DNA from: Rhodothermia bacterium
Lineage (GTDB): Bacteria; Bacteroidota; Rhodothermia; Rhodothermales; UBA2364
DNA: 33,298 nt
Reading direction: 5' to 3'
Assembly: GCA_017303715.1 (NCBI GenBank)
Contig: JAFLBZ010000044.1
Span: forward strand, 1 to 33,298
The notes under the pieces are model-generated. The model did not search any database. It saw nothing but the letters and a program-made list of their open reading frames with translations, and had not been told where the DNA came from. The position numbers were made by a program, and so were the translations under genes. Each line of letters begins with the position of its first letter. Position 1 is the stretch's first letter. Positions 1 to 33,298 of this stretch are shown piece after piece.

Positions 1-260
1 TTGAAGCCGCCGAAATTGCAAAGTTCACCTCCGAAGAAAAGGAACAATACGAACAAAGTTTAAAATCGTATCGAGACCTCAAAAATGTGATTGATACCGC
101 TTTTGTTGAGGGAGAAACAAAAGGGAAAATTGAAGGAAAAATTGAAGGGAAGATTGAAGGGAAGATCGAAATTGCCAAACGATTAAAATCAATGGGATTT
201 ACCATTGAGCAAATACAGGAAGCGACAGACCTGTCTAAAGAAGAAGTTGAACAACTTTAA
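1..260 (+). CDS. C-terminal part of an Rpn/PD-(D/E)XK family transposase-nuclease
   Basis: The reading frame is open from base 3 to the TAA at 258-260 and has no start in the window, so this is the 3' end (about 86 residues) of a longer gene. The tail is typical of the PD-(D/E)XK nuclease family transposases (Rpn, recombination-promoting nuclease). It has a charged helical stretch, then repeated G-K-I-E units, then a short helical end (KRLKSMGFTIEQIQEATDLS, followed by KEEVEQL). Family members are about 280-320 residues, with the catalytic domain at the N-terminus, so the catalytic part lies outside the window. The last 77 bases recur exactly, in inverted orientation, at the right end of the window, which points to a multicopy gene. 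The family call rests on this tail alone. Confidence 0.7.
   Translation, partial: EAAEIAKFTSEEKEQYEQSLKSYRDLKNVIDTAFVEGETKGKIEGKIEGKIEGKIEIAKRLKSMGFTIEQIQEATDLSKEEVEQL
123..170 (+). repeat. Four tandem 12-nt units coding for G-K-I-E
   Basis: Four consecutive in-frame 12-base units each encode Gly-Lys-Ile-Glu. They differ only at a few third-codon positions (gga/ggg, aaa/aag, att/atc). Such in-frame minisatellites in the linker of Rpn-type proteins can expand or contract without breaking the frame. Confidence 0.85.
184..260. repeat. Left copy of an exact 77-bp inverted repeat shared with 33222-33298
   Basis: Bases 184-260 are identical to the reverse complement of 33222-33298. Both copies end at the TAA stop of the Rpn-type gene, and the sequences diverge at the next base. 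This fits two genomic copies of one gene. Confidence 0.95.
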
Positions 261-601
261 TATTGAGTCAGCCTTTAACTTGTAAGGATATCTACCGTGT
301 TTTTTCGAAAGAATGGTTTAATGAGGTTTTGGTTATTACCGATAGCATCAAGCTCTAATGATGTCGCTCCTCAAGTTTTCAAGTGAGTCCAGAGCAACTC
401 GGTTGCATTGGATTCTGGGTATAGGGAAGTTGATACGCCAGATGAAAACATCTTTTGTTGTGATAGTTGAGGTAAAAATGAATATCTCGGTTTTTATGGG
501 TATTTGCATTGTCCCATACCAACAATTTTTTCTTATTTGCTCATTCAGAGATGTATTTAAGCATACTTACTGAACTTATACCTGTTTTTATGATTTATGG
601 C
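261..601. other. Intergenic stretch without a recognisable gene
   Basis: Short open frames exist here (for example 358-573 plus). None has a recognisable protein, a clear ribosome binding site or a family signature. Frames change every few codons, so this could be decayed coding sequence. No RNA gene or clear promoter was seen. Confidence 0.5.
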
Positions 602-637
602 AATAAAAACGGGACTTCCCGTTTCGAAAGTCCCGTT
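602..637 (-). terminator. Rho-independent terminator of the UspA-family gene
   Basis: Bases 609-617 (acgggactt) pair perfectly with 628-636 (aagtcccgt) around a 10-base loop. Read on the minus strand, the stem is followed by TTTTTATTG. The hairpin lies just downstream of the minus-strand gene ending at 658. Confidence 0.85.
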
Positions 638-657
638 ACGACAGACTTTAAAATTGG

Positions 658-1563
658 TTAAGCAACATGAGCGGCGGTAGTGCCTCCGAGCCATGTATTG
701 CTATCTCCCCCTTTAACGGGACGCATCGTCCACATAGGAACATCACTGGTACGGACTAATTTCTCTGTAACGCTACCAATAAGTTCTTCCCATTCACTGG
801 TTACGCCATGGGTAGCAATAACGACCAAGTCCGCATTGATTTCGGCAGCGTGTGCGCGAATGCTGTTTACAATGGTTCCGAAGTGAACAGAAAGGGTATG
901 TTCTACGTCTGGCCCTGGCGTTTCTGTATAGAATTTCTCGATAGATTTTTGAGCCATTTCATTCATTTCAGGATTGGTCTCGGCAAGTGATGGAAGTTGC
1001 ATCCCAAAAATATGTGGGTAATACCATTCTTCGATCACATAGAGGGCATCCACACTGGCGCCATAGGCAGCGGCCAAGTGTTTTGCTTGGCTTAGAGCCG
1101 TCCGGCTGTGGTCGGAGAAATCTACTGGGACGACAATGCGCTTGATGTCCGCCGAGCCTTTTTGGTTTTCATGAAGGGTGATAACGGGACAAGTGGCCGT
1201 CCGAACCAATTCTTCGGCAACAGAGCCGAGAAGGAAACGGCGCATCCCACGAAGACCGTGTGTACCCATTACAATGAGGTCAATGCCATTTTCGGCGGCA
1301 TATTCCGAAAGGGCTGGAGCGGCATGAATATGACCTTGAATGAGGCGATACGTGAACGGAAGAACTTCGTCAGCTGGTTTTTCTACGTGTTTCAGTTTGT
1401 CCATCAATTCGTCGTCATTGGTCACTTCACCATACAGATCCACATGCACCAAATGCATCTCTTGTGCGTTGAGCGTATGTGCGACTTTTAGCGCATAGTT
1501 GAGTGCGAAGTCTGCATTGGTAGAGAAGTCGGTTGGAACGAGGATTTTGTTGATCTTCAACAT
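658..1563 (-). CDS. Universal stress protein with two tandem UspA domains
   Basis: The 301-residue protein has two Usp folds in one chain. The first covers about residues 1-145 and begins with the usual KILVPTDFS strand. It ends with the ATP-binding motif G-x2-G-x9-G-S (GTHG, nine residues, GS). The second, about 146-285, begins RIVVPVDFSDHS and carries the same motif with the first Gly replaced by Ala (ATHG, nine residues, GS). ATP binding is therefore likely in the first half and possible in the second. Tandem Usp proteins of about 280-300 residues are common in Bacteroidota and act in the cytoplasm in stress responses. There is no signal peptide. The gene stands alone, divergent from the envelope cluster at 1816, and is closed by a strong terminator at 602-637. 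The specific role cannot be read from the sequence. Confidence 0.93.
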   Translation of the reverse strand: MLKINKILVPTDFSTNADFALNYALKVAHTLNAQEMHLVHVDLYGEVTNDDELMDKLKHVEKPADEVLPFTYRLIQGHIHAAPALSEYAAENGIDLIVMGTHGLRGMRRFLLGSVAEELVRTATCPVITLHENQKGSADIKRIVVPVDFSDHSRTALSQAKHLAAAYGASVDALYVIEEWYYPHIFGMQLPSLAETNPEMNEMAQKSIEKFYTETPGPDVEHTLSVHFGTIVNSIRAHAAEINADLVVIATHGVTSEWEELIGSVTEKLVRTSDVPMWTMRPVKGGDSNTWLGGTTAAHVA

Positions 1564-1815
1564 GGTTTTGGGGGCTTAAGGTTTTTGGATCTGGGGTGAT
1601 CTTTCGGGTAGAAAATTCGGAAAAAAAAAATCGTGCGATGTATTCCTATCCCTATTTGACGTTACTATTGATTACCTATAAGCGCTGTAATCCTTTTTCT
1701 TACAACTGTTCAACCCTTGTTTTTGGCAATTCGGAGGCGGGTATATTCCAGATGTTGCCGGATTTGTTTATCTTCACCAAAACGTCTCTTGGTAGCTCAC
1801 TTTTGCCCCTATGTT

Positions 1816-4689
1816 ATGAGTAAAAAACGATTGTGGGGAATGGTATTCCTGATCTTGGCCTTGCCCTGTGTTTCTTTGTCACAGGTAGGTTATTCGTTTG
1901 GCCGTAACAAGATTCGTTATACAGATTTTGACTGGAAAATCCTCAAAACGGCGCATTTTGATTTTTACCACTATCCCGAAATGGAAGATTTAGCCAAAGT
2001 GGGTGCAGCGATTGCAGAAGAAAGTTATCGTGAGCTTCAGAATAAATTCAATTTCTCGCTTTCTACCCGGGTTCCTATGATTTTTTATGCTACGAACCTA
2101 CATTTTAAGCAAACGAATACGATAGACGGATTTATTCCAGATGGCGTAGGTGGCTTTTTTGAGTTTATGAAAGGCCGCGTGGTCATTCCGGCAAACGGAG
2201 ACCTCAATCGTTTTAAGCGGGTAATCCGTCATGAAATGGTACATGTGTTTACGTTTAACAAATTGGCACGGGTCATGCGGGATTATAGAAAGCCGCCCGA
2301 TCGTTTGCCGCCCCTTTGGTTTACGGAAGGACTTGCGGAGTATTGGTCTGGGGAGGCCGATCATCAACACGAGATGATGATTCGGGATGCCATTGCCTCC
2401 AATTCGTTGGTTCCCTTAGAAGACATTGACCGGATTTACGGGACGTACTTGATGTACAAGCAAGGCGAATCCGTTTGCCGCTTCATTGCAGAAAAATGGG
2501 GAGACGAATATCTATTGCGACTCATCGAGGATTTTTGGAAAGAGACCTATTTTGAAAAACTGATCGAACGCACCTTAAATGTTTCGTATAGGGAATTTGG
2601 GACGGCTTGGGAGGCATGGCTAAAAGCCCAATATTATCCAACTTTGCAAAACAATCTGCCCGCATCGCGTGTATCTGCACCTGTTTTTTGGCGCGGCTAT
2701 TATATGAAGCCCGTGGCATTTAATGACAAAAAGGGGCAGCGGTGGGTCGTAGCCAATGGAAGTTCTGGCTCCACAGGTAGTCTTTTTAAGACCAAAGTGA
2801 ATCAAAACTATGTGGTCGAGAAAAAGCCGAAGGTTATCCTGCGAGGGGAGCGGAACGAGCGGTTCGAGGCATTTCACTTTTTCGAGAGCAGGATGTCGGT
2901 AAATGCTAACCAAGAACTGGCTTTTGTCACAAAAAGTGGCGAGCAAGATGTAATCCATGTCTTGGATTTAACGCGAAATGTGGTCACAAAGACCATTAAA
3001 ATTCCTGAACTGGTAGCCATTTATTCGCCATCGTGGCATCCAAATGGGAAGCAAGTGGTGTTTACAGGCATCGAGAAAAGTGGCTTTTCGGATATTTATA
3101 CCTACCATCTCGAAACACAAGAAACCCACAAATTGACGCATGATCTACACGATGACCGCGACCCCGATTGGTCGCCGGATGGTCAACAGATTGTTTTCTC
3201 AAGCGATAGAACCGGATCTGGCAATGGTGCTTATAATTTGTTTCTTATAGACCCAGCACATAGAACCGTAAAACACCTTACAGAAGGGCCGCAATTGGAT
3301 CTAAGTCCACGTTTCAGTCCAGATGGGAAATCGGTGGTTTTTATCAGAACAAAAAAGGAAGATCGCAAATGGACTGCACAAAATGCGTGGACGGTTTCGC
3401 TGGGAACATCACCAATCCTAAGACAACTGACCAATACCACTTCAGTATTGTTTGATCCTTACTGGACGGCAGACGGCCATTTATTGGCAACGGCTATGGA
3501 TGGATTCCGGTTCCAAGTGCGTTCTTTTGGGAAAGTTGACTCCTTGCAGCAAATCCACCCCGAACCCACGCCTGAACCCGCAAGCAAACTTCTTCCTGCT
3601 CCTTCTTGGACCGAAGCCGCAACGGATAGTTCCTCGACTTCAACCAATCCTTATCGTCGAAAATACACCTTAGATGCCGCCCAAACGGTCATTAACCAGA
3701 CGGCACTGTACGGCACAAATGCAGGCGGTTACATGGTTTTTTCCGATATGATGGGCAATGATTATTTTTTGGCTACCTTGTATAATACCTCGCGAAACCA
3801 ACGGGACTTCCTCCGCTCCATGAGTTTTTCCCTCTCGCGCTATCAATTCCAGAAACGCACCAGTACCGCTTATGGGCTGTATCGGAATGGCGGGTTACGT
3901 TATGATTTAACCGATCCTGATGCCGCTGCCGTATATCCGGCGGTTTGGGAACATGAATTGGGCGGATACGGGGCTTTGTCGTATCCGATTAGTTTCTTTG
4001 ATCGTTTCGAGGTTTCTACGGGGCTAAATTGGAGTGATAAGCAGATATTAACCAAAGACTTACGGCGAAAGGCACTTTTGTTGTCGAATACCATTTCCTA
4101 TGTTCACGATTCGGCCTTATATGGCATGAATGGCCCGATGGATGGTTTTCGGGCAAACTTAACTGCTGGCTATACCACCGATGTTTGGCGCTCCAATGTG
4201 AGCTATTATACCTTGATTGCTGATGTGCGCAAGTATTTTCGGATATTACCAACCGTGACCTTTGCGGTTCGGGCGATGGGGCGGATGAACGAAGGCCGTG
4301 AAGCACGCTTGTTTTATATGGGCGGTTCTTGGGACTTGCGGGGCTATCCTTTATTTGATATTCGCGGCAGCAAAACGTGGTTTGGCTCAGCGGAACTTCG
4401 CTTCCCATTGGTGGAGAATCCGCTGCTGATTGCGCCCGTTTTAGCGCCATTTGGCGTTGTCAACTTGCGGAGCGCTCTCTTTTTTGATGCCGGTCATGCG
4501 TGGAACAAGGAATATAATTACCAAGAACCCCAGTTGATGACCGGAAAGACGCACTTTTCGTCTGGCATCGGGTTTCGATTAAACCTCTTTGGCGGTTTAT
4601 TGCTCCGGTACGATCTGGGCTGGCGGATCAACGAGGATTTTTCTGAAAAAAAATGGTTCCGCCAATTCCTCTTTGGCTGGGATTTCTAA
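1816..4689 (+). CDS. Outer-membrane fusion: HEXXH peptidase domain, PD40 propeller and Omp85/BamA-type barrel
   Basis: I start the protein at the ATG at 1816 (957 residues). It begins with a clear signal peptide (MSKKRLWGMVFLILALP, cleavage likely near SLSQ), and the 33 upstream in-frame residues look non-coding. Residues about 24-270 form a gluzincin-like domain with HEMVH at 139-143 and a third zinc ligand candidate, E171, in WFTEGLAEYW, as in peptidase MA-type families. Residues about 400-545 hold at least three PD40/TolB-like propeller repeats (SPSWHPNGK, DPDWSPDGQ, SPRFSPDGK). A Pro/Ser/Thr-rich linker (about 580-615) precedes a C-terminal Omp85/BamA-type barrel. The barrel has the LRGY motif at 841-844 (the (V/I/L)RG(F/Y) signature), a late FFDAGHAW strand and a terminal Phe. 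No POTRA domains are evident. The next gene starts 9 bases downstream, so an operon is likely. The protein probably sits in the outer membrane; whether the protease-like part faces the periplasm or the outside is unknown. Confidence 0.88.
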   Translation: MSKKRLWGMVFLILALPCVSLSQVGYSFGRNKIRYTDFDWKILKTAHFDFYHYPEMEDLAKVGAAIAEESYRELQNKFNFSLSTRVPMIFYATNLHFKQTNTIDGFIPDGVGGFFEFMKGRVVIPANGDLNRFKRVIRHEMVHVFTFNKLARVMRDYRKPPDRLPPLWFTEGLAEYWSGEADHQHEMMIRDAIASNSLVPLEDIDRIYGTYLMYKQGESVCRFIAEKWGDEYLLRLIEDFWKETYFEKLIERTLNVSYREFGTAWEAWLKAQYYPTLQNNLPASRVSAPVFWRGYYMKPVAFNDKKGQRWVVANGSSGSTGSLFKTKVNQNYVVEKKPKVILRGERNERFEAFHFFESRMSVNANQELAFVTKSGEQDVIHVLDLTRNVVTKTIKIPELVAIYSPSWHPNGKQVVFTGIEKSGFSDIYTYHLETQETHKLTHDLHDDRDPDWSPDGQQIVFSSDRTGSGNGAYNLFLIDPAHRTVKHLTEGPQLDLSPRFSPDGKSVVFIRTKKEDRKWTAQNAWTVSLGTSPILRQLTNTTSVLFDPYWTADGHLLATAMDGFRFQVRSFGKVDSLQQIHPEPTPEPASKLLPAPSWTEAATDSSSTSTNPYRRKYTLDAAQTVINQTALYGTNAGGYMVFSDMMGNDYFLATLYNTSRNQRDFLRSMSFSLSRYQFQKRTSTAYGLYRNGGLRYDLTDPDAAAVYPAVWEHELGGYGALSYPISFFDRFEVSTGLNWSDKQILTKDLRRKALLLSNTISYVHDSALYGMNGPMDGFRANLTAGYTTDVWRSNVSYYTLIADVRKYFRILPTVTFAVRAMGRMNEGREARLFYMGGSWDLRGYPLFDIRGSKTWFGSAELRFPLVENPLLIAPVLAPFGVVNLRSALFFDAGHAWNKEYNYQEPQLMTGKTHFSSGIGFRLNLFGGLLLRYDLGWRINEDFSEKKWFRQFLFGWDF

Positions 4690-4698
4690 GGTTTTGCG

Positions 4699-5904
4699 AT
4701 GGAAAAAAAGCCCTCAAATGCCCATTACCGGATGTTTTTTTCCCATTATTGGGTGGTTTTTTTTGGCTTATGGTGGCTGCAAGGGTGTGCAAGTGTCAAA
4801 TTGCCGGAAATACAAGCCAAACCGGAAGATTGGATCAAAGAAGATGGGCCGGAAGGTGGCTATTATCTTGCGCACTCGTTTAAGGCGCCCTTCGAGGTTG
4901 CGTGGCAATATAATTTAGCGTCGGGGATGGGACCTTCTGCCCTTGCTGGGGTACGTGGTGTACTGCTTGCCGCCACCTTGAAAGGCGAAGTTCATGCCAT
5001 TGGGACGGATCGAGGGCGAAAAATAGGGTATGTACCGCTGGGTGAAGGCATACGTGGTCTTCCCATCCTTTGGGGGGACGTTTTGATGGTCGCAAGTACT
5101 AATGGTCGTTATGCAATGGCAGCATATCAATACACCCGCTCAGACATTAAATGGCGACGCAAAGGGCTTAAAAGTGAATCTGGCTTGGTTAAAATGGGGA
5201 AATTCGTAGGTTTCGTGGATGCCAGAGGAACCGTGATCGCCATTGATCCGGCGGATGGGCGGGAGGTCTGGAAGACCACTTGGCTCGAACAGGCTACCGC
5301 CGTCTATGGAACGCCCGTTTTTGTGAATGACTTGCTGCTACTGGCATCGGGAAAAGGAGATGTGGTGGCGCTTCATGCCGAAACAGGAAAAGTGGCTTGG
5401 TTGAAGCAGGTACATCAGCCTGTTTACAACGCACTCGCGGCACGGTTTGGTGAGGTCTGGGTTCCTACCACGAGAGGACAACTCTTCCGCTTGTCCATTG
5501 AAGATGGGCGCGAATTGGGTGTTTTTGACCTCGAAAATGAAGCCGTAAGAATGGCTACGCCTGCAATCGGGCCGGATGGAGTGGTATTTGGTGCAAGCGA
5601 TGGCTTTATCCGTAAACTTAGGGCACAAGATGGCCGCTTAGAATGGACGTTTCATGCCAAGGGTGCGTGTACAGCGCCCGTCCTCTGGGCTGGATCCGAG
5701 ATTTTTGCAGGCTGCCAAGACAAAACCCTCTACCGGATTTCCGCAGATAACGGCGCATTGATCGGTCAATTGGTGCTAAAAGGCCGCATCAAATCCGTTC
5801 CGGTGCTTTATGAAGACCGACTTTACCTCGCCCAAGAACCTAACCAGTTGGTCGCCATCGGAAAGCCAGTGAAAAAATCCCGTTCCGCAAATCCGGAGAA
5901 TTAA
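4699..5904 (+). CDS. PQQ-repeat beta-propeller lipoprotein, BamB-like
   Basis: The protein has 401 residues and begins with a lipoprotein signal: a hydrophobic run and the lipobox LQGC with the acylated Cys at residue 30. The rest is a series of PQQ-type propeller blades. Each has the A-x-D-x-x-x-G-x-x-x-W kind of turn, for example AIDPADGREVWKT and ALHAETGKVAWLK, then RLSIEDGRELG, KLRAQDGRLEW and RISADNGALIG. This matches BamB (YfgL), the propeller lipoprotein of the BAM complex, in length and layout, although PQQ propellers also occur in unrelated proteins. The gene follows an Omp85-barrel gene by 9 bases, and the next gene starts 2 bases after its stop. A working partnership with the barrel protein upstream is a reasonable inference. 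PQQ binding as a cofactor is not implied. Confidence 0.85.
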   Translation: MEKKPSNAHYRMFFSHYWVVFFGLWWLQGCASVKLPEIQAKPEDWIKEDGPEGGYYLAHSFKAPFEVAWQYNLASGMGPSALAGVRGVLLAATLKGEVHAIGTDRGRKIGYVPLGEGIRGLPILWGDVLMVASTNGRYAMAAYQYTRSDIKWRRKGLKSESGLVKMGKFVGFVDARGTVIAIDPADGREVWKTTWLEQATAVYGTPVFVNDLLLLASGKGDVVALHAETGKVAWLKQVHQPVYNALAARFGEVWVPTTRGQLFRLSIEDGRELGVFDLENEAVRMATPAIGPDGVVFGASDGFIRKLRAQDGRLEWTFHAKGACTAPVLWAGSEIFAGCQDKTLYRISADNGALIGQLVLKGRIKSVPVLYEDRLYLAQEPNQLVAIGKPVKKSRSANPEN

Positions 5905-5905
5905 C

Positions 5906-6667
5906 ATGAGACCCTTTGCCATTTGCTTGTTGTTGCTTGTGGTTGTCCAGAATAGTGTCGGACAAGGTTTGGGGCGTTTGTCCATTCAGGCAAGTTCGGA
6001 TAAACTGGTTTTTCTTCATCTTACGGAAGAAGACCTTGTGCTTGATAAAGATACTGTGCTTCAGCTCCCCGCAGGCTCTTATCCGTTCTCGATTGCGGTT
6101 ATCTGTGGGGAGAAAACGGACGTCAGTAACTTCCAGTCTAAATTTAAAAATGTTATAAAAATAACTGAAGGTGTAGAGGAGAGTTTAAGTTCACAAGAGT
6201 TTAATCGCTTTATCCTTACATCCTTTCCTTTTGGCGCTACCGTTCAGACGAAGGATGGAAATTTGGGAACAACCCCACTTTCGACGGTTCAGGCACATTC
6301 AGCTTTACCCATTCGTCTTCGTAAATTGGGTCACAAAACAGCTGAAATAACCTTGAAACCCTGTGAACGTACTTCTTTGGTCTTGGATAAACTGCCCACA
6401 GACCCGCGTGCTGTTTCCATTTGGCAAAAATTGCCCGCAAAAGAATATCGTTGGGTATCGGTACTGGGGGGAACGGCTATGGTGGCTGGAATCGTTTTTT
6501 CCATTCAAAACAAATTCAAGGCGGATGACCTGTACGACCGTTATAAAGAAAATGGCGATCCTTTGTTGCGCCCGCAAATCAAGGCTTTAGACACCAAAGC
6601 AGGGTGGGGGTTGGCCTTTGCTCAAACTGGATTAGTCGTTGTTGTGATAAGATTGGTACTGAAATGA
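5906..6667 (+). CDS. PEGA-domain membrane protein
   Basis: The 253-residue protein starts at an ATG one base after the previous stop, so it is very likely co-transcribed. It has a signal peptide (MRPFAICLLLLVVVQNSVGQ). A PEGA-type domain at about residues 105-155 contains SFPFGATVQTKDG, a GTTP turn and RLRKLGHKTAEITL. Two hydrophobic C-terminal segments follow, at about 183-203 and 233-252. PEGA domains are small beta-sandwiches found in surface and periplasmic proteins and are thought to mediate binding. The region before the domain (residues 20-100) is not recognised. The gene closes the three-gene envelope cluster. No clear terminator follows; the downstream stretch holds a decayed repeat. 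Confidence 0.75.
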   Translation: MRPFAICLLLLVVVQNSVGQGLGRLSIQASSDKLVFLHLTEEDLVLDKDTVLQLPAGSYPFSIAVICGEKTDVSNFQSKFKNVIKITEGVEESLSSQEFNRFILTSFPFGATVQTKDGNLGTTPLSTVQAHSALPIRLRKLGHKTAEITLKPCERTSLVLDKLPTDPRAVSIWQKLPAKEYRWVSVLGGTAMVAGIVFSIQNKFKADDLYDRYKENGDPLLRPQIKALDTKAGWGLAFAQTGLVVVVIRLVLK

Positions 6668-6987
6668 TGCTATCTGCCTTGTAATTAACCCCGTGCTTCA
6701 GTGTGGGATTGTGCAACTGGCCCCACCGTCGGCTTTAGCCCTAACCAATCGGGAATTATCCCATCAGGTTGTAGCATGGTAGAAATTCGTTTCTAAAGCA
6801 TGGCCAAACCTTGTTGGGTGACATCTTCAGTATGATACCGTTTTCAAACGCAGAACCCAGACGACATCATATTAGAAATCCATATCCAACGTACAACCCC
6901 GTCGGTATGACACAACAAATGTAGCGGGCTGATTGGAACCTCTATTCCGCCATTTCGTTAGGAATATCAAATCAAATAACCAACACC
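6668..6987. other. Intergenic region with a decayed dispersed repeat
   Basis: No open frame with recognisable content was found. Bases 6686-6735 resemble 32231-32282 (about 70 percent identity by eye over about 50 bases; both start taaccccgt, then ttcag, then tgcaa, and end tcggctt). Near 6896 there is also a short degenerate palindrome (accccgtcggt). The promoter of yqeY must lie near its end, but I could not fix it. Confidence 0.5.
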
Positions 6988-7443
6988 ATGAGCTTAAAAT
7001 CCAAATTCTCCGAAGAGCTTAAAATCGCGCTAAAAGCCAAAGACCCCGTAAAACTCCGTACCTTACGTGCGCTAATCTCTGCACTACAAATGAAAGAGAT
7101 TGAAGAGCGGCAAGGTGGTGTAGCTGCGCTCTCCGAACAACAAGAATTGGCCGTTCTCCAGAAACAAGCCAAACAACGGCAAGACTCCATTGAGCAATAC
7201 CGTGCAGCAGGACGAACGGACTTGGTGACGACGGAAGAAGAAGAACTTTTGGTGATCCAGTCCTACCTTCCGGCAGAACTAAGTGATGAGGAAATTGCGC
7301 AAGTTGTTCAGCAAGCCATGCAAGACCTTGGCGTTTCCTCCCCCAAAGAGATGGGCAAATTGATGGGCGTTGTAATGGGAAAATTGCGCGGAAAAGCAGA
7401 TGGTAAACGAATCCAAGCAATAGTTAAATCTTTGTTGTCTTAA
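6988..7443 (+). CDS. yqeY: GatB/YqeY domain-containing protein
   Basis: The 151-residue protein matches the YqeY family along its whole length. It has the N-terminal helical part (LKSKFSEELKIALKAKDP, then LRTLRALISALQ) with the typical KEIEERQ segment, and the C-terminal part IQSYLPAELSDEEIAQVV, then GVSSPKEMGKLMGVVM and the final GKADGKRIQAIVKSLL. The domain is related to the tail domain of GatB, the tRNA-dependent amidotransferase subunit that recognises tRNA. The role of stand-alone YqeY is not firmly established. The protein is cytoplasmic, with no signal peptide. The esterase gene begins 13 bases after its stop, so the two may share a transcript. Confidence 0.92.
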   Translation: MSLKSKFSEELKIALKAKDPVKLRTLRALISALQMKEIEERQGGVAALSEQQELAVLQKQAKQRQDSIEQYRAAGRTDLVTTEEEELLVIQSYLPAELSDEEIAQVVQQAMQDLGVSSPKEMGKLMGVVMGKLRGKADGKRIQAIVKSLLS

Positions 7444-7456
7444 ACCGGATCAGTTT

Positions 7457-8404
7457 ATGTCTAAAAAAGGTTTTTTTTTTGCCTGTATTTGGGTTTTGCT
7501 GCCGTTTTTTGGGAAAACGTTGGTGACGGCGCAGCACGTCTCATCAGGGAAAATCGTTCGTTTTGCGCCCTTCAAGTCCAAATATGTGGACGCACGTAAC
7601 ATAGAAGTTTGGCTGCCGGATGGGTACTCGGCCAAAAAGAAATATGCTGTCCTCTATATGCACGATGGCCAAATGCTTTTCGACTCCACCACCACTTGGA
7701 ATAAACAAGAATGGGGTGTGGATGAAACAGTTGGCGCGTTAATTCGGGATAAAAAAATCCGCGAAACCATCATAGTAGGCATCTGGAACAATGGCTCCAA
7801 ACGCCATAGCGAGTACTTCCCACAAAAGCCCTTCGAATCCATGCCCAAGTCGCGGCAAGATTCGCTCTATACCGCCAATCGTGCGAACGGAAATACCCTT
7901 TTTGTTGAAAAGGTGCAATCCGATCAATATCTACGGTTCTTGGTTTATGAACTCAAACCCTTTATAGACCGGAAATTTTCCACCCACAAGGGGCGATCCC
8001 ATACCTTTGTGGCGGGTTCCAGCATGGGCGGCCTGATCTCCCTCTATGCCGTGAGCGAATACCCGCAGGTTTTTGGAGGGGCAGCCTGTATTTCTACGCA
8101 TTGGCCCGGTGCTTTTGTGCCCGAAATGAACCCGATTCCGGCCACTTTTTTCGCCTATATGCAACGCAAATTGCCTTCGCCCAACACCCATAAGCTGTAT
8201 TTCGACTACGGGACGGCCACCTTAGATGCGCTCTACGAGCCTTATCAGCGGCAAGCCGATGCCATTCTTAAGGCGAAAGGGTATCATGCTGAAAATTGGC
8301 AAACCCTGAAGTTCGAGGGCGAAGACCACTCGGAACGGGCTTGGCGGAAAAGATTCCATTTGCCAATACGGTTTCTTTTGGGCACTACAACCGCTGGAAA
8401 ATAA
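7457..8404 (+). CDS. Secreted alpha/beta-hydrolase of the esterase D/Fes family
   Basis: The protein has 315 residues. An N-terminal signal peptide (MSKKGFFFACIWVLLPFFG, cleavage probably near TAQ) sends it to the periplasm or beyond. The core is the PF00756 esterase fold: a first strand IEVWLPDGY, the YMHDGQ oxyanion-hole region, and the nucleophile elbow G-S-S-M-G with Ser189. Likely partners of the triad are Asp250 (FDYGTATLD) and His291 (EDHSERAW). Relatives include ferric-enterobactin esterases, feruloyl esterases and S-formylglutathione hydrolases, so the substrate cannot be assigned; no siderophore genes are nearby. The gene faces the restriction-modification island, whose last gene ends 69 bases away on the opposite strand. 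Confidence 0.88.
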   Translation: MSKKGFFFACIWVLLPFFGKTLVTAQHVSSGKIVRFAPFKSKYVDARNIEVWLPDGYSAKKKYAVLYMHDGQMLFDSTTTWNKQEWGVDETVGALIRDKKIRETIIVGIWNNGSKRHSEYFPQKPFESMPKSRQDSLYTANRANGNTLFVEKVQSDQYLRFLVYELKPFIDRKFSTHKGRSHTFVAGSSMGGLISLYAVSEYPQVFGGAACISTHWPGAFVPEMNPIPATFFAYMQRKLPSPNTHKLYFDYGTATLDALYEPYQRQADAILKAKGYHAENWQTLKFEGEDHSERAWRKRFHLPIRFLLGTTTAGK

Positions 8405-8473
8405 AGCGGCATGTTGCGCTTTGGTCTTACGTGAAGTTCGGTGATGACCTAACGGCGATGAGATGGCCGGCCA

Positions 8474-10084
8474 TTAGATCGTTGGAAGTCCTAATTCCAA
8501 TAAAAAGCGGTTGTGCGTTTCTCTTGCCTTGTCAATGTCTTTGTCAAGGTCAGCGAGTTTTTTGTTTACCTCTTTCAAGTCTATGAGTTCTTCGTCTAAC
8601 GATGTGCTTACATATCTTGAGATATTTAGGTTAAAATCGTTTTTCACGATTTCGTCCATTGACACTCTACGAGCGTAACGGGTTTCCTCTGATCGTGTTT
8701 TATAGGTATTTACGATTTTCTCGATATGGGTGGGCAATAACGTGTTTTGTCGTTTGCCTTTTTCAAAGTGGTCAACGGCATTGATGAATAAAACATCGTC
8801 AAATTTCTTACACTTCTTTAAAACCAAAATACAAACCGGAATACCAGTCGAGAAAAACAGATTGGCAGGTAGTCCGATAACAGTGTCAATATTACCGTCC
8901 TCTAAAAGTTTTTTTCTGATTTTTTCTTCTGCTCCGCTTCTAAATAAAACACCATGCGGCAAAATAATTGCCATCGTTCCTTCTTTACTCAAGAAATGAA
9001 AACCATGTAATAGAAATGCAAAATCGGCTGCCGACTTTGGAGCAAGGCCGTAACTTTTGAAGCGAAAATCTTCTCCCATTACTTCCTTTGGTTCCCAACG
9101 ATAACTAAAAGGCGGGTTGGCTACAATGGCATCAAATTCTAATTTCTTTGAAGGATTTATTTCATTTAAAATATCCCAATCATTGATTAAAGTATCTCCA
9201 TGGTGAATTTCAAATTCGGTATCTTTTACGCCATGCAAAAGCATGTTCATTCGTGCTAAGTTGTAGGTCGTGATGTTTTTTTCTTGTCCGTAAATTTTGC
9301 CGATTGTTCCGTTAGCATCGGTCATTTTTTTACGAACATTGAGCAACAAGGAACCTGAACCACAGGCAAAGTCTAAAACCCGTTCAATCTTTTTCTTTTC
9401 ACCTGAACTTGGGTCTTGGCTGTCGAGCGTTACAATTCCTGAAAGTATGTCTGAAATTCTTTGCGGTGTATAAAACTCTCCTGCTTTTTGCCCTGAACCT
9501 GCTGCAAATTTTCCAATCAGAAATTCGTAAGCATCGCCTAAGTAGTCAATGTTTTTATCAAAATTATTGATGCCTTCCGCAATTTTTTGAATGATATTGC
9601 AGAGCTTTTTATTTCGTTCTTCGTAGTTCTTGCCGAGTTTATCAGAATCCAAATTGATTTCAGAAAACAAGCCCTGAAAAGTGCTTTCAAAAGATTCGTT
9701 CTCTATGTATTTAAAACCATCTTGCAAGGTGCGAAGCAATTCTTTGCTTTGCGTTTTTGCCAATTCCGCAATGCTGTTCCATAAATGCGTTGGCTCAATG
9801 ACATAGTGAACCTTTCTTCGCATTTGCTTTTCAAATTCCGTAACATCGGTTTTGTTTTGTTCATACCAAACGGAAAGCGGAGTTCGTTTATCATTGTCTT
9901 TTAGAACAGGAAAATCTTTGCCCAATTCCTTTTTGGCTGCTGCTTCGTAATTGTCGCTTAGATAACGTAAGAACAAAAACGAAAGCATATAATCTCGGAA
10001 CTGGTCAGCGTTCATTGCTCCTCGCAATTCGTCTGCAATTTTCCAAAGTGTATTTCCTAATTGTGTTTGATTATTGTCTGTCAT
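8474..10084 (-). CDS. hsdM: Type I restriction-modification DNA methyltransferase subunit HsdM
   Basis: HsdM transfers a methyl group from S-adenosylmethionine to adenine in the recognition site set by HsdS. It is also needed for restriction by the HsdR2M2S complex. Seen here: an N-terminal helical domain (LWKIADELRGAMNADQFRDY), the SAM-binding motif DFACGSGSLLL and the catalytic N-P-P-F of N6-adenine methyltransferases. Counted from the upstream ATG at 10108 these motifs are at about residues 246-256 and 331-334; subtract 8 for the start used here. I start at 10084 (MTDNNQTQLG) because the family begins there. The ATG at 10108 would overlap the preceding nuclease gene by 11 bases and is also possible. 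The protein has 536 residues, normal length. It is the last gene of the operon, unlike the usual hsdM-hsdS-hsdR order. Confidence 0.96.
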   Translation of the reverse strand: MTDNNQTQLGNTLWKIADELRGAMNADQFRDYMLSFLFLRYLSDNYEAAAKKELGKDFPVLKDNDKRTPLSVWYEQNKTDVTEFEKQMRRKVHYVIEPTHLWNSIAELAKTQSKELLRTLQDGFKYIENESFESTFQGLFSEINLDSDKLGKNYEERNKKLCNIIQKIAEGINNFDKNIDYLGDAYEFLIGKFAAGSGQKAGEFYTPQRISDILSGIVTLDSQDPSSGEKKKIERVLDFACGSGSLLLNVRKKMTDANGTIGKIYGQEKNITTYNLARMNMLLHGVKDTEFEIHHGDTLINDWDILNEINPSKKLEFDAIVANPPFSYRWEPKEVMGEDFRFKSYGLAPKSAADFAFLLHGFHFLSKEGTMAIILPHGVLFRSGAEEKIRKKLLEDGNIDTVIGLPANLFFSTGIPVCILVLKKCKKFDDVLFINAVDHFEKGKRQNTLLPTHIEKIVNTYKTRSEETRYARRVSMDEIVKNDFNLNISRYVSTSLDEELIDLKEVNKKLADLDKDIDKARETHNRFLLELGLPTI

Positions 10085-10097
10085 GGTGCTGTTATTC

Positions 10098-11129
10098 TTA
10101 TGCTTCATTCTTTTTTTCTTGACTGGCTTTTATTTCTTCCATCAATAAGGCTTGTAACTCATCTTTGGGAAACAACAGTTGATATTCGGCTACGCCTATG
10201 GGTTTATTGATGTCTTGTAAAGCAATTTCGACATCCAAATGGTCTTTATCGACACAAAGAATAATGCCGATAGATTGGTTTTCGTTTTCGCCTTTTTCCA
10301 ATTTATCGAGCAAGGAAAGATATAGGTTCATTTTGCCAACATATTCGGCTTGAAAACCTCCTATTTTCAATTCGATGGCCACTAACGAACGCAAACCACG
10401 ATGAAAGAAAAGCATATCTACAAAATATTCCTTTCCGTTGTACTCCAAGCGGTGTTGGTTACCAATGAAGCTAAAACCCTTGCCTAATTCCAACACAAAC
10501 GATTTTATTTTTTCTACCAATCGTTTCTCAAGTTCAGTTTCTTTTACTTTTTCCGTAATTCCTAAAAAGCCAAGATTGTACGAATCTTTAAACACTTCGT
10601 TAGCATAATCAAGGTCAATAGCAGGAAGTGTTTCCTTAAAATTATGCGATTGGATTTGCTTTTGGGCATGGGTGTAGCTGTCCATTTTTATGGCATTGAG
10701 CAACCAATCTCTACTCCAACCTTTACCTACGGCTTCAGTAGCATAAAAAGCTACAGCATCAAGCGATTGAACCTTGTTGATTAACAGTAAATTGTGTCCC
10801 CACGGCAAAACTGCGACAGCCTGTCGCAGTTTCTCATCTGCCAAATGATAACGCTCATAAAAGCGTTTCATATCCCACAAATTGCGAGGTGAAAGCCCCA
10901 TATCGGGAAATTCCTTTTTTAGGTCAATAGAAAGTTGATTGACCACCCTGCTGCCATAGCCTTCTGCTAATTGCTTCTCAAACAGTAATTTTCCCAAGTT
11001 CCAATAAACGGAATTAGTAGCCTTTGCCAATTGCCTAGCAACCAAACTTCGGGCCGAATGTATTTCTGCAACAGCTTGTTGCAAAATTTCACCATACGCT
11101 GGCTGGCTTATATTTAATACTTCGCTCAT
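10098..11129 (-). CDS. YhcG-family PDDEXK nuclease (DUF1016)
   Basis: The 343-residue protein has an N-terminal DUF1016 helical domain (about residues 10-160, with YWNLGKLLFEKQLAEGYGSR and LSPRNLWDMKRFYERYH). A C-terminal PD-(D/E)XK nuclease domain follows (about 170-325). The nuclease core is visible as Asp238 in YFVDMLFFHRGLRSLVAIEL and Glu253-Leu-Lys255 at its end (D, 14 residues, E-x-K). YhcG-type proteins often sit beside or inside type I restriction operons. Their action is not well described, and an accessory or independent anti-phage nuclease is the usual guess. Here the gene lies between hsdS and hsdM on the same strand, and its stop overlaps the upstream alternative start of hsdM. 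A 138-base gap with an AATCCT-type repeat separates it from hsdS. Confidence 0.92.
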   Translation of the reverse strand: MSEVLNISQPAYGEILQQAVAEIHSARSLVARQLAKATNSVYWNLGKLLFEKQLAEGYGSRVVNQLSIDLKKEFPDMGLSPRNLWDMKRFYERYHLADEKLRQAVAVLPWGHNLLLINKVQSLDAVAFYATEAVGKGWSRDWLLNAIKMDSYTHAQKQIQSHNFKETLPAIDLDYANEVFKDSYNLGFLGITEKVKETELEKRLVEKIKSFVLELGKGFSFIGNQHRLEYNGKEYFVDMLFFHRGLRSLVAIELKIGGFQAEYVGKMNLYLSLLDKLEKGENENQSIGIILCVDKDHLDVEIALQDINKPIGVAEYQLLFPKDELQALLMEEIKASQEKKNEA

Positions 11130-11150
11130 TCTGTTGCTTCATTTAGAATG

Positions 11151-11265
11151 TCTGCATTAGGATTTTTAGGATTAGTGGATTGTAGGATTTTTGATTGTGA
11201 GGATAATTTAATCCTATCGTCTTTTAATCTTATCATTTTTTAATCTGTTTAATTCTAATTCTGAC
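11151..11265 (-). repeat. AATCCT-rich inverted-repeat element, copy 1
   Basis: This fills most of the gap between hsdS and the yhcG-type gene. It has many AGGATT units on one arm and AATCCT/AATCTTAT units on the other. In operon direction the ends are GTCAGAATTAGAATT and AATCCTAATGCAGACA, which are nearly inverse to each other. It is clearly related to copies 2 and 3, and a long imperfect hairpin is likely. Confidence 0.8.
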
Positions 11266-11267
11266 AA

Positions 11268-11394
11268 TTACGGAAACAAACCCTGCAACAAGCCCTTTTT
11301 ATGCTGCTGTAATAATGTGATTTTTTGCGTTTGGGCAGTGATTAATTCGTCCAATGATGAAAGGCAGGAGGCGATTTTTTGTTGTTCCTTTGGG
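11268..11394. repeat. Direct repeat inside hsdS, C-terminal copy (partner 11865-11991)
   Basis: Bases 11268-11394 align without gaps to 11865-11991 (offset 597). They encode the two conserved helical spacers of HsdS. Such repeats are substrates for recombination that swaps target recognition domains. Confidence 0.85.
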
Positions 11395-12440
11395 TCTACG
11401 GGATATGAAATTGGATATTCTTTAATAGAATCTTTATCGCCTCGTGGCATTTTCACTCCTTCTACATTTTTCATTATGTAACTAATAAAAGCATCATTCC
11501 TCAAAAGACAAGATAAGAATACCTCTGAAACAACTGAATTAGCCCGAATTACGATTACATCATTAGAACATGCACCATTTTTATCCGCAAACCAAACCTT
11601 CTTTAAGTATGGGCGAATATTTGAAATTAATATATCCCCAATTTTATACTTAGTGAAATTACCAGAAGTAGGAAGTTTTGAAGCAAAAGAAACACCTGCA
11701 TAATCAGGTAATAGGTTTTCAGTGCTTATGTAAGAATTAATTGAAAGGTTCTCTAATTGAGTTTTTTCATTTACAAAAGTTGCCACCTCTGTCAGAATTT
11801 CCACCACCCACTCACCACTATCCTCAAACTCCTTAAATCGCACTTTCGGCACGGTTTCTCCTGCTTGCGGAAATAAATTTTGCAACAAGCCTTTTTTATG
11901 TTCTTTCAGCACTTCTAACTTTTGGTTCTCTGCTGATATGACTTCATCTAAGGACGTAAGGCAAGCAGCAATTTTTTGTTGTTCTTTTGGTTTAGCAACA
12001 CCAATTGTGTGATGTTTATAGTCTGAATAATAGATATGTGGTATTCCAGCACCTTTAACATAACTTGAAAAGTCAATGGTATTCAACAGATAATATGCCC
12101 ATGCTATTAGGTATTTATTTTCATCCTTAGATTTTAGTGAAGAAAGCGTTCCTAAAATTGAAGTTTCAGTTTTGCAAAGATTTAATCTTCCAACACCAGA
12201 ACCATCTTTTACTATTGAAATATATTGTTTAGAATGTTGATATGTATTTATATATCCAACTATACTATCAGCTCCATAAACTGCATACCCATTTTTCCTT
12301 AGTTCGAGTTTATTTAATGCCAATGATGAACTTTGAGCGTCTAATATATCGCCAATTTGCATTAAGTTCCAACCTTCCTCAGTTGTAAAATCAGGAAACC
12401 TCAGTTTCGGCACTAATTTATTTTCGTTGTTGTTGCTCAT
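11268..12440 (-). CDS. hsdS: Type I restriction-modification specificity subunit HsdS
   Basis: The 390-residue protein has the two-part HsdS layout. Target recognition domain 1 begins after the conserved KLRFPDF (about residues 12-18). The first conserved helical spacer is KEQQKIAACLTSLDEVISAE, ending HKKGLLQNLFP. The second half starts PKVRFKEF, and the C-terminal spacer is KEQQKIASCLSSLDELITAQ, ending HKKGLLQGLFP. Each recognition domain reads one half of a bipartite DNA target; the target cannot be deduced here. The start codon overlaps the stop of the preceding GxxExxY gene (ATGA), so translation is probably coupled. The two spacers are also repeated at DNA level, which favours domain shuffling. 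The recognition domains are AT-rich, as is usual for these variable regions. Confidence 0.95.
   Translation of the reverse strand: MSNNNENKLVPKLRFPDFTTEEGWNLMQIGDILDAQSSSLALNKLELRKNGYAVYGADSIVGYINTYQHSKQYISIVKDGSGVGRLNLCKTETSILGTLSSLKSKDENKYLIAWAYYLLNTIDFSSYVKGAGIPHIYYSDYKHHTIGVAKPKEQQKIAACLTSLDEVISAENQKLEVLKEHKKGLLQNLFPQAGETVPKVRFKEFEDSGEWVVEILTEVATFVNEKTQLENLSINSYISTENLLPDYAGVSFASKLPTSGNFTKYKIGDILISNIRPYLKKVWFADKNGACSNDVIVIRANSVVSEVFLSCLLRNDAFISYIMKNVEGVKMPRGDKDSIKEYPISYPVDPKEQQKIASCLSSLDELITAQTQKITLLQQHKKGLLQGLFP
11865..11991. repeat. Direct repeat inside hsdS, central copy (partner 11268-11394)
   Basis: This is the central helical spacer of HsdS, aligned without gaps to the C-terminal copy. 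The best-kept stretches are gcaacaagcc and attttttgttgttc. Confidence 0.85.
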
Positions 12441-12931
12441 TTGTCTGAATTTGGATTTTTTGGATTGGTAGATTTTAGGATTTCGGATTGTGAGGATAAA
12501 CCAATCCTATCATCTTTTAAGCTGTCCAATCCTAATTCTGACTTGTATTGTTTGTTATCTGGGTGGTTTACATTGTACACCCGTTTGAATTCTAAACTTT
12601 TTGCTCCGAAGTTAATTAGCAATCCGATTGGTAAATTATACGCCTGACAATAGTTCATTGCCTGTGCTAAGTGTACATCTTCTAATTTTATCAATGCTTT
12701 GAGTTCTAGCATTATACTTTTTTGTACAAAAAAGTCCACTCTTCTTGTACCAATATCATGTCCTTCATAATAAATGGTCATCTCCATTTCACGTTCAAAG
12801 CCTAATCCTTGCTTTTGCATTTCAATAGCCAAAGCACGTTGATAGATTACTTCTTGAAAACCATTTCCCAAAGTTGTATGTACCTTCATAGCACACCCGA
12901 TAATTTTATGCGTAAGTTCTTGGTGTTTCAT
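12437..12931 (-). CDS. GxxExxY protein with a repeat-derived C-terminal tail
   Basis: The 164-residue protein carries the family motif G-F-Q-E-V-I-Y at residues 24-30. It also has a PD-(D/E)XK-like core: Asp66 in RRVDFFV and Glu76-Leu-Lys78 in IMLELKAL. GxxExxY proteins are small nuclease-fold proteins of unproven function that are common in Bacteroidota, often near mobile or defence genes. The conserved family fold ends near residue 125. Residues 131-164 (from SELGLDSL to NPKNPNSDK) are encoded by the AATCCT-type repeat element, so the tail looks like a later addition. The stop overlaps the hsdS start (ATGA). The gene starts 60 bases after the hsdR stop, so it is the second gene of the restriction operon. 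Confidence 0.9.
   Translation of the reverse strand: MKHQELTHKIIGCAMKVHTTLGNGFQEVIYQRALAIEMQKQGLGFEREMEMTIYYEGHDIGTRRVDFFVQKSIMLELKALIKLEDVHLAQAMNYCQAYNLPIGLLINFGAKSLEFKRVYNVNHPDNKQYKSELGLDSLKDDRIGLSSQSEILKSTNPKNPNSDK
12444..12542 (-). repeat. AATCCT-rich inverted-repeat element, copy 2, inside coding sequence
   Basis: In operon direction the copy starts GTCAGAATTAGGATT and ends AAATTCAGACA, so its ends are inverse to each other. It shares the core GATGATAGGATT, then TTATCCTCACAATC, with copy 1. It encodes the last 34 residues of the GxxExxY protein and ends two bases before the hsdS start codon. Confidence 0.85.
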
Positions 12932-12942
12932 TTGATTTTCAA

Positions 12943-12997
12943 TTTAATCTTCCATTTAATCCTATCGTCCTTTAATCCTAAAAATCCTAATTCAGAC
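12943..12997 (-). repeat. AATCCT-rich element, copy 3 (one arm only)
   Basis: In operon direction it starts GTCTGAATTAGGATTTTTAG and continues with AGGATT/AAGGACGATAGGATT units. The TGA inside its first bases is the hsdR stop codon. The second arm seen in copies 1 and 2 is missing. Confidence 0.75.
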
Positions 12998-15982
12998 AGT
13001 ATATGCTTTCAATCCGCTAATCTCCCTGCCTTCTGCCTTTTTTCTTAATACAGGCACAAGCTCGTCCATCAATGCCAGTTCTCGTTTGGTGCGTTCTTTC
13101 CAACCTAAGTCTAAGGGTGCAAAGAGGTCGCTCAATTTGTCGGCATCAAAAATCATTCGGCTAATGATGGCATCGGTAAATTCGTTTAATGCCGAAAATT
13201 CTAATCCGTTATTCTGTGCTATCTCGGCTAATGTTGCAGCAATCTTTTCTTCTTTGAAAGCTTGGTAGCCGTCTTTTATTTGATGCTCATTGAGTGCTTT
13301 GCCAACTTCCAATTTTTTGATGTAGTCAATCATGTCTTCCCGTTCTTCCATCAGGTTGGCACTGCTACTCAACACACCAATCAATTGGTCGCGGGTCATT
13401 TTCTGCTTTTTGGGTGTGTCTTGCGTGTATTTGGCAATCAGGTTCATGATGTAATCATAATCCACTACCGAAGAAGCAAACAACACAAATTCAAAATCCA
13501 ATTGCTGGATGGTTGAAGGGGCATTGTCGCCTTCTTTTTGCTGCATTTCTTTGAGTTGTTTGGCAATTTCCAAATACGAACTGCGGAAAGAACGCAATTG
13601 ATCTTCGGGCATTAACTCCTCAATCTTTGATTTTTGTTGCTCGGTCAGGTCGGTGTATTGATCTAATTGTATTTTTAGGCTTTGCACTTCCTTAAAGCGA
13701 TTGATAAACTCCACACGGGCAGCATCGCCTTTGATGTTGTAAACTTCCTGCGGTTCGGCGGCCATATTCTTGTCTGTCATCCACTTTTCCATTGCCTTAA
13801 CTGCCTCTTGGTATTTCTCAATGACCTTCGGAGCAGGGTCAACCAACCAAATTTCTTTGGCTCGTTCAGCAACACTTTCCCCGCTGAATAAAGCAATCGC
13901 TCTATCCACTTCGGCTTGTTGTTGGCGGAAATCTAAAATGTTGCCATAGGGTTTGGTGTCGTTCAAAATACGGTTGGTTCGGCTGAAAGCCTGAATCAGT
14001 CCGTGGAATTTCAGGTTCTTGTCCACGTACAAGGTATTCAAATATTTGCTGTCAAAACCTGTGAGCAACATATCCACCACAATTACCAAATCAATTTTGT
14101 TTTTGCGTGGATAGTCGGCATTGCTGAACTTTTGAAATTTGATGCGTTGCTGAACATCTTGGTAATACAAGTCAAACTCTGTAATTCTGTGATTGGTGCC
14201 ATATTGCTTGTTGTAATCGCTGATGATGGCTTCTAATGCTTTTTTCTTTTGTTCAGGTTCGACCTTGTTGTCTTCCTTTTCTTGCTGCAAATCATCTTGA
14301 AATTGCTTTATATCCGCTGCATTTTTTTGGCTATTTTTATCATCTTCTTTTGCCATTAATTGAGCTGGCGGAGAAAAGACACAGGCGATATTTATCGGTA
14401 GAGGCGTTGCATGCAACGCCTCTACCGATTTGAATAAATCATAATATTCAATGGCATCATTGATAGATGCCGTTGCTAAAATGGCATTGAAACGTCTGCC
14501 GTGGGTGGCGGCATCATGTTTTTTCAGAATGGCATTTACGACTGCCTTTTTATGGTCGGTGCTGCCAACGGTTACATTTTTTTCAGGTTTGAAATAGTCA
14601 ATGTGAAAACGCAACACGTTCCTGTCTTCTATCGCATGCGTGATGGTGTAGTTATGTAACGAATTTTGGAAAATGTCTTTTGTAATTACATAGGAACCAA
14701 CTGTTCCATCAATTTGCTTGTAGGTTGCGTTATCCTCAAAAATGGGCGTTCCAGTAAAACCAAATAGCTGTGCTTTTGGGAAAAACTCCTTAATAGCTTT
14801 GTGATTTTCGCCAAACTGTGAACGGTGGCATTCGTCAAAAATGAAAACGATGCGTTTGTCGCTTAATGCTTGTAAGCGTTCTTTGTAGTTGTTTTTGTTG
14901 TTTGGGTCTAAAGCTAAACCTAATTTTTGAATGGTCGTAACAATTACTTTGTTGGCGTAATCTTCCGAAAGCATTCGCCTTACTAAAGTTTCTGTGTTGG
15001 TGTTTTCTTCAACACAACCTTCCTGAAACTTGTTGAACTCCTCACGGGTTTGTCGGTCAAGGTCTTTACGGTCAACCACAAACAAACATTTTTCAATATT
15101 CGGGTTGTCTTTGAGCAAGGTAGAAGCTTTGAAGGACGTTAGCGTTTTTCCGCTTCCAGTCGTATGCCAAATGAAGCCGTTGCCTTTGTGTTCTTGAATA
15201 GAATTTACAATTGCTTTAACTGCATAAATCTGATAGGGTCGCATGACCATCAATTTTTGTTCGCTTGCCACCAATACCATGTATTTGCTGATCATTTGGC
15301 TTAGGGTGCATTTGCTCAAAAACTTTTCGGAAAAGTCGTCTAAGTGAGTGATTTTTTTGTTGTCCTCATGAGCATATTGGTAAATGGGCAAAAATTGTTC
15401 ATCCACATTAAAACTGAAATGCCCCGAGTTGTTGTTGGCAAAATAATAAGTGTTTGAACGGTTGCTCACAATAAACATCTGCATAAAGCAAAGCAATGAA
15501 TTGATGTAGCCGTTTCCTGGGTCGCTTTTGTAGTCCACAATTTGCTGCATGGCCTTTCGTGGGCTAACCTCCAAACTTTTCAATTCAATTTGCACAACGG
15601 GAATGCCATTAATCAACAAAATCACATCATAACGGTGGTGGCTGTTGCTTGTGTTGATTCTTAACTGATTGATTACCTCAAATTCGTTTTTGCACCAGTC
15701 TTTGATGTTTACCAAAGTGTAATGCAAAGGCGTTCCGTCCTCACGGGTAAAAGTGTTGATTTCTCTTAGTCGTTTGGATGATGCAAAAACGTCTGGATTT
15801 ATGATTTCCTTAGAAAGTCTTTCAAATTCTGCATCCGTCAAATTGACGCGATTGAGCGCTTGAAACTTCTCACGGAAATTCTTTTCAAGCGAATCCTTGT
15901 CCCGAATGTCTGGCCTATGTGTGTATTTCAGGTCAGTCAATTTGGCAATCAAACTATTTTCTATTTGTATCTCTTTTGTCAT
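12992..15982 (-). CDS. hsdR: Type I restriction endonuclease subunit HsdR
   Basis: HsdR is the ATP-driven translocase and nuclease of the type I complex. I start at MTKEIQIEN (15982), where homologues begin; an upstream in-frame ATG exists at 16021. The protein has about 996 residues. Seen in order: a PD-(D/E)XK nuclease core with Asp119 (RYDVILL) and Glu133-Leu-Lys135 (QIELKS); Walker A TTGSGKT ending near residue 280; the DEAD-type box DECH at 383-386; and the later helicase motif QAFSRTNRI with the preceding LLTGFDSKYLNTLYVDKNL. All catalytic residues are present, so the enzyme should be active. One oddity is a perfect 36-bp palindrome (14394-14429) in frame at about residues 518-530, between the helicase lobes. 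The stop codon lies in an AATCCT-type repeat. Confidence 0.95.
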   Translation of the reverse strand: MTKEIQIENSLIAKLTDLKYTHRPDIRDKDSLEKNFREKFQALNRVNLTDAEFERLSKEIINPDVFASSKRLREINTFTREDGTPLHYTLVNIKDWCKNEFEVINQLRINTSNSHHRYDVILLINGIPVVQIELKSLEVSPRKAMQQIVDYKSDPGNGYINSLLCFMQMFIVSNRSNTYYFANNNSGHFSFNVDEQFLPIYQYAHEDNKKITHLDDFSEKFLSKCTLSQMISKYMVLVASEQKLMVMRPYQIYAVKAIVNSIQEHKGNGFIWHTTGSGKTLTSFKASTLLKDNPNIEKCLFVVDRKDLDRQTREEFNKFQEGCVEENTNTETLVRRMLSEDYANKVIVTTIQKLGLALDPNNKNNYKERLQALSDKRIVFIFDECHRSQFGENHKAIKEFFPKAQLFGFTGTPIFEDNATYKQIDGTVGSYVITKDIFQNSLHNYTITHAIEDRNVLRFHIDYFKPEKNVTVGSTDHKKAVVNAILKKHDAATHGRRFNAILATASINDAIEYYDLFKSVEALHATPLPINIACVFSPPAQLMAKEDDKNSQKNAADIKQFQDDLQQEKEDNKVEPEQKKKALEAIISDYNKQYGTNHRITEFDLYYQDVQQRIKFQKFSNADYPRKNKIDLVIVVDMLLTGFDSKYLNTLYVDKNLKFHGLIQAFSRTNRILNDTKPYGNILDFRQQQAEVDRAIALFSGESVAERAKEIWLVDPAPKVIEKYQEAVKAMEKWMTDKNMAAEPQEVYNIKGDAARVEFINRFKEVQSLKIQLDQYTDLTEQQKSKIEELMPEDQLRSFRSSYLEIAKQLKEMQQKEGDNAPSTIQQLDFEFVLFASSVVDYDYIMNLIAKYTQDTPKKQKMTRDQLIGVLSSSANLMEEREDMIDYIKKLEVGKALNEHQIKDGYQAFKEEKIAATLAEIAQNNGLEFSALNEFTDAIISRMIFDADKLSDLFAPLDLGWKERTKRELALMDELVPVLRKKAEGREISGLKAYTV
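14394..14429. repeat. Perfect 36-bp palindrome inside hsdR
   Basis: The arms atcggtagaggcgttgca and tgcaacgcctctaccgat are exact reverse complements with no spacer. The core GTAGAG...CTCTAC is the type seen in dispersed short palindromes of Bacteroidota. Because it is a perfect palindrome, both strands encode the same peptide in one frame (SVEALHATPLPI). Confidence 0.97.
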
Positions 15983-16375
15983 GACGAAATGGGCTAAGTT
16001 CAAAATACCTTTGTTTGTCAAATGATCCTCTTGGCTTTCCGCAAGTTCCTATTTCCACGCTTACACGGGCAATAATTTCCGGAGGAAGTTTGCATACAAA
16101 ATACATCATCTTATTGGACGACCAAAGTAAAACACCTTTTTTTAGGCTCTTTTCTCTGTATATCCTATTCTATGTACATGAGATAGCTTCATTGGGCTAC
16201 GGATGATCTGGTTTTTCATTGCAACCAAGAACGTTGTGTACCATATTCAAGTCCTTCTCCATTCTCCTTGAATAACAACCATTTAGCATACATACGCTAC
16301 TTGATTTTTAGGAGGATGCGAAACCACAAGCGGACTTGGTGGTAAGTAGGTTCAACCAAAACAACTTGTAAAACG
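15983..16375. other. Intergenic region at the right edge of the restriction island
   Basis: This lies between the divergent hsdR and DUF547 genes. No protein is recognisable; a 63-residue frame at 16015-16206 has no family features. On the minus strand there are TATTTTG sequences that resemble a shortened Bacteroidota -7 element, but without a well-spaced -33 element. No tRNA or att-like repeat was seen. Confidence 0.5.
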
Positions 16376-17257
16376 ATGATGCTCCATAGAAAAATGAAAG
16401 TCTTTTATCTGTTCTTGTTGATGGCGTTCATGGGCGTAAATCCCATTCTGGCGCAACCTAAAAGCCGTGCAAATGGTGCTGTGCCATCAGTAAATTGGGT
16501 ACAAACGTATGGCGACCTCTTGGCGAAAGTCGTGACAAAAGACGGGCGGATACGGTACCATGTCCTGAAAAAGGAGGAGCCGGCATTTCATAGCGTGTTG
16601 CGATCCATCGAGACCTTCGACGCCAAGAAACTCCGGACAGACGAGGATAAACTGGCTTTTTGGGCAGATGCTTATAACCTTCTTATGCTGAAAAACCTTT
16701 TGGATGCGCCTGATGTGAAGGACATTATCGCCTCCGGAAAAGCAGATGCCTTTTTTAAAACGCCTTTTCTGGTCGCTGGAAATGCCTTGAGCTTAGACCA
16801 GATAGAACATGGTCTTCTGAGGCGGCAGCCCTCGATCAACGTTCCAGAACAACTTGCCGTGAAGCGGGTGGATCCGCGTTTGCATGTCGTTCTGAATTGT
16901 GGAGCCATCTCGTGTCCCGCCTTTTTGCCCGTTCCACTAAGCAAAGGGGCCTTAGAACTACAACTCAAAAAAGCAATGGCGGCCTTCGTGAATGGGGCGC
17001 AACATTTCCGCTTGGACAAGCAAAAAAATGAATGGGTGATAACCTCATTGGTACAGTGGTTTGGTACGGACTTTGACCTTGCGGAAAAAAAAGGGGGAGA
17101 TTTTTTATTGGGCTTTATGTCCACCAATCGCCCAGATTATGCTGCTTGGAAACGCCTTTTATCCAATAAAGACGGTAAAACCTTGGCAGGATTGACGGTT
17201 TTTGAAGGAAAGAAGGTACGGTTTGTCTATAATTGGCAACCCAATCGCGGCGATTAA
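16376..17257 (+). CDS. Secreted DUF547-domain protein
   Basis: The 293-residue protein has a signal peptide (MKVFYLFLLMAFMGVNPILA, ending LAQ). The second in-frame Met at 16394 gives the more typical signal, so the start may be 18 bases later. Residues about 60-230 form a DUF547 domain with its hallmark segments FWADAYNLLMLKNLL, then DPRLHVVLNCGAISCP and SSLVQWFGTDF-like sequence (here TSLVQWFGTDFDLAEKKGG). The function of DUF547 is unknown; some plant homologues are fused to other domains. The two Cys of the NCGAISCP segment could form a disulfide or bind metal. The gene is monocistronic and ends at a shared terminator with the convergent peptidase gene. Confidence 0.9.
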   Translation: MMLHRKMKVFYLFLLMAFMGVNPILAQPKSRANGAVPSVNWVQTYGDLLAKVVTKDGRIRYHVLKKEEPAFHSVLRSIETFDAKKLRTDEDKLAFWADAYNLLMLKNLLDAPDVKDIIASGKADAFFKTPFLVAGNALSLDQIEHGLLRRQPSINVPEQLAVKRVDPRLHVVLNCGAISCPAFLPVPLSKGALELQLKKAMAAFVNGAQHFRLDKQKNEWVITSLVQWFGTDFDLAEKKGGDFLLGFMSTNRPDYAAWKRLLSNKDGKTLAGLTVFEGKKVRFVYNWQPNRGD

Positions 17258-17340
17258 TTCACGTCTCCGCCCTAAAAGGGGCAGTGTAATCGAAACCAAC
17301 CACCAACCCCTAAAAACCAAATCACGTTGAAAAACAGAAA

Positions 17341-17380
17341 AAAGGCATCCCCTCTGAAGCGAAGAGATGCCCTTTTAAAA
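17341..17380. terminator. Bidirectional terminator between the DUF547 and M24 peptidase genes
   Basis: Bases 17344-17349 (ggcatc) pair with 17366-17371 (gatgcc), with extra pairing inside (tct/aga). A-rich and T-rich runs flank the stem on both sides (gaaaaaa before, cttttaaaa after), so it can act on either strand. Confidence 0.75.
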
Positions 17381-17403
17381 AAATAATGTCGTTATTAGGC
17401 TTT

Positions 17404-18849
17404 TTATTTTTCGGAGAGTTTGCCATTAGACAAGTTGCCAAGTCCTTTTTTGCGCATCGCTGCTTCGATGTCGGCCACGCTACGTGGTGCAATGCCGGAA
17501 AGCAATTTAAGACCATCTTTTGTAGCAAGGTAATCGTCTTCAATTCGGACGCCAATATTCCACCATTTGGGATCTACCTCATCGGACGGTTTGATATAAA
17601 TCCCCGGCTCGATGGTAAAGACCATTCCTTCTTCGATTTTGTTGCCACCCCAGTCATGCACATCTAAGCCAATGTGGTGTGCCACGCCGTGTAAAGTGAA
17701 ATTTCTGAACTTGCTACGTTCTTTAAGGAGTCCCAATTCCATTAGCCCATCAGCAATTACATTATGAGCAACAATGGACAATTGATTGAGTGGGGTTCCC
17801 AATTTTCCGGCATCCGCAGCGGCATTTTGGGCTTTTAGGCACAACTCATAAATGGCCTTTTGTTCAGGCGAAAACTTCCCATTTGCTGGAAAAGTTCTCG
17901 TGATATCGGCGGTATAGCCCATATACTCGGCAGCGGCATCAATGAGGATCATATCCCCATTCTTAATTTGCCGACGGTTTGTGTTGTAGTGTAAAATGGT
18001 CGTGTTTTCCCCACTCCCAACAATCGAAGGATAACCGGGGAAGGCGGCGCCGTTCATTTGATAAACATATTCCAAAATGGCCTCCAATTGGTATTCAAAC
18101 ATGCCCGGCTCTGCACTTTGCATGGCTTCGAGGTGTGCCGTTGCCGAGATGTCTATGGCTTTTTGGAGGACTTGCATTTCTTCTGGTTGCTTAATGCCCC
18201 GCAATTCCCTCATGATTTGCGGCAAAAGATCACGGTTTGGAGAAAGTTTACGCTCTGTAAACTGAGTTTTGAGGTAAGAAATGCTCTTCGTGATGATTGG
18301 CATCCAGCGGGGGTTGGGTGCTTCCACACCTGCTAACCCATCTTGAAAGGGCATGTGAAACACTTTGTATTTATTGGAATCCAAGAGTTTGCCTAAAACT
18401 TCCTCAAAGCGGGTATTGTCTAAGGCGAGGGCAACGCCCAATTCTTTCATTGCACGGTCTGCTCCGAACAGACGGCCATTCCATGTTTCCGTTTGTGGAT
18501 TTCTGGGGGGGACAAAGAGGATTTCTTTTACCGTCTTACCATCCACTTCGATGCCTGCTGGAGACAACAACAAAAAGGTTCCTTCTTCGTGCGAGCCTGT
18601 AAGGTAATAGGTATTGCGGTCGGGTTGGTACTCAAACTCGGTATCGTTAGAGCGGTTGCGCAAGGGGTTGTTTAGGAAAATGGCCAAGGCATCTGGTGGT
18701 AATTTGGCCAATACCGCTTCACGACGGTTTTTCGTAAAATTGGCGGATAGCCCAACGTCATAGCGCGCCGGATAATCCGGAAGTGGGGTTTGGGCGAAGG
18801 CAGGTAGGTAAACCGCTAAGGTTAGAACAACAACGAATAGGCGTTTCAT
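17404..18849 (-). CDS. Secreted Xaa-Pro aminopeptidase-like protein (M24B family)
   Basis: M24B enzymes remove the N-terminal residue of peptides whose second residue is proline, using two metal ions. The five metal ligands can be placed: Asp304 and Asp315 (LIDAAAEYMGYTADITRTFP), His391 (HGVAHHIGLDVHD), Glu414 (TIEPGIYI) and Glu437 (VRIEDDYL). An N-terminal creatinase/AMP_N domain covers about residues 25-190. I start at MKRLFVVVL (18849), which gives a clean signal peptide ending AFAQ and 481 residues. The upstream in-frame ATG at 18897 lies within a promoter -7 element and is unlikely to be used. The signal peptide means it acts in the periplasm, unlike the cytoplasmic E. coli PepP. A final segment of about 30 residues after the catalytic domain is Lys-rich. 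Confidence 0.93.
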   Translation of the reverse strand: MKRLFVVVLTLAVYLPAFAQTPLPDYPARYDVGLSANFTKNRREAVLAKLPPDALAIFLNNPLRNRSNDTEFEYQPDRNTYYLTGSHEEGTFLLLSPAGIEVDGKTVKEILFVPPRNPQTETWNGRLFGADRAMKELGVALALDNTRFEEVLGKLLDSNKYKVFHMPFQDGLAGVEAPNPRWMPIITKSISYLKTQFTERKLSPNRDLLPQIMRELRGIKQPEEMQVLQKAIDISATAHLEAMQSAEPGMFEYQLEAILEYVYQMNGAAFPGYPSIVGSGENTTILHYNTNRRQIKNGDMILIDAAAEYMGYTADITRTFPANGKFSPEQKAIYELCLKAQNAAADAGKLGTPLNQLSIVAHNVIADGLMELGLLKERSKFRNFTLHGVAHHIGLDVHDWGGNKIEEGMVFTIEPGIYIKPSDEVDPKWWNIGVRIEDDYLATKDGLKLLSGIAPRSVADIEAAMRKKGLGNLSNGKLSEK

Positions 18850-18886
18850 GTGTATTTGATTTAGGGATTGTGACAAAGGCATGACG

Positions 18887-18916
18887 CAAATATACATATA
18901 AGGTTACGGAAATAAA
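18887..18916 (-). promoter_or_regulatory. Bacteroidota-type promoter of the M24 peptidase gene
   Basis: Read on the minus strand, a TTT (18914-18916) is followed after 19 bases by TATATTTG (18887-18894). This fits the Bacteroidota consensus TTG-N19-TAnnTTTG with one mismatch. It lies about 38 bases upstream of the chosen start codon. Confidence 0.6.
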
Positions 18917-19097
18917 AAAACGGGAAAACAACGTGAGTAGTAGGCTAAGGTTGGGCTACAAATCTTGCACTGCTACTAAGAATATTTAGCCTACATTCTG
19001 GCGGCGGCATTATAGAAATCCGATTCCCAAGGATAAAAATGAAACCGATGCCGGAAGCATCAAACGTATATAGAAAATGGTTTGATGGGTTTTATTC

Positions 19098-19162
19098 GAC
19101 TCCAAAGGGGTCACATATGGTTTTGATTTTGTTTTTCTACAAACATGGTATCCCTTTGGGAT
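19098..19162. repeat. Paired REP-like palindromes
   Basis: Two short palindromes, gactccaaaggggtc (19098-19112, one mismatch) and atccctttgggat (19150-19162, perfect), flank a T-rich spacer containing gtttttctacaaacatgg. This arrangement resembles dispersed palindromic repeats of Bacteroidota. The rest of 18917-19097 shows no gene. Confidence 0.65.
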
Positions 19163-19297
19163 ATGAATAATATTATTGGAAGCTTGGACAAACAGACCGT
19201 GATCTGTATCGGGCTTTTTTTTGGGCCAGCAATTCTTTTTCTATGGGCCGCCCTGCCTTTTTATGATGGTGTTCGTGCTTTTATACCTCTCGATTAA
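19163..19297 (+). CDS. Possible small membrane protein (44 residues)
   Basis: An ATG at 19163, directly after the REP-like pair, opens a 44-codon frame ending at 19297. The peptide has a short polar start (MNNIIGSLDKQ), one strongly hydrophobic helix (TVICIGLFFGPAILFLWAAL) and the tail PFYDGVRAFIPLD. It overlaps the 3' end of the convergent mpl gene by 17 bases. No good ribosome binding site is visible and the frame may be a chance event, so this is a candidate only. Confidence 0.25.
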   Translation: MNNIIGSLDKQTVICIGLFFGPAILFLWAALPFYDGVRAFIPLD

Positions 19298-20765
19298 GCC
19301 GTATGGCGTCTAAAAGTTTATTGTGAATGCCGCCAAAACCACCATTGGACATGATAAGAACCACATCACCGGATTTTACCACACCAACCAAATTGGGGAG
19401 CAATTGATCTGCACTTGGGTAATGCTCGGCTGGAATGCCAGTACGAGAAATTTGTTGCGTAACGTAGTTCACATCCATAAAGTTATTCGGATCATCATTG
19501 TGGCGTAGCGGCGGGGCACTGATAAAAACGTGATGGGCGCGGTCAAAAGCCTTTGCATAGGCTTCCTCAAAGACCTTGCGACGACTGGAGTTGGAGCGGG
19601 GTTCAAAAACCGCAACAACCCTCCGGTTAGGCCAATGTTCACGAATGGCGGCAATGGTGGCCTCTACTGCGGTGGGGTGATGCGCAAAGTCATCCACCAC
19701 TACCACATTGCGTTCGATGCCACGAACTTCTTGCCTGCGTTTAAGCCCCCGAAAACTGGCAAAGGCGGCGGAAATTTCAGCGTGCGTTAGTCCTTCCGCA
19801 AGTGCAATTGTTAACACGCCTAAGGCATTGCTCAGGTTATGCTTGCCCGACATCGGAAAGAACATTTCTGGAAGCCGTTCACCCAAGACAATCGGGGTGA
19901 AAAATTGCCCACCTTCCACGGGGCGTATATCGGTAGCGGTGACGTGGTAACCTTCATCCTGCAAGCCATAAAATTGTACACGAGCCTTGCTAAATGAAGC
20001 GAGATCCCGAACAGCCGCGGCATCTCCACACAGTGCAAGCGTCCCGGTGGGATCTACAATACCTGCAAATTGTTGGAAGGCTTCCCGATACATGTCCCAA
20101 GAATCGTAGATGTCTGCATGGTCGTATTCCATAGATGTTACAATGGCGGACGTTGGACGATAGTGCAGGAATTTGGGGCGTTTATCGAAGTAGGCACTGT
20201 CGTATTCATCGCCCTCCACCACAAAATGTGCCCCTTTCCCCACACGGTAACTGGTTCCGGTATTGGTCATCACCCCACCGATCAGGTATCCGGGGTCTCT
20301 GCCCGCGTGTAGAAATGTGTGCGCAAGGATGCCTGTAGTCGTGGTTTTGCCATGCGTTCCGGCCACCACCAAAGAGCGTTTCTCGTTTAAGAAAAAATGT
20401 GCCAATGCTTCAGGAAATGACTGCTGAACAAGTCCATTTTCTCGGGCATAGGCTGCCTCTGGATGTGTAGGCGTACAAGCATTGCCCGTAATTACCAAGC
20501 TTGGCGGTGGTTGCAGGTGTGTGGTATCATATCCTTCGTGGAATAGAATGCCCATTTCCCGCAAACGGGTACTCATGGGCGGCCAAGCTGCTTCGTCTGC
20601 GCCTTTTACCTCATACCCTGCTTCTTTGAACAAACCAGCAAGCGAACCCATTCCGGTTCCGCAAATGCCGATCAGATATACGTCTTGGATTTGGGAGGCT
20701 GGAGGAACTTCAGGTCTTTGAAAAATGCGTAAATGGGCATCCGGAAAATCGGATAAGGATCTCAT
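19281..20765 (-). CDS. mpl: UDP-N-acetylmuramate:L-alanyl-gamma-D-glutamyl-meso-diaminopimelate ligase
   Basis: Mpl joins the recycled tripeptide L-Ala-D-Glu-mDAP to UDP-MurNAc and so returns cell-wall fragments to peptidoglycan synthesis in the cytoplasm. The protein shows the Mur-ligase three-domain order. The N-terminal Rossmann part has GICGTGMGSLAGL and the Mpl-typical PPMSTRLREMGI. The ATP-binding loop is GTHGKTTT (residues 136-143). The central segment EGDEYDSAYFDKRPKFLHY is typical of Mpl rather than MurC. The C-terminal domain has DDFAHHPTAV and FEPRSNSSRR. I start at 20765 (MRSLSDFPD, 494 residues). The longer frame to 20831 would run into the preceding gene. It lies 25 bases after the tlpA-like gene and is probably its operon partner. 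The presence of mpl implies a meso-DAP peptidoglycan. Confidence 0.96.
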   Translation of the reverse strand: MRSLSDFPDAHLRIFQRPEVPPASQIQDVYLIGICGTGMGSLAGLFKEAGYEVKGADEAAWPPMSTRLREMGILFHEGYDTTHLQPPPSLVITGNACTPTHPEAAYARENGLVQQSFPEALAHFFLNEKRSLVVAGTHGKTTTTGILAHTFLHAGRDPGYLIGGVMTNTGTSYRVGKGAHFVVEGDEYDSAYFDKRPKFLHYRPTSAIVTSMEYDHADIYDSWDMYREAFQQFAGIVDPTGTLALCGDAAAVRDLASFSKARVQFYGLQDEGYHVTATDIRPVEGGQFFTPIVLGERLPEMFFPMSGKHNLSNALGVLTIALAEGLTHAEISAAFASFRGLKRRQEVRGIERNVVVVDDFAHHPTAVEATIAAIREHWPNRRVVAVFEPRSNSSRRKVFEEAYAKAFDRAHHVFISAPPLRHNDDPNNFMDVNYVTQQISRTGIPAEHYPSADQLLPNLVGVVKSGDVVLIMSNGGFGGIHNKLLDAIRLNREV

Positions 20766-20790
20766 ATTCTTTGATAACTGCTGGTTTAGG

Positions 20791-21342
20791 TTAAGAGCCG
20801 GAGGCTTGTGCCAAAAGTGCCTGAAAAGCAAGCAGGCTTTGTCCGCCTTGTACGCCCACCATCACACTTCCATCTTTACGAATTACATAGGTGGTTGGGA
20901 GTACGTCCGATAGGGCAGGGTCTAAAAAAGCCAAATCTTGATCGGGTGCATCACTGTCCAATTGGCGAAAGGTTAGATTCAATTTATTTTTCTGGAGAAA
21001 CGCTTGAACTTCGGCCCCTTTGTCGGCGGGATCATCCATTGAAAGGGCAAGAACCGCAACATTTGGGTTTTTTTCTGCAAATGTTGCCAGATCCGGAAGT
21101 TCTCGAATACAAGGTGGGCACCATGTGGCCCAAAGGTTTAGAAAAACAATCTTTCCTTTTTGGGCTTCGAGCCATTGCTTTAGGTCTTTACTGGTCATCA
21201 GCAACTTAGAAGCATCACCAGTGCTTTTTTTGGTTTCTTGTGGAACGGAGGGGTCGGTGCATCCCATGAATCCATAGGAGGAAATTACGGTGACCAAAGT
21301 AAAAGCAACAAAGCGAATCTTGGTGTGCATTATCGGGATCAT
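20791..21342 (-). CDS. TlpA-like thioredoxin lipoprotein
   Basis: The 183-residue protein has a lipoprotein signal with the lipobox FMGC and Cys28 as the likely acylated residue. The second Met at 21330 (MHTKIRFVAF) is another possible start. A thioredoxin-fold domain follows at about residues 50-180. Its active site W-C-P-P-C has Cys75 and Cys78 (LNLWATWCPPC), and the cis-proline region is LPTTYVI. TlpA/ResA proteins act outside the cytoplasm as thiol-disulfide reductants, for example in cytochrome c maturation. The WCPPC centre fits this group, but no cytochrome maturation genes are near, so the client is unknown. It is transcribed divergently from the LolA-like gene at 21416 and is followed closely by mpl. 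Confidence 0.9.
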   Translation of the reverse strand: MIPIMHTKIRFVAFTLVTVISSYGFMGCTDPSVPQETKKSTGDASKLLMTSKDLKQWLEAQKGKIVFLNLWATWCPPCIRELPDLATFAEKNPNVAVLALSMDDPADKGAEVQAFLQKNKLNLTFRQLDSDAPDQDLAFLDPALSDVLPTTYVIRKDGSVMVGVQGGQSLLAFQALLAQASGS

Positions 21343-21375
21343 TAAGTCTTAAAAGCTTGATGGTAAAGATTAAAT

Positions 21376-21389
21376 AAATTACGTAATTT
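21376..21389. promoter_or_regulatory. 14-bp palindrome between divergent genes, possible operator
   Basis: AAATTACGTAATTT is a perfect palindrome centred in the 73-base gap between the tlpA-like gene (minus) and the LolA-like gene (plus). Its place fits a binding site acting on both promoters, but AT-rich palindromes also arise by chance. Confidence 0.35.
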
Positions 21390-21415
21390 TAAGGCCATTC
21401 AAACCATCCTATTTT

Positions 21416-22183
21416 ATGATCTATATGAACCTATTACGGAAAACGCTCATCTTGGGCTTGTTAACGTTGTCCATTACAGTGTCTCATGCACAAACTGGCT
21501 CTAACACCTCCGAGACTGGTCGGAATTTACTTTTACAAGCTGTCCAATATTGTGGGAGTGCCGAGGCGTTCAAATCGCTTAAAGCCCTGCAAGTACAAGC
21601 CACGTCTAAGCTACACCAAGCCGCAACCCCCATAGAAGTAAAAACGGATCGGATATATGTGTTCCCCACCAAAGTGATAACCAAAATTTTCGTGACGGGT
21701 CAACAAGCTGCCGAAATTATCAATGGCGACAAGGCTTTTCATGTCTTGAATGGGGTTCGACTTGAGTTGTCTAAGGCGGAAACACGACGAATGCGTATGT
21801 TGCAATGGGCCGAATTGCCTTTTTTGCTATCTCAGGCGAACGATCCAACCCTGAAGGTGGACTTTGCGGGCACAAGTACCGTTGAAGATCGTGCCGTAAA
21901 TGTGGTTTTGATTTTGCCTCCGGGAGAAAAAGAGGTGGTTCAACTCTACTTGGATGCCGAGTCTGGGAAACCCATTACCCTTATTTTTGTGGATCAGGGC
22001 AATCCGCAGAACCCCGTTGGATATTGGACTTATCGGGATTGGAAAAAAGTCGGCAACTTCCAATTCCCACATAAAATGACCTTGTATGCGAATGATAAAA
22101 CCGTACAAGAAACACAATGGGATGCGGTAAGCATCAATCCCGATGTGGACGAAAACATTTTTTTAGGGCAATTGGATGAATAG
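21416..22183 (+). CDS. Periplasmic LolA/LolB-like protein
   Basis: The 255-residue protein has a signal peptide (start MIYMNLLRK; MNLLRK at 21425 is equally possible; cleavage likely after SHAQ). The remainder reads as the open beta-barrel type of LolA-like outer membrane lipoprotein-sorting proteins in Bacteroidota. Successive strands include IEVKTDRIYVFPTKVITKIF, AAEIINGDKAFHV, then LYLDAESGKPITLIFV and YWTYRDWKKVGNFQFPHKMT. The final segment (SINPDVDENIF) is typical of this family. True LolA carries lipoproteins between membranes, but many such Bacteroidota proteins have no tested role. Its last 8 bases overlap the next gene, which encodes a lipoprotein, so the two are translationally coupled and may work together. 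Confidence 0.65.
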   Translation: MIYMNLLRKTLILGLLTLSITVSHAQTGSNTSETGRNLLLQAVQYCGSAEAFKSLKALQVQATSKLHQAATPIEVKTDRIYVFPTKVITKIFVTGQQAAEIINGDKAFHVLNGVRLELSKAETRRMRMLQWAELPFLLSQANDPTLKVDFAGTSTVEDRAVNVVLILPPGEKEVVQLYLDAESGKPITLIFVDQGNPQNPVGYWTYRDWKKVGNFQFPHKMTLYANDKTVQETQWDAVSINPDVDENIFLGQLDE

Positions 22184-23003
22184 CTTATACCATTTTGTGC
22201 GAAAAGATAGCCTGAAAATGCTGCCCATATTGGCTTTCTGTTGGGGGTTCATGTTTACGAGCTGCCAGCGAGAAAAGCCTGTACAAGCCAAAGACGTCAT
22301 AATACGGGCGCAGAAGATACATGGATCTCACCTTTTGGATCGTGCAAAGGTCGAGTTTGTTTTTAGGGGTAAAAAATTTGAGGTACTCCGTTTTAACGGC
22401 CAATATCAGTACAAACGCCAATATCAGGATTCTACGGGTATTTTTGAGGAATATTTGACCAATGAGGGTGTTTCACGTATCCGTAATGGTAAACCGCAAA
22501 CGTTATCCGATGACGAAAAAGCCCAAATAGAGACTGCCCTAAACTCTGTTGTATATTTCGCCCTTTTGCCTTATAACCTGAAAGATAAAGCCGTTCAAGC
22601 AAAATATTTAGGAACGGTTCAGGTGGAAGGACAGCCTTACCACCAAATAGAAGTGCACTTTGCTGAACAGGCCGGCGGAAAAGATTGGCAGGATCGCTAT
22701 ATCTACTGGTTCCACCAAAAAATGGGAACCATGGATTATTTGGCCTATTTTTATCACACTAACGAATCAGGTGCTCGTTTTAGGAAAGCCGCCAATCCAC
22801 GAATAATTTCAGGTGTACGGATCGCAGACTATTTGAACTACCGTGCCCCAGAAGGGGTGACCTCGGTGGTGCATGAAAATTTGTTATCCTTCCCACAGCG
22901 ATTTGAAAACGGCGAATTGGCCTTGCTGTCTGAAGTAAACTTGGAGCAAGTCACGATTACGCCATTAGCAGGTTCTTGGCGGGCTACACAGACAAAGCAT
23001 TGA
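22176..23003 (+). CDS. DUF6503-like lipoprotein
   Basis: The protein has 275 residues. The N-terminus is hydrophobic and ends in FTSC with Cys30, an acceptable lipobox. The Met at residue 15 could be the true start and would give a shorter signal. The rest is beta-rich and unbroken: AQKIHGSHLLDRAKVEFVFR, YEYKRQ-like strands (here QYQYKRQYQDSTG), then DRYIYWFHQKMGTMDYLAYF and GVRIADYLNYRAPEG. The KIHG...DRAKVEFVFRGK start and the tyrosine-rich second half resemble the Bacteroidota DUF6503 family; I rate the family name as likely but not certain. It overlaps the LolA-like gene by 8 bases (start codon inside the preceding frame). No enzymatic motif is visible. Confidence 0.65.
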   Translation: MNSLYHFVRKDSLKMLPILAFCWGFMFTSCQREKPVQAKDVIIRAQKIHGSHLLDRAKVEFVFRGKKFEVLRFNGQYQYKRQYQDSTGIFEEYLTNEGVSRIRNGKPQTLSDDEKAQIETALNSVVYFALLPYNLKDKAVQAKYLGTVQVEGQPYHQIEVHFAEQAGGKDWQDRYIYWFHQKMGTMDYLAYFYHTNESGARFRKAANPRIISGVRIADYLNYRAPEGVTSVVHENLLSFPQRFENGELALLSEVNLEQVTITPLAGSWRATQTKH

Positions 23004-23129
23004 GTTTAGGAAGAACAAACTGTATATTTCCAGATTGTAGATAGCGTTTGGGACTGAAGTTAGCTTCTTTTCCTGCGTGCTTTGGGGAATATCCACCCCG
23101 ACTCTATCCACCAAAAACAGAAATATATT

Positions 23130-23963
23130 ATGAGACCTTCTCACTTTTTTATGGTATTTGGCTTGTTTGGTTTACTGATGGGGACAACCGGCTGTAATCT
23201 GTTCAAAAAGCCGACCAGTACCAATCCCAATGGTGGCGGAACGGTTGTTGTGAATCCACCGCCAACCACAATTAATCCTCCTGCATTACAAACCGTTTTG
23301 GTCGGGACTTTCGACGATATTCGCACGGGCGGAATGTCTTTTGCCACCAGCCCTTCCTTTAGTCAGGCGCGTTCCGCGCTCCTCGCTCGTTTTCCCAGAA
23401 CGCGAATCGTGACCTTTTCAGCACTTACGACTGAAAATTTGGACAATGTTAAGGTGCTGATTTTACATGTTTTACGGGGGCAGAAACAGCAAATGACGCC
23501 GCTTACGCCCGCCGAACGCCAAAATCTGATTAACTTTGTAGCCAATGGCGGATCTGTATTCATCATGACGGATCATATTGATTTTAATGAGGCCAATCAA
23601 AGCCTCTTAGCGCCATTTAACATGAGCAGCCGAGGCGTTGTACGGGATATGAGTGTGGTCAATGTGTCCTCGCCAAGGAACAATTCCATCACAAATGGCC
23701 GATTTGGTGTTGTGAATAGCTTTTCTCAAAATTGGTCGGGTGGATTTTCCCGCGTGCCTTCTAATGCGCTACGGATTGCGGGCAATCAGCAAGGAGATGC
23801 TTTAGTGGTTTTTGAACCGCGCGTTATTTCCAATATTGCGGGAGCGGTAGTGCTTTTTTCGGATGTAAGTACTTTTATTGATGACAAGGCAACGGGCATG
23901 TACAGCACAAATGAGATTTTGTACCTCAATACCTTGGATTATTTGTTGGGAACTGCCCGCTAA
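23130..23963 (+). CDS. Lipoprotein with a DUF4350/GATase1-like domain
   Basis: I start at MRPSHFFMVFGLFG (23130), giving 277 residues with a clear lipobox (GTTGC, Cys22). An upstream frame to 23082 adds residues unlike a signal. After the Cys comes a Pro/Thr/Asn-rich linker (about 28-50). Residues about 55-275 look like a Rossmann-type fold of the GldG/DUF4350 kind: LVGTFDDIRTGGMSF, then VKVLILHVLRG, then LTPAERQNLINFVANGGSVF and IMTDHID, and later AGAVVLFSDVSTFIDD and the end NTLDYLLG. These domains bind something but lack a catalytic triad, and none is visible here. The function is unknown. A hairpin terminator follows. Confidence 0.6.
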   Translation: MRPSHFFMVFGLFGLLMGTTGCNLFKKPTSTNPNGGGTVVVNPPPTTINPPALQTVLVGTFDDIRTGGMSFATSPSFSQARSALLARFPRTRIVTFSALTTENLDNVKVLILHVLRGQKQQMTPLTPAERQNLINFVANGGSVFIMTDHIDFNEANQSLLAPFNMSSRGVVRDMSVVNVSSPRNNSITNGRFGVVNSFSQNWSGGFSRVPSNALRIAGNQQGDALVVFEPRVISNIAGAVVLFSDVSTFIDDKATGMYSTNEILYLNTLDYLLGTAR

Positions 23964-23976
23964 GAATACATTAAAG

Positions 23977-24008
23977 AAGGCGGTTCGGTATGGATCGCCT
24001 TTTTGTTT
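23977..24008 (+). terminator. Terminator after the lipoprotein gene
   Basis: Bases 23977-23982 (aaggcg) pair with 23996-24001 (cgcctt) across a 13-base loop. TTTTGTTT follows, running directly into the next start codon at 24009. Some read-through may feed the next gene. Confidence 0.65.
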
Positions 24009-24584
24009 ATGGAAAAAAATGCTTATCCGCCCTTCGTCCAAAAAACGCTTGATCGGTTTTTAGAACCGCAAGAAAAGGTTCGGTTTTCAGATACCAGCCA
24101 ACGCGATGCCATGCTCTTAGACCTCAGACGGCCACTTTTGATGGCCCTGCTATGGTTGATGCTGGTTTGGATTTTGTTGCTATGGCTTAATCCAAATTGG
24201 CCGCCAAAGTGGCAATGGTCACAAACGTTCCAGAATTGGGTCGGGATCGGTTTGGTGCTGTGGTCTCTTGGGCGCATCCTCTGGATGTTCGAAATAGCCT
24301 ACGAAGAGGTTTGGTATTTTGTAACCGACCGCCGATGTATTGTGGTGGCCAAAGGGCATTTTATCACCCATACCGATGATATGTACCCCGATCCTCAGGC
24401 CGAAATCCGTGTTGAGATACACCAAAACGGATGGGGAGATGTGTATTTTGAACGATTGCCCGAAGAAGATGATCATAGAAAAGCGGATTTGGAAATGTGC
24501 TTCTTCGGCATTCGAGACCACGAAGGTGCAAAGATCGCATTAGAGCAATTTACTAAAGAGCATCAACAAAAAAACGTAGATTAA
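24009..24584 (+). CDS. PH-domain membrane protein
   Basis: I start at the ATG at 24009 (MEKNAYPPF), 191 residues; a TTG six bases upstream is in frame but less likely. After a charged N-terminal part of about 45 residues come two membrane helices (PLLMALLWLMLVWILLLWL and WVGIGLVLWSLGRILWM). A bacterial PH-like domain follows, starting EEVWYFVTDRRCIVVAKG, the usual Y-x-(I/V)-T-(D/N)-x-R pattern of YdbT-type proteins. The role of such proteins is not known in general. The gene lies directly after a terminator hairpin and 9 bases before tsaC, so it may head the tsaC transcript. Confidence 0.65.
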   Translation: MEKNAYPPFVQKTLDRFLEPQEKVRFSDTSQRDAMLLDLRRPLLMALLWLMLVWILLLWLNPNWPPKWQWSQTFQNWVGIGLVLWSLGRILWMFEIAYEEVWYFVTDRRCIVVAKGHFITHTDDMYPDPQAEIRVEIHQNGWGDVYFERLPEEDDHRKADLEMCFFGIRDHEGAKIALEQFTKEHQQKNVD

Positions 24585-24593
24585 ACCTTCAAT

Positions 24594-25187
24594 ATGCAAT
24601 TTCTGAAGGAAGCTGTAATAACTGTGTGTAATGGTGGTGTGCTCATTTACCCCACCGAAACTGTTTATGGCATAGGCGGGGATGCACATCGGGAAGAGGT
24701 GATTGCACGTGTGCAAAAAATAAAAGGAAGGGATGCCCAAAAACCCATGTTGGTTCTTACAGATGTGTGGGAACGAGCATTGCCTTGGATCGCAGAGCAG
24801 ACGCCTATTCATCAAGCCCTGATGGATACAGACCTCCCCCTAACCATTTTGTTTAAACCTACAAACCGAGTTCCCGATCGTCTGCGTGCGTTATCTGCTT
24901 TAATTGGTATTCGTAAAACAACGCATCCGTTTTGTCAAAAACTAATCAGGAATACAGATTCCTTATTGCTTTCAACGTCCGCAAACCCATCTGGAAGCCC
25001 AGCAACACACAACCTGAGTCAATTAGCAAGTGATTTCTTGGCGCAGGTTGACCTAACGGTGGATTTCGGGATATTACCCGCACAATTGCCTTCCTCGGTG
25101 GTGATGGTGGAAGGGGGTAAGATACGGTTGATACGAGAAGGTGCTATTGGCATAGCAATATTACACCGCCTTTTAGGTGTAGAATAA
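24594..25187 (+). CDS. tsaC: L-threonylcarbamoyladenylate synthase (YrdC/Sua5 domain)
   Basis: This enzyme makes threonylcarbamoyl-AMP from threonine, bicarbonate and ATP, the first step of t6A formation at position 37 of ANN-reading tRNAs, in the cytoplasm. The 197-residue protein is a single YrdC domain (short TsaC form, no Sua5 C-terminal domain). It has the diagnostic segments YPTETVYGIGGDA (residues about 19-31), then KIKGRDAQKPM and LLSTSANPSGSPA, and the late SSVVMVEGGKIRLIREGA. The gene lies 9 bases after the PH-domain gene. The asnS gene follows 80 bases later on the same strand, a translation-related neighbour. Confidence 0.95.
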   Translation: MQFLKEAVITVCNGGVLIYPTETVYGIGGDAHREEVIARVQKIKGRDAQKPMLVLTDVWERALPWIAEQTPIHQALMDTDLPLTILFKPTNRVPDRLRALSALIGIRKTTHPFCQKLIRNTDSLLLSTSANPSGSPATHNLSQLASDFLAQVDLTVDFGILPAQLPSSVVMVEGGKIRLIREGAIGIAILHRLLGVE

Positions 25188-25267
25188 GGAAAACCATCTG
25201 GATTCTATAAGGGAAATAGCGTATCTTATGCAACTGATTTAGCAAATATTGATCAAACAAAAGGTTC

Positions 25268-26773
25268 ATGCAACAAGATTTTGTGTACATCCGAAATTTG
25301 GCCCAGCACGTTGGAAATGTCGTAACGCTAAAAGGGTGGCTCTATAACAAACGATCCTCTAAAGGCTTGCATTTTCTAATTTTACGAGACGGAACTGGAT
25401 TGGCGCAGTGTGTGGTAGCGGAGCAAGAAGTGAGTGAGGAGGCGTGGTTGGCGGCTGAAAATGCAACCCAAGAAAGTTCTTTATCACTCACGGGGCTTGT
25501 TCGCAAGGACGAAAGACAAATTGGGGGCTACGAATTGGTAGTCCAAAATGCAACATTGATCCAACAATCCGAAGGCTATCCTATTACCCCAAAGGAACAT
25601 GGTATTGAGTTCTTGATGGATCAACGCCACCTTTGGCTTAGAAGCCAACGCCCTTGGGCTACGATGCGCCTCCGGAACAATATTATCATGTCCATCCATC
25701 ACTTTTTCCAAGAACAAGGGTTTGTGCAGATGGATGCACCTATTTTCACCGGAAATGCAGTCGAAGGAACATCAACCCTCTTTGAAGTGGATTATTTTGA
25801 GGATAAAGCCTACCTCACACAGTCTGGACAGTTGTATGGCGAGGCAATGGCGATGGCCTTGGGCAAGATTTACACCTTTGGCCCCACCTTCCGTGCCGAA
25901 AAATCCAAAACCCGACGACACCTCACCGAATTTTGGATGATTGAGCCGGAAATGGCATTCTACGACTTGGCAATGGATATGGATTTGGCCGAGGGTCTGT
26001 TACGCCGAATTTTGCGGGATGCAATGACCAATTGCAAGTCCGAGTTGGAAATCCTTGGGCGTGATCTCTCTCTCCTGGAAAAAGCAGATGCCAACTTCCC
26101 GCGCATCCATTATTCCGATGCCGTGGAATTGCTTAAAAGCAATAAGAGCATGGAAATGTTAGACCGAGAATTGGAAGAAGCCTTCAATCAGGAAAAAGTA
26201 CTCCGTGCAGAACTCGCGGAGATAAAGAAAAATTATGGCTCGGCAAAAAAGTGGGAGAAAAAGAAGTTCGATGCCCGCGAAATCGAAATCAACCAATTGC
26301 TTGAAGACTGCGCAGAGCGCCAACGGAACTTGCCCAAGTGGAAAGCCTCGGCGTTAGCGTTTGAGTGGGGAAACGATTTGGGCGGAAGTGACGAAACCGT
26401 CCTTACCAAACACTTCGATACACCGATTATGGTTCACCGCTATCCCGCTGCGGTCAAGGCATTTTATATGAAGCGCGATCCAGAAGACGACCGCTTGGCG
26501 CTTGGCGTAGATGTGCTTGCACCAGAGGGATATGGCGAAATTATCGGCGGCGGTGAACGTGCTACTGATTTACAATTCCTCTTAGATCAAATTCGGGCAC
26601 ATGGCTTACCGGAGTCCGCCTTTACGTGGTATTTAGACCTACGGCGTTTTGGCTCCGTGCCACATAGCGGATTTGGCCTTGGTTTAGAGAGAACCGTTTG
26701 TTGGGTAGGTGGTCTGAAACACGTCCGTGAGGCAATCCCATTCCCACGCCTGATGAGCCGTCTAAGCCCTTGA
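25268..26773 (+). CDS. asnS: Asparaginyl-tRNA synthetase
   Basis: AsnRS attaches asparagine to tRNA-Asn in the cytoplasm. The 501-residue protein has the class IIb order. An N-terminal OB-fold anticodon-binding domain covers about residues 1-105 (GNVVTLKGWLYNKRSSKG, LRDGTGLAQCVV). The class II catalytic core has motif 2 (TFGPTFRAEKSKTRRHLTEF, then WMIEPEMAF) and motif 3 (GFGLGLERTVCWVGGL). The FTGNAVEGTSTLFEV segment fits AsnRS rather than AspRS. At about residues 280-365 a charged, coiled-coil-like insertion (LDRELEEAFNQEKVLRAELA and onward) makes it longer than the E. coli enzyme (466). The start has no strong ribosome binding site, as is usual in Bacteroidota. No terminator is evident after it. 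Confidence 0.96.
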   Translation: MQQDFVYIRNLAQHVGNVVTLKGWLYNKRSSKGLHFLILRDGTGLAQCVVAEQEVSEEAWLAAENATQESSLSLTGLVRKDERQIGGYELVVQNATLIQQSEGYPITPKEHGIEFLMDQRHLWLRSQRPWATMRLRNNIIMSIHHFFQEQGFVQMDAPIFTGNAVEGTSTLFEVDYFEDKAYLTQSGQLYGEAMAMALGKIYTFGPTFRAEKSKTRRHLTEFWMIEPEMAFYDLAMDMDLAEGLLRRILRDAMTNCKSELEILGRDLSLLEKADANFPRIHYSDAVELLKSNKSMEMLDRELEEAFNQEKVLRAELAEIKKNYGSAKKWEKKKFDAREIEINQLLEDCAERQRNLPKWKASALAFEWGNDLGGSDETVLTKHFDTPIMVHRYPAAVKAFYMKRDPEDDRLALGVDVLAPEGYGEIIGGGERATDLQFLLDQIRAHGLPESAFTWYLDLRRFGSVPHSGFGLGLERTVCWVGGLKHVREAIPFPRLMSRLSP

Positions 26774-27250
26774 GCGCAAAAACCGAGCTTTATTATATTT
26801 GGCTAGATCACCGTTTAACACGCTAAAACGCTTTTTTGACGTTAAGACAATCGTGCTTCTTCTGTACACTACAGATAGAATATCCCACCCGATGGGGCTA
26901 TAAGTGTTTAGTGTTTTTCTATGCGATTATTATAGCTTATTGTCTCGTTGTTTCGACTCACTCAGCCAACATGGATGGCTATATTCAGCCAACATGGATG
27001 GAGCATTGGCTACATTAACCAGTTTTTCCTCGTCATGTAAAGATGCCACCCCTACGGCGTTTTGCCATTCATTAATAAAGTAGAACAAACCCTTGTAAAA
27101 CCAGAATTTATGCAATCCCGCAAGCTCTTACATGACGCTCATGAGGCCGGAACTGGCTTTTGCGGGCTTCCACTTGATTACATAATGCACGTTTAAGCAT
27201 TAAAATCCTTTTAAGTAAAAACTGGCTCAATAAAGCTTTTATGATATTAG
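26774..27250. other. Intergenic stretch without a gene, with one short direct repeat
   Basis: No protein is recognisable. Bases 26962-26978 and 26985-27001 are identical 17-base direct repeats (tcagccaacatggatgg) with a 23-base period. Near 26884 there is a degenerate REP-like palindrome (cccacccgatgggg). Confidence 0.5.
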
Positions 27251-27496
27251 ATCTTTTTTGAAAAAACATTTGGTGAGATTGGAAAGGGCTTTATTCATGT
27301 ACACCACCTTAACGCAATCGTGGAAATTGGAAAAGAATATAAAATTTATCCCAAAAACGATTTGATTCCTGTTTGCCCGAATTGCCATGCAATGATTCAT
27401 TCAGAAAGAACTGCTTTTACAGTGAACGAAATAAAAGAAATAATAAAAACTACTGCTAACACAGGTTTGTCGTTAGTGGGCGGACAGTGCGGATAG
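27251..27496 (+). pseudogene. C-terminal remnant of an HNH endonuclease
   Basis: The frame runs for 81 codons from just after a TAG (27248-27250) to a TAG at 27494-27496 and has no good start. It reads FFEKTFGEIGKGFIHVHHLN, later YPKNDLIPVCPNCHAMIH. This is the core of McrA-like HNH endonucleases, with HVHH, the Asn/Asp position, C-P-N-C and the final H. The upstream part with the first CxxC pair is missing, so the gene is truncated. The copy kept all visible active-site residues, which suggests recent decay. Confidence 0.75.
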
Positions 27497-27679
27497 AAAC
27501 ATTTGAGCAATTAATAAACGTCGGTGTTGGCAAACTTTACGATTTTAAAAGCGCACCAATGCAAAGCCCAGAACCATTTATCGCAATAACATCAGTACGA
27601 TATTTTAATTTAAAAATCTAACAAACGAAGATATTTTTTATCTATCAGTCGTGTTAAAAAAGACTTTATTACGAAATTA
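27497..27679. other. Short decayed coding remnant downstream of the HNH fragment
   Basis: In another frame (27487 to the TAA at about 27621) a run of about 45 codons reads ETFEQLINVGVGKLYDFKSA and ends RYFNLKI. It has no start and I do not recognise it. A small hairpin, CTAAC...GTTAG, lies just upstream near 27455-27477. No gene is called. Confidence 0.35.
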
Positions 27680-27713
27680 AAAAAGGCCACTCCATTTAAG
27701 GAAGCGGCCTTTG
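27680..27713 (-). terminator. Rho-independent terminator of the HtrA-type protease gene
   Basis: On the minus strand AAAGGCCGCT (27703-27712) pairs with AGTGGCCTTT (27682-27691), with one mismatch. A run TTTTTAATT follows. It lies just downstream of the gene ending at 27730. Confidence 0.85.
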
Positions 27714-27729
27714 AAAATTGCAACCACAT

Positions 27730-29253
<1,524 letters not shown>

Positions 29254-29332
29254 AGCTTATGGGTTAAGGTTTTGAAGGTTATATAGATGGAAATTATTGG
29301 CTTGTTTCACGCAAAAAAGAGGGTTGGGTTTC

Positions 29333-29388
29333 ATGAACAAAAAACAAGACATGCGCCAGAACGGATCTATACGCATGTCTTTTGTTCC
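29333..29388 (-). terminator. Second hairpin between fumC and the protease gene
   Basis: Bases 29346-29355 (aagacatgcg) pair perfectly with 29372-29381 (cgcatgtctt) around a 16-base loop. Read on the minus strand it is followed by GTTTTTTGTT. It looks like a terminator, but no gene is known in the roughly 70 bases between it and the fumC terminator. Confidence 0.65.
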
Positions 29389-29456
29389 AAACCACAGAAC
29401 ATGAATCGTAGCGTAAGAGGAACGGATCTTTGGGCTTTAATATTGTTAGACGGCAT

Positions 29457-29490
29457 AAAAAAAGCGCATCGGAGTCGAGGCGCTTTTTTC
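29457..29490 (-). terminator. Rho-independent terminator of fumC
   Basis: Bases 29458-29467 (aaaaaagcgc) pair exactly with 29480-29489 (gcgctttttt). This gives a GCGC-stemmed hairpin with A and T runs on both sides, just downstream of the fumC stop at 29513. Confidence 0.85.
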
Positions 29491-29512
29491 AAATTTTATC
29501 TAAAAGATTTTG

Positions 29513-30916
29513 TTAGCTGCCGGGGATTCCCGCTTCCGTCATGCTGCGCACATCCAAGACGGCATCCAATTCCTCCTCCGTTAGCAAGCCCAATTCCTTC
29601 ACCACGACACGGACGGATTTGCGTTCTTTTGCGGATTGCTTGGCTACTTTTGCCGCCATGTCGTACCCTATCGTCCGGTTAAGGGCGGTTGCAATGGAGG
29701 GATTTAGCTCCAAAAGTTCCTTACAGCGGGCTTCGTTTGCCACTATACCATCGAGGCATTTGGTGCGGAAGGCATCGAGGCCATTAGACAAGATGGCAAC
29801 GCTTTCTAACATTGCATGAGCCATGACGGGCATCATGACATTCAGTTCAAAATTACCCATTTGCCCACCGACGGTAATGGTGGTCAGGTTGCCTTGCACC
29901 CGTGCAGAGACCATCATCATGGCCTCGCTCATGACGGGATTCACCTTTCCGGGCATGATGGAAGAGCCGGGTTGAAGGTCGGGGAGGAGGATTTCGCTGA
30001 GACCGCTGGTCGGGCCGGAACCAAGCCAACGAATATCGTTTACGATTTTCATCACTGTGACCGCCAACGTATTGAGTGCGCCAGCAACCGAGACATAGGC
30101 ATCTTTTGAGGCTTGCGCTTCCATATGGTTTTCGGCTTCGTGGAAGGCCATTCCCGTTTGTTCGGAGATGGCCGCAATCGCATTTACAGGAAAAGCCGGT
30201 GGGCAGTTAATCCCTGTTCCGGTGGCAGTTCCGCCCAAAGCCAGTTCAGAAAGTTCTTCAGAAGCGCGTTCGATTCGGGTGCGTGCTTTGGCCATTTGTG
30301 CGGCATATCCGCCAAATTCTTGGCCTAAGCGAACCGGCGTGGCATCCATTAAGTGGGTACGTCCACTTTTGACCACATGATCAAAAGCCGCTGCTTTGGC
30401 GTTTAGAGACGCCTCAAATGCCGCGAGGGCCGGAAGTAATTCCCGTTCGATGGCCACACGAGCCGCAACATGCATAGCCGTTGGGATCACATCGTTGGAA
30501 GATTGTGACATGTTAACGTGGTCGTTGGGATGGATCTTTTTCCCCCCACGTTCGCCACCCATCGCCACAGTACCGAGATTCGAGATCACCTCATTTGCAT
30601 TCATGTTGGTGGAGGTTCCGGAACCCGTTTGGAAAATGTCTAAGACAAATTCGGCGTCCATTTCCCCAGCAATCACTTTATCACAAGCAGCTTGAATAAT
30701 GACGGATTTTTCTGCCTCTAAAAGTCCTATTTTTTCGTTCGCAATCGCACACGATTTCTTGACGATGCCCAAGGCTTCGATGAAGCGACGTGGGAAGCGA
30801 AGCGAGCTAATCGGGAAGTTATTCTTGGCACGTTCGGTTTGTGAACCATACCAAGCAGTAGCCGGAACTTGGACATCGCCCATAGAGTCCCGTTCAATAC
30901 GAAATTCACTCATCAT
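29513..30916 (-). CDS. fumC: Class II fumarate hydratase
   Basis: FumC interconverts fumarate and L-malate in the TCA cycle, without an iron-sulfur cluster. The 467-residue length is standard. Visible signatures are the N-terminal ERDSMGDVQVPATAWYGSQT, the substrate-binding segments TGSGTSTNMNANEVISN and HPNDHVNMSQSSNDVIPTAM, the active-site GRTHLMDATPVRLGQEF, and the lyase-family loop GSSIMPGKVNPVMSEA. The second Met (30913) is the more usual start, one codon into the frame. The TGTGIN segment and the KVN loop are those of fumarase rather than aspartase. It is transcribed divergently from panC, with a small palindrome in between, and ends at a strong terminator. Confidence 0.97.
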   Translation of the reverse strand: MMSEFRIERDSMGDVQVPATAWYGSQTERAKNNFPISSLRFPRRFIEALGIVKKSCAIANEKIGLLEAEKSVIIQAACDKVIAGEMDAEFVLDIFQTGSGTSTNMNANEVISNLGTVAMGGERGGKKIHPNDHVNMSQSSNDVIPTAMHVAARVAIERELLPALAAFEASLNAKAAAFDHVVKSGRTHLMDATPVRLGQEFGGYAAQMAKARTRIERASEELSELALGGTATGTGINCPPAFPVNAIAAISEQTGMAFHEAENHMEAQASKDAYVSVAGALNTLAVTVMKIVNDIRWLGSGPTSGLSEILLPDLQPGSSIMPGKVNPVMSEAMMMVSARVQGNLTTITVGGQMGNFELNVMMPVMAHAMLESVAILSNGLDAFRTKCLDGIVANEARCKELLELNPSIATALNRTIGYDMAAKVAKQSAKERKSVRVVVKELGLLTEEELDAVLDVRSMTEAGIPGS

Positions 30917-30945
30917 AGTCTGGATTATTGGGTCTGAATATCATT

Positions 30946-30958
30946 ATTGTTGAACAAT
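30946..30958. promoter_or_regulatory. 13-bp palindrome between fumC and panC
   Basis: ATTGTTGAACAAT is a perfect inverted repeat with a one-base centre, 30 bases upstream of fumC and 75 bases upstream of panC. It could be an operator in the divergent promoter region. No promoter elements could be placed around it. Confidence 0.35.
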
Positions 30959-31032
30959 CAATAGCGCATTGGGCGCAACTCAAAAAGGTACGTATGCCTG
31001 CTTGAATTCACCGTCAAAACGTTCGTTCCTTC

Positions 31033-31914
31033 ATGAAAATCTTTCAAACCATCGCCGAAGCACAGGCTTTTTCTAATGCACAACTTCGTGCTGGCCGCCG
31101 ATTGGCCCTCGTCCCCACAATGGGCGCGCTCCACGAAGGCCACTTGCGCTTGGTGGATGAGGCATTCCGACATGCAGACGCGGTGGTGGTTTCTATATTT
31201 GTCAATCCAACACAGTTTGGGCCAAATGAGGACTTTTCCCGTTATCCGCGCACGCTGGAGGCCGATCTCGCAGCCCTTCAAGCACGAGGTGTCTCTGGCG
31301 TTTTTACCCCGACGGTTGCCGAGATGTATCCGCTCAATGACCAGACGTGGGTGGAGGTTCATGGGTTAGATGCACATCTTTGCGGCCCTTTTCGTCCGGG
31401 ACATTTCCGAGGAGTTACGACGGTGGTTGCACGTCTTTTTTTGGCCTGCCGTCCGCAGGTAGCGGTTTTTGGTCTGAAAGACGCCCAACAATTCCTGATC
31501 CTTCGTCGGATGGTGCGCGATCTACACTTTGGGATCGAAATGGTGGGGATGGAGACGGTGCGGGAGTCGGATGGTCTTGCGATGTCTTCTCGGAACCGTT
31601 ACTTAGGTGAAGCGGAACGGGAAAAAGCGGGTATTATCTCTAAAGCGGTTTTATTGGGGCGAGATTTGGTGACTGCTGGCGAACGTCGTCCTGATGTGGT
31701 GGAAAAAGCCATGCGGGATGCAATGGCATCGGTGGAGGGCGTTTCCGTCCAATATGCCGAAATTGTGGACGCCGAGCAATTACAACGCCCTAACTTGATT
31801 TTACCCGAAACCGAGTATTTGGTGGCTGTTGCTGGCTTTCTTGGGCAAACGCGGCTGATAGACAATCAATTTGTTTCTACTCGTGGATCGTTATCTGCCC
31901 CATCTTCTTTGTAA
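31033..31914 (+). CDS. panC: Pantothenate synthetase (pantoate-beta-alanine ligase)
   Basis: PanC joins pantoate and beta-alanine using ATP to make pantothenate, the precursor of coenzyme A, in the cytoplasm. The 293-residue protein has the family signatures. These are the adenylate-forming HIGH-like motif PTMGALHEGHLRLV (residues about 28-41), SIFVNPTQFGPNEDFSRYPR, the pantoate-site region GPFRPGHFRGVTTVV, the later VFGLKDAQQF (most family members have GEKDYQQ, so this is a local variant), and the KMSKS-like MSSRNRYL. The C-terminal dimer-side domain (about 185-280) is complete. No panB or panD is adjacent. The start at 31033 matches the family start (MKIFQTI). Confidence 0.96.
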   Translation: MKIFQTIAEAQAFSNAQLRAGRRLALVPTMGALHEGHLRLVDEAFRHADAVVVSIFVNPTQFGPNEDFSRYPRTLEADLAALQARGVSGVFTPTVAEMYPLNDQTWVEVHGLDAHLCGPFRPGHFRGVTTVVARLFLACRPQVAVFGLKDAQQFLILRRMVRDLHFGIEMVGMETVRESDGLAMSSRNRYLGEAEREKAGIISKAVLLGRDLVTAGERRPDVVEKAMRDAMASVEGVSVQYAEIVDAEQLQRPNLILPETEYLVAVAGFLGQTRLIDNQFVSTRGSLSAPSSL

Positions 31915-32334
31915 CGAGCATTATTGGATTCGCTATAATGGATGGCTGTGTCATGCATGGGTAGCTTTCTGATGTACTTCACCGAGGAAGTGCAAAGTTA
32001 GCCCCATCGGGGTCGTATCTTCTCCTCTTAAATCCGATCTTCTGCCTGTCGAGTCCGATTCTTGAGCTTGTCGAAAGCCCGTTTCTTACTCACGTTGTGT
32101 TTTCTCTTAAGGCTAAATCTGTTTTTTGTGCGCCTACATTTCCTCCCTAAAGGACTGCGTTAAAGCATTGCTTTTGCTTGATGTTACCGACCTGATGGGT
32201 GGTGTTGCTTTATGCTCTCCGGTTTGAAAATAACCCCGTATTTCAGCTTGGGGTTTCGTGCAAATACCTCAGCCATCGGCTTCTGTTTTCGTGAAATGAG
32301 GCATTTCCAAGTAAATAAAGGTTAATTTATCACA
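31915..32334. other. Repeat-rich intergenic region
   Basis: No gene was found. The stretch holds a REP-like palindrome (ccccatcgggg, 32002-32012) and a TTGAGCTTGTCGAAAG-type sequence (about 32061-32077) that resembles widely dispersed bacterial repeats. It also holds the second copy of the roughly 50-base repeat (32231-32282, partner 6686-6735). Confidence 0.55.
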
Positions 32335-33125
32335 AGACTTGTTGCATTGGGATAAGTAAAATGTTTACGCTTAGTTTAAGCGTGTATTCCCCCTTAATAT
32401 TAATCCATATAAAACGATGAAGGATTTTTCGATATATTCAAATGTCAAAACAGATCGTGACTTCTTAGCGTCAACAGGTGTAAATAAGACAGATTTTCTA
32501 ATGCTTCTTTGTGAATTTGAGCAAATAGAATTTCAAATCAGGACTTCATTTCCGTCTTGAACGAAGACTCAATATGACAAAAATTTATCTACTTTTTAGG
32601 TTTTAGATAGCCCTGAAATACGTTTTTTTTGTTTTATTTTACCTCAAAAACGATCCAACATCAGATTTAATGGGCTTAATTTTTTTGATTACTAAGGCAA
32701 GTATTAGCACTTGAAGGGGTGCTTCCGGCACGAGATGCAGAAGGACTAGCCTTAAAGATGGAAGAAGTTCTTCTAATTGATGTCACAGAGCTTCCTATAG
32801 AACGACCTAAAGTATTGGAAAAACAGAAAATACATTATTATAGTAAAAAAAACACACACCATAAAGACCTTGATGATTAAAAACGTCCATAAATAGAAAA
32901 TCGGAAGAAGAGTTCTGTAAGAATCACAGTCGAGCATGTAATGGGCTTTTTAAAACGATTCCGAGTATTGTCTGAAAAACTTAGACGTATGAAAAGAGAG
33001 ACTGCTGAAATGATACTGGAAATTTGTGCAGGATTATGCAATTTAAAACTCAAAAATTCAAAACATGAATTTTGCACCCAAACTTAATTCCTTCTAAACC
33101 CAATAAAAACAAGCGCAAAAAGTCT
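32335..33125 (+). mobile_element. Remnant of an IS5-type insertion sequence
   Basis: Imperfect terminal inverted repeats are visible: agacttgttgca at 32335-32346 and, reversed, agactttttgcg at 33114-33125 (10 of 12 match). They bracket the broken transposase frame, 70 bases before its first ATG and 38 bases after its last stop. At about 790 bases the element is short for the family because the middle of the transposase is gone. No convincing target-site duplication was found. Confidence 0.6.
32417..33087 (+). pseudogene. Broken IS5-family transposase
   Basis: Four pieces of one transposase can be read in order. 32417-32560 has the N-terminal part (MKDFSIYSNVKTDRDFLAST, stop TGA). 32601-32690 gives RFFCFIYLKNDPTSDLMGLI in another frame. 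32698-32880 gives VLALEGVLPARDAEGLALKM, then LLIDVTELPIERPKVLEKQK and KIHYYSKKNTHHKDL, then a stop. 32893-33087 gives ENRKKSSVRITVEHVMGFLK, then RFRVLSEKLRRMK and a final stop. The segment LIDVTELPIERPK...YYSKKNTHH carries the first DDE Asp. The block between KKNTHHKDL and ENRKKSS, which should hold the second catalytic Asp, is deleted. With frameshifts, several stops and this deletion the enzyme cannot work. Confidence 0.8.
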
Positions 33126-33221
33126 AGTTTTTTGAATCCAAAATCCGTAAAGGGATTAATATATCTTTCTGTGACTGCCATTTCTTTACTTTTTTAGGCA
33201 TTGATGCCGTGTTGGTGACGG

Positions 33222-33298
33222 TTAAAGTTGTTCAACTTCTTCTTTAGACAGGTCTGTCGCTTCCTGTATTTGCTCAATGGTAAATCCCATTGATTTTA
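33222..33298 (-). CDS. C-terminal end of a second Rpn-type gene copy (truncated by the window end)
   Basis: The last 77 bases, read on the minus strand, encode the same final 24 residues as the gene at the left end (KSMGFTIEQIQEATDLSKEE, then VEQL and TAA). The rest of this copy lies beyond the window. The sequence after its stop (toward 33221) differs from that after the left copy, so it is a separate genomic copy or an assembly-graph overlap. Confidence 0.8.
   Translation of the reverse strand, partial: KSMGFTIEQIQEATDLSKEEVEQL

Follow-up and report, generated by a model that had tools for sequence, protein, structure and literature searches.

A Metallopeptidase-Propeller-Omp85 Fusion Protein and Its Conserved Lipoprotein and PEGA-Like Gene Neighbors in Bacteroidota

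Question and locus

Omp85 barrels are mostly understood via their POTRA domains or single passengers. A contig from a Rhodothermia bacterium (Bacteroidota; GenBank assembly GCA_017303715.1, contig JAFLBZ010000044.1) encodes a protein in which a putative zinc protease and a propeller precede the barrel, closely followed by genes for a propeller lipoprotein and a membrane protein. What might an Omp85 barrel do with a protease in front of it, and do the three genes belong together? We addressed these questions in the whole 33,298-nucleotide stretch analyzed (the window) and in related genomes. The features discussed below are as follows:

1816..4689, + strand: fusion protein of 957 amino acids (aa) with signal sequence, gluzincin domain (Peptidase_MA_2), TolB-like propeller, and 16-strand Omp85 barrel (Pfam, NCBIfam, AlphaFold2, fold comparison)
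1885..2679, + strand: metallopeptidase domain, aa 24-288, with HEMVH at 139-143 and WFTEGLAEYW at 168-177 (AlphaFold2, PDB matches, alignment)
2665..3552, + strand: TolB-like propeller, aa 284-579 (VIA-align to TolB; PD40)
3667..4686, + strand: BamA-type barrel, aa 618-957, with 16 predicted strands, WDLRGY, and terminal FGWDF (AlphaFold2, fold comparison)
4699..5904, + strand: BamB-like PQQ-propeller lipoprotein with lipobox LQGC (profile searches, lipobox, homologue alignment)
5906..6667, + strand: PEGA-like protein with N-terminal signal or anchor, PEGA region, and C-terminal transmembrane (TM) hairpin (profile searches, hydrophobicity features)

Fusion protein

The fusion is encoded by a single gene that starts at an ATG at position 1816 and yields 957 aa; an alternative in-frame TTG at 1717 would give 990 aa, and the nearest relatives are likewise 957 aa long. 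Pfam profiles matched Peptidase_MA_2 (E value, 3.5e-8; 33.9 bits against a cut-off of 32.4), PD40 (2.2e-24), and Omp85 (PF01103; 1.9e-15; 57.7 bits against a cut-off of 24), and no POTRA match was found in the same profile search. Every NCBIfam model fell below its cut-off, and the BamA equivalog scored 39.7 bits (cut-off, 297.15). AlphaFold2 with an alignment of 29 relatives (pLDDT 78.8, pTM 0.74; all structure models are single chains) predicted, in order, a helical N-terminal domain, a propeller, and sixteen strands (618-955), with a low-confidence linker at aa 582-608 between propeller and barrel. Pfam, AlphaFold2, and fold comparison thus bear out the protease-propeller-Omp85 fusion in one 957-residue protein that an earlier note had read from this DNA. 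The note had also described no visible POTRA domains, in agreement with the profile search and the linker, and had proposed structure prediction as a check; both a 16-strand barrel and a gluzincin fold were predicted.

Metallopeptidase domain

The putative zinc site that had been placed at H139, H143, and E171 lies at exactly these positions, within a catalytic-type set that comprises H139, E140, H143, E171, and E175, the last in WFTEGLAEYW. These five residues are invariant in 37 orthologues of the same order. Across the phylum, in an alignment that includes a second paralogue lineage, HEXXH, E171, and E175 are invariant in 55/55 proteins, all of which therefore carry the HEXXH motif plus downstream Glu ligand of gluzincins. 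The isolated domain, modeled with AlphaFold2 on 52 sequences (pTM 0.82), has a predicted gluzincin fold, and all of its PDB matches listed are gluzincins (M30, M9 collagenase, M1, M61, LTA4H). The best structural matches among those listed are M9 collagenases and the M30 enzyme lugdulysin (Z 14-17, rmsd 3.3-4.8, 224-241 residues; for lugdulysin, Z 17.1, rmsd 4.3, 231 residues). Vibrio collagenase gives a weak sequence match (E value, 0.05) that spans the WxxEGxAEY active-site motif common to both proteins. The M9 and M30 enzymes differ from this domain in sequence (10-15% identity) and are not fused to an outer membrane barrel.

Conservation in the 37-orthologue alignment is highest at aa 81-200 (mean identity, about 0.75), compared with 0.26-0.63 across the propeller. 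The invariant catalytic residues and the position of the best-conserved stretch in the protease fit selection for catalysis, and on these sequence patterns the domain very probably binds zinc and catalyzes. A degenerate protease was ruled out by the invariance of the catalytic residues.

Propeller, barrel, and membrane topology

The propeller superimposes on TolB (VIA-align Z 27.6, rmsd 2.4, 246 residues) and the barrel on BamA (8xnb_A; Z 24.2, rmsd 3.4, 308 residues). The PF01103 score above the cut-off and the sixteen predicted strands with an RGF/Y loop-6 motif identify the latter as an Omp85 barrel. The LRGY motif and terminal Phe claimed for this protein were both found, as WDLRGY at aa 839-844 and as a chain end of FGWDF, and R842 and F957 are invariant in 55/55 proteins. 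Because WDLRGY occupies the loop-6 position of BamA, between predicted strands 11 and 12, the protease and propeller at the N terminus are expected on the periplasmic side. This argument leans on established Omp85 topology, and we consider the modeled periplasmic orientation likely.

Partner genes

Gene 2 begins 9 bases after gene 1, as had been stated, and the gap between genes 2 and 3 is 1 base, not the 2 bases given earlier. The BamB-like PQQ lipoprotein proposed for gene 2 was recovered as a PQQ propeller (PF13360, 2.1e-28) with a lipobox (LQGC), the combination expected of BamB. The BamB equivalog TIGR03300 matched all 39 of 39 gene 2 orthologues at E values up to 0.001 (best, 1.6e-63), and gene 2 itself scored 98.9 bits, far below the cut-off of 285. 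An AfsK-kinase propeller model matched 37/39 orthologues, and designed and kinase propellers matched the gene 2 profile equally well or better. Given the score below the equivalog cut-off and the matches to other propellers, gene 2 can be called BamB-like but is not established as BamB. All PF13360 matches in the genome fall within it, and it is thus the only PQQ/BamB-type gene found there. The lipid-acceptor Cys is aligned in 41/41 gene 2 homologues, with acidic residues rare directly after it. Surface lipoproteins of Bacteroidota carry an acidic export signal (PMC12578637); unlike them, the gene 2 lipoprotein appears from its sequence to have no obvious surface-export signal.

Gene 3 encodes a hydrophobic N-terminal stretch and a conserved C-terminal TM hairpin, and its product is likely an inner membrane protein. 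The earlier designation as a PEGA membrane protein holds for the hairpin and for the orthologues, 19/34 of which matched PEGA (PF08308) at E values up to 0.01 (best, 6.2e-15); the protein's own score of 14.6 bits is below the Pfam cut-off of 20.8, so that the label is drawn from its orthologues.

Conservation of the gene order

We sampled 296 Bacteroidota genomes, of which 70 carry this barrel-protein type; the sampled genomes are not independent, and many share ancestry; a Fisher value that takes no account of this was set aside. The lipoprotein gene lies directly after the barrel gene in 66/70 and is present elsewhere in the remaining 4. For three genomes whose genes are cut or divergent, we relaxed the thresholds. 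The 66 include G060, where inspection revealed a BamB-like gene with a weak score, along with a PEGA-like gene, beside the barrel gene, as well as G011 and G101, which were counted despite low lipoprotein scores and cut or split genes. Gene-by-gene reading of 42 loci placed the lipoprotein gene at +1 in 40 of them and found a PEGA-like gene at +2 in 35. In one genome (G312), the lipoprotein and PEGA-like genes lie on a contig that lacks the barrel gene. In two of the four genomes with a displaced lipoprotein gene (L144 in G303 and L147 in G224), a PEGA-like gene still follows it.

The retention of the arrangement in 66/70 genomes, well beyond the taxonomic order, answers the check on the three-gene order that the earlier note had proposed and rules out chance gene order. 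Judged from its distribution across these genomes, the three-gene order is ancient. With mechanical start calls, many lineages show a 13-base overlap between the longest lipoprotein frame and the end of gene 1, which suggests translational coupling. A scan for promoters and terminators returned nothing above shuffles.

The conserved neighborhood of the trio is housekeeping and holds no hint of a substrate. Upstream flanks in many other lineages (L048-L065, L095-L114) contain conserved genes whose sequences read as those of a polyprenyl synthase, HPr, a SIS-domain isomerase, and PTS enzyme I; a universal stress protein-like gene takes their place upstream of the operon in the genus of the window. 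Elsewhere in the window are a type I restriction-modification cluster (HsdM, HsdS, and HsdR; 8474-16021, - strand), with a YhcG-type PDDEXK nuclease and a PDDEXK_3 protein encoded between the Hsd genes, and a gene for an HtrA/DegP-like trypsin-PDZ protease (27730-29253, - strand).

Relatives in the genome

Four further proteins with HEXXH and a PD40 propeller are encoded on other contigs (C11, C41, C1, and C21; L041-L044), and in the genome scan those on C11 and C41 also scored for an Omp85 barrel. The C11-type paralogue lineage is widespread in the phylum, and no conserved lipoprotein neighbor was found among its loci compared. A separate gene adjoining two OmpH/Skp-like genes encodes canonical BamA with its POTRA repeats, and other POTRA-bearing Omp85 proteins are also encoded. 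The fusion trio is therefore an extra machine, and an identity as canonical or broken BamA was ruled out by the POTRA-repeat BamA elsewhere in the genome.

Comparison with known systems

The main text of Heinz and Lithgow (2014, PMC4104836) describes a POTRA-less WD40-Omp85 subfamily with a propeller closest to TolB, likens it to a BamA-BamB fusion, and proposes a BamA-BamB-like platform. The 957-aa protein has the same TolB-closest N-terminal propeller directly before an Omp85 barrel with no POTRA, and by the published definition its architecture fits this subfamily. It differs in its peptidase domain and operon partners, neither of which is named for the subfamily in that main text, where the "metallo" Omp85 group is defined by PF00149, a domain other than this peptidase. 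The earlier statement that POTRA or passenger domains sit before the barrel in known Omp85 proteins is corrected by the same source, since POTRA-less subfamilies, including WD40-Omp85, have been described since 2014. Our literature search found no paper on the fusion or its operon, and the words peptidase and WD40 are absent from two 2025 papers on the Bacteroidota BAM.

Three other systems invite comparison. The trio resembles BamA-BamB in having an Omp85 barrel (Z 24.2 to BamA) and a PQQ-propeller lipoprotein, but the fusion lacks POTRA domains and gene 2 scores 99 bits against the BamB cut-off of 285. POTRA domains are the docking site of BamB in E. coli. The patatin-Omp85 protein PlpD is alike in joining an enzyme domain to an Omp85 barrel, but combines a patatin lipase with one POTRA domain rather than a metallopeptidase with a propeller. 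As a working analogy, the M48 enzyme BepA of E. coli is likewise described as a periplasmic zinc metallopeptidase at an Omp85 machine, but it belongs to another family and is a soluble protein in its own right, whereas the peptidase here is fused to the barrel (PMC8423444).

Possible functions of the trio

The best overall explanation, to which we give somewhat less than an even chance, is a three-part envelope machine. The 957-aa protein would be an outer membrane Omp85 barrel with a periplasmic TolB-like propeller topped by the gluzincin zinc metallopeptidase. The BamB-like lipoprotein, anchored in the outer membrane's inner leaflet, would dock on it, and the PEGA-like protein would tie the machine to the inner membrane. 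Outer membrane or exported clients would be captured by the propellers and the barrel, and the peptidase may cleave them, maturing them or removing those that have stalled. This would be close to the action of BepA at BAM in E. coli, except that here the protease is part of the barrel protein itself. That the three proteins form a physical complex seems probable; the lipoprotein neighbor conserved in 66/70 genomes counts for the partnership, and gene order alone does not prove contact. As for function, client processing or quality control, which we draw from analogy, has nearly as much for it as against it.

The same parts could instead make an accessory barrel insertase, whose barrel folds particular outer membrane proteins while the propellers replace POTRA docking and the protease only trims or proofreads. 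The BamA-type barrel with its loop-6 RGY motif and C-terminal signal, the conserved BamB-like partner, and the platform proposed for WD40-Omp85 (PMC4104836) are all consistent with it. We nevertheless consider it unlikely, as POTRA domains are absent, the genome already encodes canonical BamA and other POTRA-bearing Omp85 proteins, and conservation is strongest in the protease, not the barrel. PlpD offers a published parallel of an enzyme-Omp85 barrel fusion for another alternative, in which the barrel delivers the peptidase together with the propeller to the cell surface, following the model proposed for PlpD-type Omp85 passengers. The predicted barrel topology puts the N terminus in the periplasm, the partner lipoprotein is without an obvious surface-export signal, and surface display would require a folded passenger of ∼550 residues, including a propeller, to pass through the membrane, all of which makes a surface protease improbable. 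The earlier note had offered both a periplasmic gate and a surface protease; loop 6 between strands 11 and 12 and the lipoprotein signal favor the periplasmic side, and surface delivery is the weaker reading. Finally, the domain may be a zinc-binding structural or peptide-binding module in what is mainly a Tol-Pal-like scaffold linking outer membrane, wall, and inner membrane. TolB as the closest propeller (Z 27.6) and a third gene that likely encodes an inner membrane protein point that way, but all residues of the catalytic set, the general-base Glu among them, are invariant in 55/55 proteins, leaving this idea a slim chance.

Taking the envelope machine as the preferred reading, we tentatively suggest that the trio could act in the outer membrane of Bacteroidota as a self-contained protease-insertase, one that has quality control as part of its Omp85 barrel and a BamB-like lipoprotein dedicated to it. 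The presence of BamB in Bacteroidota had been called unclear, and in this genome the single PQQ/BamB-type gene that was found goes together with an Omp85 protein that lacks POTRA domains. If true, a phylum-wide family with a protease in place of POTRA domains and a constant propeller lipoprotein would be another coupling of outer membrane traffic to proteolysis. The trio points to an unstudied machine that may cut or check proteins at the outer membrane of many Bacteroidota.

Follow-up and report, generated by a model that had tools for sequence, protein, structure and literature searches.

The exact 77-bp inverted match that closes the stretch of DNA analysed here (the window, 33,298 bases) is, with high confidence, the trace of an assembly break at three near-identical copies of an rpn gene, left by an assembly whose final k was 127. 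This explanation builds on direct observations, namely the overlaps between contig ends, their common length of 127 bases, the balance of three N-terminal against three C-terminal ends, and the orientation in which the gene meets them. In the proposed course of events, the genome would carry three near-identical copies of rpn, encoding an Rpn/PD-(D/E)XK nuclease, and a program that we take to have been a short-read assembler of the de Bruijn type (final k, 127) would have been unable to pass through them. Breaks on the N-terminal side of the gene would have given the right end of contig C33 and the left ends of C40 and C58, and breaks on the C-terminal side the left end of C4 and both ends of C44. 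The last of these contigs, which is the window, would then be what lies between two rpn copies, the 3' ends of which both point inward.

Overlap lengths at the contig ends

The inverted match itself was confirmed: the reverse complement of the first arm and the second arm agree in 77 of 77 bases (Table 1). This is far beyond chance: by our own estimate, which assumes equal base frequencies, an exact match of 77 bases has an expectation below 1e-37 in 33 kb. No other repeat of 30 nt or longer in the window is exact, and the other inverted pair covers 46 nt at 83% identity. On the inner side of the contig the match stops at a differing base just past the rpn stop codon, and on the outer side it is bounded solely by the contig end. 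One additional occurrence of these 77 bases was detected in the genome, at C4:172-248. The original prediction had also taken the window for a complete contig, and rightly so, since it equals G000:C44:1-33298, the entire contig C44 in an assembly of 62 contigs and 4,353,183 bases (genome G000).

Overlap lengths were scored throughout the assembly, using the terminal 3 kb on each side of 60 contigs together with C44 and C62 (4,766 bases) as wholes; for each of the 124 termini, the length of the exact match of its outermost bases elsewhere in this set was recorded. Exact matches of at least 31 bases were present at 100 termini and absent within this set at the other 24. The best match reached at least 127 bases at 95 termini and fell below 127 at five (39, 76, 100, 102 and 125 bases). 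A match of exactly 127 bases was recorded at 89 of the 124 termini, and the overlap length of the assembly is therefore 127. Exact overlaps of one length, located at repeats, are what contig ends from de Bruijn assemblers of the SPAdes type look like; no difference from such ends was found, and the length of 127 suggests that SPAdes was the program used.

The original prediction had instead read the 77 bases as the k of the assembler, with the two ends of the window meeting at a 77-base node. The self-match does have exactly this length and does touch the contig end, but a match of exactly 77 occurs at 1/124 termini, against 89/124 for 127, and that single case is the right end of the window, where it comes second after a match of 127. 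Moreover, the arm at 184-260 is internal and does not lie at the left end, and the end overlap consists of 127 bases shared with C4. An assembler with k=77 is thus barely credible, and is refuted by the distribution of end overlaps. The partner of the contig-ending overlap is likewise not 184-260, as had been supposed, but C4:172-298, and this right-end overlap ends at a single-base difference (C4:299) located 50 bp past the rpn stop codon.

The three C-terminal ends account for the length of 77. Immediately beyond the rpn stop codon (window 260, C4:248), the copy at the left end of the window (copy A) no longer resembles those on C4 (copy B) and at the right end of the window (copy C), but copies B and C remain identical for 50 further bases. 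Because copies B and C share these 50 bases and copy A lacks them, the match between the two ends of the window has 127 minus 50, or 77, bases, and its length is an accident of where a single-base difference sits.

A 33-kb contig with inverted copies close to its two ends could also be read as a linear replicon, phage or transposable segment that spans the window and is bounded by a terminal inverted repeat. We give this reading next to no weight, as the left arm begins at 184 and not at 1, the repeated sequence is a gene's 3' end that C4 carries too, and the window holds chromosomal-type genes (among them, to judge from the translations, what we take to be panC, fumarase and asparagine-tRNA ligase genes) and is partly collinear with congeners. 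The internal position of the left arm and the gene end shared with C4 rule out a terminal repeat of a linear element.

Table 1 Features of the window (33,298 bases, entire contig C44).
Feature	Position	Strand	Remarks
Assembly overlap with C4:1-127	1..127	+	exactly 127 bases, divergence at base 128
rpn copy A, 3' part	1..260	+	C-terminal 85 residues from base 3; stop codon 258-260
Candidate internal reading frame	87..260	+	GTG start, 57 residues; position expected for RpnS antitoxin
Four GKIE tetrapeptide repeats	123..170	+	12-bp units; C4 copy has three
Arm 1, 77-bp exact inverted repeat	184..260	+	3' end of rpn copy A including stop codon
Internal rpn piece beyond insertion sequence	32275..32334 (about)	-	same strand as 5' piece
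Decayed insertion sequence	32335..33125	+	DDE_Tnp_4 remnants; ends AGACTT.../...AAGTCT; edges uncertain by at least 1 base
5' piece of second, tandem rpn gene, 56 bp	33126..33181	-	ATG at 33181-33179; ends at insertion sequence
Assembly overlap with C4:172-298	33172..33298	-	exactly 127 bases, reverse complement, then difference at next base
Arm 2, 77-bp exact inverted repeat	33222..33298	-	3' end of rpn copy C, reading inward from right end

Three probable rpn copies and a tandem relic

A search of the genome with the PF12784 profile gave matches at nine places. Three are N-terminal halves (profile positions 1-76, 96.7 bits each against a cut-off of 27.4), which run off the right end of C33 and the left ends of C40 and C58. 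The left ends of C4 and C44 cut through C-terminal pieces, and a further C-terminal piece, of 24 residues, lies at the right end of C44. When the rpn pieces were compared with the outermost 127 bases at each of the 124 termini, the same six ends were recovered and no others. Three N-side and three C-side contig ends imply that three near-identical rpn copies would be present in the genome. The original prediction of several Rpn copies, and of a contig broken at a branch inside this multicopy gene, is borne out by these ends. The remaining PF12784 places are further or broken relatives on C19, C1 and C18 and a truncated second copy on C4; the broken relative on C18 (16979-17277) is 81% identical to the window C-terminus over 48 residues.

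Over 259 bases, pairwise comparison of the N-side copies shows 1, 3 and 4 differences, each at a third codon position; the encoded protein is identical, and the last 127 bases are free of differences. For the C side, 245 of 248 aligned bases are identical between C4:1-248 and the left copy of the window, in addition to a 12-base gap, and wherever two copies are both visible they are at least 98% identical with this repeat gap left out. No copy is whole, and the PF12784 search of the genome did not find the gene middle (profile positions ~77-196) for these copies. A complete homologue on contig C56 of congener G001 has 293 residues from its ATG (TIGR01784, 109.8 bits on a 297-residue stretch that includes four residues upstream of the ATG), and comparison with it suggests that ~120 residues (~360 bases) are missing between the N and C sides. 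The missing middle is probably one collapsed piece of ~0.6 kb, made up of the ~360 bases and a 127-base overlap on each side; the shortest of the 62 contigs has 4,766 bases, so a piece of this size would probably have been lost to a length filter.

Beyond the stop codon of both the C4 copy and the right-end copy, a 40-base spacer is followed by the start of a second rpn gene, which on C4 runs into a stop codon after 42 residues. Window 33126-33298 is 98.8% identical to C4:344-172, and the 5' piece of the second gene in the window corresponds to residues 3-16 of the G001 homologue. The internal piece on the far side of the insertion sequence is 54% identical to residues 144-167 of that homologue (E=2.7e-4, the first few residues running into the insertion sequence) and gives a 92% DNA match over 60 bases to the rpn relic on C18. 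Similarity to rpn ends at ~32275, and ~130 residues are missing between the two pieces. Since rpn pieces lie on both sides of it and on the same strand, the insertion sequence lies within this second gene, the greater part of which has been lost; by eye, no target duplication was visible beside it. One of the two remnants of the insertion sequence that were tested against DDE_Tnp_4 gave a match. With window 32000-33125 as the query, at least 42 matches were obtained in the genome among the 40 of 113 candidates that were scored. Relatives of this insertion sequence end 28 of the 124 contig termini, and rpn ends six.

Orientation and gene order in the congeners

The gene reads into C44 from the left end on the plus strand and from the right end on the minus strand. 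An assembly break and true inverted flanking copies had originally been set against each other as alternatives. The break stands, and because rpn reads inward from both ends, inverted rpn copies also appear to flank the window; it is the opposition between the two that falls away. Near-identical copies in this arrangement might allow the 33-kb segment to flip by homologous recombination between them, so that both orientations would occur in the population, and both the inward reading of rpn and the high identity of the copies would suit such a flip. However, the break is fully explained without flipping, and both congeners place the matched blocks of the window in two separate neighbourhoods, which puts a breakpoint inside the window at 17.2-27.7 kb. 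We therefore regard flipping as very unlikely and retain the assembly break at three rpn copies as the explanation.

By panC, the nearest named genome is Bacteroidetes bacterium UBA2364 (79% identity, among the best 80 loci). PF12784 matches were present in 3 of the 40 genomes searched, the genome under study included, all belonging to this genus. In congener G002, two contigs stop inside rpn, within roughly its first 35 codons, and one C-terminal piece lies at a contig end; the ends of its contigs C2, C3 and C41 are assembly breaks inside rpn, and C2 and C3 begin with the same 141 bases.

Alignments with congeners G001 and G002 (longer than 250 bases, E of at most 1e-15) covered the first 20 kb of C4 and the whole of C44, and gave no pairing of N-side with C-side contigs. 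In both congeners the flank of the right end of C33, with a gene that we assume to be nlpC-like, and the left flank of C44, with a Usp-family gene, are 8.9 kb apart, but the sequence facing the nlpC-like gene corresponds to window ~17.2 kb and not to the rpn end. The flanks of the left ends of C40 and C58 did not adjoin C4 or C44 sequence in the congener stretches, which extended ~10 kb beyond each. The first gene in the left flank of C4 had no match in either congener, and its next conserved gene, presumably aroB-like, took its place in the comparison. Synteny in the genus is often broken, and no evidence was therefore taken from these comparisons that rpn causes rearrangement.

The window brings together neighbourhoods that lie apart from each other in both congeners, one matching 658-17249 (G002:C29, G001:C109) and the other 27719-31877 (G002:C59, G001:C39); the sequence between them, 17249-27719, had no match in the congener stretches compared. 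A Type I restriction-modification cluster occupies 8474-16021 and comprises HsdM, a DUF1016/YhcG nuclease, HsdS, a PDDEXK_3 protein and HsdR. It is absent in both congeners, where the sequences flanking it in the window, at 8.36-8.39 kb and 16.52 kb, are ~0.7 kb apart. Imperfect AGGATT-rich repeats (11149-11247, 12442-12540 and 12958-13003) lie between its hsdS, PDDEXK_3 and hsdR genes; two are direct (79%) and one is inverted (83%).

The rpn gene family and its repeats

The gene found here is another member of the known Rpn family (Rpn/RpnS; COG5464, TIGR01784, PF12784), sharing with the systems described in the available part of PMC10327210 its profile matches, its several copies, a tandem duplicate and a variable four-residue repeat in the C-terminal region. 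The N-terminal PD-(D/E)XK nuclease domain is recognized by profile. The C-terminus encoded in the window, from copy A, whose 5' part lies beyond the contig end, matches TIGR01784 at positions 190-273 (E=1.1e-13; 51.7 bits against a whole-protein cut-off of 52.1) and PF12784 with E=2e-4 (21.6 bits, under the cut-off of 27.4); the 86-residue piece at the right end of C33 scores 35.7 bits against TIGR01784, also below the whole-protein cut-off.

In the part of PMC10327210 available to us, Rpn proteins are described as toxin-antitoxin and anti-phage proteins, in which RpnS, a small C-terminal product translated within the gene, blocks the full-length nuclease. Between strains, the first helix of RpnS varies in its four-residue repeats; repeats of this kind are reported to set antitoxin specificity, and neutralization was lost when one partner was given one extra repeat (same part of PMC10327210). 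There, too, rpn copies are said to have neither fixed ends nor target-site duplications, and arrays to arise via tandem duplication.

The sequences at the left ends of C44 and C4 part inside the first GKIE unit (base 128), and the C-terminal region carries this repeat four times in the former against three in the latter. Variation between strains of a species is what the available part of PMC10327210 describes, whereas here paralogs within a single genome differ in repeat number. A KGIE-type repeat was found in congener G002. An in-frame GTG at 87 precedes the repeats by 12 residues, inside the range of 8-20 given in that part of the published account. Judged from sequence, the frame opened by this codon is a candidate RpnS antitoxin, and the copies may encode an Rpn toxin with an internal antitoxin. 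The Rpn C-terminal domain is expected to have a long first helix that bears the repeats, followed by two more helices. For the 85 residues, an AlphaFold2 model of modest confidence (mean pLDDT 72.5, pTM 0.40, from a four-sequence alignment) has helices at 10-63 (long), 68-75 and 79-84, with the repeats at 41-56. Searched against PDB sequences, this C-terminus returned nothing better than E=0.56.

A broader reading would make the three rpn copies toxin-antitoxin paralogs whose nuclease part is kept near-identical, in which the number of GKIE repeats confines each internal antitoxin to its own toxin, and in which the copies serve as recombination points, the 33-kb flip included; taken as a whole, this is unlikely. 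The assembly simply breaks at a gene present in three copies, and the terminal match marks a limit of the assembly and not a biological terminal repeat. The self-overlap of one contig can mislead on k, and it is the distribution of overlaps over all contigs that decides. The biological point that is left is modest: a few recent rpn paralogs with differing repeat numbers in one genome would offer a natural test of the published idea that Rpn antitoxins are insulated from one another by repeat number.
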